Origin: Paenisporosarcina antarctica
Lineage (GTDB): Bacteria; Bacillota; Bacilli; Bacillales_A; Planococcaceae
Direction of reading: 5' to 3'
DNA length: 64,000 bases
Assembly: GCF_004367585.1 (NCBI RefSeq)
Contig: NZ_CP038015.1
Coordinates: forward strand, 3,292,001-3,356,000
Of this stretch, positions 1 through 64,000 are shown one piece after another. Under the pieces are notes generated by a model. It had not been told where the DNA came from. It did not search any database and was given only the letters and a program-made list of their open reading frames with translations. The translations under genes and the position numbers were made by a program. The first letter of the stretch is position 1. Each line of letters opens with the position of its first letter.

Positions 1-408
1 TTTACTCGGATACACATCTGCTTTATCAGACAATCCGACTTTTTCAAGCAGCTGTTTCGCCAAAGTAATGGCATCGGCTTTCTTCATCTTCTTCACAATC
101 ATCGGCGCTTCTATGACATTTTCTAATACCGTCATATGTGGGAATAAGTTAAAGTGTTGGAACACCATTCCTACTTCAGCTCGAATTTTTGAGAGCTTAT
201 CATTCTTTGGGTTGACTAAGTGTCCATCAATTTCGATGGTTCCTTCATTAATACGTTCTAAAAAGTTAAAGCATCTAAGCAATGTACTTTTACCTGACCC
301 ACTAACCCCGACCAGAACGACCACTTCAGAAGGAGCGACTTCGAGATCAATGCCTTTTAATACTTCTAAATCGCCAAACGATTTATGAATATTCGTCCCT
401 TTTAACAT
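1..408 (-). CDS. Amino-acid ABC transporter ATP-binding protein (C-terminus cut by window edge)
   Basis: This is the nucleotide-binding subunit of a polar amino-acid importer, powering uptake across the membrane. The visible 136 residues begin MLKGTNIHKSFGDLEVLKGI, then Walker A GVSGSGKST near residue 36 and the Q-loop region VFQHFNLFPHMTVLENV. The signature motif and Walker B lie beyond base 1. The ATG at 408 follows AGGGACGC-type purines. It is the last visible gene of a permease/binding-protein set reading the same way (424-1944), in the usual order binding protein, permease, ATPase. The GlnQ/HisP family call is firm; the substrate cannot be read from sequence. Confidence 0.93.
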   Translation of the reverse strand, partial: MLKGTNIHKSFGDLEVLKGIDLEVAPSEVVVLVGVSGSGKSTLLRCFNFLERINEGTIEIDGHLVNPKNDKLSKIRAEVGMVFQHFNLFPHMTVLENVIEAPMIVKKMKKADAITLAKQLLEKVGLSDKADVYPSK

Positions 409-423
409 ATGCGTCCCTCCTTC

Positions 424-1086
424 TTATTTGTCGACATTTAGTTTGTTTTCATACAGTTTCAATAAATAGGTGAAGATCATCACGAGCACTAAATAATACA
501 CCCCGACCACTAAATACGTTTCTAATGATTGGAATGACTGCGCTGCTTCACGGTTTGCGATGGAGAATAACTCTGACACCCCAATAATATAAACTAAAGA
601 TGAATCTTTCAATGTAATAATAAACTGATTACCAAGCGGCGGAATCGAGCGTTTTAAAGCTTGCGGGAAAACAATACGACGCATACTTTGCGTTCTTGTC
701 ATTCCTAGTGAGCTACTCGCTTCACGCTGCCCTTTATCAATCCCTTGTATAGCTCCACGGAAAATCTCCGCGATGTATGCCCCGTTATGAATACCGAGTG
801 CAATCGCTCCTGCCCAGAAACCCGAGAGGACGATGAGTGTCGTAATCCCAAAATATAAAAACATAATTTGGACAATTAACGGTGTACCTCGAATAATCGT
901 AATGTATAAATTAGCAATTGTTTGTAGTATTTTGGAGCGTGAAATTTTCATTAGTGCAAAGATTAACCCGAGAGATGTACCTAAAACGAGAGCGACAGCC
1001 GTAATTTGCAAGGTGGTGAGTGTCGCTTCTAGGAAACCTGGATACGTTCGCAAAAAGACTTCAACTACCGTTTTTAAAAGTTCCAT
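424..1086 (-). CDS. Amino-acid ABC transporter permease (HisM/GlnP family)
   Basis: Membrane subunit of a polar amino-acid importer, 220 aa, normal for the family. Hydrophobic segments are seen near residues 18-42, 55-72, 82-100 and 185-210. The cytoplasmic EAA loop that docks the ATPase is clear at about residues 141-173 (EASSSLGMTRTQSMRRIVFP), followed by [20 protein letters not shown]. The ATG at 1086 has GGGAGATT upstream. It lies 24 bp after the binding-protein gene and 15 bp before the ATPase gene, so the three form one operon. A single permease gene implies a homodimer. The substrate is not determinable. Confidence 0.93.
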   Translation of the reverse strand: MELLKTVVEVFLRTYPGFLEATLTTLQITAVALVLGTSLGLIFALMKISRSKILQTIANLYITIIRGTPLIVQIMFLYFGITTLIVLSGFWAGAIALGIHNGAYIAEIFRGAIQGIDKGQREASSSLGMTRTQSMRRIVFPQALKRSIPPLGNQFIITLKDSSLVYIIGVSELFSIANREAAQSFQSLETYLVVGVYYLVLVMIFTYLLKLYENKLNVDK

Positions 1087-1110
1087 AGTAATCTCCCTTT
1101 CTCTTCCAAA

Positions 1111-1944
1111 TTAATTCAGAATGTCAATACCTTCTAAATCAACATCAAGAAGATTACGTTCGAACCATTTGTTTGAGATTTCTTCATATGTGCCATCTGC
1201 CACTATTTCTTCAATCGCTTTATTAATACCTTCTAATAATTCCTTATCTTCTTTACGTAAAGCCACTGCCGCTTGTTCAATCCACAATGGTTCGCCTACA
1301 TCTTTAATTTCCAACCCAGCTGCAATGGCTTCAAAACCAACTACGTCCGCTGTAATGACGGCATCTAATCGGCCTTCAACCGTTAAATCATTTAACGCCA
1401 CAACATCACTATTATAGTACTTAACATCATCCGTATATCCTTTTGCCGCAGTATCGTACGTACTTTGTGCAACAACACCGATTCGTTTACCTTCTAAATC
1501 TTCTGCAGAAGTGATTTCATCACTACCTTCTGGCACGAAAATCATCCCACCCGAGTAGTAGTAAGGATCTGAGAAGTTTACGCGTTCTGCACGTTCAGCT
1601 GTAATGGCCATTGATCCAATAATGACATCAAAATTACTAGCCAGTAGAGATTGTGTAATGGTTTCCCATGGTGTTGTGATTGGATTTGGTTCTAAGCCCA
1701 TTTTTTCGGCAATAGCTGCGCCGATTTCCACGTCAAAACCAGTAAGTTCACCAGCTTCTTCATAGTTAAATGGTTTGTATAAACCACTTGAAGCATATGT
1801 TAACTTGCCATCTTCTTTTAAGTTATATCCTGACTCTTCGCCTGATCCAGCGTTATCTGTCGTTTCTTCTTTATCACTTCCGCAACCTGCGATTAACATA
1901 GCTGTAGCAGCGACTGCAGTTAAAAATGAGAACTTCTTTTTCAT
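1111..1944 (-). CDS. Amino-acid ABC transporter substrate-binding lipoprotein
   Basis: Extracellular solute-binding protein (SBP_bac_3 family), 277 aa. A type II signal peptide ends in the lipobox LIAGCG (Cys about 21), followed by a Ser/Glu-rich linker and then the two-lobed binding domain (YKPFNYEEAGELTGFDVEIG, later GSMAITAERAERVNFSDPYY). Those motifs are typical of arginine/lysine/glutamine-type binding proteins. It heads the operon with the permease and ATPase. A TACAAAT-core motif lies at 1991-2010, about 50 bp upstream, and resembles sites in front of the other operons of this island, so it may be co-regulated by the PucR-type gene at 7158. Confidence 0.92.
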   Translation of the reverse strand: MKKKFSFLTAVAATAMLIAGCGSDKEETTDNAGSGEESGYNLKEDGKLTYASSGLYKPFNYEEAGELTGFDVEIGAAIAEKMGLEPNPITTPWETITQSLLASNFDVIIGSMAITAERAERVNFSDPYYYSGGMIFVPEGSDEITSAEDLEGKRIGVVAQSTYDTAAKGYTDDVKYYNSDVVALNDLTVEGRLDAVITADVVGFEAIAAGLEIKDVGEPLWIEQAAVALRKEDKELLEGINKAIEEIVADGTYEEISNKWFERNLLDVDLEGIDILN

Positions 1945-1990
1945 AATGAATCTCCCCTTATACGTTTAGTTTTGTAATTTCGCAAGTTTT

Positions 1991-2010
1991 ATATGTACCC
2001 ATTTGTATCC
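1991..2010 (-). promoter_or_regulatory. Candidate operator, copy 1 of the TACAAAT motif
   Basis: The minus strand reads GGATACAAATGGGTACATAT. Its ATACAAATGG stretch is identical to part of the site at 5859-5880, with diverged flanks. It sits about 50 bp upstream of the first binding-protein start. It is the weakest of the four copies. Confidence 0.4.
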
Positions 2011-2356
2011 CTAAATCTCTTATACATCTCCCTTCTTCAAATGTTGCAACCCTCTCCAAGAATTTTAATCTTCTGAATTATTAAATCTTACCACACAATT
2101 TCGCTCTATTAAATGTACAGCAAAACAAAAAAGACACTCGTTTTATTGTACACGGTGTATAAAATTTACTGATTGACTTATTAAAATGACTCCCTTGTTC
2201 AGAGTTCTAAAACTAGTTGAACGGAGAGGTGATTGGTTATGTAAATAGAAATTTGTGACACAGAAAGTGCCAACTATATTGGGGAATCACGGACGATTGA
2301 CATCTGTATATTTTTTAATAGATGGTGCAATTGAAAGAATGGCTGGCTATCTACTG

Positions 2357-2393
2357 AATAAAAAAGAGCGACTGAAGATGCAATCTCAGTCGC
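2357..2393 (-). terminator. Rho-independent terminator for the ABC2/acetyltransferase operon
   Basis: An 8-bp inverted repeat GCGACTGA/TCAGTCGC (2368-2375 with 2386-2393) is followed on the minus strand by TCTTTTTTATT. It lies about 230 bp beyond the stop of the acetyltransferase gene, the last gene of the 5756-2623 operon. Confidence 0.7.
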
Positions 2394-2622
2394 CTGATTC
2401 TAACTTATGGAAATATGTAAGCCTATAAGGGTTCTCGTCACTGTTGATGAATTAATAAAATACATCACATAAAATCATTCGGAACAGATTGTTACGGGGG
2501 ACCTATTATATGACAATTTAATCAGGTAAACATACAAGATGAACTGCTAACATTTCATTGCCTGAGCTATTCTGGAATTAAATATATAATAGTAATAAAT
2601 AGAATAGCTTTTACACAGGGGT

Positions 2623-3447
2623 TTAATTGGAGTTGTCTGTTTGTTTTGTCCACAGATTCATATCTTCAAAACCCGAATAAATTTTACAGTTATTTATGAG
2701 TCTACCCTGATACTCATAACCGAGACGCTTCAAACTCATATTCATACCTACAGATTCAGAACGAGCTATAGAAAAATGCGAGAAAATATTTTTATCCAAT
2801 AATTTTTTTTCTATTTCTTTGATGATATGAATGAGTAATTGATTTCCTCTAAACTCGGGGTCTGTTACACAGTCCGTAATTTCAGCCCAGGAAAATTCAG
2901 GCATAATCATCGCGGATGCCGCAGAAATGATTTTATTGTCCTTCTTAATATAGACAAAGAAATAATTATCTCCTATATTTTTCTCTAAATAGTCAGGGTT
3001 ATCAACCTGTGATGGATAGTACTTAAATACCTTGCCGTATAAGGCTGCAAGCTCCTCTGCGTCTTTGCTTTCCGCGTAACCCAAGATAAACGAATCACTC
3101 AAAACATTATTTTGAATATCCCTATCATCATTTTCTACGATTGTTATTATCTCGTCTTCTTTACTAACATTAACCGAAGTTGCTCTAGGAATATCCAAAA
3201 ATTTAGACAAAATATATACGGTTTCTCCTCTAAAAAAACCATTCATATTTCCTTCCTCAAAAAACCCTTTATCTTCAAATAACTGTTTATAATCTTTTAA
3301 CGTATAAATAATAATCTTACTGTATTTACCCGTATTTTCTAATTCATTAATATAGATTATGTCTTTTGGTGACGCATCCATTAAGTATCCAACAACTCGT
3401 TGATTATAATCATCCATAACAAACTCATTTGTACCTAGTAAACTCAC
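2623..3447 (-). CDS. ablB: AblB-like beta-lysine N6-acetyltransferase (GNAT family)
   Basis: A 274-aa GNAT enzyme with the two-part build of AblB/YodP, which acetylates beta-lysine with acetyl-CoA. The N-terminal half (GYLMDAS, KIIIYTLKDYKQLFEDKGF, GFFRGETVYILSKFLD) matches the AblB-specific domain. The GNAT core at about 130-260 has the acetyl-CoA loop DPEFRGNQLLIHIIKEIEKK and the AblB-typical SIARSESVGMNMSLKRLGYEYQG. The start is GTG at 3447 with AAGGAGTGAGG upstream. It follows the ABC ATPase by 4 bp, so it is co-expressed with an amino-acid importer. No lysine 2,3-aminomutase (ablA/kamA) is in the window, so the natural substrate may be an imported amino acid rather than beta-lysine. Confidence 0.78.
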   Translation of the reverse strand: MSLLGTNEFVMDDYNQRVVGYLMDASPKDIIYINELENTGKYSKIIIYTLKDYKQLFEDKGFFEEGNMNGFFRGETVYILSKFLDIPRATSVNVSKEDEIITIVENDDRDIQNNVLSDSFILGYAESKDAEELAALYGKVFKYYPSQVDNPDYLEKNIGDNYFFVYIKKDNKIISAASAMIMPEFSWAEITDCVTDPEFRGNQLLIHIIKEIEKKLLDKNIFSHFSIARSESVGMNMSLKRLGYEYQGRLINNCKIYSGFEDMNLWTKQTDNSN

Positions 3448-3451
3448 GTCC

Positions 3452-4207
3452 TCACTCCTTATTTAGAACGTTCAAGAATGAACGAAGTCTTTTATTATCA
3501 CTGTTAAATATGTACTCGGGCGTTCCGTCTTCCTCAATAGTTCCATTTTCCATAAAGCAGATACGATCGGCTACTTCTCTGGCAAAGCCCATTTCATGTG
3601 TTACCACCATCATTGTCATTCCATCATTTGCAAGAGCTTTCATCACCGCTAAAACCTCACCTATTAGTTCAGGATCTAAAGCCGATGTCGGTTCATCAAA
3701 TAACATGACCTGCGGATTCATGGCAAGAGCTCTTGCTATAGCGACCCTCTGCTGCTGACCTCCGGATAACATAAGTGGATATTCATCCTTTTTATCGATA
3801 AGTCCAACTTTCTCCAAAAGCGAAAGCGCATTCTTCTTTACTTCTACTGGATCTTTTTTCACACTTAAAGGAGCACACATTAGATTCTTTAATACTGTCA
3901 TATGGTTAAACAAGTTAAATTGTTGGAAAACCATACCTAGATTTTGCCTCACTTCATTTAAATTTGTGCTCGGTGAATTGATTTGGGTATCATTAAAATA
4001 AATTTCTCCCCCTGTTGGCTTTTCCAAATGGTTGACACAGCGCAACAAAGTGCTTTTTCCGGAACCACTCGATCCAATTATGACCACAACTTCACCTTTG
4101 TACACATCCATATTCACATCTTTTATAACTTCTAGATTCCCAAACTTTTTTTTCAAATTTCTTATTCGAATTAATGGTTTCTCATTAGTGCTTCGGGTTT
4201 GCGTCAT
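3452..4207 (-). CDS. Amino-acid ABC transporter ATP-binding protein
   Basis: Complete 251-aa ATPase of a polar amino-acid importer (GlnQ/HisP family). Visible in order are Walker [10 protein letters not shown] (about 49-57), Q-loop [16 protein letters not shown], the signature [17 protein letters not shown], Walker [15 protein letters not shown], and the H-loop [15 protein letters not shown]. The ATG overlaps the permease stop by 4 bp (ATGA), showing translational coupling. Operon order from the right: binding protein, permease, ATPase, acetyltransferase. Paralogous to the partial ATPase at 1-408, so the island carries two parallel import systems. Confidence 0.95.
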
Positions 4208-4875
4208 GCATTACTCCTCCTATCTCCTACAGAAAGTCTTATTTCCATCCATTTAACTAGTTTAGACAAAGTAAAAGTCATTATGAAATACATGATAGAT
4301 GCTACAATAAAGAATTCCAAAAAAGCGAAATTAACACTGGCAAAACGCGCGGTTGTATGCATTAATTCGTTCGCCGTGATAACAGAGGCCAAGGAAGAAT
4401 TTTTTAATGTAATGATAAATTGATTACCTAAAGGTGGAAGGCTAAAACGAAATGCCTGAGGTAAAATAACTTTTTTCATCGCCGTGAAATAAGTCATTCC
4501 TAAGGACCTAGCAGCTTCCATTTGTCCAAAGGGAATGGAAGCGATACTTCCACGAGCAATTTCAGACACATAAGAACCGCTGTAAATACCCAAACCTATA
4601 ACTGCAGCTGAAAATGCGCTAAGTTGGATACCAAACTGAGGTAATGCATAATAAATAAGATATAGTTGAACTAGTAAAGGAACGCCACGAATAATTGCGA
4701 TATAACTGTCCGAAATCATTTGTAACACCTTAAACCTTGAAATCTTCATAAAAGCTGATACTAAACCTACTCCTGTCGATACAAGAATCGATAGAATAGA
4801 TATTTTTACAGTTAAACCTGCTGCTTCTATAAGAAAAGGAATATATTCGTATACTAAAGAAAAATCATAACCCAT
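4204..4875 (-). CDS. Amino-acid ABC transporter permease
   Basis: Membrane subunit, 223 aa, HisM/GlnP family. It carries the EAA loop [20 protein letters not shown] at about 141-160, then [20 protein letters not shown]. Hydrophobic helices flank this loop as in the paralogue at 424-1086. The ATG at 4875 has GAAGGAGGCAG upstream. It is separated from the binding-protein gene by a strong stem-loop (4902-4950) and overlaps the ATPase gene by 4 bp. Confidence 0.94.
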
Positions 4876-4901
4876 TCTTCTGCCTCCTTCTATTTATCAT
4901 G

Positions 4902-4950
4902 ATACTGTTAGTGATAGCAGCGCTATTAGCGCTGCTCTAACTAATAGTAT
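4902..4950 (-). promoter_or_regulatory. Intercistronic stem-loop between binding protein and permease
   Basis: A near-perfect inverted repeat centred on AGCAGCGCTA/TAGCGCTGCT with outer arms GTTAG/CTAAC and ATACT/AGTAT. It begins at the binding-protein stop codon. No T run follows on the minus strand, so it is more likely an mRNA 3'-stabiliser or partial attenuator that raises binding-protein levels over permease than a full terminator (inference). Confidence 0.6.
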
Positions 4951-5756
4951 CATCTGATATCCATATCAAACCATTTCTTACTGATCTCCTCGTAAGTTCC
5001 ATCTTGTCTCATATCTTCCATTATAATGCCGATTTCTGCTCTTAGTTCTTCATCATCTTTTCGAACAGCAATTCCGCAAGGGTCTACAAATAATTTTGAA
5101 CCTACAATTTTGAATGGATAATCTTTTTGTTTAATACCGTAAGCAGCTAAAAGTTGATCGGAAATAACCCCATCAACGCGACCGTTAATCATGTCACTAA
5201 ACGCATCAACACTCGAGCTGTATGTTTTAACTTCTGCACCAAGTTCTATTGCTTTTTCCTCATAAGTTGTACCTAATCCAACACCAACATTAGCACCTTT
5301 TAAATCTTCTGCACTCTGAATATCGGAATCCTTTGGAACGATAATTCCAGCACCAGAAGTATAGTATTGAACGAAGTCAACCTTTTCCTTTCTTTCCTCC
5401 GTTATCGACAAGCTACCAAGGACAATATCATATTTTTTCGTTAGTAATCCAACGATGATTCCATCCCATTCAGTCGATACCGCTTCTGCTTCAACTCCTA
5501 ATCTTTTTGCAATTTCCTTACCAATATCCACATCAAAGCCGTCCAATTCATTCTCTTTGTTAATAAAGTTAAATGGAGGATATTTCCCTCCCATCGCCAT
5601 TGTCAAGGTTCCTCGTTCTTTAATCTCATCAAGAGCTGATTTTTCTGTTTCTTTACCTTCAGTGCTTCCAGATTTTTGATCGGTACTTTCTGCCCCACAT
5701 GCTGCTAGAAATAAAATTAATAGCGCACTAATAATGCCAAATAATACTTTTCTCAT
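4950..5756 (-). CDS. Amino-acid ABC transporter substrate-binding lipoprotein
   Basis: A 268-aa SBP_bac_3 solute-binding lipoprotein. Signal peptide with lipobox LFLAACG (Cys 20), acidic linker, then the binding domain with YPPFNFINKENELDGFDVDI, GSLSITEERKEKVDFVQYY and the C-terminal DGTYEEISKKWF. First gene of the operon binding protein-permease-ATPase-acetyltransferase. A TACAAAT-type motif lies at 5859-5880, about 100 bp upstream. The ligand is not readable; the gene context suggests an opine-like or lysine-derived amino acid. Confidence 0.92.
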   Translation of the reverse strand: MRKVLFGIISALLILFLAACGAESTDQKSGSTEGKETEKSALDEIKERGTLTMAMGGKYPPFNFINKENELDGFDVDIGKEIAKRLGVEAEAVSTEWDGIIVGLLTKKYDIVLGSLSITEERKEKVDFVQYYTSGAGIIVPKDSDIQSAEDLKGANVGVGLGTTYEEKAIELGAEVKTYSSSVDAFSDMINGRVDGVISDQLLAAYGIKQKDYPFKIVGSKLFVDPCGIAVRKDDEELRAEIGIIMEDMRQDGTYEEISKKWFDMDIR

Positions 5757-5858
5757 TTTGAAACCCCTTTCAGTTTTCTGAATTGTTTGTTACAAATTGA
5801 ATTATAGCAAACTCGAATCATACAAGACTATAAACATAGTTTTAAAAAACTAAGTCTA

Positions 5859-5880
5859 TTTTTATACAAATGGATAACAT
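5859..5880. promoter_or_regulatory. Candidate operator, copy 2 of the TACAAAT motif
   Basis: The plus strand carries five T, then ATACAAATGGATAACAT. It matches the site at 13836-13857 at 20 of 22 positions although the two are 8 kb apart. It lies between the opine dehydrogenase stop and the binding-protein start, in the presumed promoter of the second ABC operon. Confidence 0.6.
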
Positions 5881-5885
5881 AATTA

Positions 5886-6983
5886 TTAACTTCCATAAAG
5901 TAGGAATTGATTCAATTCATGGTTAGTCATATCGTTAATACCCATTTCCTCCAGGGTTCTTCCAGTTTCAAAATAGTTTTCATCCGAAAGGGCAGAAGCT
6001 AATTGAATTAGAGATTCCATAAGCTTCACATCAATATTTCTATCTTTTGCAAAATGGTACCAGGGAGTTAAACCATAGGGAACATCCTCCGTTAAATAAC
6101 GATGTTGCAATGAATCAGGACCTTTTGCCGTTAAATGCAAACTTGTTTGGATTGCTTCATACCAACTGGCATTCGATTGAACATACCCCGTTTCCATGAC
6201 ACGTTCTAAATATGGTACCAATTTTATTCCCAAACTTTTTCCTACTCCGATCCTTTCCAAATCCAATTCTCCCATGACCCTCGCAACAGATGGAGTTACT
6301 CCTTCTTGAAAATGCTGATACTCTCCTTTCGCGTACTCTATTCTGCCGGCATTAAAAACACAGGGAACTACATTTAATACAGGATTCCCATTATTAAACC
6401 CTGTCTCTAATACATTCTCGACTTTATGCGCGTTTGGATATAACTTTTGAAAGACAGATAGAAATTCATCATTTTTCACTGCTGGAAAAGCTGATATAAG
6501 AAACTTCTTCAAATAAAGCTTTACATGTACAGCCGGTTCACCCGTAATCTTTCGGCAAGCGTATGGCAATGTATTTGCTTCTGCCAGTGTATAGCCCTTC
6601 TTTACACCTTTTTGTTTAAATATTTGCTCAAAGCATAATGCACCCCCTGTATACCCAGGTAAAAGTACTATTATTTGTTCCCCTTTTATAAAGGGTGCCA
6701 TCATTTCAGCAAGCTTTCTATGGGTCCCTCCATGAGTAATAATTAAGATAATAGTTGCAAATTCTATTGCTTTATTTATCTCTATCTCAATTTTCGGGAT
6801 ATCTACTATCCCTTGAATCTCACCTGTCACTCTCAGTTTTCCGGTTTTTATCAACGGAAAAAGATTCTCTCTATATTCGGGGAGTTCATAAAGGGTGACA
6901 TCATACCCTTTCAATATCATATCGGCCGTTGCGGAATAACCTCCATGGCCTGCTCCAATAATCGTGATCTTTTCTTTATTCAT
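5886..6983 (-). CDS. Octopine/nopaline-type opine dehydrogenase family protein
   Basis: NAD(P)-dependent oxidoreductase of the octopine/nopaline dehydrogenase family, which reversibly couples an amino acid and a 2-oxo acid into an opine. A Rossmann domain starts at once (KITIIGAGHGGYSATADM) and continues through IILIITHGGTHRKLAEMM. The C-terminal helical octopine-DH domain follows from about residue 185 (VLETGFNNGNPVLNVVPCVFNAGRIEY, including the GNPVLN and H/N-rich active-site region). I start at the ATG at 6983 (365 aa), preceded by GAGGGTGGTGGAG, rather than the longer in-frame start at 7037. It is divergent from the PucR-type gene. In this setting it probably oxidises an imported opine (inference). 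Confidence 0.82.
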   Translation of the reverse strand: MNKEKITIIGAGHGGYSATADMILKGYDVTLYELPEYRENLFPLIKTGKLRVTGEIQGIVDIPKIEIEINKAIEFATIILIITHGGTHRKLAEMMAPFIKGEQIIVLLPGYTGGALCFEQIFKQKGVKKGYTLAEANTLPYACRKITGEPAVHVKLYLKKFLISAFPAVKNDEFLSVFQKLYPNAHKVENVLETGFNNGNPVLNVVPCVFNAGRIEYAKGEYQHFQEGVTPSVARVMGELDLERIGVGKSLGIKLVPYLERVMETGYVQSNASWYEAIQTSLHLTAKGPDSLQHRYLTEDVPYGLTPWYHFAKDRNIDVKLMESLIQLASALSDENYFETGRTLEEMGINDMTNHELNQFLLYGS

Positions 6984-7081
6984 GCTCTCCACCACCCTCA
7001 TTAAACTACTTATATTAGAACAACTTACACTATACACAAATAATGTGTGTTGTAATATTCAAATAATTATTCTATGATATT

Positions 7082-7102
7082 GTTGTACATTTGTATAAAA
7101 AA
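7082..7102. promoter_or_regulatory. Candidate operator, copy 3 of the TACAAAT motif, in a divergent promoter
   Basis: The sequence GTTGTACATTTGTATAAAAA lies between the opine dehydrogenase (start 6983) and the PucR-type regulator (start 7158). The minus strand repeats the TTTTTATACAAATG part of the 5859 site exactly. TTGTAC and GTATAA form an imperfect dyad. A site here could serve both the catabolic gene and autoregulation. Confidence 0.5.
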
Positions 7103-7157
7103 AGCAGAAACGATTTTGATCACAATTAAGAGAAATTTTTCAAAAGGCGGTGACCAA

Positions 7158-8756
7158 ATGTCTATAACAATCGAAGAAATATTACTCTTACCTATATTTG
7201 GAGATGCAAAGTTAATCTCTGGTGAAAAAGGAACACACAAAGAGGTCCGTTGGGTAACGATCTTAGAAGTACTAGATGAAATTACACAGTTGCAGTCGGG
7301 AGAATTACTAATTACCACAGCATTTGATTTACTCTCTAATGAAGATCTAATAGATAACTTGATTCGAAATCTACAAGAACGAAATCTATCGGGTATTATC
7401 ATTCAAACAGGTTATTATTTGGAAGCCATTCCAGATCGAATGATCCAAGAATCGAACAAATATCATTTCCCGATCATTGAGCTTCCAAGAACCACAACAT
7501 TTTCGGAAATCACAAAAATTGTTCATCGAAACATCATGTATAATCAATTTGAGAAAATAAAGTTTTCAGAAGAGTTGTACAAAAAATTGGCCGGAATTGC
7601 AGTTAGTGACAATGGTCTGCGTCCCTTCACTCATCTGTTAAGTCAGTTAGTAAAAGGCGATATCGCTATTTTTGACAAGGATTTGAATGAACTCTGTTAC
7701 ACCGTTGATCCTTCCTTAAATTTTCACAATGAGAATCTAATTAAGTATTTATATCCATTTAAAGAAGACTTTGAAAATGGTTCATTTTTAACCAAAACAA
7801 TCAAAGATGAAGAACAACACATACTAATTTCATCCGTAAAATCGAATAATATTTTTTATGGTTATATCATCGCGCTTAAGAGCAGTAAATTTGATGAATT
7901 CGAGGAAATTGCCATACAACATACCTCGACTATTGCGGCCGTTGAATTCATCAAATTATCAAGCCTAGAGAAAAAAGACAATCAATATAAGGCCGATTTT
8001 CTGGAACTCCTCTTAACAGGAAATTATACGGATGATCTAAGCATTTATTCCAAAGGTGAAGTATTAGGTTATAAAATTGGAACCTACGATACATGTGTTG
8101 CCATTATTAAAATTGATAATTATGACAAAATGCTAAATCTGGATAAAATCGAATCCGATTTACTGCATACGATATTAAAAAAGTTAGATGAAAATGGGCT
8201 ACAAACTATGTTTAAATTATTTAGCGGCCAGTTTGTTTTGCTAATATCAAACCGCTTTACCAATCGGGTAAATATTACAAAAACACTTGAAAAGATCGCC
8301 GATTATATTTTCGAGAAATTTGATGTTTCTTTATCTGTTGGAATTGGGAATTATTATAAAGACTTCAAAAAATACCGAAATTCTTATAAAGAAGCACAGG
8401 AAGCTTTGTTCATCATTGAATCTGTATGGAAAGGGAAAAAATCTCTGCATATTAATAATCTTGGCCTATATCAACTACTACTCCCTCTTTTCCAGGATAG
8501 GAATCTAATCCGTGATTACCATCAAAAAGTCCTTGGAAACATCCTAGATGATGAAGAATTAATCGAAACACTTAAGGTTTACTTAGAGAACACCAAATTG
8601 AACGAAGCGGCAGACAAATTATTTATCCACCGCCATACTTTAAAATATCGAATTAAGAAAATTGAAAAGCTGACTAATCGTGATATAAACAACTTTAATG
8701 ACCGTGTTGAACTAGAAATAGCCCTAATTATTCACAATGTTTTTAAGGCAAGTTAA
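7158..8756 (+). CDS. PucR-family transcriptional regulator of the opine-like island
   Basis: A 532-aa regulator. The N-terminal PucR sensor domain (about 1-125) starts SITIEEILLLPIFGDAKLIS. A GGDEF-like CdaR domain is centred at about 290-400. The C-terminal PucR helix-turn-helix reads LNEAADKLFIHRHTLKYRIK at about 485-504. I start at the ATG at 7158, which has AAAGGCGG upstream, because the 28 residues before it do not belong to the family. Divergent from the opine dehydrogenase and convergent with hyuB (15-bp gap, no terminator seen). Family members include purine and proline/hydantoin-type regulators; here the neighbours point to local control of the island. Confidence 0.88.
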   Translation: MSITIEEILLLPIFGDAKLISGEKGTHKEVRWVTILEVLDEITQLQSGELLITTAFDLLSNEDLIDNLIRNLQERNLSGIIIQTGYYLEAIPDRMIQESNKYHFPIIELPRTTTFSEITKIVHRNIMYNQFEKIKFSEELYKKLAGIAVSDNGLRPFTHLLSQLVKGDIAIFDKDLNELCYTVDPSLNFHNENLIKYLYPFKEDFENGSFLTKTIKDEEQHILISSVKSNNIFYGYIIALKSSKFDEFEEIAIQHTSTIAAVEFIKLSSLEKKDNQYKADFLELLLTGNYTDDLSIYSKGEVLGYKIGTYDTCVAIIKIDNYDKMLNLDKIESDLLHTILKKLDENGLQTMFKLFSGQFVLLISNRFTNRVNITKTLEKIADYIFEKFDVSLSVGIGNYYKDFKKYRNSYKEAQEALFIIESVWKGKKSLHINNLGLYQLLLPLFQDRNLIRDYHQKVLGNILDDEELIETLKVYLENTKLNEAADKLFIHRHTLKYRIKKIEKLTNRDINNFNDRVELEIALIIHNVFKAS

Positions 8757-8771
8757 TATAAAATAACGTAC

Positions 8772-10523
8772 TTATTTACGAATATTTTCTGTTTTTTGCT
8801 CATTAATTTCCATTTTTTCAGGATCAATCACAATACCGTAATCCAGTTTTGCTGATTCAATAGAGACATACCCTTGCCTTACATCCTCCAATACTAAGTC
8901 ATGGTTTCTTTCAAAAGGATTCCCATAACCTCCCCCTCCAGGAGTAATCAGAGTAACCGTATCGCCATAATTCAAGAAAATTACATCTCCAAGGGCAAAT
9001 TCAAGCACTCTTTCATTTTCCGTACCTTCATTAATAGTCCATCTCCCACTTTTACCTGGTTTTCCTCCAAACAGACCTTGTGGCGGAATTTTAGACTTTT
9101 GTGAGGTATGGAAAAATTGTGCTTCATACCCAACTATTTTCCATTTTCGTTTGTGAGCAAGGCCTCCACGATACTTGCCCGGTCCACCTGAATCAGGAAC
9201 AATTGATCTTTCTAAAAAAATGACAGGTGATTCAATTTCCTGTGCCTCCATTGGAGGAATCGGACAATTAGTTACATGACAAGACATGACAGAAATACCG
9301 TCTTTATTGGGCCTTGCGCCTAATCCTCCAGGTACAATTTCTCCCCAGTATTGCCTGTGACTAACCTCTCCCCCATTTGGATGGGTCTCCATATTGATTG
9401 CTGAACAAAAATCATACAAACACCCGCACGAATCAGCGATTACCCTATCACGTGTAGCGGTAGATAATGCCCCCATAATTAAATCCACAACTACGTGTGC
9501 AGTAACCATTCTTTGAAAACATCCGATTGGCTCTTGGGCATTTACTAAAGTTCCTTTGGGAGCTATCACTGTAATTGGACGATGACACCCGTCATTAACA
9601 GGGATAGAGGGATCTATGATTGTTTTTAATGTGTAATAAACAGCTGATATTGTAGCGGATAATGGAGAATTGATAGGCCCCTTTATTTGAGGATCTGTTC
9701 CCGTAAAGTCGAAGGTGATATTCTCTCCCTCTTTTATTACTTTGAGTTTAAGGGTATAGGGACCCCCTTTATATCCGTCATCCAATACTTTCTCCTCATG
9801 AAAATAGACTCCGTCTTCCATTTTTTTAATCTCCATACAGGTTAGCTTTTCAGAATACATTAATAACGCATCAAAAATTTGATTGGTTTCTTCGTAACCA
9901 TATTTATTAACTAGTTCCGTTAAACCTTTTGAACCTATATTGCAGCCGGAAATTTGGGCAAGAAGATCACCCTTCATATCATGTGGAACCCTTGTATTAT
10001 TCAATATCACTCTCCACAATGCTTCATTTCTTACCCCAGCATCATACAGCTTAACCGGTTCCATTAAAAATCCTTCCTGCCAAATTTCTTCTGTCCAGGA
10101 GTCTCCTGTCCATACACCACCAACATCACGGTGATGTAGCATTGTAACAGAATAACCGATTAAAATTGATTCCTCCAGAAAGATAGGGGCTACCATAATA
10201 ATATCTTTTGTATGATGGCTACCCAATGATTCTCCTCCAGCATAAGGGTGGTTAGTTAATACGATATCTCCAGGTTTAAATGATTCTTTAGGGAAAAATT
10301 TAGTTAGAATCGTATTCAACGCTGGTCCCAAACAATTTAGGTGTATCGGTATATTTGCTCCTTCTGCTAACATTTGCGCGTCTTTATCAAATATTGCTGA
10401 TGAACAATCTCTCATTTCTTTTACGATCGTGGAATAGCTGCTTCGAACCATTGTTTCCGTCATTTGTTCAGCAACCGATTTCAATGCATTGTTAATGACT
10501 TCAATTAATATTGCTTTAGTCAT
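8772..10523 (-). CDS. hyuB: Hydantoinase B / oxoprolinase family subunit
   Basis: About 583 aa, the HyuB/acetone-carboxylase-alpha-like subunit that works with HyuA in ATP-dependent opening of cyclic amides (N-methylhydantoin, 5-oxoproline and relatives). Family features are AEQMTETMVRSSYSTIVKEMRDCSSAIFD near the N-terminus, GDIVLTNHPYAGGESLGSHHTKD, TFDFTGTDPQIKGPINSP, and the glycine-rich C-terminal TLITPGGGGYGNPFER. The ATG at 10523 (AAGGATG upstream) is preferred to one three codons earlier. It overlaps the end of hyuA, so the two are translationally coupled. Single-domain A and B proteins here, not the fused oxoprolinase. The ring substrate is unknown. Confidence 0.9.
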   Translation of the reverse strand: MTKAILIEVINNALKSVAEQMTETMVRSSYSTIVKEMRDCSSAIFDKDAQMLAEGANIPIHLNCLGPALNTILTKFFPKESFKPGDIVLTNHPYAGGESLGSHHTKDIIMVAPIFLEESILIGYSVTMLHHRDVGGVWTGDSWTEEIWQEGFLMEPVKLYDAGVRNEALWRVILNNTRVPHDMKGDLLAQISGCNIGSKGLTELVNKYGYEETNQIFDALLMYSEKLTCMEIKKMEDGVYFHEEKVLDDGYKGGPYTLKLKVIKEGENITFDFTGTDPQIKGPINSPLSATISAVYYTLKTIIDPSIPVNDGCHRPITVIAPKGTLVNAQEPIGCFQRMVTAHVVVDLIMGALSTATRDRVIADSCGCLYDFCSAINMETHPNGGEVSHRQYWGEIVPGGLGARPNKDGISVMSCHVTNCPIPPMEAQEIESPVIFLERSIVPDSGGPGKYRGGLAHKRKWKIVGYEAQFFHTSQKSKIPPQGLFGGKPGKSGRWTINEGTENERVLEFALGDVIFLNYGDTVTLITPGGGGYGNPFERNHDLVLEDVRQGYVSIESAKLDYGIVIDPEKMEINEQKTENIRK

Positions 10524-12579
10524 GATTAACATCCTTCCTTATCTGTGTATTTACAATAATGGAAAGAAATCTATCTATAATAGCGGATTGTTCCGGATAT
10601 ATCACTGTTGTCGCACCCATCTCGCCAATAATAGCAGGGCCAATAATTTCGTACCCTGGCTCTAGTTGACTCCGTTCATAAATCGGAACATGATATGCTT
10701 TTCCATCGAAACTAACTTCGCCATATTGTTTATCCACAAGATAATTACCGGTCTGGCTTCCAAAATTCAGTTTGACCTTATCGATCTTACCAATGGCACT
10801 TACACGGAAATTAACCACTTCCACTTCATCCTCGCGTAAGGAATGACCATACATACTTTCATGTAACTCATGAAATCTATTAGCCATATTCAATATATCT
10901 ACTTCTTTCAGGTTGTCTGAAGGTAATTGAATATTTAATTCGAAAGCCTGTCCTACATAGCGCACATCACAACTTCTTACGAGTATCTGTTTTTCAGATG
11001 AAACCATTTCCTTAGCCAATTGATCGGTTCCCGATTGTGCCAGATTACTGAATATACGATTAAACTCTGCTTTATCCAATCGTTTGATATTTTGAATACT
11101 CGTATAAACAAAATCGTGTTTAACATCTGCGAGGGTTTGACCCATTGCCGCAAATGTGCCCGGTGAATATGGCACAATAACTTTTGGTATTTCAAGCTCG
11201 CGAGCCAATTTTGTCGCATGCAAACCACCTGCTCCACCAAAGGAAACGAGACTAAATTCACTTGGATTATGACCCCTCAGCACCGATACTAATTTGATGG
11301 CTCGAAGCATATTAGCATTAACCACATCTATGATTCCTTCTGCTGCTTCATACAAATCTAATCCTAAAGGCAAGGCAATTTTCTCGTAAATAGCCTTTTT
11401 TGTCTGCTCCATAACATCTGATAAATCTTCTAGAAAAATTTCAGGCCGTATCCGCCCTAATACGAGATTGGCATCCGTTACTGTAGGTTCTGTGCCGCCT
11501 CTCTGATAACAAACAGGACCTGGATAGGCTCCTGCACTCTTAGGTCCAACCTTTAGGACACCACCCTGATCACACCAAGCCATACTCCCGCCACCTGCAC
11601 CGATATATTCAAGATCAACTGTAGGTATACTAATAGGAAATCCTTCAATATAACTATCCGTTCTAAAATGAATATGGTTATCTTTGATTAAAGATACATC
11701 ACAGCTAGTTCCACCCATATCGAACGTAATCAAATTATGTTCTCCCATTTGTTGCCCCAGATAGTTAGCTGCAATAATTCCTCCAATTGGACCCGAATCT
11801 GATACGGTAACTGGTTTCTCTATAGCACTGTTAAAGCTCATAACGCCCGCATTGGCATTCATCATATAGTTCGTAGAGCGAATATCTCTTTTACTCATTT
11901 CGTGAGTAAACTCCTCCAAATGCGAAACCATATTGGGCATCATATAGGCATTTATAACTGTTGTTGATGTTCTTTCATACTCACGGAATTGCGAGATGAT
12001 GTCTGATGAAATGGAGACATAAACTTCAGGAAGATGTTCCTCTAAATATTCCTTGACCATTCTTTCATGCTTTGGGTTTCTATAAGAATGTAAAAAGCAA
12101 ACACCCACAGAGCGAATTTTTTTCCTTTTTAATTCCCTTACCAACCCGTTCAATTGATCCATTTGAATATCTTCCAACACCTCGCCGTTGAAATTCATTC
12201 TTTCAGTAATTTCAAACCGTAATTCACGAGGTACCAATGGCACTGCTTTATCCATAAAATTGTTATATATGTTTTGATCGCGCCAAGCACGTCCAATTTC
12301 TAAAACATCTTTAAAACCACGTGTTGTGATCAGCGCAACATCTTCATTTTCCTTTTGTGCAATCATATTGACAACAATCGTTGTACCATAAATTAACTCT
12401 TTAATTTCTTTTGATTCCATATTAGCAAGACCGCTAATCTTTTCAATACCTTTAAAAATTCCTTCTATTAAATGGTTAGTAGTTGTCGCCGTTTTCATGG
12501 AAAATACTTCGCCATTTTCCATATTGGTTAGCACTAGGTCTGTATTTGTACCACCCGTATCTATTCCCAATCTATACAC
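10516..12579 (-). CDS. hyuA: Hydantoinase A / oxoprolinase family subunit
   Basis: A 687-aa ATP-binding subunit of the hydantoinase/oxoprolinase family. The N-terminal actin-like ATPase motif is RLGIDTGGTNTDLVL. The second ATPase portion has NLITFDMGGTSCDVSLI (about 287-303) and IGAGGGSMAWCDQGGVLKVG, followed by SFGGAGGLHATKLA. The start is GTG at 12579 with GGGAG 9 nt upstream. It lies 25 bp after the alanine-dehydrogenase-like gene and overlaps hyuB. Expected job: ATP-driven hydrolysis of a lactam or hydantoin ring to an open amino acid. The exact substrate is inferred only from the opine and amino-acid-import context. Confidence 0.92.
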   Translation of the reverse strand: MYRLGIDTGGTNTDLVLTNMENGEVFSMKTATTTNHLIEGIFKGIEKISGLANMESKEIKELIYGTTIVVNMIAQKENEDVALITTRGFKDVLEIGRAWRDQNIYNNFMDKAVPLVPRELRFEITERMNFNGEVLEDIQMDQLNGLVRELKRKKIRSVGVCFLHSYRNPKHERMVKEYLEEHLPEVYVSISSDIISQFREYERTSTTVINAYMMPNMVSHLEEFTHEMSKRDIRSTNYMMNANAGVMSFNSAIEKPVTVSDSGPIGGIIAANYLGQQMGEHNLITFDMGGTSCDVSLIKDNHIHFRTDSYIEGFPISIPTVDLEYIGAGGGSMAWCDQGGVLKVGPKSAGAYPGPVCYQRGGTEPTVTDANLVLGRIRPEIFLEDLSDVMEQTKKAIYEKIALPLGLDLYEAAEGIIDVVNANMLRAIKLVSVLRGHNPSEFSLVSFGGAGGLHATKLARELEIPKVIVPYSPGTFAAMGQTLADVKHDFVYTSIQNIKRLDKAEFNRIFSNLAQSGTDQLAKEMVSSEKQILVRSCDVRYVGQAFELNIQLPSDNLKEVDILNMANRFHELHESMYGHSLREDEVEVVNFRVSAIGKIDKVKLNFGSQTGNYLVDKQYGEVSFDGKAYHVPIYERSQLEPGYEIIGPAIIGEMGATTVIYPEQSAIIDRFLSIIVNTQIRKDVNHD

Positions 12580-12604
12580 GTTAAATCACTCCCACTTGTA
12601 TTTT

Positions 12605-13726
12605 CTATTTATTTTTTGCTTCAAAAAAATCAATAGTCGCTCTCTTTAACGCTCTTTCATTAGAACTATCCGAGTTAATATTCATTTGAAAACCTTGTTC
12701 CCCAATCAACTTGATAAATGGCCACATTTTTTCTGCATATACATTCATACATTCCTTAGCCATCACTCCAGGCCAAGCATTACAACTAATGGTTAATCTT
12801 CTATTTTGTGACTGAACCACAGAAGGAATATCATTCCAAGCTGAATCTTCCACATCAAAAATATACTGATCCAAACTGCCATGGGGAATGCCTTCTATTG
12901 CTTTTACCTGGTAACCGTCTACTCTTTTTTCATAAGGATCAGCAGTTAAATCCAATACTATGGCATGTTTAGGTAAACTCCCCAGTAAATCATTGGGTAT
13001 AATAATTCGGGTTGGATCTGGTCGTTTAGTTGCATCGACTAAAAGGTCCGTTTGCTCTAAAATTTCTTTAACAGATGAAGGATATTCCATGATTTCTCTC
13101 TCTAAAAATTGAACACTAATTCCGTTAACACCTTTTTTTCCTAATTCATATTCGTTGAACTGCCCGAAAGATATTCTTCCAGCATGCACCCCAAGTTTTC
13201 CCATACCGATGATGGAAACTTTAATTGGTTTATTTGATAAAATCATCTTTTCTTTATGTAATTCATTTAACTTTGAAAATGCAGTGTGAACCCCGCCTAA
13301 TGCTGTCATTTCATACGATACAACAAGTCTTTCATTGTTATCATCCACAATGGAATCAAGAGAAAATGCATGTATTTGTTTCTTTTTTAATAAGTCTAAT
13401 AAGTAAGGACGAGTTTCATAATGTAGCATAGCCAGTAAACCAGACCCTGGAAGCATCTTTTCTATATCATCAAATTCAGGAGATCGTATTACCACTATCA
13501 GTTGCTGTTTAAAAACTTCGTCCTTCTCAGAGAAGATTATCCTTGAATTAGCTATCAAATAGTCTTCTTCCGAAAATCCTAATTGACTGCCATATCCTTT
13601 CTCTAAATAAATTGAAAGATCATCTCTTAGAAATCGTTTAAAAAATTCAGGTAGAAAATCCCTTTTTTCTCCCTTTTCCTTTTTCATTTTCGGAAAACCA
13701 AGTCTTAAAATTTGTTTAGGTGTCAA
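12605..13726 (-). CDS. Alanine dehydrogenase/transhydrogenase-fold oxidoreductase
   Basis: A 373-aa protein of the AlaDH/PNT superfamily, which also includes NAD+ saccharopine dehydrogenases. The N-terminal catalytic half begins ILRLGFPKMKKEKGEKRDFL, the family GxPKE-type start. The Rossmann half has VSIIGMGKLGVHAGRISFGQ at about 168-187, then TDLLVDATKRPDPTRIIIP and VLDLTADPY. The start is TTG at 13726 with AAGGGG 8 nt upstream, and it fits the family N-terminus. First gene of a three-gene operon with hyuA and hyuB. It is diverged from true alanine dehydrogenases. Together with the opine dehydrogenase it gives the island two amine-forming or amine-cleaving oxidoreductases. Confidence 0.72.
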   Translation of the reverse strand: MTPKQILRLGFPKMKKEKGEKRDFLPEFFKRFLRDDLSIYLEKGYGSQLGFSEEDYLIANSRIIFSEKDEVFKQQLIVVIRSPEFDDIEKMLPGSGLLAMLHYETRPYLLDLLKKKQIHAFSLDSIVDDNNERLVVSYEMTALGGVHTAFSKLNELHKEKMILSNKPIKVSIIGMGKLGVHAGRISFGQFNEYELGKKGVNGISVQFLEREIMEYPSSVKEILEQTDLLVDATKRPDPTRIIIPNDLLGSLPKHAIVLDLTADPYEKRVDGYQVKAIEGIPHGSLDQYIFDVEDSAWNDIPSVVQSQNRRLTISCNAWPGVMAKECMNVYAEKMWPFIKLIGEQGFQMNINSDSSNERALKRATIDFFEAKNK

Positions 13727-13835
13727 ATGAAATTCCCCTTCCCTTTATCTGAAAATTAAATATTATTACTTATGTTTGATTATATTGACTTTTAACCACG
13801 GTGTATATTTGCAAAAGTTACAAATAATACTTTTA

Positions 13836-13857
13836 TTTTTGTACAAATCGATAACAT
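13836..13857. promoter_or_regulatory. Candidate operator, copy 4 of the TACAAAT motif
   Basis: Five T, then GTACAAATCGATAACAT on the plus strand. It differs from the site at 5859-5880 at two positions only. It lies about 110 bp upstream of the TTG start of the first gene of the hyu operon. Confidence 0.6.
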
Positions 13858-14132
13858 TTGTTTTACCTTTGACTCATAAAAAAGTTTTATAATTTGCAAA
13901 TTGACCTTTTATCAAAAGTTAGTTGTCCAACCAAATTTTATTTTTCGTGAAGAAAAAAAGGTAACTGCAATTAATTATGCTTTTTTTTACGTTGAAAAAC
14001 CCTATTTGCTATTATTTGTGTGTTTCCTATTCCCCCCTGGTTGCAGCAACTGAATCTGCAGTCGATTAACAAGCTGTAATTCAGAAAGATAGCGAAATCG
14101 AGTAGATTATTTCAAATCAAGCAAAAAGGAAC

Positions 14133-14188
14133 GGCAGCACATACTTTTACGTTATTCCAACCGAAAAGTAGGCTTTTTTTGTGCTGCC
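14133..14188. repeat. Two-part inverted repeat, possible terminator
   Basis: Outer arms GGCAGCACA and TGTGCTGCC (9 bp) enclose inner arms ACTTTT and AAAAGT. A run of seven T lies between the inner and outer right arms, so the inner hairpin alone could terminate rightward transcription. No rightward gene ends nearby. Confidence 0.35.
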
Positions 14189-14308
14189 CAATAATAACTT
14201 CAGAAAAACTAAAAGAAAATAAAAATAATTGTCTACTATCCAACCATTTTGTTCTATGTAAGGACTATTAGGGTTAATCACCTGATACCAAACAGACAAA
14301 TAAACGCC

Positions 14309-14327
14309 CACTACTTAAAAAGTAGTG
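14309..14327. promoter_or_regulatory. Inverted repeat just upstream of the HTH gene
   Basis: CACTACTT-AAA-AAGTAGTG is a perfect 8-bp dyad with a 3-bp centre, ending 22 bp before the ATG at 14350. It could be an operator for the HTH protein or an mRNA hairpin near the ribosome site. Confidence 0.4.
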
Positions 14328-14349
14328 AACGTGGCGATTGGAGCAGACT

Positions 14350-15105
14350 ATGTATTATTTATCAGAGTATCAAACATTTACTAGCGTCAAAGAAATGGAC
14401 TTACATGTTCAGCAGCATATCAATGCCCATTACAACGAATTAATTCAAACGGATCGTGACGTACTTTCTTTAATTAGTCGCTACTGCTGTAAATTTCCAG
14501 GGGCTTCTCATTTGAAAGTAGAAACGATCATGAAGGCATTATCGAAGTCAGATGCGACGATTCGTCGTGCTATTCGTAAGTTGGCCAAATTGAAGATTAT
14601 CGAAAAAATCTCGTTTATCCGTCGCGTCTCAAAAGGCTATGGCGCGAATATACTTCGTATTTTACCCTTTGAAGACAAGTCGACTATGAATACTCGCAGC
14701 GTTGCTGAGAGTATTACACCTGTAAGCAATCCAGCGACTCAATTGGAGAAACAAACCTCTCTTTCTATTAATCTTATACAAGATACATATGATACAGAGG
14801 ACGCGATTAAGAAGGGATTAATTACCAAGTTACCAGAAAGAATCGGGCACATTTTGGGTGCTTTTTTCGATATGAATACGATGTATAAAGTGTATGGCAT
14901 CATGTTACGAGCGAAAGCAAAAATAGACCGTTCCATTACGTTTGAAGAGTATGAGGAAGAATATATAAACGCGATTCTATCTGTGGTCAATGCCTATAAA
15001 CGAGGAAAAGTTAAGAATATATATGGAGTGTTATATGCAGCGATTTCAAGTGCCACAAAGCGTTTATATGTGACGGCTTTATTTAATGACGCTATGGATC
15101 GCTAG
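14350..15105 (+). CDS. Unrecognised helix-turn-helix protein
   Basis: A 251-aa protein. The ATG at 14350 is preferred, since GGAG lies 6 nt upstream; a TTG four codons earlier is the alternative. Residues about 35-95 look like a winged helix-turn-helix: DVLSLISRYCCKFPGASHLK, then MKALSKSDATIRRAIRKLAK, with a basic tail ISFIRRVSKGYG. The C-terminal third (about 165-245) is predicted helical without a family I recognise. It stands alone, with a dyad in its leader, next to degenerate genes. It could be a regulator or a remnant of a mobile-element replication protein; I cannot decide. Confidence 0.6.
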   Translation: MYYLSEYQTFTSVKEMDLHVQQHINAHYNELIQTDRDVLSLISRYCCKFPGASHLKVETIMKALSKSDATIRRAIRKLAKLKIIEKISFIRRVSKGYGANILRILPFEDKSTMNTRSVAESITPVSNPATQLEKQTSLSINLIQDTYDTEDAIKKGLITKLPERIGHILGAFFDMNTMYKVYGIMLRAKAKIDRSITFEEYEEEYINAILSVVNAYKRGKVKNIYGVLYAAISSATKRLYVTALFNDAMDR

Positions 15106-15242
15106 ATTCTCTTTATAGCAATAATATAGTTTATGATACGGTGTTAATGTGCAATTGCAGTACGTTATATACTTTTTACAGCATACGAAATTTTCAAATA
15201 AAACCCTCTAGGAACTGCGAATAGTATAACTAATTTTTTCCA

Positions 15243-15285
15243 TAAAAAATAACCCCCATGTTTGAGTTTATACTAGGGGGTTATT
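15243..15285 (-). terminator. Rho-independent terminator
   Basis: AATAACCCCC (15248-15257) pairs with GGGGGTTATT (15276-15285). The minus strand continues TTATTTTTTATGG. It overlaps the end of the small gene at 15273, which supports leftward transcription of that locus. Confidence 0.7.
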
Positions 15286-15595
15286 GATAGAGGATTTAGT
15301 TTAGCGATCCTATTTCTTTTAAATTTCTTATCATAATTTCCATCAAATAAATCAAATCTTACCATGCGAAGTATATCGAAATCGTTGTCTATAGATGATT
15401 GCCCGCTCCAGACAATTTGATGGCATGAACTAATTTCTAGTCCAACATAGCTGTCATTTAGAACAAGTTCAATATTATATATTTGCTGGATTCTCTTCAT
15501 AAAAAACTGAACATATTGTTTAGCATCTGGGCTGATGACCATTTATATACATCTGATACATGTTGATTTTTTAACCAATCACTTTGTGTTAACAT
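15273..15595 (-). pseudogene. Small hypothetical gene, probably frameshifted
   Basis: An ATG at 15595 overlaps the previous stop (ATGTTAA) and opens a frame MLTQSDWLKNQHVSDVYKWS that reaches only about 32 codons. From about 15540 the reading continues in another frame as PDAKQYVQFFMKRIQQIYNI for about 85 residues to 15273, right before a terminator. That second frame has a stop directly before its own first ATG (15542) and no ribosome site. One small indel near 15540 would join them into a protein of about 106 aa. No known family is recognised. It could equally be a sequencing error. Confidence 0.45.
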
Positions 15596-16057
15596 GTTTT
15601 TTGTCTGAATGTCATTAATCTTTGTAAATAAAAGTTTTCTGCTTCTTCTCGGTGTCCAATGAGATATTCATCTATAGAGATCCGTCGTGCAGACAAAATT
15701 CCCTTTGCTTTAACCCCTGGCATATTTTGTGCCTTGTGCATGACTTCCAGCAACGTATATTCTACCGGCATGGTCAAATGCCGAGCAACACTTACTTCGT
15801 TGCGAATACCTACATGACCGTATTTCAAAATCACTTTCCAGTATGACCATTCCATTGCTCTTCACGCCCCTTACAATCAGTGTTGTGAAACTTCTGGTGG
15901 TTTTATACTTTTGACACTCAACTTCTTTGCTCACTCCCAAGCTTTGAGCACTTCCTAGAATTTCATTTACTAACAAATACTTATAGTAGTTATATTCTAC
16001 GTCAAGCTGTCCAAAACCTCTGCACTCGGTAACTATCTTGCAGAAAGATTCACACAT
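15589..16057 (-). pseudogene. Hypothetical gene, probably frameshifted near 15860
   Basis: Two frames look like halves of one protein. The first (16057 to about 15860) reads CESFCKIVTECRGFGQLDVE to TTLIVRGVKSNG. The second (15855-15589) reads EWSYWKVILKYGHVGIRNEV to FRQKTC. Past the junction the first frame turns into Ser/Cys/Arg-rich text typical of a shadow. A one- or two-base change would give a protein of about 155 aa. The start at 16057 has a weak AGGT ribosome site. Function is not recognised. It is followed by an overlapping second gene with the same defect. The alternative is two real genes overlapping by about 145 bp. Confidence 0.45.
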
Positions 16058-16273
16058 TGGTACCTAAATAACGGGATCACAAGAAACGCTTACTTCTTGC
16101 GGTTGGAATTTCGAACCTTTTCAGCAAGACTAGGCAAATCTTCATGGTTATTTAGAATATTCGAAGGGTAACCCCTTTTATGATATAAGTATCAATTGTT
16201 CACTTAAAAGAATTTAAGTTGTCGCCTTTCCCCCTCCCTCTTTCTATATATGTTATGAAAGGAGGTGGTAAAC

Positions 16274-16492
16274 ATGGCAATCATCGACTTTAAGCAAGCA
16301 GTGGTTCGTTTAACGTTTGAGACAGGCTATACGCTTGACGGTAAGGTAATTAAAAAATCGTCGTCGTACCGAAATGTCAATCAAGCTGCGACTGCGGATC
16401 AGTTAGGAGATGTGGTTGGTATTTTGTCGGGATTCTCTTCCCGTCCATTACTCGCTGCTGAAAAGATTGAAACCGGCAACATCCAAAACTAA
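16274..16492 (+). CDS. DUF1659 small protein
   Basis: A 72-aa protein, MAIIDFKQAVVRLTFETGYT, then VIKKSSSYRNVNQAATADQL. It matches the DUF1659 family of short Bacillales proteins of unknown role. The ATG at 16274 has the strong AAGGAGGTGG 7 nt upstream, so I drop three residues of the longer frame. First gene of the tandem set DUF1659-DUF2922-YvrJ, a cassette that recurs in Bacillales. It is predicted soluble. No function is established that I can name. Confidence 0.82.
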   Translation: MAIIDFKQAVVRLTFETGYTLDGKVIKKSSSYRNVNQAATADQLGDVVGILSGFSSRPLLAAEKIETGNIQN

Positions 16493-16512
16493 TTTGAAAG
16501 GGGAAATGACCA

Positions 16513-16722
16513 ATGGCAAAGGTACTAGAAATGCTGTTTGATACAGCTCAAGGGAAAAAATTCACGATTTCAGTGGACGAACCCCGCGTGGACTTAACAG
16601 GTCCTGAAGTAGACAGTGGCATGCAGGCTTTACTTGCAAGCAACGTCTTCAACGCGGACGGTGCGAACCTTGTATCTGCTTACCAAGCGCGTATTGTTGA
16701 ACGTAACGTAACTGAACTTTAA
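16513..16722 (+). CDS. DUF2922 small protein
   Basis: A 69-aa protein, AKVLEMLFDTAQGKKFTISV, then VDSGMQALLASNVFNADGAN. It belongs to the DUF2922 family and resembles the preceding DUF1659 protein in size and layout (short beta N-terminus, then a helical stretch naming an aligned internal position), so the two may be paralogous partners. The ATG at 16513 follows GAAAGGGGAAATG. It lies 20 bp after the DUF1659 gene and ends just before a terminator that separates it from the YvrJ gene. Confidence 0.83.
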   Translation: MAKVLEMLFDTAQGKKFTISVDEPRVDLTGPEVDSGMQALLASNVFNADGANLVSAYQARIVERNVTEL

Positions 16723-16726
16723 TAAG

Positions 16727-16766
16727 AAAATGGCTGCCACAATTTACTTGTGAGCAGCCATTTTTG
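16727..16766 (+). terminator. Rho-independent terminator after DUF2922
   Basis: ATGGCTGC-CACAA pairs with TTGTG-A-GCAGCCAT, followed by TTTTT. It sits between the DUF2922 and YvrJ genes, so YvrJ is probably made at a lower level by read-through. Confidence 0.8.
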
Positions 16767-16783
16767 GAAAGGAGGAAAGATTC

Positions 16784-16912
16784 ATGAACGACTGGCTGAC
16801 AATGATCCAAGAAGTAGGCTTCCCGATTTTCGTGTCATTTTATTTAATGCACCGCGTCGAAACGAAACTTCAGATGATACATGAAGCCTTAATTTCGTTG
16901 AAGGTGACTTAA
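16784..16912 (+). CDS. YvrJ family small membrane-associated protein
   Basis: A 42-aa protein reading MNDWLTMIQEVGFPIFVSFY, then LMHRVETKLQMIHEALISLK, VT. The hydrophobic segment VGFPIFVSFYLMHRVE followed by a charged amphipathic helix is the YvrJ pattern. The ATG at 16784 has GGAAAGGAGGAAAG upstream. It completes the DUF1659-DUF2922-YvrJ cassette. The shape resembles holin-like or BhlA-type small proteins, which is only a resemblance; the role is unknown. Confidence 0.8.
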   Translation: MNDWLTMIQEVGFPIFVSFYLMHRVETKLQMIHEALISLKVT

Positions 16913-16917
16913 TAAAA

Positions 16918-16956
16918 AATAGAACCTTCCCATAACGGGAAGGTTCTATTTTTTTA
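16918..16956 (+). terminator. Rho-independent terminator after YvrJ
   Basis: ATAGAACCTTCCC pairs with GGGAAGGTTCTAT around the loop ATAAC, followed by TTTTTTTATT. It closes the cassette. Confidence 0.9.
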
Positions 16957-17003
16957 TTACTATTTGAAAAATGATTGAATAGAATTGTATGTTTTCATAA
17001 TTA

Positions 17004-17415
17004 TTAAATTTTAGTCATTTGTTTTTTATTTACCCACTTAATAGGCTCTTCATTATTTTTCACCCTTACAATTTCCTTTGAACATTCTAAAGACATGATA
17101 CTCATAGCTTCAGTAGTTAGTCCTGCTATGTGTGGTGTAACAATCACATTATCTAAACCCCATAAAGAATGATTTTTTAAAGTATGCTCTTGTTCAAAAA
17201 CATCAAGGGCAGCACCTGCAATCGTTTTATTTTTCAATGCAATTGCTAGTGCTTCTTCATCAATCAAACCTCCTCTAGCAGCATTAATTAAAAATGCAGT
17301 CGGTTTCATCAAATCAATTTTTTCTTCTTTTACAATATAGTCTTCTTAAGGAGTAGGTGCAGAAGGATCATAGGCAATAATTTTCATAATTGCTAAAGAA
17401 TTAGATGCTTCAATT
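17004..17415 (-). pseudogene. Broken D-isomer-specific 2-hydroxyacid dehydrogenase
   Basis: The C-terminal NAD-binding part is intact from 17312 to 17004: MKPTAFLINAARGGLIDEEA, GAALDVFEQE, then VIVTPHIAGLT with the catalytic His. Upstream in the same frame is SLAIMKIIAYDPSAPTP followed by a TAA at 17346-17348. The loop normally between those blocks (about 35 residues) and the whole N-terminal domain are missing. This is a decayed SerA/hydroxypyruvate-reductase-type gene, not a functional enzyme. Confidence 0.85.
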
Positions 17416-17481
17416 TATGAATACAACTGAAGGGATTCCGGTACACATTCAAAAGTAACCTGCACCATAGCCAAATTACAT

Positions 17482-17528
17482 AATAGTCGAGCTGGAGTCA
17501 ATTACCACAGCTCGACTATTTTTATATA
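17482..17528. terminator. Strong stem-loop, terminator-like
   Basis: AATAGTCGAGCTG pairs perfectly with CAGCTCGACTATT (13 bp), followed on the plus strand by TTTATA. It lies between psiE and the broken dehydrogenase and could end leftward psiE transcription despite a weak T run on that strand. Confidence 0.6.
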
Positions 17529-17575
17529 GGTAATCCTGTGGAAATTGTGCGTCCAACTCCACCTACAGTCGTAAC

Positions 17576-18019
17576 TTACTGTTTAAAAAACCATCTACTA
17601 TCAGGCCTTTCATATGGAGTTAAATTCATAATGAAATAGCCAATAATCAGGATTAATATTACAACTGTATACAGTAAGGTATCTATAGGGTTATTATGTT
17701 CAACAATAATCAGTCTTGTCATGGCGGTAATACTAACGTATATAAAATATCTAATAGGAAAGTGATAATCATCCTTAAAGTATTTAACTATCATTGTAAT
17801 AAACTCAAAATACAAAAAGTAGATAAGTATACTCTCTAGGAATAGTTTGTAGTCAATAGCCTTTCTTACTATTATCAACTGACTGAACACTAGCAATTCG
17901 TTAACAAGTAAAAAGGAAAGAATAGCCGCAAGAAAAATGAGAGAAACATTCAAAAGTATTTGGAGCACTTTTGGAATTACTTGTAATAAAAAAGAGTACT
18001 TCTCTTTTACGTTAAACAT
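17576..18019 (-). CDS. psiE: PsiE family membrane protein
   Basis: A 147-aa integral membrane protein with four hydrophobic segments (about 15-45, 55-75, 80-100 and 112-132). It shows the PsiE-type run LESILIYFLYFEFITMIVKY and YFIYVSITAMTRLIIVEHNN. PsiE was named as phosphate-starvation-inducible in enterobacteria; its activity is unknown. I start at the ATG at 18019 with AGGAGGAGGG upstream, dropping 23 residues of the longer frame. A monocistronic unit bounded by terminators. Confidence 0.8.
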   Translation of the reverse strand: MFNVKEKYSFLLQVIPKVLQILLNVSLIFLAAILSFLLVNELLVFSQLIIVRKAIDYKLFLESILIYFLYFEFITMIVKYFKDDYHFPIRYFIYVSITAMTRLIIVEHNNPIDTLLYTVVILILIIGYFIMNLTPYERPDSRWFFKQ

Positions 18020-18183
18020 GAACTCCCTCCTCCTACATCTAAAATTAATTGCCTTATTATTAAATAAGACTATTCTAAAAATATTCACTACAACCTATTT
18101 TTATGCATAATAATTAATCTTAATTACTATGCAAACATTGAAAGGGCTTACATCTATACTGTGTATTCAAAAATATACGAGCC

Positions 18184-18217
18184 AAAAAACCACATTCTTA
18201 TGCAGAATGTGGTTTTT
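18184..18217. terminator. Bidirectional terminator
   Basis: AAAAACCACATTCT pairs with AGAATGTGGTTTTT around TATGC. It lies downstream of the antiporter gene on the minus strand and is flanked by A/T runs on both sides. Confidence 0.85.
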
Positions 18218-18276
18218 GATTTATTCGCCATTTGAATGGTGACTTCCATATAGAATTTTATCTCATTGCAAAGAAT

Positions 18277-19470
18277 TTATTTGTCTCCCATCCATTTCGA
18301 AAGTGGATAGATGCCGATACTCTGGACTACTAAAGAAATAATTACCACTGGAAATGCAAGAGAAATTAAATTATCTACATTGCTGTCATTCATGGCACTC
18401 AAACTTAACAATAAAAACACTGACATCGATCCGCGAATGCCTGACCATGAAATGAGGAATGCTTTTTTCCAGTTGACCACTTTTCTCCATCCACTAAAAA
18501 ATTGCATTGTACCGGACACGACAAGGAAGCGTATAACAATCGTGGCTATGAATATGACCACAGCCAACCCCCAGTGGGCCGATGTTAAATAATCTGTTGC
18601 CACGATACCGATTAATAAAAACAACAATGACAGCAGCGTTGGCTCAACAACGTCCCAAAAACCGGACAATGCTTCACTGTAATGATCTTCTTTATTTGTA
18701 TGGGTGAACTCCCATGACAACATGATTCCTGCAGCAACCGTTGCCAACACACCTGAAAAACCGAGATTTTCAGCCAACTGAAAGGAGCCATAGGCGATGA
18801 TGATACTGAGCATGACTTGGTAATCCCGATGATGTGTGTAGTGAACAGCTTTACTTAATAACCAGCCCACTACTACTCCAAGGCCTGCCCCTCCGATTGA
18901 AACATAGCTAAACTCACCTAGAAATGACCAAATATTGAAGGATTGATGATTTATGTACATTCCGGAGATTACACTAAATAGCACAATACTCGTTCCATCA
19001 TTAATCATTGATTCGCCATCCACGATATCAGCAATCGTTTTATCTGGTGCAGCCTTTTTTAGTATCGCAATAACAGATACAGGATCAGTTGGTGTCAGAA
19101 TAGAAGCAACCAACAAGGCTCCGATAAAGGATATCGAGAAAAACAATCCGCCTACATAATAAATAACCACGCCCATCAACCCAGCAGTGAGAATGATTCC
19201 AATAGTGCTGAGTGCCCCGATAATTCCTGCATTTTTTCGCAATGCCTTTGTGGAAAAGCGGTAAGCAGATGTAAACAATAAACCTGGAAGAAATATATTG
19301 TAAATGATATCTCCTGTTACCTGGACATCCGAAAAATAAGGAATAAACGATAACGCGATTCCAATTAATAGCAGTACAACGGGAACCGGGAAATTTTCTT
19401 GCTTTTTATCAATCGTAAAAATGATATAACCTATTGATAATAAAATAACAATGAGTGCTGTAGACAACAT
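18277..19470 (-). CDS. Na+/H+ (cation:proton) antiporter, CPA1/NhaP type
   Basis: A 397-aa membrane antiporter with about 11-13 hydrophobic segments. The ion-site motifs are visible: ASILTPTDPVSVIAILKKAA at about 122-141 and DGESMINDGTSIVLFSVISG at about 149-168. Near the C-terminus SWSGIRGSMSVFLLLSLSAM matches the family GxRG helix. I start at the ATG at 19470 with GGAGGGG upstream; the longer frame begins at a GTG that overlaps this ribosome site. It likely exports Na+ for pH and salt balance, which fits the neighbouring compatible-solute genes. Single-gene unit. Confidence 0.9.
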   Translation of the reverse strand: MLSTALIVILLSIGYIIFTIDKKQENFPVPVVLLLIGIALSFIPYFSDVQVTGDIIYNIFLPGLLFTSAYRFSTKALRKNAGIIGALSTIGIILTAGLMGVVIYYVGGLFFSISFIGALLVASILTPTDPVSVIAILKKAAPDKTIADIVDGESMINDGTSIVLFSVISGMYINHQSFNIWSFLGEFSYVSIGGAGLGVVVGWLLSKAVHYTHHRDYQVMLSIIIAYGSFQLAENLGFSGVLATVAAGIMLSWEFTHTNKEDHYSEALSGFWDVVEPTLLSLLFLLIGIVATDYLTSAHWGLAVVIFIATIVIRFLVVSGTMQFFSGWRKVVNWKKAFLISWSGIRGSMSVFLLLSLSAMNDSNVDNLISLAFPVVIISLVVQSIGIYPLSKWMGDK

Positions 19471-19767
19471 AATCCCCTCCACATTGAAATAATTACACCT
19501 TTTATCTATTACAGCAAAGGGCGTTCATTTCTATTCAAATATCTAGTTAAAACTCTAGCTTAGTGTAAAATTACCTTACCATCTTAATTGAAAACGATAC
19601 CTCTAGCGTTTCATTGCCAGAGCGATTCTAATAACTTATTATATGATTAAAGAGTATAAGTAATATAGTTTTTAACAAAACCCTTTTCCATATTCCCGAA
19701 TTACTTCCATCTATGAAGAAACTTTTACTATTAATGTTATGATAGGAAAAAATAGGAGCTAAAAAAT

Positions 19768-20634
19768 ATGAAGCCATTATATTACGGACTACTAGTTTTA
19801 CTTACCACTTTTCTGATGGGCTCTTCTTTTACGGTAGGTAAGATTGGTTTAACCTATGTATCTCCCCTTTTACTCGTGGGTATTCGATTTACAATTGCGG
19901 GTATTTTGATGGCCCTATTAGTTCGGAAGAAACCCCTTCCGCGACTACCACTTGATTGGGGAAGGATGTTTGTAGTGGGTCTCTTTCAGACGGCTGGCGT
20001 AATGGGCTGTATATTTCTGAGTTTAAGAACCATTACCGCAGGGGAATCTTCCATCTTAACATTTAGTAATCCTTTAATGGTTGTTATTTTAGGAACGATA
20101 TTCCTTGGAATTAGATTCAAACTTATCCAATGGATCGGCGTAGTTACTGGTTTTATTGGGGTTTTTATTACACTTGGATTTCATATACAACTAAATATAG
20201 GAACATTATTTGGAGTAGGAGCCGCACTTTCATGGTCAATTGCCACCATCTTAATAAAAAAGTGGGGCATCCGCTTCAATATTTGGGTGTTGACTGCGTA
20301 TCAAATGCTTTTCGGCGGTATGATGCTATTAGTAATGGGTGTAACATTAGAGACACCTAAATTAATCATTAACACGACATCTATTTCTATCATTTTATGG
20401 CTTGCTATTATGGCTTCCATAGTACAATTTGCCATATGGTTTTATTTGTTACATAAAAGTGATCCAGGTAAGACGAGCGCATTCCTCTTTTTAGCTCCCG
20501 TTTTCGGAGTTTTAACAGGATGGATATTTTTGAATGAAGTAGTCGAATGGTATGTTTATTTAGGCGGATTACTCATATTCATAGGCATCTTTCTTGTAAA
20601 CTGGACCTTTTCAAAGAAGAACAAATTACTATAA
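19768..20634 (+). CDS. EamA/DMT-family transporter
   Basis: A 288-aa permease of the drug/metabolite transporter superfamily with ten hydrophobic helices arranged as two EamA repeats (about 5-135 and 150-285). The first starts LLTTFLMGSSFTVGKIGLTY; the second carries LSWSIATILIKKWGIRFNIW and ends GGLLIFIGIFLVNWTFSKKN. The ATG at 19768 has TAGGAGC upstream. Members export amino acids or other small metabolites; the substrate is not predictable. Isolated rightward gene. Confidence 0.9.
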   Translation: MKPLYYGLLVLLTTFLMGSSFTVGKIGLTYVSPLLLVGIRFTIAGILMALLVRKKPLPRLPLDWGRMFVVGLFQTAGVMGCIFLSLRTITAGESSILTFSNPLMVVILGTIFLGIRFKLIQWIGVVTGFIGVFITLGFHIQLNIGTLFGVGAALSWSIATILIKKWGIRFNIWVLTAYQMLFGGMMLLVMGVTLETPKLIINTTSISIILWLAIMASIVQFAIWFYLLHKSDPGKTSAFLFLAPVFGVLTGWIFLNEVVEWYVYLGGLLIFIGIFLVNWTFSKKNKLL

Positions 20635-20776
20635 AAAGAACTTTTTCTTCAAATTAATTTCTTAGAGAGTTAACCTGTAACACCAAAACCTAAGGATAAA
20701 AGTGGAGCGATGACCATGGGTGCTGCTTCACTTTTTCAATGCAGGAATTCCTGCAACTATTATTACAAACTAGAAA

Positions 20777-20848
20777 CTACTTAATAATGCCATGTTCCCT
20801 TGCTACTAAAATAGACTGAATCCTTTTATTTACACCTAACTTTCCGAC
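20777..20848 (-). pseudogene. Remnant of a LuxR/NarL-type regulator C-terminus
   Basis: The minus strand reads KLGVNKRIQSILVAREHGII then K and stop. This is the typical last helices of a GerE/LuxR HTH domain (pattern LGVxxRxQAxxxAxxxGLI). A stop lies two codons before it and nothing of the receiver domain remains. A decayed fragment. Confidence 0.5.
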
Positions 20849-20854
20849 TTAAAA

Positions 20855-20901
20855 CAAAATAAAGAACCTAACCACCTATTAAAAATAGTGTGATTAGGTT
20901 C
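20855..20901 (-). terminator. Terminator of the BCCT transporter gene
   Basis: GAACCTAATCAC and GTGGTTAGGTTC (one G-U pair) enclose an AT-rich loop on the minus strand, followed by TTTATTTTGTTTT. Confidence 0.75.
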
Positions 20902-20961
20902 AGCCTTTTTAAGAGTTAATATCATTGACTTGTTTTTACAAAGGTATCCTTAACTAAGAGT

Positions 20962-22578
20962 TTATCTGGTTTCTTGAGGCACTTTCTCTTTCTCCTGGTG
21001 TTGTTGTTTCATCTCTTCATTTTTCTCTGCATAGACAGGGTTCGTATGTTCAGGGTTCTGTCCCATTTTTTCTGGACTTTTCTCATTTGATAACGATTTG
21101 TATAGAGCTATACTCATTAAAATCAAAATGAATGTAAACGGCAGTGCAGAGACTAAGGATGCTGTCTGCAAACCTTTTAAACCACTGCTGACGATTAGAA
21201 CCGCTGTGATTGATGCTATTAATACGCCCCAAATGACCTTCACTGAAGTTGAAGGATTCAAGTTGCCATCTGAAGACATCATTCCGAGTACGAATACTGC
21301 AGAGTCGGCCGATGTAACAAGAAAGATAACAATAAGTGCAATCATAATGACAGATAATAAAATATAGAGTGGGAATTCCTGTAAGAGTACGAATATGGCC
21401 GTTGTCACATCTTGAGAAACTGCCTGAGAAATGGCTGTTCCTGTGTACAAGTCCAAGTATAATCCTGTACCTCCGAAAATTGCCATCCAAGCAAAACCAA
21501 TGACTGGCGGAACAATCATGACTCCTAAGACAAATTCACGAATTGTTCTTCCTCTTGAAACACGAGCAACAAATGACCCAACAAATGGCGACCACGCAAT
21601 TACCCATGCCCAATAAAATACGGTCCAATCATTCACCCATGTATCTCCTGAATATGGGGTTAAGAAAAAGCTCATTTCAACAAAGTTCTGAAGGTAGTCC
21701 CCCAGCCCAACAACAAAGCTTTCCATTATAAAGATAGTTGGTCCTCTGAAAAGGAAGAAAATCATTAACACCGCTACTAGTGACATATTTAGAAGACTCA
21801 ATAGTTTAATACCTTTATTAATTCCAGTCGTCGATGAAATAAGATAAAGCACTAAGATAATTCCAACTATACCGATTTGTAGCCATGCACTATTTGGAAC
21901 TTGAAATACGTAGTTCATACCACCGCTTATTTGTAAGACACCCATACCAATTGAGGTAGCAACACCAGTTACTGTTGCTATAATGGCAAGAATGCTAATA
22001 AATAATTTTATACGACCTCTACCTCTTTTCGGAAGCACCTCAGAAATCGTTTCACTGATAAGCCCTTTTCTTTTATGACGGAATTGAAAGTATGCTAGAG
22101 CTAATCCAACAATCGCAAAAACAGACCACTGGTGAATTCCCCAGTTAAAAAATGAATAGCGCATCGCTAAACGTGCGGCTTCGGCAGTTTGAGGTTCTAC
22201 TCCTGCAAGTGGAGGAGTGACAAAATGAGTCAATGGTTCGGCTACACCCCAAAATACAATTCCAACACCAAAACCTGCGCTAAATAACATACTGATCCAT
22301 GTGAAAAGTGAAAACTCTGCTTTTTCATCATCTTTGCCAAGTTTGATATTTCCATATTTACTGAACGCAAGGAATAGGCAGAAAAAAACAAAACCTGCAA
22401 CACTAAGCAAGTAAAACCACCCAAAGCTTTTGCTAGTAAATGAGAAAACAGCTGAAGCATATTTCGCTAGCGTGTCAGGTGAAAATGCACCCCAAAGAGT
22501 GAATAGGGCAATAACAATAGCTGATACTTTAAACACTATATTATTATAAGATACGTGGTTTGGGTTTTTCTTCAACAT
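20962..22578 (-). CDS. BCCT-family compatible-solute transporter (probable ectoine uptake)
   Basis: A 538-aa betaine/choline/carnitine-type transporter with twelve hydrophobic helices. Family marks are FGVGIVFWGVAEPLTHF at about 99-115 and the helix-8 signature NDWTVFYWAWVIAWSPFVGS followed by RVSRGRTIREFVLGVMIVPP. The C-terminal tail after about 505 is highly charged (EEMKQQHQEKEKVPQ), as in osmosensing members. Family members carry glycine betaine, choline, carnitine or ectoines. The location at the end of an ectoine degradation cluster, same strand, favours ectoine/hydroxyectoine import (inference). It could also serve osmoprotection. Confidence 0.88.
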   Translation of the reverse strand: MLKKNPNHVSYNNIVFKVSAIVIALFTLWGAFSPDTLAKYASAVFSFTSKSFGWFYLLSVAGFVFFCLFLAFSKYGNIKLGKDDEKAEFSLFTWISMLFSAGFGVGIVFWGVAEPLTHFVTPPLAGVEPQTAEAARLAMRYSFFNWGIHQWSVFAIVGLALAYFQFRHKRKGLISETISEVLPKRGRGRIKLFISILAIIATVTGVATSIGMGVLQISGGMNYVFQVPNSAWLQIGIVGIILVLYLISSTTGINKGIKLLSLLNMSLVAVLMIFFLFRGPTIFIMESFVVGLGDYLQNFVEMSFFLTPYSGDTWVNDWTVFYWAWVIAWSPFVGSFVARVSRGRTIREFVLGVMIVPPVIGFAWMAIFGGTGLYLDLYTGTAISQAVSQDVTTAIFVLLQEFPLYILLSVIMIALIVIFLVTSADSAVFVLGMMSSDGNLNPSTSVKVIWGVLIASITAVLIVSSGLKGLQTASLVSALPFTFILILMSIALYKSLSNEKSPEKMGQNPEHTNPVYAEKNEEMKQQHQEKEKVPQETR

Positions 22579-22687
22579 ATTGAGATATCCCCTTCATCGC
22601 TTCTATTTTTACTTTATAAAAGAATTCTAGAACTTAGTGACCTACTATATAATGAATTTTGTTAACATAATGATTGACAAACATTTT

Positions 22688-24130
22688 TCAATAATCAGAT
22701 AGTTTAAAACAAACAACTTTCGGCTCTGTCATTTCCTGAACTGAGAATTTAATTCCCTCGCGTCCTAATCCCGATTTTTTCACTCCGCCAAATGGCATGG
22801 AATCTATTCGGTAGTCGCTGCTGTCATTAATCATAATTCCACCAACATCCATCTTAGCAATGGCTCTATGTGCTTTATCGATACTTTTCGTAAAAATCCC
22901 CGCCTGTAAGCCATAATTCACTTCATTCGAAAGTCTGATCGCTTCATCAAGATCAGGAACAGAATACAGAAGTACTACTGGACCAAAGATTTCATCTGTA
23001 GCGATTGTACAGTTTTTAGGTACATTAGTTAAAACAGTTGGCAAATAAAAGGCACCGTTTCGTTTTCCACCGGTAAGTAATAATGCACCTTTTTCAATTG
23101 CTTCATTTACTAAATTTTCAACACGAATTGCTTCTTTTTCAGTAATAAGTGGTCCCATATCAGTTATCTCTAATTGTTTATCACCAACACAATATTGGTT
23201 CGTGCGTTCGACAAATTTAGTTTGGAATGAATAAAGAATACTTTCTTGGATATAAATTCGTTGCACACTCAGGCAATTCTGACCTGCGGCATAGAATGCA
23301 CCTGAAACAGTTGATTCAACAGCATCATCAATATCACTATCTTCCAGTACGATAACTGGAGAATTCGAACCGAGCTCCATACTAATTTTTTTCAAACCCG
23401 CTTTTCTTGTGATTTTCTCACCAACTTCTACTCCTCCTGTAAAGCTAATCATACGTACCGCAGGATGTGTAACCAAAACATCACCAATTTCATTTCCGTA
23501 ACCAGTAATTACTGATAACACTTTTGGAGGTAAACCTGCATAAGCAAATGCTTCCGCAAGCAACAATGCGCTTAATGGCGTTACTGTTGCCGGCTTAACG
23601 ATAATTGCATTTCCAGATGCGATTGCCGGTCCTACTTTGTGTGCAACAAGGTTAAGTGGATCATTAAACGGTGTAATGGCACCAATAATTCCAATTGGAA
23701 AACGATAATAATATCCTACTCGATTCTCACTTCCTGGCATTTGATCAAAAGGAATTGTCTCACCGTGAATTCTTCTTGCTTCTTCAGCACTTATGCGCAA
23801 TGTCTGAACACATCTTTGCACTTCTTTCGATGCTTCACGAATTGTTTTACTACTTTCTGTCGCTATAGTTCGAGCGTACTTTTCTAAATTCTGCTCTATA
23901 TAATCTGCGGCAACATTGATCACTTTCATGCGTTCATGCACCGGCATAGAAGCAGCAATTTCAGCTCCGTCTTTCGCTTCCTCAATACAATTCACCATAT
24001 CCTTCGCTGATGCTGCAGGAACTGTATCGATGATGCTGTTATCTTGAGGATCACGAACCTCAATGATTCGATCACCATTCACCCATTTGCCTGCAAGGAA
24101 CATCTTTTGCCCTGTAAGTTGAGTTGTCAT
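22688..24130 (-). CDS. NAD(P)+ aldehyde dehydrogenase (DoeC-like, aspartate-semialdehyde oxidation)
   Basis: A 480-aa non-acylating aldehyde dehydrogenase. Features seen: cofactor motif GIIGAITPFNDPLNLVAHKV, glycine motif ISFTGGVEVGEK, catalytic Glu in MELGSNSPVIV, catalytic Cys in AAGQNCLSVQRIY, and EIFGPVV. I start at the ATG at 24130 with AAAGGCGG upstream. The stop of the homoserine-dehydrogenase-like gene is 20 bp upstream, same strand. In ectoine catabolism DoeC oxidises aspartate semialdehyde to aspartate; this enzyme fits that slot between the semialdehyde-forming enzyme and aspartate ammonia-lyase. Succinate-semialdehyde or another aldehyde cannot be excluded. Confidence 0.8.
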   Translation of the reverse strand: MTTQLTGQKMFLAGKWVNGDRIIEVRDPQDNSIIDTVPAASAKDMVNCIEEAKDGAEIAASMPVHERMKVINVAADYIEQNLEKYARTIATESSKTIREASKEVQRCVQTLRISAEEARRIHGETIPFDQMPGSENRVGYYYRFPIGIIGAITPFNDPLNLVAHKVGPAIASGNAIIVKPATVTPLSALLLAEAFAYAGLPPKVLSVITGYGNEIGDVLVTHPAVRMISFTGGVEVGEKITRKAGLKKISMELGSNSPVIVLEDSDIDDAVESTVSGAFYAAGQNCLSVQRIYIQESILYSFQTKFVERTNQYCVGDKQLEITDMGPLITEKEAIRVENLVNEAIEKGALLLTGGKRNGAFYLPTVLTNVPKNCTIATDEIFGPVVLLYSVPDLDEAIRLSNEVNYGLQAGIFTKSIDKAHRAIAKMDVGGIMINDSSDYRIDSMPFGGVKKSGLGREGIKFSVQEMTEPKVVCFKLSDY

Positions 24131-24150
24131 ACTATTACCGCCTTTCCTCA

Positions 24151-25206
24151 TTAAATTTTCACTAATTGTTTTTGACGATCAATAGTAATTAAATCTATTA
24201 AGAGGGAGAAGCCCGTTTCGACTTTCCCGGCACCCGCGCCGCTCAATGTCACTGCGCCTAAAAGATCACATTTATAGGTAATAGCGTTAGTAGCTCCGCT
24301 GATCGAGGCAAGCGAATCTGTGATATCTACTTTTTCTGGTGCAATTGATGCAATTACTTTGTTACCTTCTTTGCGTGCTTTAGCTAATAGTTTCCACCGT
24401 TTTCCTTCTGCTTTTGCTGTTTCAATATCTCTTAACGTAATTCCTGTGATTCCTTTGCACGATACTTCTTCCACTGTCAGAGGTGCTCTCATTACATAGT
24501 TTGATAAAATAACAATTTTGTATCTTGCATCATAGCCTTCTACATCACTGGTAGGGTCTGCTTCTGCATATCCTAGCTCCTGTGCCTCTTTTAAAGCTTC
24601 CTCGTAAGTTATACCTGCTATTTCCATTTGGGTTAAAATGTAGTTTGTCGTACCATTTAAAATACCGCGTATTTCAGTAATATCATTTCCAGCCAGTGTA
24701 GCGATTGGCATACGCAATGCTGGAGTTCCGCTCATTACAGTTCCCTCAAATCCCCAGTAAACGCCATGTTTGTTGGCAATTTCAGAAAGCTCTTTGTAAG
24801 CAAGAGCAACAGGACCTTTGTTCGTCATGACAACATTTTTCCCATTCTCAAACGCAGCTTTACAATGATTAATCGCTGGTTGACCTGTTTTTACGTCTGT
24901 GTACGAAACCTCAATAATCGTATCCGCATTTGTCTCACGAATTGTTTTTAAACTATCCCATCCCGTCACTAGCCCCTGAGTTGGTGGATAGTTTTCGAGG
25001 CTACCAGTTTCTCTTAACACTCGGAGAGCCGTATCAATATCAAGACCGTTTGGATGATAAATCGAGCCTTTTAATAAATCGGATATTGCCACAATATTAG
25101 CTTCAAAACCCTCATCTTGTCTTAGGGCTTCTTTTTTATCACGAATAATTTCTGCCAAACCTTGCCCCACTACACCAAATCCAATAAATGCTAATTTATG
25201 AGCCAT
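24151..25206 (-). CDS. Homoserine-dehydrogenase-family enzyme without ACT domain
   Basis: A 351-aa NAD(P) oxidoreductase interconverting homoserine and aspartate semialdehyde. It shows the nucleotide motif LAFIGFGVVGQGLAEII, then NVVMTNKGPVALAYKEL, GTVMSGTPALRMPIATLAG, ILNGTTNYILTQM and AEADPTSDVEGYDARYKIVI, which keeps the catalytic Asp and Lys of the family. The C-terminal regulatory ACT domain of biosynthetic enzymes is absent. It overlaps the M20 gene by 11 bp (AGAGGTG ribosome site), so it is part of the ectoine cluster. I infer a catabolic role, homoserine to aspartate semialdehyde, feeding the downstream aldehyde dehydrogenase. Confidence 0.85.
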   Translation of the reverse strand: MAHKLAFIGFGVVGQGLAEIIRDKKEALRQDEGFEANIVAISDLLKGSIYHPNGLDIDTALRVLRETGSLENYPPTQGLVTGWDSLKTIRETNADTIIEVSYTDVKTGQPAINHCKAAFENGKNVVMTNKGPVALAYKELSEIANKHGVYWGFEGTVMSGTPALRMPIATLAGNDITEIRGILNGTTNYILTQMEIAGITYEEALKEAQELGYAEADPTSDVEGYDARYKIVILSNYVMRAPLTVEEVSCKGITGITLRDIETAKAEGKRWKLLAKARKEGNKVIASIAPEKVDITDSLASISGATNAITYKCDLLGAVTLSGAGAGKVETGFSLLIDLITIDRQKQLVKI

Positions 25207-26443
25207 GTGATTGCACCTCTACCTTCTGATTAATTGGTGACCTAAGCTTACCTTTTAAAAATTTTATTGCTGTCTGTGCTAGTATTGCTGTCCCTATTGG
25301 CAAGCAGGATTCGTCAATATCAAAGATTGGCGTGTGCAAATCCCGCTGAACTCCGTCTTGCCGTGAACAGCCTAGAAAAAACATGGAACCTGGAATCTGT
25401 TCCGTTACATAGGCGAAATCTTCTCCTCCCATTCCAAAAGGACCCTTAGTTATTTGAATATCAGGGTATATCTCAAGCATCGTTTCAGTAATCCATTCGT
25501 TGACTAGGGGACTATTATATAAGGCTGGTTCACCTCTTTGTACATTCAAGAAATAGCCTCCGCCTAAGTGTTCAGCAATTGAAAACGCTTTCTTTAACTC
25601 TATTTCCAATAAATTACGTATTTCAGCTGAATAGCTTCTAATCGTACCTTCTATTAAAACCTCTGTCGGGATTATATTACTGGCTGTTCCTGCATGGATT
25701 TGACCTATACTTATAACTGCAGCATCTAAAGCAGAAACTCTACGAGCAACAATTCCGTGTAACGCTTGCAGAACAGGTCCTAGCATCCAGGTAGGGTCTG
25801 TTCCCAGTTCTGGATAAGCTCCGTGGCCACCTGTACCATATATTTTAGCTTCAAATACATCAACACTTGCCATGCTGTATCCATCGCTAATTTGTGCTTC
25901 ACCTACAGGTAGCCAAGGACACATATGAAGAGCGATTGCAGCCTCTACATTATCGTAAGCGCCCGCTTTCACCATATAAGGAGATCCAGAAAGTCCATTT
26001 TCGTCCGTACATTCTTCAGCAGGTTGAAATATAAACTTAACCGTCCCTGTTACTTCCCCCTTTTTAAAGAGATCTGAAAGTATGGTAGCCACACCCAGTA
26101 AAATAGCTGTATGTGCATCGTGTCCGCATGCATGCATAACACCATCATTTTTTGAGCAATAACTATTTGTACTTTCTTCTTGAATTGGAATAGCATCTAT
26201 GTCAGCACGAATCGCAAAAGTCGGACCATCACCTGAAGTTAATATGCCAATAACACTTGTTTCAACTCCTCTTCCAGTGTCTACTTTCATTCCGTCTATC
26301 ATTCTTAACGTTTCAGCAACAAATTTAGAGGTCCTGAACTCTTTAAAACTGAGTTCAGGAAATTGATGAAACGTGCGACGCCATTCAATTAGTTTAGTAA
26401 ACAAGCAGTTTACTTGATCAACTATTGGATGAGTATTTGACAT
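25196..26443 (-). CDS. M20 amidohydrolase (probable N-acetyl-diaminobutyrate deacetylase)
   Basis: A 415-aa M20D zinc amidohydrolase. It has the start RRTFHQFPELSFKEFRTSKF, the metal block GVMHACGHDAHTAILLGVA and PAEECTDENG (catalytic Glu), the dimerisation domain in the middle, and GMGGEDFAYVTEQIPGSMFF near the end. Relatives remove acyl groups from amino acids. DoeA opens ectoine to N-acetyl-2,4-diaminobutyrate, and a deacetylase is then needed; no AstE-like DoeB is present, so this enzyme is the obvious candidate. It lies between the PLP enzyme and the homoserine-dehydrogenase-like gene in one operon. Confidence 0.82.
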   Translation of the reverse strand: MSNTHPIVDQVNCLFTKLIEWRRTFHQFPELSFKEFRTSKFVAETLRMIDGMKVDTGRGVETSVIGILTSGDGPTFAIRADIDAIPIQEESTNSYCSKNDGVMHACGHDAHTAILLGVATILSDLFKKGEVTGTVKFIFQPAEECTDENGLSGSPYMVKAGAYDNVEAAIALHMCPWLPVGEAQISDGYSMASVDVFEAKIYGTGGHGAYPELGTDPTWMLGPVLQALHGIVARRVSALDAAVISIGQIHAGTASNIIPTEVLIEGTIRSYSAEIRNLLEIELKKAFSIAEHLGGGYFLNVQRGEPALYNSPLVNEWITETMLEIYPDIQITKGPFGMGGEDFAYVTEQIPGSMFFLGCSRQDGVQRDLHTPIFDIDESCLPIGTAILAQTAIKFLKGKLRSPINQKVEVQSHGS

Positions 26444-26484
26444 TTACCATTCGCCTCTGCTCCCTGTTAGAAAATTTATGATTA

Positions 26485-27684
26485 TTAAACTTTCAAAGCA
26501 CTTTCAACGTGATTAAACGCTTGTTCAAAGTCTGCAAGGATATCTTCAATATCTTCAATTCCACAAGATACGCGAATTAATCCTTCTGGTATTCCCATTG
26601 CTGCGCGTTCTTCAGGAGTGCATTCAACATGGCTTGTCGTACGGGCAGGCCCTACTGTTGTTTCAACTGAACCTAGGTTTGCTGCACGGTGTGCGTATTG
26701 CAATTTAGGAAGAAGATCTCTTACTGTATCAACTCCACCTTTTACTGCAAAGCTAAGCATGCCACCGAAATCTTTCATTTGTTTTTTCGCGATGTCGTGG
26801 TTTGGATGCGTTTCAAGCCCCGGGTAGAAAACATCTTCGACAATTTCTTTTGTTTGCAAGTATTTCGCAAGTTCCATTGCATTCTTACATTGTTCACGGA
26901 CACGAATGTGAAGAGTTTTCATTCCTCGTAAAGTCAAGTAAGCTGCCATTGGATCCATTGTTGCTCCATTGATTTCACGGTAGTGGTAAACTTGCTCAAC
27001 GAGTTGATGAGAACCCACTAACACTCCGCCAAGTGCATCCGCATGTCCACAAAGGAATTTTGTTGCACTATGGATAACCAAGTCAACGCCAAGTGCAAGC
27101 GGGTTTTGGTTGATCGGAGTTCCGAAAGTGTTATCAATGATGACAATAGCCCCCGCTGCCTGACCAGCTTTTGCCATACGTTCGATATCCGTAATTTTAA
27201 CTGTTGGATTTGTCGGTGTTTCCAAGTAGAGAATTTTACACCCTTTAGCAACTTCCGCTTCGATTGCTTCATGATTTCCTGTTTCAGCTAAAGCTACATC
27301 GATATTTAGACGCGGAAGGAACTCAGTAAAGATTTTGTTTGTGCCGCCGTATGTGTCTTTAACAGAAACAATGCGATCACCTGGCAATAAGAATGTAGCC
27401 AGAGTATTGCTGATTGCTGCCATCCCTGTAGAGAAACTTGTTGCCGCTTCTGCACCTTCTAGAACTTTCACTTTATCTTCAAATGCTTGGACAGTCGGGT
27501 TTGTGTTGCGTCCATAAATATGTCCCTTTTTCTTGCCAATTGCCACGTCATACCACTCATCCATATCGTCGTATGTGTAAGCTACGCTCAATACGACTGG
27601 TACTTGTGTGGCACCATGTACTAAATATTCTTTTTCTCCAGCCCATACTGCTTTTGTACCTATTTGAATGTCTTTGTGTGTCAT
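26485..27684 (-). CDS. Gamma-family (Cys/Met metabolism) PLP enzyme
   Basis: A 399-aa PLP enzyme of the cystathionine gamma-synthase/gamma-lyase family. The active-site lysine is in VIHSATKFLCGHADALGG; also seen are GRNTNPTVQAFEDKVKVLEG, SFSTGMAAISNTLATFLLPG, LYLETPTNPTVKITDI and the C-terminal LIRVSCGIEDIEDILADFEQ. I start at the ATG at 27684 (GAGGAG upstream). Such enzymes perform gamma-elimination or gamma-replacement. In this cluster it occupies the place where the DABA transaminase DoeD would be expected, and it may replace the gamma-amino group of diaminobutyrate (inference). A sulfur-amino-acid role is the alternative. Confidence 0.85.
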   Translation of the reverse strand: MTHKDIQIGTKAVWAGEKEYLVHGATQVPVVLSVAYTYDDMDEWYDVAIGKKKGHIYGRNTNPTVQAFEDKVKVLEGAEAATSFSTGMAAISNTLATFLLPGDRIVSVKDTYGGTNKIFTEFLPRLNIDVALAETGNHEAIEAEVAKGCKILYLETPTNPTVKITDIERMAKAGQAAGAIVIIDNTFGTPINQNPLALGVDLVIHSATKFLCGHADALGGVLVGSHQLVEQVYHYREINGATMDPMAAYLTLRGMKTLHIRVREQCKNAMELAKYLQTKEIVEDVFYPGLETHPNHDIAKKQMKDFGGMLSFAVKGGVDTVRDLLPKLQYAHRAANLGSVETTVGPARTTSHVECTPEERAAMGIPEGLIRVSCGIEDIEDILADFEQAFNHVESALKV

Positions 27685-27698
27685 ATGACCACTCCTCA

Positions 27699-28703
27699 TT
27701 AGTTTTTTAGTGCTACCATTTCATTTCCAATCTTTAATCCTATATTCCGTTTGACCATTTCAGTGTAAGCAAATAACGCAATCGCTGTATCCTGAACACC
27801 CGTTCCGGTTAAATCACAAACTGTAATTTGTTCATCATTGTCACGACCGTCCAACTCTTTTGAAGTTAATTGACCGAGTTCGATAATGAACGAATCGTCT
27901 GTGAGGGCACCACTTTCTAATGCATGATGCAATTCTCCAAGTTTGGAACATTGTGCTTTTGTATCACACACAAGCTTATCCGCCCGAGCTAATACTTCAT
28001 CTTCCAACTCTTGTTTATGTTCGGCATCAGAGCCCATTGCTGTAATATGAATCCCAGGATGCAGCCATTCAGCTTTAATAACTGGCTCTTTTGCCGGCGT
28101 TGTCGTGACGACTAAGTCACTGCAGCGAACAACCTGTTCCGCGTTTTCCGCCACTTGGACGTCTACCCCTAACTCAGCAGCCATTTCTTCTGCGTACTTT
28201 TCAGCACGGTCAGTTGAACGTGCATAAACAATTAGCTTTTTAAAATCCCGTACTAGAGCTATTGCTCTCACCTGGAACCTCGCTTGACTTCCCGCTCCTA
28301 TTACTCCTACAGTTTCAATGTTTTCCCGAGAAAGGTATTTTGCAGCAACCGCTCCCGCTGCAGCAGTTCTAATCTCAGTTAAATAACCATTATCCAAAAG
28401 AAGCGCATGTGGAATCCCCGTTTGTGTACTAATCAACATCATTAGTCCATTCCCACTTGGAAGACCCTGCTTATGATTATTAAAAAATCCAGAAGAAACC
28501 TTTATGGCAAACATCTCTTTACCTTTTATATACGCAGTTTTCACATCTACTTCGCCATTTTGATCGTGAATATCAATACGCATTATCGGTGGCATTTCCA
28601 CTTCATTGTTTGCTAATTTTGTAAATCCATCTTCAATAATGTCAATTGCTTCAAGATTTAATTCCACATATTGTTTAAGCTCCTGCTCCGTAAATATAAG
28701 CAT
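27699..28703 (-). CDS. eutC: Ectoine utilization protein EutC (ornithine cyclodeaminase family)
   Basis: A 334-aa ornithine cyclodeaminase/mu-crystallin family protein matching the ectoine-specific EutC subgroup. Features: MPPIMRIDIHDQNGEVDVKT, AFIKVS-type lysine region FAIKVSSGFFNN, LLDNGYLTEIRTAAAGAVAA, and the Rossmann motif VGVIGAGSQARFQVRAIALV. EutC is implicated with EutB in turning hydroxyectoine into a form that can enter ectoine degradation. It starts 26 bp after doeA and ends 14 bp before the PLP enzyme. This is not the ethanolamine ammonia-lyase subunit of the same name, which is at 57298. Confidence 0.85.
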   Translation of the reverse strand: MLIFTEQELKQYVELNLEAIDIIEDGFTKLANNEVEMPPIMRIDIHDQNGEVDVKTAYIKGKEMFAIKVSSGFFNNHKQGLPSGNGLMMLISTQTGIPHALLLDNGYLTEIRTAAAGAVAAKYLSRENIETVGVIGAGSQARFQVRAIALVRDFKKLIVYARSTDRAEKYAEEMAAELGVDVQVAENAEQVVRCSDLVVTTTPAKEPVIKAEWLHPGIHITAMGSDAEHKQELEDEVLARADKLVCDTKAQCSKLGELHHALESGALTDDSFIIELGQLTSKELDGRDNDEQITVCDLTGTGVQDTAIALFAYTEMVKRNIGLKIGNEMVALKN

Positions 28704-28729
28704 AATCCTCTCATCTCCTTTTATGGAGT

Positions 28730-29917
28730 CTAGTTATTCATTAATATTCCGTCTTTGATAAACAACTCTCTAGGGAAATTCGCGAAAGTTTCACATCCAG
28801 TTTCTGTTACTCTAAAGGATTCACTCGCTTCAAATCCGTAGTGATCTAACCAAATACCAGGAATTAGATGGAATGTCATATTCGGCTGAAGAATTGTTTT
28901 GTCTCCTTTACGGATACTTGCTGTATGCTCACCCCAGTCAGGAGGATAATTCAAACCCATTGCATAACCAAGACGGGATTCTTTTATAATGCCACTTCTC
29001 TCTATTGATTTTCTCCAAGTTTCTTCAATTTCTTCACACGCGATACCTGGCTTAATCATGTCAAGACAACTGTTTAACCCTTCGATAACAACATCTGAAA
29101 GCGCTTTAATTTTATCGGAAGGTCGCCCTATATTAACTGTTCTTGCAAGTGGTGAGTGGTAGCGTTTATAACAGCCCGCTAATTCTAAAATAACTGTATC
29201 ACCTTGTTTATAGCGTTCATCTGTCCATGTTAAATGAGGAGTTGAGGTTTTCTCTCCAGATGGGAGCAGTGGCATAATTGCCGGATAATCACCGCCGAAC
29301 TCTGCTGTTCCAGTGACTTGTGTGTGTAATATTTTCGCTGCAACATCACATTCACGAACGCCTACATTTATCAAATTAATTCCATCCATCATAGCTTTTT
29401 CTACGATTAACGCAGCGCGCTTCATATACTCGATTTCTTGATTAGACTTCACAATACGAACCCAGTTTACTAGATGAGATGCATCCTTGAACGTAGCATT
29501 TGGTAACCCTTTTTTTAGCTGTTCGTAACATTTTGCTGTGAAATAATAATTTTCCATTTCAACACCGACTGAACGGGTTTCTAGACCAATTTGTTTTAAA
29601 ATATCAGCTACAAAGTCCATGGGGTGCTTTGTATTAGATTGGACATAATCCTCTGGATAAGGAATGATGTTTTCATGGTATAGCCATGTTGTTAATTTTG
29701 CTCCGTTTGCATCCTGAGTTCTTCCAATCCAAATCGGTTGGTCTTCGTCATTTATTATTACTAACATTTGATGTACGTAGAAGGACCAACCATCGTAACC
29801 GGATAAGTAGTTCATATTAGCTGGATCTGTAATAAGTAATACTTCAACCCCTTGTGCTGCCATTCGATCTTTTGTTTTGCGAATTCTCTCTTTATACTCT
29901 GTTGTTCCAAATGACAT
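28730..29917 (-). CDS. doeA: Ectoine hydrolase DoeA/EutD (M24, creatinase-like)
   Basis: A 395-aa pita-bread-fold hydrolase that opens the ectoine ring to N-acetyl-2,4-diaminobutyrate. The creatinase-type N-domain has ITDPANMNYLSGYDGWSFYV; the catalytic domain starts near 165 (IEYMKRAALIVEKAMMDGIN). The region corresponding to the aspartate metal ligands of aminopeptidases reads ELAGCYKRYHSPLARTV, so it is non-metal creatinase-like. I start at the ATG at 29917, because AGGAGGG lies 9 nt upstream and abuts the alternative ATG at 29926. First gene of the cluster section doeA-eutC-PLP-M20-HSD-ALDH. A dyad motif lies about 100 bp upstream. Confidence 0.88.
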   Translation of the reverse strand: MSFGTTEYKERIRKTKDRMAAQGVEVLLITDPANMNYLSGYDGWSFYVHQMLVIINDEDQPIWIGRTQDANGAKLTTWLYHENIIPYPEDYVQSNTKHPMDFVADILKQIGLETRSVGVEMENYYFTAKCYEQLKKGLPNATFKDASHLVNWVRIVKSNQEIEYMKRAALIVEKAMMDGINLINVGVRECDVAAKILHTQVTGTAEFGGDYPAIMPLLPSGEKTSTPHLTWTDERYKQGDTVILELAGCYKRYHSPLARTVNIGRPSDKIKALSDVVIEGLNSCLDMIKPGIACEEIEETWRKSIERSGIIKESRLGYAMGLNYPPDWGEHTASIRKGDKTILQPNMTFHLIPGIWLDHYGFEASESFRVTETGCETFANFPRELFIKDGILMNN

Positions 29918-30018
29918 GGGAACCATCCCTCCTAATATATCAATGCTTATTAAATTTTCGGAATAATTAGTCCGTGAGTTTAGTATAGTATAAGAGCTCG
30001 GAATCTATCATCCGTAAT

Positions 30019-30034
30019 ATTGTATGAATATTCA
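30019..30034. promoter_or_regulatory. Candidate operator upstream of doeA
   Basis: ATTGTATGAATATTCA contains the palindrome TGAATATTCA. The same 16-mer with one change occurs inverted at 34962-34977, upstream of the other promoter of the ectoine cluster. It is about 100 bp before the doeA start. Confidence 0.5.
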
Positions 30035-30484
30035 ATAAATTTATAGTCAAATTAGCTATTAGTTTTGAGATGCTTTTTAATTCATGAAGAGTTTTTCAAT
30101 TCCTCTAGAATCAGCGAGCCGTCAGAATTATATTCTATATTTAGCAAAGTCCTTAATATTGTGTATAGTCGTATACAATGAATTCGAAATGAAACTGTCT
30201 AGAATATTTTTCAAGACCACATTTTATAAGTATCAATATATTTCATTGAAAACCAATAACATCAACGTAGCTGCTGAAAAAGTATTTTCAGCACGTTGCC
30301 TTCCATAATATCCAATAATTACAACTGATCCATCGCTCAACATTAAATCCATATCTTTTTGACGATGCGAGAAGCGTAATAGTGTTGCAAAACCCTCTTT
30401 TCAGGAGAAAACACTTAAATAAAGTAAAAAACGATTTGAAAACCTTAGTCGTTCAGAATGTGAAAAATGTTTTTACTTTTTAGA

Positions 30485-30539
30485 CAGTAAAATAAGACCG
30501 ATATACAAACCCTCTAACTTAATGGATTTTATACCGGTC
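30485..30539 (-). terminator. Terminator of the ectoine-cluster regulator
   Basis: On the minus strand GACCGGTATA pairs with TATATCGGTC (one G-U pair), followed by TTATTTTAC. It lies 24 bp after the PucR-type stop. Confidence 0.7.
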
Positions 30540-30562
30540 CTATTATTTTAATTATATCTTGC

Positions 30563-32266
30563 TTATGTTATTTTTTCAGAGACACCCATTTTCCAAGTTT
30601 TAATACTCAAATCCAATAAAAATAAATCATCAGGATCAATAAGCGATAGGCCTGTCAATGACTCAATTTTCCTAAGTCGATATAACAAGGACTGTCTGTG
30701 TAAATTTAATGACCTTGCCGTTTGACTAACATTTCCATGATACTGATTATATGCACTAAATGTACTAATTAAATCCATATTACTCTGGCCGTCATATTGA
30801 ACGAGTGGTTCTAATGTCGACATAATGACTTCTTTCATCTCATTATTTTGAGCAAGATTTAAGAGCACACGGTCAACCCGTGTGTTTTCATACATCATAC
30901 GATGACCTATTCCTTTTTTACGTCTTCCAATATTTAATGCAACGTTTGCATTTTGATAGCTTTCCGCAAATCCCTCAAAATCTTCGCAATAGCACCCTAC
31001 ACCCCAAGATATAATAACCTCAGGGAGTAAATTTCCTAAACGACGTTCTACTAAATCTAGGAAGTTCGTTGCGCCTTCATTTTCTGTTTTGGAAGGAACT
31101 TCAAGAAAAATAAGAAGCTGTTCTCCTTGATACGTTATCATTACTTCTCGTTTAATGGATTGTGATGCATAAAAAATCTCTTCTTCAATATAATGAATCA
31201 TGCTTTCAAGCCAATGGACAAATGAATCATAATCTTTTTTTCTTTTCTCAAATAGCAACTGTAGGTTCTCAGGAAACCCTACAATAGAAATATATGGGCG
31301 TTTTAAATTATATCCGAGCAATTTTGCCCTTGAATTTGCCTGATCATAGGAAGCGAACTCTCCTTTTGCTAACTCTTGAACAAAATCACTTCGCAAACTT
31401 ATTTTCGTCGCCTCAATGGCATTTTTCCTTGAAAGCCATAGAGCTATTGTTGTCGCTGCATGCTCCAATACATTCACGTGATACTGTGTTAAATAGGAGT
31501 CCACTGATGTATTAGGAGGTAACATCACAAAAATATAGCCTTGTGCGTCCCCTAAAACTTGCAGCACAGGGAGTTGAAGTATACACTTACCATCTATTTC
31601 AACCATTTGGAACTTCTGTATCATTGGATCATGACTTACCAAGGTTGTCTCCTTTCTTAAAGGAAGGATTCCCTTCAGAACATAGGTCTCCCACTTTTTA
31701 ATAAAGGCTTGAGTATGACCATTTTTTTCTTGAATAGATCCTAGTCGGTCAGTGATAATAATCGTACAATTAATATGCCTTTGAATAAATTTCGAGATAT
31801 GATTAAGATCTTTATCTTGTAGAATTAATTTTAACAACTCTTGCTGTACTTCCTCTGATTTTTGCCGTTCTTTGTACTGAATATCGTTAATATCTTTCAT
31901 AACCTCTTCAACGATACTGGAAAATCGGATTTCCCATGGAATTTCAATAATCTTGAAATTATGCTTCTCAGCCAATTCAATGACCTCTCTAGGAATATCA
32001 AATATATGTCTTCCCATCGCGATCATAAGTGCTGTCGCTTCAGAGTCTATAATATCTTGTACAAACGTTACAAATGTTTCAACGTCGTTGTTGCATCCAA
32101 TAGCAGTTGTTAATACAACCTCATTTTTACGGACGAAATTTTCAACAGGCATCTCAATTACTGAAATCCATTGAATATTTCGCTCTTTTTCAACATTGTT
32201 ACCTGTTATAATTCTTGCGTTTTTAAGATTTTCGTAATGTAGAATATCCTCTAATGTTAATATCAT
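30563..32266 (-). CDS. PucR-family transcriptional regulator of the ectoine cluster
   Basis: A 567-aa regulator. The PucR sensor domain covers about 1-125 (LTLEDILHYENLKNARIITG; ALMIAMGRHIFDIPREVIEL). A GGDEF-like middle domain lies at about 300-430. The C-terminal HTH reads GNVSQTARSLNLHRQSLLYR. The ATG at 32266 has GGAGTGGGG upstream. It sits between aspA and doeA on the same strand. Proteobacterial ectoine clusters use the MocR-type EnuR; a PucR-type protein here would be a different control solution (inference). Only about 30% alike by eye to the regulator at 7158, so it is not a recent duplicate. Confidence 0.87.
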   Translation of the reverse strand: MILTLEDILHYENLKNARIITGNNVEKERNIQWISVIEMPVENFVRKNEVVLTTAIGCNNDVETFVTFVQDIIDSEATALMIAMGRHIFDIPREVIELAEKHNFKIIEIPWEIRFSSIVEEVMKDINDIQYKERQKSEEVQQELLKLILQDKDLNHISKFIQRHINCTIIITDRLGSIQEKNGHTQAFIKKWETYVLKGILPLRKETTLVSHDPMIQKFQMVEIDGKCILQLPVLQVLGDAQGYIFVMLPPNTSVDSYLTQYHVNVLEHAATTIALWLSRKNAIEATKISLRSDFVQELAKGEFASYDQANSRAKLLGYNLKRPYISIVGFPENLQLLFEKRKKDYDSFVHWLESMIHYIEEEIFYASQSIKREVMITYQGEQLLIFLEVPSKTENEGATNFLDLVERRLGNLLPEVIISWGVGCYCEDFEGFAESYQNANVALNIGRRKKGIGHRMMYENTRVDRVLLNLAQNNEMKEVIMSTLEPLVQYDGQSNMDLISTFSAYNQYHGNVSQTARSLNLHRQSLLYRLRKIESLTGLSLIDPDDLFLLDLSIKTWKMGVSEKIT

Positions 32267-32375
32267 GATTCCCCACTCCTACCACTTAAAGATTAACACG
32301 GTAAAAATTCTTATTAAAAACTTTATCGAGGTAGCGTTTAACTACTACCAATCAATAGTTATATTATTACAATGA

Positions 32376-33842
32376 CTAGGAGTTGATCAAATGTAAAGTG
32401 TTTATTTTCCCACTATCAAAAAGAGCAGCACCAGAAATACCTGGCTCTGTCATTTCATATGGGTTTAAAATAAGATCAAGTTCTTCTTCTGTTAACACGT
32501 CGTAAAGCAAGCATAATTCACGAACAGATTTTCCATTTATGATTGCTTCTCTTGCAATCCTTGCTGCCACTTCATAGCCGATATGAGGATTAACTGCTGT
32601 AATAATTCCTACGCTTTTTTCCACATAACTCTTTAAATGTTCTTCATTTGCTTCTATACCCACAAGGCAGTACTCTGTAAAAACACTGAATGCATTATTC
32701 ATGATGCTAATAGACTGTAACAAATTAAACACAAGTACAGGTTCCATCACATTTAACTCAAGCTGACCAGCTTCAGAGGCCAAACAAATTGTATGATCGT
32801 TACCTATTACTTGAAATGCAACCTGATTAATCATCTCGGGCATGACTGGGTTTACTTTTCCTGGCATAATCGACGAACCAGGCTGCCTAGCTGGCAAAAA
32901 GATCTCACCAAGTCCTGCTCTTGGACCTGATGCCATTAAACGAATATCGTTTGCTATTTTGGACATGTTCATCATGCATACCTTTAGTGCAGCTGAAACT
33001 TCAGTATATGCATCCGTATTTTGTGTCGCATCCACTAAATGTTCTGCTCCCGTTAGCGGCAGACCACTAATATCAGACAAGTGATTGATTACCTTTTTGA
33101 TATAATGTGGATCGGCATTTAGTCCGGTTCCAACAGCTGTTGCTCCCATATTCACTTCATATAAATGTTGACGTGATTGCTTAATACGCTTAATATCACG
33201 TCCTACTACACGGCTATATGCTTCAAATTCTTGCCCAAGACGAATAGGGACCGCGTCTTGAAGATGTGTTCTCCCCATCTTTATCACATGATCAAATTGT
33301 TGTGCCTTTTTCTTAAACACAGCAAGCATCTGCTGCATTGTATAAAGTAGTTTTTCTAGTAGGTTAAGAGTTGCAATATGAATTGCAGTTGGAAAAACAT
33401 CGTTAGTTGATTGTGACATATTTACATGATTGTTTGGACTCAGTAGCTTATAGTCCCCTTTCTCTTTACCAAGTAATTCAAGAGCACGATTAGCGATAAC
33501 CTCATTCACATTCATATTCATTGAAGTACCAGCACCACCTTGGATGGGATCTACGATAAAATACTCGTGCAATTTTCCTCCAATGATTTCGTCTGCTGCT
33601 TTTACAATTGGATGACATAATCCTCCATTTAAAAGTTTCACATCCATATTTGCTAATGCTGCTGCTTTTTTCACGATCACTAAAGCTCTAATTAGTTCCT
33701 CATGAATCCGATAGCCTGTGATCGGGAAATTTTCAACAGCACGTATTGTTTGGATGCCATAATATGCTTGCATTGGCACTTCCTTCGACCCTAAAAAATC
33801 ACTCTCAATTCTCACATTAAACATACCAACGCCAATTGACAT
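32376..33842 (-). CDS. aspA: Aspartate ammonia-lyase
   Basis: A 488-aa enzyme of the fumarase/aspartase superfamily, converting aspartate to fumarate and ammonia. Motifs: IESDFLGSKEVPMQAYYGIQ, GGAGTSMNMNVNEVIANRAL, MSQSTNDVFPTA, GRTHLQDAVPIRLGQEF, and the mobile-loop signature PGSSIMPGKVNPVMPEMINQ. The SS-loop and MNMNVNEV favour aspartase over fumarase. The ATG at 33842 has AAGGGTGAG upstream and follows eutB by 4 bp. In this cluster it would drain aspartate from ectoine into the TCA cycle. Confidence 0.88.
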   Translation of the reverse strand: MSIGVGMFNVRIESDFLGSKEVPMQAYYGIQTIRAVENFPITGYRIHEELIRALVIVKKAAALANMDVKLLNGGLCHPIVKAADEIIGGKLHEYFIVDPIQGGAGTSMNMNVNEVIANRALELLGKEKGDYKLLSPNNHVNMSQSTNDVFPTAIHIATLNLLEKLLYTMQQMLAVFKKKAQQFDHVIKMGRTHLQDAVPIRLGQEFEAYSRVVGRDIKRIKQSRQHLYEVNMGATAVGTGLNADPHYIKKVINHLSDISGLPLTGAEHLVDATQNTDAYTEVSAALKVCMMNMSKIANDIRLMASGPRAGLGEIFLPARQPGSSIMPGKVNPVMPEMINQVAFQVIGNDHTICLASEAGQLELNVMEPVLVFNLLQSISIMNNAFSVFTEYCLVGIEANEEHLKSYVEKSVGIITAVNPHIGYEVAARIAREAIINGKSVRELCLLYDVLTEEELDLILNPYEMTEPGISGAALFDSGKINTLHLINS

Positions 33843-33846
33843 AATC

Positions 33847-34860
33847 TCACCCTTTCTTTTCCAGAGTATACTTTTGAATTAGCTGTAGCAGAGTAGAAAT
33901 GTCAACGTTGTTTCCACTTATAATAACAGCGACATCCCCCTCTTGATGAGGAATTTTATTACCTAAAACTGCCGCAATTCCTGTTGCTGCTGCACCTTCC
34001 ATAACAATTCGATGTTTGTCGATCATATAGGCCATGCTATAAGCAATCTCTTCTTCAGGAATAAGCACGACATCATCCATATATTGCTGCACCATTTTAA
34101 ACGTGTATTGATTATCAAGACCAATTCCACCTAATAAACTATCTGCTAATGTCTCGCTTTCTTCAAGCTCTACTGGTTTACCAACGTTCAAACTTTCATA
34201 CATGACCGCTGATTGTTCCATTGAAACACCAGTTACTCTGATGGCACGATCATTAGATTTTAATGCCAGGCAAATTCCGGAGAGTAGTCCACCTCCTGAA
34301 AGAGGAACAATCACGTCTGTTAGATTAGGAAGATCCTCTAATAATTCCAAGCCAATTGTTCCTTGTCCGGCAATAACATGAGGATCATCAAATGGCTGAA
34401 TAACAGTTAATCCCTTCTCTCTTTCCAACTCAAAACAATACTCTCCTGCGGCATCTTGGCTATCACCAACTATCACAATTTGAGCTCCCAGCCTTTTTAA
34501 TGAATCTACTTTTGCTTTTGGTACTCGATTTGAAATGCATACAACAGCATCAATTCCAAGTTTTTTCGCTACAAAAGCTACAGCCATACCATGGTTTCCA
34601 GTTGAATACGTTACAACCCCACGCCTTTTTTCTTCTTCACTCAGGCTAAGGATTTTATTGGCTGCTCCTCTTATTTTGAATGCTCCAACTTCATGAACAT
34701 TTTCAAGCTTTAAATAAACAGGACGACCTATTTTTTCCGATAGAATATTAGACTGAATTAATGGTGTTTTATTTACAATAGCAGAAATTCGTTTTCTCGC
34801 TTCCCAAACATCACCAATTTCAATGTCTTTTCGTTCTTTTGATTGTTTTGTATTAGTCAT
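33847..34860 (-). CDS. eutB: Hydroxyectoine utilization dehydratase EutB (threonine-dehydratase-like)
   Basis: A 337-aa fold-type II PLP enzyme. The lysine is in LENVHEVGAFKIRGAANKI; others are VTYSTGNHGMAVAFVAKKLG and the glycine loop VPLSGGGLLSGICLAL. The EutB subgroup mark ADSLLGGIGLDNQYTFKMVQ is clear and separates it from ordinary threonine dehydratase. Known role: with EutC, conversion of hydroxyectoine toward ectoine. Start ATG at 34860 with GGGAGG upstream. First gene of the unit eutB-aspA-regulator. It is unrelated to ethanolamine ammonia-lyase EutB at 58291. Confidence 0.85.
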   Translation of the reverse strand: MTNTKQSKERKDIEIGDVWEARKRISAIVNKTPLIQSNILSEKIGRPVYLKLENVHEVGAFKIRGAANKILSLSEEEKRRGVVTYSTGNHGMAVAFVAKKLGIDAVVCISNRVPKAKVDSLKRLGAQIVIVGDSQDAAGEYCFELEREKGLTVIQPFDDPHVIAGQGTIGLELLEDLPNLTDVIVPLSGGGLLSGICLALKSNDRAIRVTGVSMEQSAVMYESLNVGKPVELEESETLADSLLGGIGLDNQYTFKMVQQYMDDVVLIPEEEIAYSMAYMIDKHRIVMEGAAATGIAAVLGNKIPHQEGDVAVIISGNNVDISTLLQLIQKYTLEKKG

Positions 34861-34961
34861 ATTATCCTCCCAACATTGATGGTTATTTTTTTGTAATTAT
34901 TAGGTTTATACTAATCTCTTCTATAAGTTATATCTATTGTCAATCCTGACTACAAACAGTG

Positions 34962-34977
34962 TGAATTTTCATACAAT
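34962..34977. promoter_or_regulatory. Candidate operator upstream of hydroxyectoine eutB
   Basis: TGAATTTTCATACAAT is the reverse complement of the 30019-30034 site with one difference (TGAAWWTTCATACAAT). It lies about 100 bp upstream of eutB, the same distance as the other copy from doeA. Confidence 0.5.
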
Positions 34978-35134
34978 TTGGAAATGTAGATCCCTATAGA
35001 CTAAGCGGGGGAATGTATTAGTCTGCTATTTGTATTTATAAATGTAAAATCAAATCGAATTATTGTCGATTGATTGATATACATAAGTATCATTTATCAA
35101 AATTTGAGTGCAATAAAAAAGAGAATTCCAGGTC

Positions 35135-35208
35135 GTTTTCGGACAAAATTTTAACCTAAATAATAAAAGAAACGAGCGGTAGCCAAAGGCCATCTCTCGT
35201 TTCTTTTT
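35135..35208. repeat. Dispersed hairpin repeat, copy 1
   Basis: GTTTTCGGAC, then AT-rich spacer, then a 12-bp stem AAAAGAAACGAG (35165-35176) with CTCGTTTCTTTT (35196-35207). The same arrangement recurs at 48431-48503. A T run at the right end makes it terminator-like for rightward transcripts. Confidence 0.65.
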
Positions 35209-35227
35209 ATGTTGGTGTTCCCATGTC

Positions 35228-35240
35228 GGGGGGGGGGGGG
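35228..35240. repeat. Homopolymer of 13 G
   Basis: Thirteen consecutive G in an AT-rich genome, outside any supported gene. It could be a slippage-prone tract or a sequencing/assembly artefact. Confidence 0.9.
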
Positions 35241-35363
35241 TGCGTCCTTCTCTCCCCTGCAACCTACCAATTCATACGGATTAATTTTGAATTGATGAAA
35301 GAGTAGAATCTTCCATTAACATGAATGAATAGCATCACAAGTTCTTGAGAACTGATGATTTCC

Positions 35364-35768
35364 TTATGAATCTCGAAATAACTTAAAGGTGCCAATTGCT
35401 TTGGCTAAAGTTTTCCCTTGTTCATCGTATATCTCACCTTCTGCAGTTACAATTCGGTATCCTTGTTGAACTATTTTAGCTGTCGCGAATATAGTTCCTT
35501 CTGTTGAAGGCGCAAGATAATTTATATTTAAATTAATAGTTGCACATTTAGCTTTGGTTGTAATTTGAGTCTTCATTCCCAAAACTTGATCCAACATAGC
35601 TCCATGTACACCGCCATGCAAAGTTTCATTTACATTTAGTAAATGTTCATTTATTTCTAGCTTTATTAAAACCTTATCTTCTTGAAAATCAATAATTTCA
35701 AAACCCATATATGAAAAGAATGGACTTTTTTCAAAGCTGACACGTATATTTTGTAAGACTTTTTCCAA
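35364..35768 (-). CDS. PaaI-type hotdog thioesterase
   Basis: About 134 aa, single hotdog domain. It hydrolyses acyl-CoA thioesters, in PaaI-type enzymes often aromatic or hydroxylated acyl-CoAs. The family signature is NVNETLHGGVHGAMLDQVLG at about 50-68, then NLNINYLAPSTEGTIFATAK. The start is uncertain: TTG at 35768 has AAGGGG 8 nt upstream and is preferred; GTG at 35777 abuts that site. Leftward, separate from the quinone-response genes by 230 bp. Confidence 0.82.
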   Translation of the reverse strand: MEKVLQNIRVSFEKSPFFSYMGFEIIDFQEDKVLIKLEINEHLLNVNETLHGGVHGAMLDQVLGMKTQITTKAKCATINLNINYLAPSTEGTIFATAKIVQQGYRIVTAEGEIYDEQGKTLAKAIGTFKLFRDS

Positions 35769-35913
35769 ATGATTCACCCCTTACCTATTATCATCTCATG
35801 ATTTTTAATTTTTTTGTACCATTTGTTCTTTATCATTAACAATTCTACTCGCCTTGAACCAATTAATATGGCTACATACAGAGTACTGAGGACAATATAA
35901 ATAGGAAATCACG

Positions 35914-35957
35914 AAGACACCGATTAATGTGACAAAGCTACATCAATCGGCGTCTTT
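35914..35957. terminator. Stem-loop between mhqD and the thioesterase gene
   Basis: GAAGACACCGATTAATGT pairs with ACATCAATCGGCGTCTTT (two G-U-type mismatches), with TTTTATT on the plus-strand side. It is related in sequence to the hairpin at 40303-40345 (AAGACACC...GGCGTCTT). It could act after mhqD. Confidence 0.55.
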
Positions 35958-36006
35958 TATTCGGTTTTGCAATTCATGCCACTTGGAAATCGAAGTCATA
36001 CTACTT

Positions 36007-36609
36007 TTATAACTGTTGATACCATTTCGTTGCAGCTTCTACTTCACTCATTATTAATTGATGCCCTTGGTTTTCCCAATGGATATTGACTGTTGCATGC
36101 GCAGCTTCTAGCAATTGTTTAAGATCCACTGACTCTTGTTGCGGACAAATGGGATCGTTTTTCCCAGCTGTAATAAATACGTGTTTTCCTGATAAATCAG
36201 GAAGCGCTATTCCTCGTCTAGGCACCATTGGATGATGTAAAATAGCTCCTCTAATCGCATTGTCAAAATGGAATAGCAGGCTTGCTGCAATATTTGCACC
36301 ATTTGAATAGCCAATAGCAAGAATGTTTTCGCGGTCAAATTCATACTTTACGGCCGCTTCATCTAAAAAAGCATTCAATTCATTTGTGCGGAAAATTAAA
36401 TCCTCTTCATCAAAAATACCTTCTGCTAATCTTCTAAAAAATCGTGGCATTCCATTTTCTAACACATTGCCTCGAACACTTAATACGGATGCCTCTTTAT
36501 CGACAATGTCAGCTAGAGGTAATAAATCTTGCTCATTCCCACCTGTTCCATGTAGTAATAATAGGACTGGTTTTGTTGAATCTGTACCTTGTTTAAAAAT
36601 ATGTTTCAT
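36007..36609 (-). CDS. mhqD: MhqD-like alpha/beta hydrolase (carboxylesterase)
   Basis: A 200-aa esterase of the phospholipase/carboxylesterase family. Oxyanion region LLLHGTGGNEQDLLPLA, nucleophile elbow IGYSNGANIAAS (Ser about 106), catalytic Asp in TAGKNDPICPQQ and His in WENQGHQL. In Bacillus the homologue MhqD acts with the dioxygenase MhqO in resistance to methylhydroquinone and catechol. The ATG at 36609 has GAAAGGAGAG upstream. Last gene of the group mhqO-FMN reductase-flavin reductase-hydrolase, all leftward. Confidence 0.82.
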   Translation of the reverse strand: MKHIFKQGTDSTKPVLLLLHGTGGNEQDLLPLADIVDKEASVLSVRGNVLENGMPRFFRRLAEGIFDEEDLIFRTNELNAFLDEAAVKYEFDRENILAIGYSNGANIAASLLFHFDNAIRGAILHHPMVPRRGIALPDLSGKHVFITAGKNDPICPQQESVDLKQLLEAAHATVNIHWENQGHQLIMSEVEAATKWYQQL

Positions 36610-36634
36610 TTATTATTTCTCTCCTTTCAAGCGA

Positions 36635-37249
36635 TCACTTAGGTCTATCCATTGAAAAAATGTCACCTATCATTGCATAATCTGTGCCAGCTAAGCGACT
36701 GACTGCATTTAATGCTCTTGGATCAATTCGGCCATCTTTGTAAATCTCTTTATCGATATGAAATTGAAGAATTTCGCCTATGAATAAATCACAGCTCGGC
36801 TCGACTTTCCCTCCTAAAGGGATTGCTTGAACGAGCTTACATTCCATACGGATTTTAGACTCTTTAATTCCCGGTACCGACACATGCGTACTTTGAATAG
36901 CTGTCAGCTTTGCCAATTCAATTTCACTTTCATCAGACGGTAAGCTCGCTGATGTTTCATTAATCTTTGCGACATTTTCATCATCTACTATATGCACAAC
37001 AAATTCATGATTATTATTTATATTGTTAGCAGTATCTTTCATTCGCCCTTTAGGTCGCTGTACCGTTATTGAAATCATTGGAGGATTTGATGAAACAATA
37101 TTAAAGTAACTAAACGGGGCACCATTTAAGACACCATCGGCTGATTGCGTCGTGACGAATGCGATGGGTCTTGGAATGATAGAACCTATCATTAATTTAT
37201 AATTATCCCGTTCATTATTTTGCTTTGGATCAATTGAAATCAATTTCAT
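36635..37249 (-). CDS. Flavin reductase-like FMN-binding protein
   Basis: A 204-aa split-barrel flavoprotein (flavin_Reduct domain). It shows YKLMIGSIIPRPIAFVTTQS, GAPFSYFNIVSSNPPMISIT and KDTANNINNNHEFVVHIVDD; the family binds FMN and often reduces flavin or acts as a small oxidoreductase. The ATG at 37249 has AGAGGAAGGAACTG upstream. It follows the FMN reductase by about 95 bp and precedes the hydrolase by 25 bp. Likely a reductase for quinones or flavin in the electrophile response; the exact substrate is unknown. Confidence 0.82.
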   Translation of the reverse strand: MKLISIDPKQNNERDNYKLMIGSIIPRPIAFVTTQSADGVLNGAPFSYFNIVSSNPPMISITVQRPKGRMKDTANNINNNHEFVVHIVDDENVAKINETSASLPSDESEIELAKLTAIQSTHVSVPGIKESKIRMECKLVQAIPLGGKVEPSCDLFIGEILQFHIDKEIYKDGRIDPRALNAVSRLAGTDYAMIGDIFSMDRPK

Positions 37250-37343
37250 CAGTTCCTTCCTCTATTAGGCAAGTAGCGAATTCACGGTTCTTTTAAGTTT
37301 AAGCTAGCAACATTACCTAACTAGGTTCAATTTCGAAAAAAAT

Positions 37344-37883
37344 TTACGGACGAAGTGTTTTTAATGCAGTTGTCCAAGGAATTACTTGGTCTAACATTTG
37401 GTTTACTGAATCTTTTTGCACATCTGCTGGTTTGAATACTGAACCATTTTCGAAGTCAGTGAATAATGATAAGGCTGGATGAACGCGCACATGTGCAACG
37501 CTTAATTCACTTAAAATACCTCGTAAATGTTCTGTTGCACGAGCACCGCCTACTGAACCATATGATACAATACCCGCTGCTTTATTATTCCACTCAACGC
37601 GTAAGTAATCCAAAGCATTTTTTAAAGCTCCAGTGATTGAGTGGTTATATTCTTGAACGATAAATACAAATCCATCACAGCCATTAATTTGCGCTGACCA
37701 ATCTGCCGCACCTGATGCATCGCCACCCGCTTCACCTAATAATGGTAATTTGAAATCTGCTATGTCGATAATTTGATAGTCAGCGTCTCCGCGTTTGTCT
37801 GCTAGTTCTTTTACCCATGCACCTACTTGTGGACTAACTCTTCCTTCACGTGTACTACCTAAAACAATCCCGATTTTCAACAT
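37344..37883 (-). CDS. NADPH-dependent FMN reductase (flavodoxin-fold quinone/azo reductase type)
   Basis: About 179 aa from the ATG at 37883, which has a textbook AAGGAGG 7 nt upstream. The flavodoxin-like phosphate loop is GIVLGSTREGRVSPQVGAWV, followed by FVFIVQEYNHSITGALKNAL and AAGIVSYGSVGGARATEHLR. The frame extends 21 residues upstream to an ATG at 37946 that has its own GAGGG site, so two forms are possible. NAD(P)H:FMN reductases of this fold reduce quinones or azo dyes, which fits the MhqR setting. It lies 12 bp (long form) downstream of mhqO. Confidence 0.85.
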   Translation of the reverse strand: MLKIGIVLGSTREGRVSPQVGAWVKELADKRGDADYQIIDIADFKLPLLGEAGGDASGAADWSAQINGCDGFVFIVQEYNHSITGALKNALDYLRVEWNNKAAGIVSYGSVGGARATEHLRGILSELSVAHVRVHPALSLFTDFENGSVFKPADVQKDSVNQMLDQVIPWTTALKTLRP

Positions 37884-37958
37884 ATTATTTCCTCCTTTTT
37901 CTGGTGTTTTATTGTCTAATCCAAAAACTTTTTTTAATAAACTCATCTTATTCCCTCA

Positions 37959-38942
37959 TTATTCATATTTTTTTGTTAGCTCTTTTGTGCTTCTTACTGT
38001 ATCAATTGGTCGAACAAGTTTTTCAATTTGCTCACGTTTTGGCTCTAAAAATGGGGGTAAAGAAAGCTTTTCACCCATCGTTTCATAAGGTTCATCACCC
38101 ATAAATCCTGGTCCATCCGTTGCAAATTCAAATAAAATTTGTGGTGTCACGCGTGTATAAAGTGATTCAAAGAAGTGACGATTTACATAACCAGATGTTT
38201 GGAAACCAAAGGTCTCAAGTCTATTTGTCCACTCATCTAATACCGCTCTGTCTTCTACACGGAAAGCAACATGGTGAACTGTGCCGAAGCCTTGTTGACC
38301 ATTTGACATTGCTTCATTATGCTCAACGATAATTTGGGCTCCATTTCCGCCCTCTCCCACTTCAAATAAGTGATAAGATCCTTCTGTAGCAACTTCTTTA
38401 AACAACATGACTTTTTCTAACATTTGTTTAAAGTAATTCACATCAGCAATACGTATGAAAATCGGTCCTAAACCCGTAATGGCAAATTCTAATGGAATCG
38501 GTCCTTTTTGCCAAGGTGTACCAGAAGCGACACCTTTGTTGAACTCATCCGAAATCATTTGATACGGTTGATCGTCAAAATCCACGAATGACAATGTCTT
38601 TTTACCAAACTGTTCTTCAATACCATTATGTTTAACTTCTAGTCGGTCAAAACGTTTTACCCAATAGGCAAGTGCTGCATCAGTTGACACTCGAAATGAT
38701 GTTTTTGAAATCTCATTTGTACCATGCGTCCCCTTTGGTGTGTTTGGGAAATCAAAGAACGTCATATCCGTTCCAGCGCTTCCTTTGTCATCTGCAAAGA
38801 ATAAATGATACGTCTTAATATCATCTTGGTTGACTGTTTTCTTCACTAAACGCATACCCAATACATATGTGAAAAACTCGTAGTTCTTTTCTGCACTGCT
38901 TGTTATAGCTGTTACATGGTGAATTCCTTTTAAATGATTCAT
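37959..38942 (-). CDS. mhqO: MhqO-like ring-cleaving dioxygenase (VOC family)
   Basis: A 327-aa extradiol-dioxygenase-type protein with two vicinal-oxygen-chelate modules (about 1-140 and 150-290). Candidate metal ligands are His in KGIHHVTAITSS, His in GTVHHVAFRVED and Glu in ILFEFATDGPGF. Others: FDFPNTPKGTHGTNEISKTS. MhqO homologues cleave hydroquinone/catechol rings in Bacillus. The ATG at 38942 has AAAGGAGGAAAATTA upstream. An MhqR-type operator overlaps its promoter region at 38977-38994. First gene of the leftward detoxification operon. Confidence 0.88.
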   Translation of the reverse strand: MNHLKGIHHVTAITSSAEKNYEFFTYVLGMRLVKKTVNQDDIKTYHLFFADDKGSAGTDMTFFDFPNTPKGTHGTNEISKTSFRVSTDAALAYWVKRFDRLEVKHNGIEEQFGKKTLSFVDFDDQPYQMISDEFNKGVASGTPWQKGPIPLEFAITGLGPIFIRIADVNYFKQMLEKVMLFKEVATEGSYHLFEVGEGGNGAQIIVEHNEAMSNGQQGFGTVHHVAFRVEDRAVLDEWTNRLETFGFQTSGYVNRHFFESLYTRVTPQILFEFATDGPGFMGDEPYETMGEKLSLPPFLEPKREQIEKLVRPIDTVRSTKELTKKYE

Positions 38943-38976
38943 TAATTTTCCTCCTTTAATTTATCCTCAATGATAA

Positions 38977-38994
38977 TATCTCGAATTAAAGACA
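38977..38994. promoter_or_regulatory. MhqR-type operator upstream of mhqO
   Basis: TATCTCGAATTAAAGACA matches the Bacillus MhqR operator TATCTCGAATTCGAGATA (recalled from the literature) at 15 of 18 positions. It lies 35 bp before the mhqO start. Confidence 0.7.
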
Positions 38995-39009
38995 TTATCT
39001 AAAAAAAAA

Positions 39010-39444
39010 TTATACCGTTTCTGCATGATGTCCAACTCGTTTAAGTAATTTAATCATGTCATTAATATCTTTATCTGCTAAGTGTTCAAAGATTTCATTA
39101 ATTTTCGCTTCATGCTGAGGGAAAATCCGATCCATAAATGCCTTCCCATCACTCGTTATAGCAGCAAACGTCACACGACGATCAGTTGGACATGCTTTAC
39201 GAATCGCAAAATTCTTGTGCTCAAGCTTATCTACTACATACGTAATGCTACCACTTGAAATAAGAATCTTCTTCCCAATACTTTGTATCGGTTGGTCTCC
39301 TTTATGGTACAGCAATTCTAATACAGCGAATTCGGTTTGATTTAATCCATACGTGGCTGCATCTTTTTTAATCACTTCTTGAATTGCTTGAGAGGCACGA
39401 AGTATAACTGTAACTGCTTTTAATTTATTAGTAGCTGATACCAT
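39010..39444 (-). CDS. mhqR: MarR-family regulator, MhqR-like
   Basis: A 144-aa winged-helix repressor. DNA-binding part at about 45-100: QTEFAVLELLYHKGDQPIQS, then ILISSGSITYVVDKLEHKNF and PTDRRVTFAAITSDGKAF. I start at the ATG at 39444 with GAAGGG upstream, since the longer frame begins with a TTG inside that site. MhqR represses quinone-detoxification genes and is thought to respond to quinone-like electrophiles. Operator-like sequences lie directly upstream of itself (autoregulation) and of mhqO, so the local circuit is complete in sequence. Confidence 0.85.
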   Translation of the reverse strand: MVSATNKLKAVTVILRASQAIQEVIKKDAATYGLNQTEFAVLELLYHKGDQPIQSIGKKILISSGSITYVVDKLEHKNFAIRKACPTDRRVTFAAITSDGKAFMDRIFPQHEAKINEIFEHLADKDINDMIKLLKRVGHHAETV

Positions 39445-39464
39445 TCGTTTCCCTTCTTCCAATT

Positions 39465-39497
39465 TATCTCGAATTCATTTATCTTTAATTCAAAGTA
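39465..39497. promoter_or_regulatory. MhqR-type operators upstream of mhqR
   Basis: Two overlapping matches: a perfect left part TATCTCGAATTC at 39465-39476 and TATCTTTAATTCAAAGTA at 39480-39497, the latter 13 of 18 to the consensus. They lie 20-53 bp before the mhqR start. Confidence 0.65.
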
Positions 39498-39650
39498 AAT
39501 TTAACATGTATTTTATCACTTGTCAATTAGTTTGGATTTATGGGTTGTACAATACATGAATTTGGTGAAATAAAATCCCCTTCTCGAAAAAAGGAGAAAG
39601 GGATGGAATTTCATTAATGTCATTTTTTTATAAATATCTATGAAACAAAA

Positions 39651-39800
39651 AAAGCTTGATACACGCTGATTTCCGTTCCGAGCGGACGCGTTCCGTGGGG
39701 CGTGCGGTGAGCCTCCTCGTCGCTAAAACCACGCTCCTGTGGGGTCTCACCTGTCACGCTAATCCCACCGGAGTCGCCGCTCTACACTCCAGTCAGCTAA
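39651..39800. repeat. GC-rich intergenic repeat of a type dispersed in Bacillales
   Basis: The block starts around GATTTCCGTTCCGAGCGGAC and includes GTGAGCCTCCTCGTCGCT, GCTCCTGTGGGGTCTCACC and CACCGGAGTCGCCGCTCTAC. It is markedly more GC-rich than its surroundings. I recall this pattern as a widely dispersed, structured intergenic repeat in Bacillaceae/Planococcaceae genomes; I cannot name it. No second full copy is in this window. Confidence 0.6.
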
Positions 39801-39976
39801 GAGAATATAGGAAACATAAGTTCAAATAGTTGTAGAAACGGAAACGATTGATATGAATGCGGGCTATGTGAGTGTCATCAAAGCGAATTATAGGCTCTAT
39901 CAAGAACTTCTAAAAGGATTTCAAGGCATTAGTGCACGATGGCGAGAAAACATGTGCTCCTGCGGCTACTCGTCGC

Positions 39977-40014
39977 AAAGATATTGGACGAATGACAGTT
40001 CGTCCAATATCTTT
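39977..40014. repeat. Perfect 16-bp inverted repeat
   Basis: AAAGATATTGGACGAA and TTCGTCCAATATCTTT around the loop TGACAG. A T-rich stretch follows but no nearby gene ends here. It may belong to the repeat-rich region rather than act as a terminator. Confidence 0.7.
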
Positions 40015-40302
40015 CCATCTGTTTCTGTTTCTGTTTCTGCACGCTTTGCTAGCTTCGAAACACGAAAGTGAGCTACATCGCTACGCTAGCTGCGAAACAT
40101 GAAAGTGCGATGGAACGGAAAGCAAAGGGATACTTGAAAAACTACATAAAAAAAGAACCGAATTATGTTGAGCTAATTTGATCAAGATTTCAGCATAGTA
40201 AAGATGGCAAATTGGTGCCCGTTAATTATAGTACCAACTGATCACAGCATTTTAATGGGTTTACTTGTCACTTTCTATTGCAAACCTGCAGCACAAGAAT
40301 AA

Positions 40303-40345
40303 AAGACACCATTGTAAGTGACATTGTCACTTACAATGGCGTCTT
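40303..40345 (-). terminator. Terminator of ltaS
   Basis: A 20-bp stem AAGACACCATTGTAAGTGAC / GTCACTTACAATGGCGTCTT with a 3-nt loop, followed on the minus strand by TTTATTCTTG. It is 26 bp after the ltaS stop. Confidence 0.85.
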
Positions 40346-40370
40346 CGCATTAGACTAAAAATACACTAAT

Positions 40371-42302
40371 TTATTTTAAATTAATATTTTCTTCTAGTTT
40401 TGGTTCTGATGATTTTGGCTCTTTCAAATTACCGCTTTTCAGATCATAGAAGCGCAGTAGATCACCATAAATGATCTTATCATTATTAGCTAATTCTTCT
40501 TTTGCGCGTTCGATATATGGTTTACAGGCTTCAATATCCGTTGACTCTCCTGTTTCTTTATCCCAACATGTTTGTCCTGCATACACAAGATCTTTTGAAA
40601 TAAAGCGACCATCACGTAAAATCACAAATTGGTCTTGGTTCTCAGAAAATATATCCTGACCAAATTGGATCGAATTATCCGATTCATTAATGCCCATTAT
40701 ATTCTCAATTGTAGGCTTCAAATCAATTTGACCTACCAATGAATGGTTAACCCCGCCGACACCACTTTCGGGAATGTGGATAAACAACGGAACACGTTGC
40801 AACTGAGCTGTTTCAAAAGGAGTAATTTCTTTCTCTAAATATTTACTCATCGCAGTATTATGATTTTCTGAAATACCGTAATGATCCCCATACATAATAA
40901 TGATGGAATTCTCATAAAGACCCGATTCCTTTAAATTTTCAAACAATACTTTTATGGCTTCATCTGTATAACGAACTGTTTGGAAATAGCGATTAAGCGT
41001 GCCAGAGTTCGAATCAAACTCTTCAATAAATTTATCTTCTTCATCCAGATAAAAAGGATGATGATTGGTTAGTGTAATTAATTTCGAGAAAAATGGTTGT
41101 TCTATTTCTTTCATATGCTCTACAGACTGTTCAATGAAAGGAATATCTTTCATTCCCCAGTTTACGGCTTGCCCTTCCCCAACAGTATAATCGGGCAAGG
41201 AATAGAAACGATCATATCCGAAGTTGTCATAGATGATATCTCGATTCCAGAAACTTTTACTGTTGGCATGCATAGACGCTGTATAGTAACCTTCAGCATT
41301 TAATGATTTTGTCAGTGTTTGATATTCATTTCCACTGTGCGTAAAAAATACAGCTCCACGAGGTAAAGGATACAAGGAGTTATCTAATAAAAATTCGGCA
41401 TCAGAAGTTTTACCTTGTTCTGTCTGGTGATAAAAATTATCAAAATACATGGTATCCGGATGATTGGTTAGTTCATTTAAAAACGGTGTAATAACTTCAC
41501 CGTTCATTTCATTATTAATGACGAATTCTTGTACAGATTCTAATTCTACAAGAATAATATTGCGTCCTTCTGCTATTGCGTTCATGTCACTTGATGGTTC
41601 GACCTTCTTTGCTTTCACAAAATTGTTCACATTCACCATTTCACTACTATCTGCTAGCGCACGTTGAGTTGACTGTTTTGTTTGCAAATAAATATCATAG
41701 AGATGGTAATTATAAACTCCTATGTTTTTGACCAGCATTTCACGGTCAAAAGTTCGTGTCAAAAGCTCTGGTCGTTCTGATTCAGCTAATGAGAAATTAA
41801 AGAAGAACACTGCACTTGTCACTAAGAAATAAGTACTTTTTTTAATTTTTGACGGTTTACTATATCCAATAAATGATGGTTTAAATTTGGCAATAGCTAT
41901 TAATACGAGGATGTCCATGAAGTAAAGTGTATCGCTCCAATAGATAGTTTCCATAGCACTTCCACCTAAGTCACCGAAATTACTTGTCTGAAATAATATT
42001 GGCAATGTAATAAAGTCATTAAAAAAGCGGTAAAACGCCATATTTGCGAATAATACGAAAGTCGAAAAAATACTTACTACTATTATATAAATATTTCTTA
42101 TATTTTCTTTTTTAATAAACATAGCCACGCCAAAAATCAGCATTAAAAAGCTTAATGGATTGATAAATAATATGAACGCTTGCATTGCGTTATCGATAGT
42201 AATACTAAAACTTACGTTGTATGAGATATATGTTTTAATCCATAAAAATACAATGGCCAGAAAGATTAGTGATATCTTTGGAAATTTTCTTATGTTGTTA
42301 AT
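40371..42302 (-). CDS. ltaS: Lipoteichoic acid synthase LtaS, apparent ATT start
   Basis: Membrane-anchored glycerolphosphate polymerase of the LtaS/sulfatase family. Five N-terminal helices are followed by the extracellular domain: ILVELESVQEFVINN, catalytic Thr in FYHQTEQGKTSDAEF, and metal motif IMYGDHYGISENH. The first ATG (42185) would drop the first membrane helix. The frame stays open upstream and encodes NIRKFPKISLIFLAIVFLWI, then KTYISYNVSFSITIDNA, the expected LtaS N-terminus. The only start placed after AGGAGGG (7 nt) is an ATT at 42300-42302; no ATG, GTG or TTG is available in frame. Length is then 643 aa, normal for LtaS. Confidence 0.85.
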   Translation of the reverse strand: MNNIRKFPKISLIFLAIVFLWIKTYISYNVSFSITIDNAMQAFILFINPLSFLMLIFGVAMFIKKENIRNIYIIVVSIFSTFVLFANMAFYRFFNDFITLPILFQTSNFGDLGGSAMETIYWSDTLYFMDILVLIAIAKFKPSFIGYSKPSKIKKSTYFLVTSAVFFFNFSLAESERPELLTRTFDREMLVKNIGVYNYHLYDIYLQTKQSTQRALADSSEMVNVNNFVKAKKVEPSSDMNAIAEGRNIILVELESVQEFVINNEMNGEVITPFLNELTNHPDTMYFDNFYHQTEQGKTSDAEFLLDNSLYPLPRGAVFFTHSGNEYQTLTKSLNAEGYYTASMHANSKSFWNRDIIYDNFGYDRFYSLPDYTVGEGQAVNWGMKDIPFIEQSVEHMKEIEQPFFSKLITLTNHHPFYLDEEDKFIEEFDSNSGTLNRYFQTVRYTDEAIKVLFENLKESGLYENSIIIMYGDHYGISENHNTAMSKYLEKEITPFETAQLQRVPLFIHIPESGVGGVNHSLVGQIDLKPTIENIMGINESDNSIQFGQDIFSENQDQFVILRDGRFISKDLVYAGQTCWDKETGESTDIEACKPYIERAKEELANNDKIIYGDLLRFYDLKSGNLKEPKSSEPKLEENINLK

Positions 42303-42637
42303 AGTGGTCCCTCCTAAGGGTTTTTAAAAATAGTTGAAATTTTCTAGTAATATATGGATGTAACATTAAAAAGTCAATAGCTTAAACTTTACTTCTTTTA
42401 CCACTCAAATGCAAATTATTCTTAACATAAATTTAACAGTGTATTTACGATTCAAGGATTAGAATCTATCAATACATACTTTCTGTGTGTGTGGATTTTT
42501 AATCTAAAACAAGCAATCCTTTCCTCAAACTGTCAAGGAAAAGATTGCTTGTTTTTTTGTTGTATAACTTCATTTATCAACCGATTCGGATGCACGAGTG
42601 GTCCATAAAGCAGTGGCCTCCACTAATGTGAAAGGTT
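42303..42637. other. 335-bp gap upstream of ltaS
   Basis: It holds the ltaS ribosome site (AGGAGGG at 42309-42315), AT-rich sequence with a GTGTGTGTGG stretch, and the terminator at 42506-42555. No gene is seen. Confidence 0.6.
42506..42555. terminator. Bidirectional terminator
   Basis: AAAACAAGCAATCCTTTCCT pairs with AGGAAAAGATTGCTTGTTTT (a bulge or mismatch near the middle) with T runs on both sides. It ends leftward transcription of the GGDEF/EAL gene. Confidence 0.8.
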
Positions 42638-44644
42638 TTATTTGCTTCTATTTTCAAGATATTTCTGTTGAAAGTCCTCAATTGACATGGGTTTCTCAAA
42701 ATAATAGCCTTGAAAGAAGTTGCAGCCATGTGCCATTAAGAAAGTAATTTCTTTTTCATTCTCAACACCTTCTGCAACTAAATCACATTGTAAGCTATTT
42801 GATAAATGGATAATGGATTTCAACACCGCTTCTGACTGTGGGTCATTGCCAATACGCTGAATAAAATAGCGATCAATTTTTATTTTATCAATTGGAAAAT
42901 TAGTTAAAGAAGAGAACATAGAAAACCCTGTGCCAAAATCATCAAGGGCTATACGAATACCTTTTTCTCTACATTTATTTACGTGCTTTAACATTAAGGC
43001 AGAAGTGACTAAACGTGTGTCTTCTGTTATTTCCAATTCTACTAAGTTATATGGTATTCGGTATTTTTCTAAGAGCTTATATAAGTCATCAAAAAATAAT
43101 TCTTTTGATAATATAGACGAAGTCACATTAATGGAGACTCGTTTATCGAAACCAAAATTATTAATCCAATTTGACACGGCTGAAAAAACTTCCTCCATTA
43201 AATAGCGTGTTAATTTCAGCATATGCCCGCTTTCCTCAACAATTTCAATAAAGTCAAATGGAGATAACATCCCAAGTTTAGAATGATCCCATCGACTCAA
43301 CACTTCAAAACTATCCATTTCATTAGTTATTCCATTTATTTGAGGTTGTAATACAAAATAAATTCCTTCTTTTGAGAGATCACCTTGCAAAGATTGTTCT
43401 ATCGTCAATCTATGCGATAATTCTTCTGTCATATTTACTTCGTAAAAACAAAAAATCCGTTCACTCGATTGTTTCGAGTAATACATCGCCGTTTCTGTAG
43501 CGCTGAGCATTTGATTACAATTAAGCCCATCAAGAGGGAATTGGCTAATGCCTATACTGACTGCTACCGTAAATTTTTGATTTATATTAATTTCAATAGG
43601 GCTCTTCAGATGATTGACAATATCTTCAACAATCTGTTCAATCATATCCCGATCTGTTTCTTTGACTACTATAAGAAAATCATCTCCACCAAGATGCGAA
43701 AGTTCCCCATATGGTAGTAAAAGTGTGTTTAGACGTTCCGCTAAATGTATTAACAGCTCATCACCCATTTGATGGCCATATAAATCATTAATATTTTTAA
43801 ACCCATTGATATCTAAATACATGGTTGAAAAACCAGTTTCACTCTTAATTAGCTCTTCTATTTTTTCAGAAATCGCTTTTCGATTCGGTAATAACGTTAG
43901 ACGGTTCGTATTTTCATATGCCTCTTTTTGCATTTCTGACTCTTTCTTCAAGTTAATATTTTTGAAGTAGATAGATACACCACCATCAACCCTCGGGTAA
44001 GAATGTATTTCAAACCAAGTAGTTAATGTATCGAAATAATATTCAAACGATATGTATACTTTTTCCTTCATGGTCTTTGTATAGTGCATATGAAATTCAG
44101 AATTAGCAGCTTCAGGATAAATTTCACATATGTTTTGCCCAATTACTTCCTCAGCGTTAAGATTTAATACACGCTGCGCTACACCATTCAGATGAGTAAT
44201 CTGCCAGTTCTCGTTTAATGACATAAACGCATCTGTCATACTTTCCAATACATCCGCAACAACTTCATCCGACTGAACTTCTTTTGTTACATTTCGATGA
44301 CGAATAAATGCACCCAGATGTCCATTTAGCAATAAACATTTTTCAACATTCATGCGAAAAAAACGTTCATTGTCGGGTCCATGACAAGAATAAATAGTCG
44401 AAAACTCTTTTCTCTTACTGTTTAAAACATCTTTAATTCCATTACGTTCTAAGATGAACTGATCATCCAGGAATTCTAAATAATTCACACCAACTGAAGT
44501 AGTATTTAAATCCCCATCGTTTTCTAACGCAAACTGTTTCCATGCTTGGTTCGTATATTGTATGTAGCCCTTAAGGTCAATTATGGCAATATGATCTTCT
44601 AATGCATCTAACATGGATTGTATGACTTGTGGAAACTCTTTCAT
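42638..44644 (-). CDS. PAS-PAS-GGDEF-EAL cyclic-di-GMP turnover protein
   Basis: A 668-aa soluble protein. Two PAS domains (about 8-115 and 125-240; HIAIIDLKGYIQYTNQAWKQ, QNICEIYPEA), a GGDEF domain (about 245-405; HLGGDDFLIVV, a GGDDF variant of the active motif) and an EAL domain (about 410-655; FEVLSRWDH in place of EAL, but ALDDFGTGFSMFSSL and LVAEGVENEKEI kept). No membrane helices. The ATG at 44644 has TAGGAGAG upstream. Either activity could be present; the EVL change leaves the key Glu, so phosphodiesterase activity is plausible. Monocistronic. Confidence 0.9.
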   Translation of the reverse strand: MKEFPQVIQSMLDALEDHIAIIDLKGYIQYTNQAWKQFALENDGDLNTTSVGVNYLEFLDDQFILERNGIKDVLNSKRKEFSTIYSCHGPDNERFFRMNVEKCLLLNGHLGAFIRHRNVTKEVQSDEVVADVLESMTDAFMSLNENWQITHLNGVAQRVLNLNAEEVIGQNICEIYPEAANSEFHMHYTKTMKEKVYISFEYYFDTLTTWFEIHSYPRVDGGVSIYFKNINLKKESEMQKEAYENTNRLTLLPNRKAISEKIEELIKSETGFSTMYLDINGFKNINDLYGHQMGDELLIHLAERLNTLLLPYGELSHLGGDDFLIVVKETDRDMIEQIVEDIVNHLKSPIEININQKFTVAVSIGISQFPLDGLNCNQMLSATETAMYYSKQSSERIFCFYEVNMTEELSHRLTIEQSLQGDLSKEGIYFVLQPQINGITNEMDSFEVLSRWDHSKLGMLSPFDFIEIVEESGHMLKLTRYLMEEVFSAVSNWINNFGFDKRVSINVTSSILSKELFFDDLYKLLEKYRIPYNLVELEITEDTRLVTSALMLKHVNKCREKGIRIALDDFGTGFSMFSSLTNFPIDKIKIDRYFIQRIGNDPQSEAVLKSIIHLSNSLQCDLVAEGVENEKEITFLMAHGCNFFQGYYFEKPMSIEDFQQKYLENRSK

Positions 44645-44910
44645 TATAATACTCTCCTATAATTCAATAATATTTGAATCCCGTTACTATATACTACTAT
44701 ATGGAGAATAGAAAATGTGAAAAAATACCCCTTACTTCAATCCCTTCCATAACAACTTTCTTCATTTTAAGCGATATCTTTCATAAATAAGTGTTGCATC
44801 TGTTTTATAGGTATCTTGAGTCTTTCTAAGGATGGGAGGGCAATGTAAATTATTACTTAATGGATAATTTTCATCCGCTCATCTTACATTTCACATAGTA
44901 ACTGCTATAG

Positions 44911-44958
44911 GAAAAGAGAAGTGTGAGGAGACTTTTGTCACCTCGCACTTCTCTTTTC
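44911..44958 (-). terminator. Terminator overlapping the end of the duplicated-domain gene
   Basis: GAAAAGAGAAGTGTGAGG pairs with CCTCGCACTTCTCTTTTC (18 bp, one G-U). The stem includes the last codons of the 44938 gene. Confidence 0.8.
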
Positions 44959-45762
44959 TAATAACGAATCAATTTCTATTAGTTCATGAATCGTTCCTAC
45001 TATACTTCGCAAAACCTGGCCTTTAAGAGCATCTGATACAGATTCATTGGTTGGATTTCTATAAAAGAAATGATCTACGTCAGCGTTATAAGTAAATCCA
45101 AAACTCATTACTGTTTGCTTTAAAGAATCTGGAAACTGATTTGAACCAGTAGTTTCTTTGAAGTACGCTGTAGTTGCTAAATATAGCTCTACATCATCAA
45201 GGTTTGAAGATATAAAGAACAGATCAGTGTCACCTTGTAAAATCCATTGTCCTTTAGAATAAATTGAAATTCCTACATGTTCTAATCCAGAAATACCATC
45301 TAAATTCACACCGAATATTTGATTGATTACTACTCTAGCATCCTCTCCAGTAAGTGAATAACCATGAGCTTCAATTGAACGATCCATGACTTCATTTTTT
45401 GTCATAGCCATAATTTGAGTATCTAATTCAGTGGTATCAGGGTCAACGTTTAATGAAATACGAAGGCTCTGCATGACAGAAACAGGGTAAATAGACAGTT
45501 TGCTGCCGTAATTTTTTTCTGAGATGCAATTCAAATCAGCACCAAAAACTCCTTTAACAACTTCACGTACTTCTTTGCCCTTTACCTCATGACCAAATGA
45601 CTCTAGGTAACTATCCATTACCTCTACTTTTGTCATAGTTTCAATCAACTGATCTAAATGAGTTGAGTTACTTTCTATAAAAAGGCTTAATCTAACAGCT
45701 TCCATAACTGATGTTGAATATTTGGTTGTTTGTTGAATTCCTGTTGAATCTTCAGCACGCAT
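44938..45762 (-). CDS. Hypothetical protein with an internal duplication, next to a sensor kinase
   Basis: A 274-aa protein, not recognised. Residues about 19-85 and 95-160 are clear repeats: SVMEAVRLSLFIES...LIETMTKVEVMDSYLESFGHE...VVKGVFGADL against SVMQSLRISLNVDP...IMAMTKNEVMDRSIEAHGYS...VINQIFGVNL. The C-terminal part (165-274) differs and contains DLFFISSNLDDVELYLATTA. There is no signal peptide or membrane helix. The ATG at 45762 has GGGAGG 9 nt upstream. It starts 48 bp after the kinase stop, same strand, and shares its terminator, so it is probably co-transcribed with it. Confidence 0.7.
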   Translation of the reverse strand: MRAEDSTGIQQTTKYSTSVMEAVRLSLFIESNSTHLDQLIETMTKVEVMDSYLESFGHEVKGKEVREVVKGVFGADLNCISEKNYGSKLSIYPVSVMQSLRISLNVDPDTTELDTQIMAMTKNEVMDRSIEAHGYSLTGEDARVVINQIFGVNLDGISGLEHVGISIYSKGQWILQGDTDLFFISSNLDDVELYLATTAYFKETTGSNQFPDSLKQTVMSFGFTYNADVDHFFYRNPTNESVSDALKGQVLRSIVGTIHELIEIDSLLEKRSAR

Positions 45763-45810
45763 GAACAAATTCCTCCCACTACATATCTCCCTACTACATG
45801 TACAAGCTGA

Positions 45811-47079
45811 CTACTTCGACTTTGGTAACCATACTTCAACGCAAGTTCCTACATCTAATTCACTTGTGATATGGATAGACCCTTTATGTGCTTCTATAAT
45901 GCTTAAGCTGACAGTCATTCCTAAGCCAATTCCATTATCTTTTAAGCTATAAAAAGGTTCACCAATATGTTTTAGCTGGGACTCTTCTATTCCGCACCCA
46001 TTATCCTCAAATTTAACAGCTACATAGTCCTCGTTTTTATCATATAGTGTAATAGTAATTTCACCCTTTGTAGAAATTGCATCCAGAGCATTTTTTATGA
46101 TATTGATAAACACTTGCTTTAGTTTACTATCATTACAATACGTATTAAATTGATCTAGTTCAATCACATTTATTTGAGTGCTTTTTCGCGATGCTTCTAT
46201 CGATAACAATTGAACGACTTCATTCACATTTGAATTAATGTTTTTGTCAGAAAAAATAACATCTGTTGGTTTTGCAATGAGTAATAGTTCGTTCACAATG
46301 CTATTAATGCGATCAATTTCATCAACTAATACATCAACATGATCATCCAGTTTAATTGTTTTCTCTTGGCTCATTTGCATAAAGCCTTTAATCGTTGTTA
46401 GCGGATTTCGAATTTCGTGTGCAATACCTGCAGCAAGTAAGCCTAAAACAGCCATTTTTTCAGACTCTCTTAACAAACTCTCTGATTCTTTTAACGCGGT
46501 AATATCTCTCCCGATTACTACTAACCCTTTTCTAGAACCATCATCATGAAAAATAGGTACTTTATATGAATCGAAAGTTTTGCTTGAGCCATCTCTTAAA
46601 GGGACCACTTCTTCACACCGAGTTGCCTTTCCTGCCTTCCACGCATCTTCGTCTGTCTCTATACAGTAAATCAAAGCATCGTGATAAAAATCTGTATATT
46701 GCGCCAGATCTCTGTCCGTTTTACCTTGGCAATCGATGCCTTCTAGTTCAAATAACTGAGCACCAAATTTATTTATTTGGAGCCACTTTCCTTCTCCATC
46801 TTTAAATGAAACACAATCGGGCATTGTATCAATTAATAAAGTTAGCTTATCTTTTTCTTCTTCTATTAGTTTTGAATCTCTTAAATTTCTTATAAAAATA
46901 AACAAAAGAATTGCTGTAAAGAAAATAAATAACAAACCTTTGAATGTTTCCAAGAAGTGGATTTGTTCAACAGAATAGTTAGACAAGCTTAATAAGTAGT
47001 CTGTACCCATAATCCAAATTAGTCCTATCAATATATATATAAACGGTATCATTTGAATATATTTAGTGTGAATTTTCAT
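45811..47079 (-). CDS. PAS-containing membrane sensor histidine kinase
   Basis: A 422-aa kinase. Two membrane helices at about 10-30 and 45-63, a short extracytoplasmic loop, then a PAS domain (about 80-195, DTMPDCVSFKDGEGKWLQIN, VVIGRDITALKESE), HisKA with the phospho-His in AGIAHEIRNPLTTIKGFMQM, and HATPase with VFINIIKNALDAIS and FEDNGCGIEESQLKHIGEPF. The arrangement resembles sporulation-type kinases (KinA-E class). The ATG at 47079 has AAGGGG upstream; the longer frame adds 14 unsupported residues. No response regulator is adjacent, so it is an orphan kinase that may feed a phosphorelay. Confidence 0.88.
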   Translation of the reverse strand: MKIHTKYIQMIPFIYILIGLIWIMGTDYLLSLSNYSVEQIHFLETFKGLLFIFFTAILLFIFIRNLRDSKLIEEEKDKLTLLIDTMPDCVSFKDGEGKWLQINKFGAQLFELEGIDCQGKTDRDLAQYTDFYHDALIYCIETDEDAWKAGKATRCEEVVPLRDGSSKTFDSYKVPIFHDDGSRKGLVVIGRDITALKESESLLRESEKMAVLGLLAAGIAHEIRNPLTTIKGFMQMSQEKTIKLDDHVDVLVDEIDRINSIVNELLLIAKPTDVIFSDKNINSNVNEVVQLLSIEASRKSTQINVIELDQFNTYCNDSKLKQVFINIIKNALDAISTKGEITITLYDKNEDYVAVKFEDNGCGIEESQLKHIGEPFYSLKDNGIGLGMTVSLSIIEAHKGSIHITSELDVGTCVEVWLPKSK

Positions 47080-47403
47080 TGTTTTACCCCTTAAAATAAA
47101 TCTAAATTTAATTGAATTCACAATTAGTTATATTGTCACATATAATCTACAATTCAGCAATATACTAAAGTTTGAGTATATAGGAAAAAAGTACCGTTGA
47201 TTATTGAGTAAATAAAAGGTAATTCATACCATAACCCTTACTATACATAAGGGAAAGAAGTTAATACCTATGAAATAAAAAGTTACAGCTCACCCAATTT
47301 GTAAGATTGACCCAGTTGAATTACACTTAAGGAGAGTTTTCTGAATACATGAAAATATTTAACAAGATTGCTAGTCAGCACGATATTCTAAGGAGGTTTT
47401 ATT
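47080..47403. other. 324-bp divergent gap between kinase and MBL hydrolase
   Basis: Upstream regions of two divergent genes. The only extra element I see is a possible 21-codon leader frame at 47349-47414. No clear operator or riboswitch is seen. Confidence 0.5.
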
Positions 47404-47414
47404 TTGAAAAGTAA
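47349..47414 (+). CDS. Possible leader peptide overlapping the MBL hydrolase start
   Basis: An ATG 12 nt after AAGGAGAG opens a 21-codon frame, MKIFNKIASQHDILRRFYFE then K and stop. It contains the ribosome site of the next gene and overlaps its TTG start by 11 bp. It may couple translation of the hydrolase, or be chance. Confidence 0.25.
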   Translation: MKIFNKIASQHDILRRFYFEK

Positions 47415-48342
47415 ATACCCTGTTCAACTGAATGAAAGAATCCACTTGATTGATGGATTTGATTTAGGCTGGGCCGAGCGGACTGGAACATATGTAATCA
47501 ACGAAGAACACTTGACCATTGTTGAATCTGGTCCGAGTCCCTCTGTTCAACATGTTAAAAAAGGTTTGGAAGCGTTAGGATTTTCACTGGATGAAGTGAG
47601 ATACATCATTGTCACACATGTTCACCTTGATCACGCAGGTGGCGCAGGATTACTTCTTCAAGATTGTCCGAATGCCAAAGTTGTCGTACATACGAAAGGT
47701 GCAAGGCATTTGGCGGACCCTACGAGATTAATAGCTGGCGCACAAATGGTTTACGGCGATAAATTTTATGATTTATTTGACCCAATTGTTCCAATACCGC
47801 AAGAGCGGCTGATCGTAAAAGATGAAGGTGATGTGTTGGTAATTAGTCCAACATGTACCTTGCAGTTTTTAGATACGCCGGGTCACGCTAAACATCACTT
47901 CAGTATTTATGATCCCGTCAGTAATGGCATATTTACTGGAGACACAGTAGGTATCCTTTATGATCAGCTAGTTCGTGATGGTGTGGATTTGTTTCTCCCA
48001 TCTACTTCACCGAACCAATTTGATCCACAAGCAATGCAACATGCAATTGACCATATGCTCGGTATGAACCTGACCGCTATTTATTACGGACATTACGGGA
48101 TGACAAATAATCCGAACGACGCTCTTCAACAAGTAGCCGAATGGTTGAAAGTATTCATGGTAGAGGCACAGGCGGTTGTTGGCGAAGGAAAAGGCGCAGA
48201 TGAACTTGCGAACAGGCTTATAAGCTTAATAACAAATCATCTTAGAGAATTGGGTATAAAAGACGACCATGATGTGTATAAAATTATTGAATTGGATATG
48301 CAGGTCAGCGCTTTAGGTATGATTGATTATTTATCGAAGTAA
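47404..48342 (+). CDS. MBL-fold metallo-hydrolase
   Basis: A 312-aa metallo-beta-lactamase-fold hydrolase. Metal motif THVHLDHAGGAGLLLQ (HxHxDH), then DTPGHAKHHFSIYDPVSNGI with the next His, and FTGDTVG with the bridging Asp; a later His is in YYGHYGM. The start is TTG at 47404 with AAGGAGG 7 nt upstream. The C-terminal 90 residues are helical. Glyoxalase-II-like or lactonase-type activity is possible; the substrate is unknown. A single rightward gene among leftward neighbours. Confidence 0.85.
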   Translation: MKSKYPVQLNERIHLIDGFDLGWAERTGTYVINEEHLTIVESGPSPSVQHVKKGLEALGFSLDEVRYIIVTHVHLDHAGGAGLLLQDCPNAKVVVHTKGARHLADPTRLIAGAQMVYGDKFYDLFDPIVPIPQERLIVKDEGDVLVISPTCTLQFLDTPGHAKHHFSIYDPVSNGIFTGDTVGILYDQLVRDGVDLFLPSTSPNQFDPQAMQHAIDHMLGMNLTAIYYGHYGMTNNPNDALQQVAEWLKVFMVEAQAVVGEGKGADELANRLISLITNHLRELGIKDDHDVYKIIELDMQVSALGMIDYLSK

Positions 48343-48430
48343 GAGTTTCTTCTATATAAGATGAAGTCTATTTAAGACGACCGCTAAATAACTCTAGTAA
48401 TTCTTGAATGAATCCATCAAGTAACGTATT

Positions 48431-48503
48431 GTTTTCGGACGCAACATAATTTAAAGAATAAAAGAAACGAGCGATGGCCATGGCCATTGCTCGTTTCTTT
48501 TTC
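48431..48503. repeat. Dispersed hairpin repeat, copy 2
   Basis: GTTTTCGGAC, spacer, then AAAAGAAACGAGC (48460-48472) pairing with GCTCGTTTCTTTT (48489-48501), with inner GATGGCCATGGCCATT also self-complementary. It is the second copy of the element at 35135-35208 and lies downstream of the MBL gene, where the T run could make it a terminator. Confidence 0.65.
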
Positions 48504-48562
48504 TGCAGTCAACCCCGCGATTGAATTTCGTCTTTCGCTCATCTACCATCCTTGTTCACACG

Positions 48563-49285
48563 TTATATTCTTGCATATCGACTATAAACATCATTTAATG
48601 TTTCGCAGCCTATTTGTTTGGCTTTATCTACATACATACTCCAAAGTTTTGCGGTCATTTTGGCATCGCCTAGTGCGTGATGACGATCGATAATAGGGAT
48701 GCCGTTATGCGTGCAGAGATCTTCTAATGTGACAAGATTCATTTCGGGCTCGATTACCTTAAAGAGGAAAGACGTATCCACAATGCGGTGCTTGAATGGC
48801 GTTCGAAACAATTTAGAACTGGCATGTTGCATGAAATTTCTTTCATGAGTAGCGTGATGTGCGACAAGTGTGCAGTCTTGGATAAATTTGATGAATTTAA
48901 TAAAAACATCAGCTAATTGCTGCGCTTCTTTTACTTGCTCATTTGTGATACCAGTTAATTGTACAATTTCGCGCGGAATCTCTTGGTCATAGTGGACAAG
49001 AGAATAAAAAGTTTCCTCTTCTAGGATTGTTGTTCCACACATTTTTGTTGCACCAATAGACAGTATGCTATCTCCTTTTTCTGGTGAAAACCCTGTAGTT
49101 TCTATATCGAACACCACGACATTTAGCTCTTGTAATGAAATGCTCAGTTTATCCTCCTGATTCATTTCTTTTTGGAGATTTCGTAAAAATGCCATTTGTT
49201 GTGAGTTTTGAATATCGCCAATACTGGCGTTCGTTCGTTTTCCTTGAAGACCTCGTAATATTTGCATAAATGGTTCAAATGCCAT
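48563..49285 (-). CDS. DnaQ-like 3'-5' exonuclease
   Basis: A 240-aa exonuclease of the DEDDh/DnaQ (PolC epsilon-like) family. Exo I VVFDIETTGFSPEKGDSILS at about 57-76, Exo II CTLVAHHATHERNFMQHA, and Exo III IIDRHHALGDAKMTAKLW are all present with acidic residues and the His. The N-terminal 50 residues are an extension. I start at the ATG at 49285, one codon inside a GTG, with AAGGGTG upstream. It follows the DUF294 gene, a pairing often seen in bacteria (recalled), which suggests linked nucleotide or signalling chemistry rather than replication. Confidence 0.85.
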   Translation of the reverse strand: MAFEPFMQILRGLQGKRTNASIGDIQNSQQMAFLRNLQKEMNQEDKLSISLQELNVVVFDIETTGFSPEKGDSILSIGATKMCGTTILEEETFYSLVHYDQEIPREIVQLTGITNEQVKEAQQLADVFIKFIKFIQDCTLVAHHATHERNFMQHASSKLFRTPFKHRIVDTSFLFKVIEPEMNLVTLEDLCTHNGIPIIDRHHALGDAKMTAKLWSMYVDKAKQIGCETLNDVYSRYARI

Positions 49286-49399
49286 CACTTACACCCTTTT
49301 CACGCAAATACACCTCAGCATATTTACGTCCAGATTTTGAATTATGCAAGTACGATTAACACCTTTCAAAAGCTGCGACATGCTTCGGGTGCTATATCT

Positions 49400-50365
49400 T
49401 CATTCATTTGCGGATAAAGTTAAAGCGATCACTTCATCATGTAGCCTTTTACCATCTTTTAAAATTCGTTTAATTTCGTTTCGTTCTTTTTTCGACAATT
49501 TTTCTATATTTAAATAATGTGTATCTGGATATGTTTTACCTTGAACTAATGACAAGCGATATTTTAATAAGTCCGAGAAATTTTTTTCACAATTTAACAG
49601 TATTTTCTCATAACCATTTAGCTGAATTAATTGTCTCATTCGGACCAATGTTGAGGTTTCATAAATGCCCTCTTTAATAGAAAGTAACCGAATGGCATTT
49701 ACATATGGCAAAAATGCGGCATATTTCAAGTCCACACACCCTTGATAAATACCATAGCGCTCCACTAATATTTGCCCAATTGGTCCAATAACATTTTTCA
49801 CATGCATGACATTTGCAATACAACGATTCAAAAGGGATGGATGCACTAATTGATAGTCATAAATAAAAGATTTTAATTGATGGATATAGCCGATATTCCC
49901 AAGCAGAGCTCTTGCATCATAAAAAATGTGAAGGTGCCTGATGGATTCCCAGCTTTCATTTTCCATCCACTCTTGAAGCTGTGCTTGCCAATCATTCAAA
50001 GACTTACACCATATTGGATTTGAGCTCATGATTTTCCCTTTACAATATGGATAACCAGTAATATGCAGTCCGTATGACACTTCTTCACCTAACTCTTTGA
50101 AATATGCATCATTTTCTTCATTTGATTTTTCATAGACAATGCCATGATCTTGATCACTGATATAGCCTTGCTCAAATCGCCCGCCGCTCCCTGTAATAAA
50201 CCATGTAAAATAGCAGGGAGGATTGTCTTTTTTCATTTTACTTTTGGCGACTGCCATTACCTTGTGCATTGCTTGATCATGAAAACGATTGAGAGAAACG
50301 GTGTCATCTAGGAAGGCGGTTATATGTTGATCCTTCCATTCTCTAATAGATTCATACGTTTCCAA
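49400..50365 (-). CDS. DUF294-type putative nucleotidyltransferase (GlnD-like)
   Basis: A 321-aa protein. The nucleotidyltransferase motif is FITGSGGRFEQGYISDQDHG at about 53-72 (GSGGR-E-SDxD). The helical C-terminal domain (about 180-315) is the DUF294 C-terminal type. CBS domains found in many relatives are missing. The start is TTG at 50365 with AAAGGAAG 7 nt upstream. The family is GlnD-like but the target is unknown; position beside the ammonium transporter suggests a nitrogen link (inference). No PII gene is in the window. Confidence 0.8.
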   Translation of the reverse strand: METYESIREWKDQHITAFLDDTVSLNRFHDQAMHKVMAVAKSKMKKDNPPCYFTWFITGSGGRFEQGYISDQDHGIVYEKSNEENDAYFKELGEEVSYGLHITGYPYCKGKIMSSNPIWCKSLNDWQAQLQEWMENESWESIRHLHIFYDARALLGNIGYIHQLKSFIYDYQLVHPSLLNRCIANVMHVKNVIGPIGQILVERYGIYQGCVDLKYAAFLPYVNAIRLLSIKEGIYETSTLVRMRQLIQLNGYEKILLNCEKNFSDLLKYRLSLVQGKTYPDTHYLNIEKLSKKERNEIKRILKDGKRLHDEVIALTLSANE

Positions 50366-50383
50366 GATTACACTTCCTTTTAA

Positions 50384-50410
50384 GCAAAAAGCCCCCTTAT
50401 AAAGAGGCTC
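50384..50410 (-). terminator. Terminator of the ammonium transporter gene
   Basis: On the minus strand AGCCTCTT-TATA-AGGGGGCT (with G-U pairs) is followed by TTTTTGCTT. It separates amtB from the DUF294 gene. Confidence 0.65.
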
Positions 50411-50444
50411 TATTACTATTTATTGAGTTTTGATTTTTTGATAT

Positions 50445-51707
50445 TTAGATTTTCGACTCTTCTATAATCATCTGTTCCGGATAGCCATAACTTCCGTGTT
50501 CGCTCATATCTAAGCCCATGATTTCTTCTTCTTCAGTAACACGAATGCTGCCCATTACTTTTTTCATAACAAACAGGATAGCATAGGATACACCGAAAGC
50601 AAATAAACCACAAGCAACAACGCCCATTAATTGTACGCCTAATTGATCGAATCCACCGCCATAGAATAATCCAGGTTTACCAACAGACGCAAGTTCTGGT
50701 GTAGTAAAGAAACCTGTTGATAAAGTTCCCCAAACTCCTGCAGCCCCGTGAACGGATAAAGCGTAGATTGGATCATCTATTTTTTTCTTTTCAAAGAATC
50801 TAGCACTATAGAATACTAGTATTCCTGCGATGAAACCAATGACAACAGATGCCCAAACATCGACGAATGCACAAGATGCTGTAATGGCAACTAAACCTGC
50901 TAATGCACCATTTAAAACAGTTGGAATGTCCGGTTTTCCTAATACAACCCAAGAGATTAATGTTGCAGCAACAACACCTGCAGCTGCAGCAAGAGCTGTA
51001 TTTAAAGCCACAAATCCGAAGAATGCAGCATCTACTGAAACTGTACTACCTGCGTTAAATCCAAACCAACCAACCCAAAGGATTAAAACACCCAATGCTG
51101 TATACACTTGGTTATGACCAGCAAGATTATTCGATGAACCATCTTTATTAAATCTCCCAATTCTCGGTTTAAGCAACATGGTTGCAGCAAGTGCTGCCAT
51201 TGCGCCAGTTAAGTGAACTACAGTGGAACCGGCGAAGTCTTGTTTGCCATGTTCCGCTAACCACCCACCGCCCCATATCCAATGAGCAATAACGGGATAA
51301 ACGATAATCCCGAATAGAATAGTGAAGATCACATATGCAGAAAATTTTGCGCGCTCTGCAAATCCACCAAGAGCGATTGTTACTGCAATCCCCGCGAATG
51401 CTAATTGGAAAACAAAAAATACAGATGTATCAACAGCCGCGTCCAACGCTAACTTTCCAGAGTAGAAAAAGTCTGACATACCAACGAAGAAATTCGCATC
51501 ACTACCAAAGATAAATCCATAACCAACTGCCCAAAACACTAACGATGCTAAACCAAATGTGAAAATGGTTTTCCCAGCAACGTGACCTGCATTTTTCATT
51601 CGTGTTGAACCAGCTTCAAGAAGGATAAACCCACCAATCATAAAAATAACTAGAATTGCAGAAACCATTGTCCATAAACTATTCATTAAAAACATGACAT
51701 CTTCCAT
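50445..51707 (-). CDS. amtB: Ammonium transporter
   Basis: A 420-aa Amt/NrgA channel with eleven hydrophobic helices. Motifs: GFILLEAGSTRMKNAGHVAG, DFAGSTVVHLTGAMAALAAT (family DFAGSxxVH), AGSTVSVDAAFFGFVALNTA, and YALSVHGAAGVWGTLSTGFF with the second pore His. The ATG at 51707 has GGGAGGAAT upstream. A GlnR/TnrA-type box lies at 51755-51771 just inside the predicted transcript start, consistent with nitrogen-dependent repression. No glnK follows it, unlike B. subtilis nrgAB. Confidence 0.94.
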   Translation of the reverse strand: MEDVMFLMNSLWTMVSAILVIFMIGGFILLEAGSTRMKNAGHVAGKTIFTFGLASLVFWAVGYGFIFGSDANFFVGMSDFFYSGKLALDAAVDTSVFFVFQLAFAGIAVTIALGGFAERAKFSAYVIFTILFGIIVYPVIAHWIWGGGWLAEHGKQDFAGSTVVHLTGAMAALAATMLLKPRIGRFNKDGSSNNLAGHNQVYTALGVLILWVGWFGFNAGSTVSVDAAFFGFVALNTALAAAAGVVAATLISWVVLGKPDIPTVLNGALAGLVAITASCAFVDVWASVVIGFIAGILVFYSARFFEKKKIDDPIYALSVHGAAGVWGTLSTGFFTTPELASVGKPGLFYGGGFDQLGVQLMGVVACGLFAFGVSYAILFVMKKVMGSIRVTEEEEIMGLDMSEHGSYGYPEQMIIEESKI

Positions 51708-51754
51708 AAATAATTCCTCCCTTTTATATCATGTTATGTTTCTTATTTATTTGA

Positions 51755-51771
51755 TGTGATGAAACATAACA
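51755..51771 (-). promoter_or_regulatory. GlnR/TnrA-type box upstream of amtB
   Basis: The minus strand reads TGTTATGTTTCATCACA, an exact fit to TGTNA-N7-TNACA. It is downstream of the predicted -10, so a repressing role (GlnR) is more likely than activation. Confidence 0.8.
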
Positions 51772-51787
51772 TGTTGTATATTATATT

Positions 51788-51815
51788 ATTTTACCGGATG
51801 ATTTATGTAAGTCAA
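51788..51815 (-). promoter_or_regulatory. Predicted sigma-A promoter of amtB
   Basis: TTGACT (51810-51815) and TAAAAT (51788-51793) on the minus strand with a 16-bp spacer. The transcript start would be near 51781, placing the GlnR-type box at about +10 to +26. Confidence 0.5.
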
Positions 51816-52252
51816 TTGAATTATCAGAATTTATTTTATTTTACAAAAGTAAAGGTGACTATTTGGTGAGTTGATTATGCTGGTGAGGCGTTGAGCGAGT
51901 TGAGGTTTGAAATTTTGTTAAGCTTCCAAAATAATTTGAAAATATTTTTCACAAAGGGAGAACTTTTTTAAGATTGTCGAGTTGGTGAGAGGATTACTTT
52001 GCAAATCAAAGTAAAACGTAGAAAATACAGTCAGGGACACAGGATTTTAAAAAGCAGTTTCCAAAAGGTGGTACTTACACCTTTAAAACAACCTTATTTC
52101 ATTTGAGATTGAACAGTTTTCGCTAAACAATGCGCTTCTATATACTAGTAACTAGTTTATAAGCAGCGATTACCCGTAAACTTCCGACATCTGTATGTAT
52201 AAAATTGAATTTTGTGTTGCTGCTAGGTACCCGATTTTTAAGCTGAACAAAA

Positions 52253-52294
52253 TTATAAAAAGCATTCCGGTGAGAGCCGGAATGCTTTTTATAA
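52253..52294 (-). terminator. Terminator of the eut/mdh operon
   Basis: A perfect 18-bp stem TTATAAAAAGCATTCCGG / CCGGAATGCTTTTTATAA with loop TGAGAG. It overlaps the mdh stop codon and ends the long leftward microcompartment operon. Confidence 0.9.
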
Positions 52295-53230
52295 TTGACA
52301 AATTTTAAGCACTGATTTAACGGATTCGACAGATTTGTCTAGTGCTTCTTTTTCTTCGATTGTGAGAGGTATTTCGATTACGCTTTCTATTCCATTCCCG
52401 CCAATGACTGTTGGAACACCAAGGCAGAAATCATTGTATCCATATTCACCTTCCAGATAAGCAATTGCAGGGTATATTCTCTTTTGATCTCGGATAATTG
52501 CACCTGCCATTTCTACAAGTGCAGCTGCCGGTGCGTAGTAAGCACTTCCATTTCCAAGTAAAGAAACGATTTCTCCGCCACCTTTTCTTGTTCGCTCCAC
52601 AATTGCATCCAGACGATCTTGGGGTATGATTTTCTCAAGTGGAATTCCACCTGCATATGAATACCTAACAAGCGGTACCATATCATCTCCGTGCCCCCCT
52701 AGAACAAATCCAGAGATATCTTCCACTGAGATATTCAATTCTTCAGCTACAAATGTATTAAACCGTGCTGTATCTAGTACACCTGATTGGCCAATGACTC
52801 GATTTTTAGGGAAGCCAGTTGTTTTATAACAAACATACGTCATGGCATCTACAGGATTACTTAAAATTAAGATGTAGCTTTCCGGTGCATATTTTTTAAC
52901 TTGTTCAGATACATTACGCATGATTTTTGCATTTATTGTGACTAAATCATCTCTACTCATTCCCGGTTTTCTAGCGATACCTGCAGTAATGATAACCATG
53001 TCTACACCTTGAATATCCCGATAATTAGATGTTCCAGTGATTTTCGCATTAAAGCGTTGAACTGAACCAGATTGGAGAATATCTAGTGCTTTACCTTTTG
53101 CTGGGTTCTCTTGTTCAGGAACGTCTAGTAATACGACATCACCCAAATCTTTCTGCGCTATCATTAAAGCTACAGTGGCACCGGTATAACCCGCACCGAT
53201 TACGGCGATTTTATTTCTATTAAATGCCAA
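52289..53230 (-). CDS. mdh: Malate dehydrogenase at the end of the eut operon
   Basis: A 313-aa NAD+ malate dehydrogenase of the LDH-like type. Nucleotide motif [20 protein letters not shown]; the substrate-specificity loop [15 protein letters not shown] has Arg where lactate dehydrogenases have Gln; catalytic His in [17 protein letters not shown]. The ATG at 53230 lies 23 bp after the shell-protein gene, so it is the last cistron. There is no encapsulation-peptide-like extension. It takes the slot often filled by alcohol dehydrogenase EutG and might reoxidise NADH from EutE (inference); it could also be an ordinary TCA enzyme captured in the operon. Confidence 0.88.
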
Positions 53231-53253
53231 ATATGCTCACCCTTTCACAAACA

Positions 53254-53613
53254 TTATGCATCTGTCTTTTTTGCACTCTGTACTTTTGGACCTGGCTTAG
53301 GTTCGGATTGTTGATGTTTCTGTTGTTCATAATTAGTATAATCAAGGGGATCAACCATATTACGAACGGATTCGTCCGGTCGCGGAATAACATGAGCTCC
53401 TAAAAGTTCTCCTACACGCTTCGCTGCTTCACGGCCAGCATCTACGGCTGCTTGTACTGCACCAACATCTCCTTGAATAATTACCGTCACGATTCCACCA
53501 TCTACAAATTCTTGTTTAATTAACGTGACATTCGCAGCTTTAATCATGGCGTCCGCCGCTTCAATAGATCCGATTAATCCTTTTGTTTCAATCATTCCAA
53601 TTGCTTGTCCCAT
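53254..53613 (-). CDS. eutM: BMC hexameric shell protein with C-terminal extension (EutM-like)
   Basis: A 119-aa single-BMC-domain protein. Domain at about 3-90: IGMIETKGLIGSIEAADAMI, VDGGIVTVIIQGDVGAVQAA, VGELLGAHVIPRPDE. After the domain a hydrophilic tail of about 30 residues (YEQQKHQQSEPKPGPKVQ) ends the protein, longer than in the EutM copy at 54797. I start at the ATG at 53613 with AAAGAGGTG upstream. It overlaps eutN by 26 bp. It forms the facets of the microcompartment shell. Confidence 0.92.
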   Translation of the reverse strand: MGQAIGMIETKGLIGSIEAADAMIKAANVTLIKQEFVDGGIVTVIIQGDVGAVQAAVDAGREAAKRVGELLGAHVIPRPDESVRNMVDPLDYTNYEQQKHQQSEPKPGPKVQSAKKTDA

Positions 53614-53890
53614 CGATTTCACCTCTTTCCACTTCTGTTGAATCAATTATCCCAATAATTACTGCATCAATTAGTATGGGGTTATCTTTGTCTATAAAAC
53701 GTGATGAACCACCACTTGTTACAAGGACATGATCACCTTTTCCAGCACCGATACGGTCAGCAGCTACAAAGTGCGTCCTTACTGCTTTTCCATACGCATC
53801 CACAGGTTGAATAATTAGTAGTTTTAAACCTTGTAAACCTTCTTCTTTGCGTGTTGCCCAAACGTTTCCGATAACTCTTCCTAATCGCAT
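53588..53890 (-). CDS. eutN: EutN/CcmL pentameric vertex protein
   Basis: A 100-aa BMC vertex (BMC-P) protein. It starts MRLGRVIGNVWATRKEEGLQ, then LKLLIIQPVD, HFVAADRIGAGKGDHVLVTS and IIGIIDSTEV, all typical. Pentamers cap the vertices of the polyhedral shell. The ATG at 53890 has AAAAGGTGA upstream. It lies between pduL and the second EutM. Confidence 0.93.
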   Translation of the reverse strand: MRLGRVIGNVWATRKEEGLQGLKLLIIQPVDAYGKAVRTHFVAADRIGAGKGDHVLVTSGGSSRFIDKDNPILIDAVIIGIIDSTEVERGEIDGTSNWND

Positions 53891-53907
53891 GCCGTAATCA
53901 CCTTTTT

Positions 53908-54771
53908 CTAATTTCTAATCGAAATAGATTTCCCAAGCTCTCGTGCTGTATCTCGAGCTAGAGCTGTGACGATTGTTCCTTTTTCAATCATAATTTCATT
54001 TTCTTTAATTTCTCTTATATCATCATTTGAAAGTAATTTCTTTAAATAATCATGGTGCTTTTTAACTGAAATTATTTCCGGTAACGAATTTTGCTCTTTT
54101 AATCTTGGGTGTTCTTCAACAGCTCGTCCAATATGTCCAAATGCACTTTGTTTAATTAAACCTGCATTTGCTTCATCTGTGTCAATATGCATTTCGAGAC
54201 AATATCGTTCAGAAACCCTAATCTTTACATTTTGGTAGGCAATCGGTCGAACTCCATCTACTTCTACTGTTACATACTCGCCGCTTTTTAAACCCAAACG
54301 CTTTGCGTCATGTGGATCCATGTGTATATGGGCTTGGGCAATGATTAATCCTTCATCGAGATAAAGACTTCCTTTTGGCCCAATCATTGTAAATGCAGCA
54401 GAGCCATTAATATTACCTGAATCACGAAGTGGTGGCTTTACACCGAGCTTCATAGCATCTGTCCAGCTAACTTCCGCTTGCGTCAATGAGCGTGCAGGAC
54501 CAAGTACGCGAACGCGTTCAATACTTCCTCTTGGTCCTGCGATTACTACTGTCTCATTCGCTGCAAATTGATCTGGTTGGGATAAATCATCTTTTTTTGT
54601 TAATTTATACCCACCACCAAATATTACCTCGATATGTTCTTGCGACAAATGAACGTGACGAGCAGAAACAGCAATTGGGATTGCATTTGTAGGAAGCGCT
54701 TGCGCTACTTCTACATTTCCCAATTGACTGAGAACTTCCCCTACAATTTTTTCAATCAATTGCTGGTTCAA
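53908..54771 (-). CDS. pduL: PduL-type phosphotransacylase with targeting peptide and C-terminal extension
   Basis: About 287 aa. It converts acetyl-CoA plus phosphate to acetyl phosphate and CoA inside the compartment. Start: TTG at 54771 with AAAGGCGG upstream. Residues 1-20 (NQQLIEKIVGEVLSQL) are an amphipathic encapsulation peptide. The PduL domains follow: IPIAVSARHVHLSQEHIEVI with zinc-type His, and GPKGSLYLDEGLIIAQAHIH. Beyond the usual end (about residue 210) lies an extension ending GTIVTALARDTARELGKSIS. It replaces the Pta-type EutD of enterobacteria; with EutP it can make ATP from acetyl-CoA. Confidence 0.9.
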   Translation of the reverse strand: MNQQLIEKIVGEVLSQLGNVEVAQALPTNAIPIAVSARHVHLSQEHIEVIFGGGYKLTKKDDLSQPDQFAANETVVIAGPRGSIERVRVLGPARSLTQAEVSWTDAMKLGVKPPLRDSGNINGSAAFTMIGPKGSLYLDEGLIIAQAHIHMDPHDAKRLGLKSGEYVTVEVDGVRPIAYQNVKIRVSERYCLEMHIDTDEANAGLIKQSAFGHIGRAVEEHPRLKEQNSLPEIISVKKHHDYLKKLLSNDDIREIKENEIMIEKGTIVTALARDTARELGKSISIRN

Positions 54772-54796
54772 ATCGCTTCCGCCTTTCAATTAAAAA

Positions 54797-55084
54797 TTAA
54801 TTGTCTGATTTAGGTAAAATCATTTCCAATTCATCATGTGGTCTTGGAATGACGTGAACAGATAACAATTCGCCTACACGTTGAGCTGCCGCTGAACCTG
54901 CATCTGTAGCTGCTTTAACAGCTCCTACATCACCACGTACTAAAACAGTTACAATTCCGCCACCTACATGTACTTTTCCAACTAAATGTACGCTCGCTGC
55001 TTTAACCATTGCATCTGCCGCTTCAATTGCACCAATTAATCCTTTAGTTTCTACCATTCCTAATGCTGTACCTTGTTTATTCAT
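54797..55084 (-). CDS. eutM: BMC hexameric shell protein EutM
   Basis: A 95-aa canonical single BMC domain: [60 protein letters not shown]. The main facet protein; the pore loop GGGI is visible. The ATG at 55084 has AGGAGGAAACAGAG upstream. It lies between eutE and pduL. Very close to the copy at 53254 over the domain, which suggests a local duplication. Confidence 0.94.
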
Positions 55085-55106
55085 CTCTGTTTCCTCCTAA
55101 TAATTA

Positions 55107-56615
55107 TTATTTAGATAATTGTTTTACAATTTCACTGACTAAGTCTTTTACCATTTCTGGATCAACAGTTTGATTTGAATCTAATGAGTTCAAAACATTT
55201 GACACTACTTGATTTGTAATACTTTCGTCTGAATCTGTTACTTGTTTCAGAAGTTGTAATTCTTTAATGCCATAAGCCATTCGTTTAATATTAATTAAAT
55301 GCTTTGCTGTTACATTATCAGAGGTGATATTCCCACCAAATGTCCCGCAACCTAATGTCATGGAAGGTACCAAACCAGTTGTTCCACCAACTGCTCCCAC
55401 CGATGACATCGTGTTTACTAATATACGGGAGACAGGCATATCAATCGCAAATTCGCGGGCTATAGCATCTGTTTCCGTATGGATGGCTAGTGAATGTCCC
55501 CTTCCACCTAAATTTAACAGTGACAAGCAAATCTCTTTTGCGTGATTCACATCCGATGCCACATACATGCCAAAGATGGGAGAAAGTTTTTCAAGAGAAA
55601 AAGGAATATCTTTGCCTACTTTCGTTTCCATCCCAACGATGACACGTGTTCCTTCTGGTAATGTGATCCCCGCCAATTTAGCAATTACTTGTGGACTCTT
55701 TCCGACGATATCAGGATTTACTTTCCCTGGAATCGGGGAAATCACTTTTTCCATTACTCGTTTTTCTTCATCAGATAATGTATACGCTCCATTTTTCTTT
55801 AACTCACGTTTTACTAGTTCTAAAACGTTTCGGTCTACTACTATGGCTTGTTCTGTAGCACAGATCGTTCCATAATCAAAAGATTTACTGTTAATGATGT
55901 TCTCAACAGCTTTCTCGATTTTCGCGGATCGTTCTATAAAAACAGGAACGTTTCCTGGTCCGACACCGTATGCAGGTTTCCCCGAACTATATGCTGCTTT
56001 AACTAATGCACCACCACCAGTTGCCAAGATCAAGTTCACATCACGATGTTGCATCAATTTTTGTGTTGCTTCCATCGAGGACATCGTTAGGCATTGAATC
56101 AATCCATTTGGCGCACCCGCAGCTACTGCGGCGGCATCACAAACCTTTAACGCTTCATGTGTACATTGAACTGCATACGGATGAGGGCTAACTACGATTG
56201 AGTTTCTTGTTTTTAAAGCAATCAGCGTTTTAAAAAATGCGGTAGATGTTGGATTTGTCGTTGGAATGATTGCAGCCACAACACCAAAAGGAGCGGCTAT
56301 CTCTACAACTTGATTTACTTTGTCTTCTCTAACCACACCTACTGTCTTTAAATCTTTAATGCTTTCGTAAACGCCTCTAGAGCCAACCTCGTTTTTTATG
56401 GTTTTATGAGCTGCTACACCCATTCCAGTTTCATCAACTGCCAATTTGCCAAGTCGTTCTGCCTGTTTAAATGATGCATCAGCCACAGCCTGAACAATCC
56501 GGTCCACTTGTTCTTGTGTAAAACTCATATAAACCAATTGCGCTTCTTTTGCAGCTTGCACAGCCGAACGCATTTCCTGAAGAGCTAGTAAATCTGGATC
56601 TATTGCTGTTACCAC
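55107..56615 (-). CDS. eutE: Acetylating acetaldehyde dehydrogenase EutE
   Basis: A 502-aa CoA-acylating aldehyde dehydrogenase: acetaldehyde + CoA + NAD+ to acetyl-CoA + NADH in the compartment. Motifs: [51 protein letters not shown], catalytic Cys in [13 protein letters not shown], and [20 protein letters not shown]. The C-terminal tail after about 465 ([17 protein letters not shown], then [17 protein letters not shown]) holds two amphipathic helices that look like encapsulation peptides; many EutE proteins carry theirs at the N-terminus. The start is GTG at 56615 with AGGAGGGAG upstream. Confidence 0.92.
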
Positions 56616-56631
56616 TGTACTCCCTCCTTTC

Positions 56632-57279
56632 TTAGTAATCTAATGGCCTTTTCGCCATATTCATAATAGCGTCTCGAAACGCATTTGCAGCTGCTTGGCA
56701 GGATGATTGACTACCTGTAAGTAATCCTCCGCCAAAGTTTGTTTCAGAAGGAGGTGTAAAAAATTCACATATGCGAACGTCAGCTGACTTTAAAGCTGCA
56801 TTGAGTCCTACAATGGCTTCAATAGGAGGAGCAATCAGATAAGCAAGTGGCTGTCCTTTTGAAATACCTGCCATCTCTCCTAAATAACTCCCACAACTTG
56901 AAATTGTTTTAGCATATAAAACATGATTGACATCATCATTTATTGCTTCGAAGTATGCATTATTCTCGATAGTGATGCGAATCGAATCTAATCCACTTTT
57001 CACTTCCTCTGGAGAAGAACCCGCTATGATGCCGATGAATTCTCCCGAAAGTGGACCAGATGCATGAGCAGCTCCAGCGTAAAAACTCTTTGCATATACT
57101 ACTTCCACATCAGATGTTTTAGTTGCTTCATCAGCAGCCGTATTGCCAATATCATCAATCGTCGTTGTGAACAAACCTAAACTTCGCTGATATGGCATTA
57201 ACTTAAATTTCTCAGCTAACCCCTCATCTACATTAGGAATGACTTGCATAGATAAAATTTCAGCATGAATTTTTTTCAT
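56632..57279 (-). CDS. eutL: EutL tandem-BMC shell protein
   Basis: About 215 aa, a trimer-forming tandem-BMC protein with a gated pore. Starts MKKIHAEILSMQVIPNVDEG; then GNTAADEATKTSDVEVVYAK, FYAGAAHASGPLSGEFIGII, and in the second half AYLIAPPIEAIVGLNAALKS and GGGLLTGSQSSCQAAANAF. I start at the ATG at 57279, which gives the family N-terminus; a GTG at 57297 is possible. It lies directly after eutC (eutC stop 57298). Confidence 0.92.
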   Translation of the reverse strand: MKKIHAEILSMQVIPNVDEGLAEKFKLMPYQRSLGLFTTTIDDIGNTAADEATKTSDVEVVYAKSFYAGAAHASGPLSGEFIGIIAGSSPEEVKSGLDSIRITIENNAYFEAINDDVNHVLYAKTISSCGSYLGEMAGISKGQPLAYLIAPPIEAIVGLNAALKSADVRICEFFTPPSETNFGGGLLTGSQSSCQAAANAFRDAIMNMAKRPLDY

Positions 57280-57297
57280 CGTAAAACTGTACACCAC

Positions 57298-58278
57298 CTA
57301 TTCTTCCTTCTTAACAAGAGAAACACCACTAGCTTCATACTTTAAGATTTTCTGTATTAGTGTTCCTAAATACGCTCCTGCCTCCACCGGAGGAATGCCA
57401 CCTTTGTGAATATTAGAAACAACCATCCGCTCAGCCTCAATCGTTCCCAATCGCGGTTTGTAACAAATGTACGCACTTAATGATTCCGCAGACACGAGTC
57501 CTGGACGCTCTCCGATAAGGATAATCACGACATCTGGCTGCAGTAATTCCCCAATCTCATCCATTAATGCTACTCGGCCTTTATCGACATAAAAAGTAGT
57601 GCCCATTTCAATTGATAGATTTTTTAATGATTGTTCTAACGACAAGTACACATCTTCTAAATTCTCCTCGAGTGCTTTGGCACTTAAACCATTCGAAGCA
57701 ACGATTTGTATGGTCGGAGAATGTTTACATTTGTCTTTTACAATTTTTTTAGAGTCGTCCGATAATCGTCTTCCTAAATCCGGTCTTCGAATATACTCTT
57801 CTTTATCCAACACCCTAGAATGTACTTGAAAAAAGCCCAAACGTTCTAATATTTCTGGAGGAACCTCACCATAAACAGCGTCTACAGCTGCAGCATGGTC
57901 AAATCTAAATTGAAGCCACGTGCTTGTTTTCGGTCTTGTACCAGCTCTTCCAACTGCAATTCTAGCTGGAGTTTTATTACGAAGTTCTTCTAAGTAATCC
58001 TCTTTTTTCTTATCAATCAATGTTGTTTCCTTATTAGTCTTACGCGATATTATGTTGTTCGGCTTTTTTTCTTTCACAGATGCATTGAAGAACTTAACAT
58101 CCCCCTTTGGAGATGCACGTACCTTTTCTTCAGTCATACGATTTCCGGCGAAAGTCTCTTGAAATAACTTAACAGGCATCTGTTTGTTGTCTTTTTGATG
58201 ATCATCTGTATTCAAGTTATTCGTTTGAAGTTTTTCAACTACCATCTTGGTAATCTTCTCAATGAGTTGTTCATTCAC
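57298..58278 (-). CDS. eutC: Ethanolamine ammonia-lyase small subunit EutC
   Basis: About 326 aa. The small subunit of the B12-dependent lyase that splits ethanolamine to acetaldehyde and ammonia. The core begins near residue 100 (RIAVGRAGTRPKTSTWLQFR, FDHAAAVDAVYGEVP) and continues with IVASNGLSAKALEENLEDVY and IILIGERPGLVSAESLSAYI. The first 20 residues (NEQLIEKITKMVVEKLQTNN) form an amphipathic targeting peptide, joined by a Lys-rich linker of about 75 residues. I favour the GTG at 58278, 9 nt after AGGAG, over the ATG at 58287 that abuts it. It follows eutB by 12 bp. Confidence 0.92.
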   Translation of the reverse strand: MNEQLIEKITKMVVEKLQTNNLNTDDHQKDNKQMPVKLFQETFAGNRMTEEKVRASPKGDVKFFNASVKEKKPNNIISRKTNKETTLIDKKKEDYLEELRNKTPARIAVGRAGTRPKTSTWLQFRFDHAAAVDAVYGEVPPEILERLGFFQVHSRVLDKEEYIRRPDLGRRLSDDSKKIVKDKCKHSPTIQIVASNGLSAKALEENLEDVYLSLEQSLKNLSIEMGTTFYVDKGRVALMDEIGELLQPDVVIILIGERPGLVSAESLSAYICYKPRLGTIEAERMVVSNIHKGGIPPVEAGAYLGTLIQKILKYEASGVSLVKKEE

Positions 58279-58290
58279 AGATGTCATCTC

Positions 58291-59655
58291 CTAACGTGTG
58301 AATATAGTAGGGTCCCCTGCTCTCGCACTAAGACGACCATTTTCATAAATCCCCATTTTTTCAAGCCATTTCAAATATTCAGGTGCAGGTGTTTTCCCAA
58401 ATGTTTGCAATAATGTTGCTACATCGTGATAGCTCATTGATTGATAATTCAGCATCACATCGTCACCCATTGGTGTTGCGATGATGAAATTCACACCTGC
58501 TGCTGATAACAGAACACCTAAATCTTCAATGTCATTTTGATCCGCCTTTATATGGTTCGTATAACAAATGTCGACCCCCATAGGTATGCCGTGCATTTTA
58601 CCCATGAAATGATCTTCTAGTCCAGCACGTATAACTTGTTTGTTGTTATACAAGTACTCTGGTCCAATAAAACCAACTACCGTGTTTACAATATATGGGT
58701 CAAAATGTCTTGCAAAACCATAGTTGCGGGACTCGAGAGTTAGTTGATCAATTCCATGGTGAGCTTCTGCTGATAATTCGGAACCTTGACCAGTTTCAAA
58801 ATACATGACTTGCGGACCCGATCCCGTTCCTTGCTTTAAAGCTAACTCTCTTGCTTCTCCAATAAGCTCTGCGGTTATTCCAAACGAACGATTCGCTATT
58901 TCTGTTCCTGCAATACTTTGAAATATCATGTCTGCAGGTGCGCCTTGCTCAATTGCTTTCATCTGTGTTGTCACGTGCGCTAATACACAGTTTTGCGTAG
59001 GGATTTCCCATTCTTGAATAAAGTCTTTTGTGGCATGTAGTAACCGTTTAACGCTTTCAACCGAATCGTTAACAGGGTTTATACCGATTACCGCGTCACC
59101 AATTCCATAAGACAATCCATCTTTAAGAGATGCTATCATTCCATCTACATTGTCAGTCGGATGGTTTGGTTGTAAGCGTGAAGACATAGTTCCTTTATGA
59201 CCAATCGTTATATTACAAGTTGTTAATATTTCAACTTTATTTGCTGCATGGACTAAATCCAGGTTAGACATGAGTTTGGCAACAGCCGCTATCATTTCGG
59301 AGTTTAATCCCTTGCTAATACGTTTAAGCTCACGATCACCCACTTTGTTACTCAATATATATTCCCTTAATTCAGCGACACTCCAATTTTTTAATTCACC
59401 AAAGATTCTTTCGTTAACATCTCCCTCAATAATTCTAGAAACTTCGTCATTTTCGATTGGAATTAAAGTGTGGTTACGGATTTCACTTAATAGGATTTCA
59501 CTAAGGACCACTTTTGCGGCAATTCGTTCTTGCACGGTTTCCGCTGCAATACCCGCTAGACGGTCCCCTGATTTTTCCTCATTCGCTTTTGCCATGACTT
59601 CCTTCAAATCAGTAAATGTATAACTTATACCACCTAAAATTGTATTTAAATTCAT
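58291..59655 (-). CDS. eutB: Ethanolamine ammonia-lyase large subunit EutB
   Basis: A 454-aa TIM-barrel subunit that binds ethanolamine and adenosylcobalamin. It starts MNLNTILGGISYTFTDLKEV, then SGDRLAGIAAETVQERIAAK, TCNITIGHKGTMSSRLQPNH, GLSYGIGDAVIGINPVNDSV, TGQGSELSAEAHHGIDQLTL and MGVDICYTNHIKADQNDIED, all strongly conserved. I start at the ATG at 59655 (AAGGGTG upstream), dropping 28 extra residues. A terminator and an overlapping hexaloop hairpin lie in its leader, so its expression is likely controlled by EutV antitermination. Confidence 0.95.
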   Translation of the reverse strand: MNLNTILGGISYTFTDLKEVMAKANEEKSGDRLAGIAAETVQERIAAKVVLSEILLSEIRNHTLIPIENDEVSRIIEGDVNERIFGELKNWSVAELREYILSNKVGDRELKRISKGLNSEMIAAVAKLMSNLDLVHAANKVEILTTCNITIGHKGTMSSRLQPNHPTDNVDGMIASLKDGLSYGIGDAVIGINPVNDSVESVKRLLHATKDFIQEWEIPTQNCVLAHVTTQMKAIEQGAPADMIFQSIAGTEIANRSFGITAELIGEARELALKQGTGSGPQVMYFETGQGSELSAEAHHGIDQLTLESRNYGFARHFDPYIVNTVVGFIGPEYLYNNKQVIRAGLEDHFMGKMHGIPMGVDICYTNHIKADQNDIEDLGVLLSAAGVNFIIATPMGDDVMLNYQSMSYHDVATLLQTFGKTPAPEYLKWLEKMGIYENGRLSARAGDPTIFTR

Positions 59656-59705
59656 TATTGAACACCCTTCTTCCGATATCCATATACACTCAATATCCAA
59701 AAATA

Positions 59706-59756
59706 AAAGCGCCTCTACAACTTGAAGAGAATTCTTCAAGTTGTAAAGGCGCCTTT
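59706..59756 (-). terminator. Leader terminator upstream of eutB
   Basis: A stem of about 22 bp with loop ATTC; on the minus strand arms run from AAGGCGCCTTTACAACTTGA to TCAAGTTGTAGAGGCGCTTT, followed by TTATTTTTGG. It lies between eutP and eutB. Confidence 0.85.
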
Positions 59757-59760
59757 GCCT
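59747..59760 (-). promoter_or_regulatory. Candidate EutV (ANTAR) antiterminator hairpin, eutB leader
   Basis: The minus strand reads AGGC-AAAGGC-GCCT: a 4-bp stem with a hexaloop having A at 1 and G at 4, the ANTAR-target rule. It shares bases with the 5' arm of the terminator, so the two structures exclude each other. Confidence 0.6.
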
Positions 59761-59789
59761 AGTTCATTAACTTTTATAATCTCAATATA

Positions 59790-60311
59790 TCAAACATTCC
59801 GTGTATTGTAAAGAGAGTCAAAGAATAGAAGGTTTTCATCTGAAGAATCATCAACATACCTTCTCATCGAATCCACATTGTTACATGTAACAAGTTTTTT
59901 TAAATGTTCGATTCCTAAACCCTGTGTTGAGGAAGTAATCACAATTGGTCCATTGATAATTACAGATTGAATCATTTTAATAGAACGTTCAATATTTGCA
60001 CTTGAATGATCGCTTTTTGTAATGACACCAATCGGTAATTTCGATATACCCATGCTAAATCCATGTGGAAAAACCATTTTCCCACTCGTTGCATCTTGTA
60101 AATATAGAACGTGAGATACTTCAAGTGCTGTCGCCATAATACTTTTGTAGAACATCGGATTTTCCGTATACTCTCCAGGCGTGTCAACTATCCAGTCATA
60201 ATAGATTAACGTTTGCGTTTTAAATGCCTGTACTTCTCTACCTAATAACGCATTTGTTAAAGTAGACTTCCCAGCACCAATTGCACCTATTAACATAGCT
60301 CTATTTTTCAA
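59790..60311 (-). CDS. eutP: EutP/PduV P-loop protein (acetate kinase-type EutP)
   Basis: A 173-aa Ras-like P-loop protein. Walker A is LIGAIGAGKSTLTNALLG; WIVDTPGEYTENP is the switch/Walker B region; GVITKSDHSS matches the base-specificity TKxD motif. EutP of Salmonella has been described as an acetate kinase. Here it would pair with PduL to turn acetyl-CoA into acetate and ATP. The start is TTG at 60311, 14 nt after eutS; the ribosome site AGGGA is weak. It is followed by the eutB leader terminator. Confidence 0.9.
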   Translation of the reverse strand: MKNRAMLIGAIGAGKSTLTNALLGREVQAFKTQTLIYYDWIVDTPGEYTENPMFYKSIMATALEVSHVLYLQDATSGKMVFPHGFSMGISKLPIGVITKSDHSSANIERSIKMIQSVIINGPIVITSSTQGLGIEHLKKLVTCNNVDSMRRYVDDSSDENLLFFDSLYNTRNV

Positions 60312-60325
60312 TTTTTAACACGTCC

Positions 60326-60667
60326 CTATGACTTTGTAATATTCGCTGGTGTGTAACCTAACTTTTCAGATAAAAAGCGATTAATCTCAATCATGGCCAT
60401 GTCTACCTCAGATACACTTCCAACAATAACAAGACTACCAGTAAATCTATCTAAAAATCCAATTCTTACATTTGCAGCTTTTGTCGCTAAATCTCCAGCA
60501 ATAATCACTGTTTCACTGGGTGTGCACGTCATTATTCCTAATGCACCTGCTTCTTGAATACCAAGCTTTTGAAACATATCAGGATCTGGATTTGCTATTA
60601 TATGACTCAGTGTTAGCTGTTTTCCCGGTACAAACTCTTGTATAAACCTTTTTTTCTCTTCACTCAC
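60326..60667 (-). CDS. eutS: BMC shell protein EutS
   Basis: A 113-aa shell protein: SEEKKRFIQEFVPGKQLTLS, HIIANPDPDMFQKLGI, ALGIMTCTPSETVIIAGDLA and GFLDRFTGSLVIVGSVSEVD. EutS hexamers are bent and are thought to form edges. I choose the GTG at 60667 with GAAGGGATAAT upstream, since the longer frame overlaps eutH and adds residues not found in the family. It follows eutH by 28 bp. Confidence 0.93.
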   Translation of the reverse strand: MSEEKKRFIQEFVPGKQLTLSHIIANPDPDMFQKLGIQEAGALGIMTCTPSETVIIAGDLATKAANVRIGFLDRFTGSLVIVGSVSEVDMAMIEINRFLSEKLGYTPANITKS

Positions 60668-60695
60668 ATTATCCCTTCTTTCTAAAGCGCTATGT

Positions 60696-62021
60696 TTAAG
60701 AATTTGCGTTAACACTTTGTTTTTTTGCATCTTCCCTTTTTTCTTTCATTTCATCTTCTTCAAGTTTTTTTATTTTTTCAACAATCTCGTCTTCTAAATA
60801 CTCGCCAGGACGAATGGTGCCGTCATCACGGTCTTGAATCTCTAATTTCAAAGCTGTAGGGACCGATAACCAATATGCAATAGCTATAGCAATGACACCA
60901 GCTGCAAGTTTCCCAATAATTACAGGTAAAATAATAGTTGGTTGAAAGTTAGCAGTGAATGACAAATGGTCACCTAATAAGAAGGCAGCACATACAGCAA
61001 ATGCAATATTTATAACTTTATCTTTTGGTCTCATATATTTTACTAGTGCGAACATGGCTAATATATTTGCCATCGTTGCTAGAATACCAGCACTCCCTAC
61101 AGAAGATAGGCCAAGTTTGCGCCCACCCGCTTCTAATTGTTTTCCTGCATACTTGCGAAGTAAATAAACCATTGGGAAAGCTCCCGCTAACATAATACCA
61201 ATGTATCCGGCTGTTTCCAGCGCTCGAAACTGATCTTCCTCATCTGCCATTATTGGATCAAAGCCCCATGCACCAAATAGTGTTGAGAATAATCCTGTGA
61301 AGATTTCAACAATGGAAAAGACTAAAACCAGTTTAATCGCTGCGTCCATTACTCGACCAAATACCATAAACCCTGATATCATTCCACGTGGGAAGAATTT
61401 AAGCCCCATAGCAATTACGACTACGAAAATAAACAAAGGCAACAAGTTGATGAAAATCTGACCATAACTCATTACAAATTGATAGGTGGAATCTGATGTT
61501 GTACTGATCACATCACGAATTTCAGTATTAAATAAAACAACTAATACAGTAGATATTAATGCACCTATTGGAATTGTTAATACTCCTGACATAATTCCTA
61601 ATGCCATATACTTATGATCTCGCTTATCCAGCATGGCTAATCCCATAGGAATTGAGAATACAATAGTTGCCCCTGCCATGTATCCGACGATTAACGCGAT
61701 AATCCATCCTTCATTGGTTATCTTTAATGCATCAGCTAATTGATAACCACCCATGTCCGAGGCTAGAATTGTTGTCGCCGCAATTGCTGGATCAGCTCCG
61801 ATTGCTTCAAACATAGGGCTGACAAATTTATTGATGAACCAAGTTAAATAAGGAATAGATGCCATGATCCCTGCTGCCGGCACAAAAATATGACCTATTG
61901 CATGGATTCCAGACATAAACTCCTTACCAAGACCTTTTTCTGTATCTTTTATTGCTGCAAAAGCTCCTAAAACCGCGCAAAACATGATGATATACACAAT
62001 TACCGTTCCGATCATCGCCAT
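60696..62021 (-). CDS. eutH: EutH ethanolamine permease
   Basis: A 441-aa membrane transporter with about ten hydrophobic segments. Features: HAIGHIFVPAAGIMASIPYL, DMGGYQLADALKITNEGWII, GYMAGATIVFSIPMGLAMLD and DHLSFTANFQPTIILPVIIG, typical of EutH. The C-terminal 55 residues are cytoplasmic and highly charged (KLEIQDRDDGTIRPGEYLED, then a Glu/Lys helix). The ATG at 62021 has AAAGGAGGAAAATATA upstream. Its leader has a terminator with an overlapping hexaloop hairpin, so it is predicted to be under EutV control. Confidence 0.93.
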   Translation of the reverse strand: MAMIGTVIVYIIMFCAVLGAFAAIKDTEKGLGKEFMSGIHAIGHIFVPAAGIMASIPYLTWFINKFVSPMFEAIGADPAIAATTILASDMGGYQLADALKITNEGWIIALIVGYMAGATIVFSIPMGLAMLDKRDHKYMALGIMSGVLTIPIGALISTVLVVLFNTEIRDVISTTSDSTYQFVMSYGQIFINLLPLFIFVVVIAMGLKFFPRGMISGFMVFGRVMDAAIKLVLVFSIVEIFTGLFSTLFGAWGFDPIMADEEDQFRALETAGYIGIMLAGAFPMVYLLRKYAGKQLEAGGRKLGLSSVGSAGILATMANILAMFALVKYMRPKDKVINIAFAVCAAFLLGDHLSFTANFQPTIILPVIIGKLAAGVIAIAIAYWLSVPTALKLEIQDRDDGTIRPGEYLEDEIVEKIKKLEEDEMKEKREDAKKQSVNANS

Positions 62022-62105
62022 TATATTTTCCTCCTTTAATACATAGTCAACTAATTATTATGTACAACTTACTTTTATTACTTATTCTCTCACTCCTTTC
62101 AATGA

Positions 62106-62144
62106 AAACAAAAAGATGCTTAAAGAAAGTTCTCTTTAAGCATC
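62106..62144 (-). terminator. Leader terminator upstream of eutH
   Basis: GATGCTTAAAGA pairs perfectly with TCTTTAAGCATC around a 6-nt loop, followed on the minus strand by TTTTTGTTTTC. It begins 16 bp after the eutV stop and precedes eutH by about 85 bp. Confidence 0.88.
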
Positions 62145-62151
62145 ATTGCTT
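62138..62151 (-). promoter_or_regulatory. Candidate EutV (ANTAR) antiterminator hairpin, eutH leader
   Basis: The minus strand reads AAGC-AATGAT-GCTT: a 4-bp stem and a hexaloop with A1 and G4. Its 3' arm is part of the terminator 5' arm, the same geometry as in the eutB leader. Confidence 0.62.
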
Positions 62152-62159
62152 TTTCCTAT

Positions 62160-62729
62160 TTACTTATATGTTGAAATAATGTCTCCTGCAACGGATTCCA
62201 TAGTCATTTGAGTGGACATACTTAAATCCCTCATAGTTTTATATGCTTCCTGTTCTGTTAATTGTCTAACTTGCATAAGTATTCCTTTTGCTCGTTCAAT
62301 CATTTTCCGTTTTTCAACTTCTTGTCTTGCATTTATAATGTCCTCTTTAAGCCGTTTAGCTTTTTCCCCTTGATGAATAGCAATTTCAATTGCAGGAATC
62401 AAGTTTGATTCTGCTATAGGCTTAACTAGATAACCTACAACATTATCTTGTTGAGCTTTCTCAACGAACTCTTTTTGACTATAAGCTGTAATAATTATTA
62501 TAGGTAAATCCAACTGTTTCCCAATAATTTGACTTGCTTGTAATCCATTAATTTTAGGCATTTTAATATCCATCAATATAAGATCTGGTTTATGCATAAA
62601 TGCTAGTTCAATTGCCCGATCCCCGTTCCCCGCTTCACCAACAACATCGTAACCGTTATCTTCTAACATCATTCTTAAATCCATTCGAAAAATTGATTCG
62701 TCTTCAGCTATCAATATTTTCTTTCTCAT
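62160..62729 (-). CDS. eutV: ANTAR response regulator EutV
   Basis: A 189-aa regulator. Receiver domain at 1-120: KKILIAEDESIFRMDLRMML, phospho-Asp in HKPDLILMDIKMPKINGLQA, VVGYLVKPI. ANTAR RNA-binding domain at the end: KRKMIERAKGILMQVRQLTE, then QEAYKTMRDLSMSTQMTMES. When phosphorylated by EutW it binds paired hexaloop hairpins and prevents termination. The ATG at 62729 follows GGAGG by 12 nt and lies inside the end of eutW, so the pair is coupled. Two candidate targets lie downstream in this window. Confidence 0.93.
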   Translation of the reverse strand: MRKKILIAEDESIFRMDLRMMLEDNGYDVVGEAGNGDRAIELAFMHKPDLILMDIKMPKINGLQASQIIGKQLDLPIIIITAYSQKEFVEKAQQDNVVGYLVKPIAESNLIPAIEIAIHQGEKAKRLKEDIINARQEVEKRKMIERAKGILMQVRQLTEQEAYKTMRDLSMSTQMTMESVAGDIISTYK

Positions 62730-64000
62730 AATAAATAACAACCTCCGGGCTTACTGGAAATGCTATAACTGCATGTGTCCCTACATCTTCTGGCAAATAT
62801 TGAAATTCACCATTTAAATCGTTTACAACCAAATTATGAACAATTTCCAATCCAAGTGAGGTTCTTGGCTTCTTCATTCCAACGCCGTTGTCGAAAATAT
62901 GAAGCTCTAAGAAATCCTTATTAGAATGAAATTCAACAATAATTTCCCCTAATATATCTTCAGGAAAGGCATGCTTTAAAGAATTTTGAACAAGTTCATT
63001 AATAATCAATGCAATTGAAACCGCTTTCCTAGATGATGTTAATATTCTATTGCCATTTGACTGAATAATCAAGCTAATATTTTTATGGAGTTCATTTAAT
63101 ACCAGTGTCGAACATACTTTTCTAGTTAATTCAATAATATTTACATCGTCATCATCTGCATCTTCGTTTGCAAGAATAAGTTCATATACAGAGGAAATAC
63201 TATAAATTCTATTTAATGTATCCTCAAAATATGCTTTACTTTCTTCAGGAGATCCCTTTCTCATTTGAAGACGTAGTAGACTGGCAACTGTTTGAAGATT
63301 ATTCTTTACACGATGATGAACTTCTTGGATGAGATAGGATTTCATCATCAACTCTTTCTCCTTCGTTCTAAGTTCAGTAATGTCTTGGATGATTAAAAGG
63401 GTTTCTCCATGCTGTTCTTTGTTTCGTAATCTCACTTTTTTTATCACTAAGTTTTTTCTGTCTAATGTCATATCAAAAACGAATACATCCTCTTTCGAGT
63501 CATACACTTGTTTTAAAAAGGGTAATAACTCTACTAAATTCTTATGTTGTATTTCATCTGTTTGACTCATTTCGGTTATAAACTTAACACCAACAGGATT
63601 AGCATAAATTAAATTATTTTTGTTATCTGTTAACAGTAAAGTTTCCATTAATAAACTCGAAATAATTGGTATTTTACCCATATCATCTCCGAGCATAGTG
63701 CCCAACGTCTCCTGACCAAATGAATACTTTTGCTGTTCGCTTCTAACAAGAGATTGTTGAGACATTTCTTTCTCTTGAATGAGAACGCCAATTATTTGGT
63801 GGGAACCATTTTTTATAGGAACCACGCTTTGTTCAACAATTCGACCATCCTGCGTCACCGCTTGACTAATTAGAGATTTCTTTCCACCTCGATAGCTATA
63901 AAACACACCTGGCTCAAATGATTCAAATACAAATTTACCAACTACAGATTTCTCATAGACAGAATCAGAGGTACTTGGAAACGCTTCCGCTACAACAATT
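62704..64000 (-). CDS. eutW: Sensor histidine kinase EutW (N-terminus beyond the window)
   Basis: At least 432 residues; the frame is open to base 64000 (IVVAEAFPSTSDSVYEKSVV at the edge), so the GTG at 63906 is not the start. An N-terminal sensor part is followed by a PAS-like domain (about residues 110-215 of the visible protein), then the HisKA_2 box SYLIQEVHHRVKNNLQTVAS with the phospho-His, and HATPase with IINELVQNSLKHAFPED and DNGVGMKKPRTSLGLEIVHN. EutW senses ethanolamine in Gram-positive eut systems and phosphorylates EutV. It overlaps eutV by about 26 bp. Confidence 0.92.
   Translation of the reverse strand, partial: IVVAEAFPSTSDSVYEKSVVGKFVFESFEPGVFYSYRGGKKSLISQAVTQDGRIVEQSVVPIKNGSHQIIGVLIQEKEMSQQSLVRSEQQKYSFGQETLGTMLGDDMGKIPIISSLLMETLLLTDNKNNLIYANPVGVKFITEMSQTDEIQHKNLVELLPFLKQVYDSKEDVFVFDMTLDRKNLVIKKVRLRNKEQHGETLLIIQDITELRTKEKELMMKSYLIQEVHHRVKNNLQTVASLLRLQMRKGSPEESKAYFEDTLNRIYSISSVYELILANEDADDDDVNIIELTRKVCSTLVLNELHKNISLIIQSNGNRILTSSRKAVSIALIINELVQNSLKHAFPEDILGEIIVEFHSNKDFLELHIFDNGVGMKKPRTSLGLEIVHNLVVNDLNGEFQYLPEDVGTHAVIAFPVSPEVVIYYEKENIDS

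Follow-up and report, generated by a model that had tools for sequence, protein, structure and literature searches.

A predicted homoserine bypass of the diaminobutyrate transaminase in an ectoine gene cluster of Paenisporosarcina antarctica

The window analysed here is the whole stretch of 64,000 nucleotides from Paenisporosarcina antarctica. It contains a cluster of ten genes, all on the minus strand, at 20962-34860. The genes are listed below in the order in which they are read, with family scores followed by cut-offs in parentheses.

33847..34860, minus strand: eutB-like PLP dehydratase, hydroxyectoine branch; above the cut-off of NF005680, 441 bits (413), below that of TIGR02991, 387 (413)
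32376..33842, minus strand: aspA, aspartate ammonia-lyase, aspartate to fumarate; TIGR00839, 767 bits (681)
30563..32266, minus strand: PucR-type transcriptional regulator; PF07905, PF17853, PF13556
28730..29926, minus strand: doeA-like ectoine hydrolase of M24 fold; best family TIGR02993 (ectoine hydrolase), 517 bits, below its cut-off (613); solved structure 6twk, E 3e-119
27699..28703, minus strand: eutC-like protein of the ornithine cyclodeaminase family, hydroxyectoine branch; above the cut-off of NF006141, 500 bits (408), below that of TIGR02992, 437 (471.65)
26485..27699, minus strand: gamma-family PLP enzyme, proposed L-2,4-diaminobutyrate (DABA) gamma-lyase yielding homoserine and ammonia; NF006097, 754 bits (600); PF01053, 428 bits; linkage to DoeA
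25196..26443, minus strand: M20 amidohydrolase, proposed N-acetyl-DABA deacetylase replacing DoeB; TIGR01891, 367 bits (154); DoeB2 model, 227 (550 required)
24151..25206, minus strand: homoserine dehydrogenase (HSD) without ACT domain, proposed to convert homoserine to aspartate semialdehyde; NF004912, 451 bits (373)
22688..24151, minus strand: aldehyde dehydrogenase (ALDH), proposed to convert aspartate semialdehyde to aspartate; PF00171; 51% identity to the ALDH of a rhizobial operon
20962..22578, minus strand: BCCT transporter, likely for uptake of ectoines; TIGR00842, 501 bits (408)

An earlier note on this DNA had named DoeA, EutB, EutC, the M20 enzyme, the ALDH, AspA, the PLP enzyme and the HSD. 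All are found on one strand with family matches that agree. Its further statements, that the cluster holds no aminotransferase gene and that the HSD has no ACT domain, are borne out by the gene list and by the Pfam matches of the cluster proteins. It had placed the PLP gene at 26485-27684; the gene is there, but it spans 26485-27699, and 27684 is an inner ATG. The BCCT gene lies outside the span considered in that note (22688..34860). With an identity floor of at least 40%, at which DoeA is present at 79 of the 80 named loci, the BCCT gene adjoins the cluster at 25/80 loci, and aspA is rare (4/80); locus L075, the same as L045, gives only a short DoeA match, judging from the filters. Scans for promoters (49 vs 46.8) and terminators (11 vs 10.4) gave about as many hits in the sequence as in its shuffles.

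The structure matched by DoeA, 6twk, is named 'Ectoine hydrolase DoeA'. TIGR02994 (DoeB) is absent from the family matches of the M20 protein at E ≤ 0.001, and this other M20 enzyme presumably stands in functionally for DoeB. A search for ectoine synthase gave no match in the P. antarctica genome, and none in any control genome either, so the gene may still be present there.

The PLP protein belongs to the cystathionine gamma-synthase family NF006097 (PRK08249) and is of the Cys/Met-metabolism type (PF01053). It also grazes PF00155, aminotransferase class I/II (24.5 bits; gathering score 19.7), and PF00202 (class III aminotransferase) is absent from its Pfam matches at E ≤ 0.001. Its top-scoring solved structures are methionine gamma-lyases. 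Around the site of K240/D241 in methionine gamma-lyase the alignments differ by an uncertain offset of one residue, and no charge change is claimed there. Of 261 genomes of the order, 34 carry NF006097, at 35 loci in all. The window locus has DoeA next to the NF006097 gene, as do 33 of the other 34 fetched loci, an association beyond chance. At most loci the PLP gene comes directly after DoeA or EutC, ahead of M20, and some clusters consist of DoeA and the PLP gene alone. Twenty-five positions are invariant (≥ 97%) in 127 cluster PLP sequences, that of Klebsiella among them; the same positions differ in six outside sequences, namely five P. antarctica paralogues and a canavanine gamma-lyase candidate. 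A tie of the PLP enzyme to EutB and EutC was considered and rejected, because both are missing in 28 of the 66 PLP-type DoeA rows (which include the Klebsiella row and several DoeA copies of one cluster) and both are present in 3 of the 12 aminotransferase-only genomes.

The PLP enzyme is closely tied to the HSD, whose family is NF004912 (PRK06270). Over 261 whole genomes of the order, the two families occur together in 33, the PLP family alone in one and the HSD family alone in one. At the DoeA loci the HSD without the PLP gene is found in 0/80 rows, and the HSD is missing at the locus in 8/62 PLP genomes. P. antarctica has three HSDs. At E ≤ 1e-90 NF004912 is matched by the cluster HSD alone; in one of the other two, a match to ACT_4 at the C-terminus falls slightly short of the gathering score (25.1 vs 27). 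An HSD tree of 28 of the 129 collected cluster HSDs, rooted by long branches on these two other HSDs, shows only that the two stand apart. Along the DoeA tree, changes in the HSD tend to coincide with changes in the ALDH: among seven independent pairs, typically six change the same way, none the opposite way and one shows no difference (median p 0.03, range 0.016-0.22; presence meant a match at any identity listed that covers at least half of the query). The oxidation of homoserine is thermodynamically uphill, a point against its use as an intermediate here.

Canavanine degradation via homoserine, by means of a canavanine gamma-lyase, was reportedly described by Hauth et al. in 2022. A Mesorhizobium operon with the order B3/4 - ABC - gamma-PLP - HSD - ALDH - dapA - aspA looks like a system for degrading canavanine to homoserine, its PLP enzyme being assigned as a canavanine gamma-lyase candidate from operon context. 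The HSD and ALDH of the cluster are 46% and 51% identical to those of this operon. The window PLP enzyme, in contrast, is not of the candidate's subfamily: the two are 35% identical, and the candidate scores 289 against the NF006097 cut-off of 600. On this ground, a canavanine operon joined to ectoine genes was rejected as an explanation of the PLP-HSD pair. The products of canavanine gamma-lyase are given as homoserine and hydroxyguanidine in the part of PMC10018355 consulted.

A further pattern is the exchange of the pair for a class III aminotransferase, and this swap test is the new contribution of the present analysis. PLP and HSD are both present in 52 of the 75 DoeA genomes from this order and class; 12 have the aminotransferase without PLP or HSD, two have both types at separate loci, eight have PLP alone and one has none. 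Within the order, 12 of the 46 DoeA genomes lack PLP and HSD and carry the aminotransferase, while M20 and ALDH stay; both of the latter lie beside the aminotransferase-type DoeA in 14/14 aminotransferase genomes. The replacing gene that was tested matches PF00202 with 324 bits. The earlier note had asked whether Firmicutes clusters lacking DoeD always carry the pair, and this nearly holds: where the cluster has no aminotransferase (61 DoeA genomes), PLP is present in 60 and PLP with HSD in 52. Loss of PLP and HSD with retention of M20 and ALDH suggests that the pair and the aminotransferase can replace each other, in the simplest reading for the conversion of DABA to aspartate semialdehyde.

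These counts were made by tblastn, because longer opposite-strand frames hide some PLP and EutC genes. For each DoeA, 9 to 20 kb of surrounding sequence was fetched, and where a genome has more than one DoeA locus the results were combined. The identity floors were 58% (PLP), 50% (HSD and ALDH), 55% (aminotransferase), 43% (M20) and 45% (EutB and EutC). The DoeA tree needs two switches between PLP and aminotransferase, and its starred branches force two; such a number of independent switches is too few for a significance test. Five of the 85 DoeA rows bear neither label and are excluded from the switch counts. Loci L166 and L167 were labelled as aminotransferase by hand in the tree analyses, as the gene sits on the next fetched stretch. 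In genomes G158 and G163, which represent one switch, the aminotransferase is about 11.5 kb from DoeA, past opposite-strand genes. The swap, the PLP-HSD and HSD-ALDH ties and the gene and family assignments are computed results.

Elsewhere in the P. antarctica genome there are nine class III aminotransferase matches. Eight of these proteins were scanned; their best families are ornithine, acetylornithine, HemL and generic ones, and the families listed for them at E ≤ 1e-80 (for one protein, the best 25 of 27) include no model for EctB or for a diaminobutyrate transaminase. The nearest paralogue, L159, is 58-62% identical to the cluster aminotransferases and lies about 30 kb away in a different operon, with an ALDH, a thiolase-like gene and two CoA-transferase-like genes as neighbours, as read from translations. 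It falls outside the clade of cluster aminotransferases (support 88/99). A DoeD ortholog elsewhere in this genome was therefore rejected as an explanation, although L159 could act on DABA.

In Priestia megaterium ATCC 14581 the cluster is carried by a 74.8-kb plasmid (locus L162). A more distant occurrence is found on Klebsiella plasmids. On one of these, DoeA (758 bits; cut-off 613), DoeB (540; 403) and the EhuR regulator (568; 480) are all above their cut-offs, and EhuABCD is annotated. An NF006097 enzyme (653 bits; cut-off 600), 59% identical to the window PLP enzyme, directly follows doeB, and the doeA-doeB-PLP stretch is matched at full length in all 28 plasmid records with this enzyme. 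No HSD or ALDH lies beside the Klebsiella cluster. At megablast sensitivity the stretch gave no match in E. coli genomes.

From these associations we infer every substrate and product of the following route. DoeA would open the ectoine ring to N-acetyl-DABA, from which the M20 hydrolase would remove acetate. The PLP enzyme would then expel the gamma-amino group of DABA as ammonia and admit water, giving homoserine, although gamma-family PLP enzymes seldom have ammonia as their leaving group. The HSD would oxidise homoserine to aspartate semialdehyde, the ALDH would convert this to aspartate and AspA the aspartate to fumarate. The PLP enzyme and the HSD would thus take two steps for the one of the DoeD/Atf transaminase, with no need for 2-oxoglutarate. 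That the cluster degrades ectoine to aspartate by this homoserine bypass, and probably hydroxyectoine too via EutB and EutC, is given a probability of roughly two in three; homoserine is the best-supported candidate intermediate. Counting against it are the sub-threshold scores of DoeA and M20, and of EutB and EutC with one of two models each, the PLP loci that lack the HSD, the clusters of DoeA and PLP only, the Klebsiella cluster with neither HSD nor ALDH, the small number of switches, in one of which the aminotransferase is distant from DoeA, the PF00155 match and the possible action of L159 on DABA. Somewhat less firmly held, yet still fairly probable, is the view that L-2,4-diaminobutyrate gamma-lyase (to homoserine and ammonia) is a new activity on which a second way for bacteria to break down ectoine is built, one that trades places with transamination in Bacillota and recurs after certified doeA-doeB on enterobacterial plasmids.

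The resemblance to methionine gamma-lyases raises an alternative, rather unlikely, in which the PLP enzyme works as a genuine gamma-lyase, splitting DABA into 2-oxobutyrate and two ammonia in the way that methionine gamma-lyase treats methionine, and the HSD serves something else. The PLP genomes (8/62) and Klebsiella plasmids in which no HSD is at the locus fit it. However, 2-oxobutyrate requires neither HSD nor ALDH, yet the HSD is present in 33/34 PLP-family genomes and is missing where the aminotransferase replaces PLP. Quite unlikely as well is the use of N-gamma-acetyl-DABA, with its free alpha-amino group, to give homoserine and acetamide with deacetylation unneeded. Acetamide is a poor leaving group, the Klebsiella PLP gene comes after DoeB, and M20 is kept in 54/62 PLP genomes; its absence from the other 8/62, compared with 0/14 aminotransferase genomes, and the position of the PLP gene right behind DoeA or EutC, ahead of M20, speak for this reaction. 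So does the formation of both the N-alpha and the N-gamma isomers by Halomonas elongata DoeA in E. coli, as given in the part of PMC3187862 consulted.

A cluster acting on another compound, such as canavanine or some cyclic amidine, is very improbable. The window DoeA and M20 proteins do score below equivalog cut-offs, and the HSD, ALDH and AspA are reminiscent of the rhizobial operon; against this stand the low resemblance of the canavanine gamma-lyase candidate noted above, the certified DoeA, DoeB and EhuR and annotated EhuABCD beside the NF006097 enzyme in Klebsiella, and a gene resembling EhuB (38% or more identity to that of Klebsiella) at 16/62 PLP genomes. Finally, the gene at this position is labelled as an aminotransferase (Atf) in the passages of PMC13188858 consulted, from homology and position, and the weak PF00155 match agrees. 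Such a function is extremely improbable: the family scores (PF01053 and NF006097) oppose a misannotated aminotransferase, as does the swap, since the HSD is gone too in the 12 class III aminotransferase genomes, which an exchange of aminotransferases alone would not explain.

Ectoine is a widespread solute, a salt protectant, of salty habitats. Sinobaca is a Gram-positive genus. It is cited as an ectoine consumer in PMC10203224, in the part consulted, where genomes of the Aquibacillus group are reported to have doeA in all those studied and doeB in two strains, and ectoine is judged mainly an osmolyte. In Aquibacillus salsiterrae 3ASR75-54 (locus L147), DoeA, PLP, M20, HSD and ALDH lie together. 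If the homoserine route is correct, surveys based on gene lists would change, the osmolyte verdict on this group being an example. The route would return reducing power rather than consume 2-oxoglutarate, and the release of ammonia from a gamma carbon by a PLP enzyme would be of interest in enzymology.

The earlier note had regarded the route as not described. This stands for the homoserine route, of which no description was found in the literature searched, but not for the gene cluster: a Bacillales cluster 'pucR-eutBCD-atf' with 'abgB-thrA-adh' was published in AEM in April 2026 (PMC13188858). Going by its text, the order eutD-eutC-atf-abgB-thrA-adh equals DoeA-EutC-PLP-M20-HSD-ALDH in the window. 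The parts consulted (abstract, section 8 and passages) label the PLP gene atf, annotate the three later genes in general terms, call the whole tentative and propose no homoserine route. They also state that ectoine breakdown was previously undescribed in Gram-positive bacteria, a statement to be read beside the Sinobaca citation above, and leave several cluster genes without a role; the homoserine route, if true, would give these a coherent role and a testable chemistry.

With the Doe/Eut pathway (doeABCD of H. elongata; eut of Ruegeria and Sinorhizobium), the cluster shares a homologue of the ring-opening enzyme along with EutB and EutC, and on the proposed route it would also share the deacetylase and ALDH steps and aspartate as the end point. 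It differs in having a gamma-family PLP enzyme and an HSD in place of the DoeD transaminase, an M20 enzyme in place of DoeB, and PucR rather than EnuR or DoeX. With canavanine degradation it would share a gamma-family PLP enzyme that forms homoserine, as proposed here, and the candidate operon for that process has homologous HSD and ALDH as well as aspartate ammonia-lyase. Unlike that system, it employs another PLP subfamily (35% identity), and the proposed leaving group is ammonia instead of hydroxyguanidine.

The genes at issue are located in the window as follows.

20962-34860, - strand: cluster of ten genes
24151-25206, - strand: homoserine dehydrogenase (HSD), subfamily NF004912
26485-27699, - strand: gamma-family PLP enzyme (PLP), a Cys/Met-metabolism enzyme of subfamily NF006097

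The cluster is transcribed in the order eutB, aspA, pucR, doeA (ectoine hydrolase), eutC, PLP, M20 (amidohydrolase, the proposed deacetylase), HSD, ALDH (aldehyde dehydrogenase) and BCCT (transporter). Because the gene pairs EutC-PLP, M20-HSD and HSD-ALDH share 1 to 11 bases, and the DoeA-EutC and PLP-M20 gaps are 26 and 41 bases, a single transcript probably spans DoeA to ALDH; promoter and terminator scans of the cluster added nothing to this reading. The same genome contains two more HSDs, neither of which matches NF004912 at E ≤ 1e-90, and five other full-length gamma-family paralogues of PLP. Judged by the best model or one over its cut-off, four of them are one cystathionine gamma-lyase, one methionine gamma-lyase and two O-acetylhomoserine sulfhydrylases, and the fifth matched no model at E ≤ 1e-120. 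In the window at 36007-39462, translations read as a row of carboxylesterase-like, flavin reductase-like, NADPH-dependent FMN reductase-like, ring-cleaving dioxygenase-like and MarR-like genes, which we take to resemble the quinone-stress (mhq) operon.

The earlier note proposed that PLP converts L-2,4-diaminobutyrate (DABA) to homoserine, which HSD and ALDH then oxidize to aspartate, in place of the usual transaminase DoeD. DoeA was searched with TIGR02993 (E ≤ 1e-90), and the neighbourhoods were typed by tblastn. It is found in 46 of 261 genomes of the order, with PLP and HSD in 31, an aminotransferase only in 12, both types in 2 and PLP only in 1. It is also found in 36 of 398 genomes of the class, seven of which are already in the order set; the 29 further genomes have PLP and HSD (21), PLP only (7) or neither (1). 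A class III aminotransferase is present in all 12 DoeA genomes of the order without PLP (PF00202 at 324 bits in the one examined), next to BCCT inside the cluster in 10 of them. M20 and ALDH adjoin DoeA in 14/14 aminotransferase genomes. In genomes G158 and G163 the aminotransferase comes only past an Ehu-like transporter, a PucR-like match and two further opposite-strand genes, ~11.5 kb downstream of DoeA. These two genomes are instructive: DoeA, EutC, M20 and ALDH are consecutive, PLP and HSD are gone, and DoeA falls inside a PLP-type clade sharing their layout (opposite eutB, Ehu-like genes). Two other genomes, G237 and G238, have a PLP and HSD locus without M20 and ALDH, plus a separate aminotransferase locus having both. 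On the DoeA tree (85 rows), two switches are needed and two are forced by starred branches; the exchange counts as two events, with significance out of reach. The nearest relative of the cluster aminotransferases in the window's own genome (L159) lies ~30 kb from the cluster. Its operon (L180:6621-14805) carries two class III aminotransferases and an ALDH-like gene and, as read from translations, a thiolase-like gene, two CoA-transferase-like genes and one hydrolase.

NF006097 occurs in 34 of the 261 genomes of the order (35 loci, E ≤ 1e-130) and the NF004912 HSD likewise in 34 genomes, with 33 genomes in common, although such co-occurrence counts are inflated by relatedness; G016 is the sole PLP-only and G246 the sole HSD-only genome. 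DoeA adjoins the NF006097 gene in the window, and of the 34 other order loci 33 have it there too. The named collection, which shares some genomes with the order set, was scanned with PLP as the query, hence only its neighbour counts are informative. Among the best 80 of 209 relatives, the neighbours are DoeA (79), HSD (70), M20 (70), ALDH (68), EutC (50), EutB (49) and AspA (4), and a cluster aminotransferase is near PLP in 0/80. Of the cluster genes PLP is the best conserved: across nine Planococcus-type loci, identity to the window's copy is 92-96% for PLP against 66-70% for PucR. G112 carries a second cluster copy (L045 / L075) with EutB, PucR, EutC, PLP and BCCT, a short DoeA match only, and no M20, HSD or ALDH. 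On a Priestia megaterium ATCC 14581 plasmid (L162:4516-10215), eutB and the doeA-like gene are separated by pdxS, a gene of PLP cofactor synthesis, as if to provide the cluster's PLP enzymes with cofactor.

HSD and ALDH also change together on the DoeA tree (7 independent pairs, typically 6 the same way, 0 opposite and 1 without difference; median p 0.03, range 0.016-0.22). At the G246 locus (L224:6639-14795), HSD adjoins an ALDH split over two frames, and a B3/4-like gene and, from translation, a dapA-like gene lie nearby. With no DoeA or PLP match, the locus is perhaps a Gram-positive module for homoserine or canavanine that lacks ectoine genes. EutB and EutC probably work independently of the PLP/HSD step, since they are paired (in 66 PLP-type DoeA rows, both 36, neither 28, one alone 1 and 1) and found with either cluster type. 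Their published roles were, according to a 2018 review (PMC5924519), predictions that had not been tested biochemically at that time.

Some features fit the homoserine route less neatly. HSD is missing at the locus in 8/62 PLP genomes, and some clusters consist of DoeA and PLP only. M20 is missing in 8/62 PLP genomes against 0/14 aminotransferase genomes, which keeps alive the alternative that PLP acts on N-gamma-acetyl-DABA, with release of acetamide; H. elongata DoeA in E. coli yielded both isomers (PMC3187862). Ectoine as the substrate, on the other hand, is supported by a Klebsiella plasmid locus (L161): DoeA, DoeB and EhuR are all over cut-offs, EhuABCD are annotated, EutB- and EutC-like genes score below cut-off, and an NF006097 enzyme directly follows doeB, with neither HSD nor ALDH beside it. 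Such enterobacteria could draw on their own HSD, but the arrangement also fits PLP as a true gamma-lyase producing 2-oxobutyrate and ammonia from DABA. The full doeA-doeB-PLP stretch is on 28 plasmid records, which, being ≥99% alike, count as one event. Several of these give human samples as source. Three Klebsiella and Pluralibacter plasmids (L161, L178, L179), all typed IncFIB, carry all or part of a cluster for taking up and breaking down ectoine, with insertion sequences close on both flanks in 2/3.

Absence of doeD beside doeA is no proof alone, because on a Sinorhizobium meliloti pSymB, too, none is annotated within 7 kb. At L227:3832-9420, on an S. meliloti plasmid, annotated ehuB, ehuA, ehuC and ehuD are followed by an M24 gene and an M20 gene. 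The former is DoeA-like (58% to Klebsiella DoeA); judged by these neighbours, an M20-type hydrolase keeps ectoine-related company in Alphaproteobacteria too. Schwibbert et al. (2011; PMC3187862) described Firmicutes DoeA homologues without other ectoine-degradation genes and supposed alternative pathways possible. For a Bacillales cluster, PMC13188858 names the gene after eutC 'atf' and makes thr the enzyme reducing aspartate semialdehyde to homoserine, calling the assignments tentative. A title/abstract search, with subscription papers and preprints outside its coverage, found no publication on a route through homoserine or on a gamma-lyase for DABA.

If PLP and HSD do together what one transaminase does (DABA to aspartate semialdehyde), and if HSD, as the second enzyme, is indeed a homoserine dehydrogenase, then homoserine would be the intermediate. 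Canavanine gamma-lyase forms homoserine and hydroxyguanidine, and a B3/4 gene precedes its operon (PMC10018355). Mesorhizobium amorphae has a row of B3/4, ABC transporter, gamma-family PLP enzyme, HSD, ALDH, dapA and aspA genes; two plasmids of R. leguminosarum carry HSD, ALDH, dapA, aspA and homoserine kinase, and R. johnstonii pRL8 has HSD, ALDH and homoserine kinase. Hauth et al. (2022) reportedly found HSD, aspartate-semialdehyde dehydrogenase and aspartate ammonia-lyase activities induced along with canavanine gamma-lyase. The two rhizobial HSDs scanned are both NF004912 (474 and 475 bits; cut-off 373). Going by these gene rows, the downstream module (HSD, ALDH and companions) is present in rhizobia, the window and Mesorhizobium proteins being 46% (HSD) and 51% (ALDH) identical.
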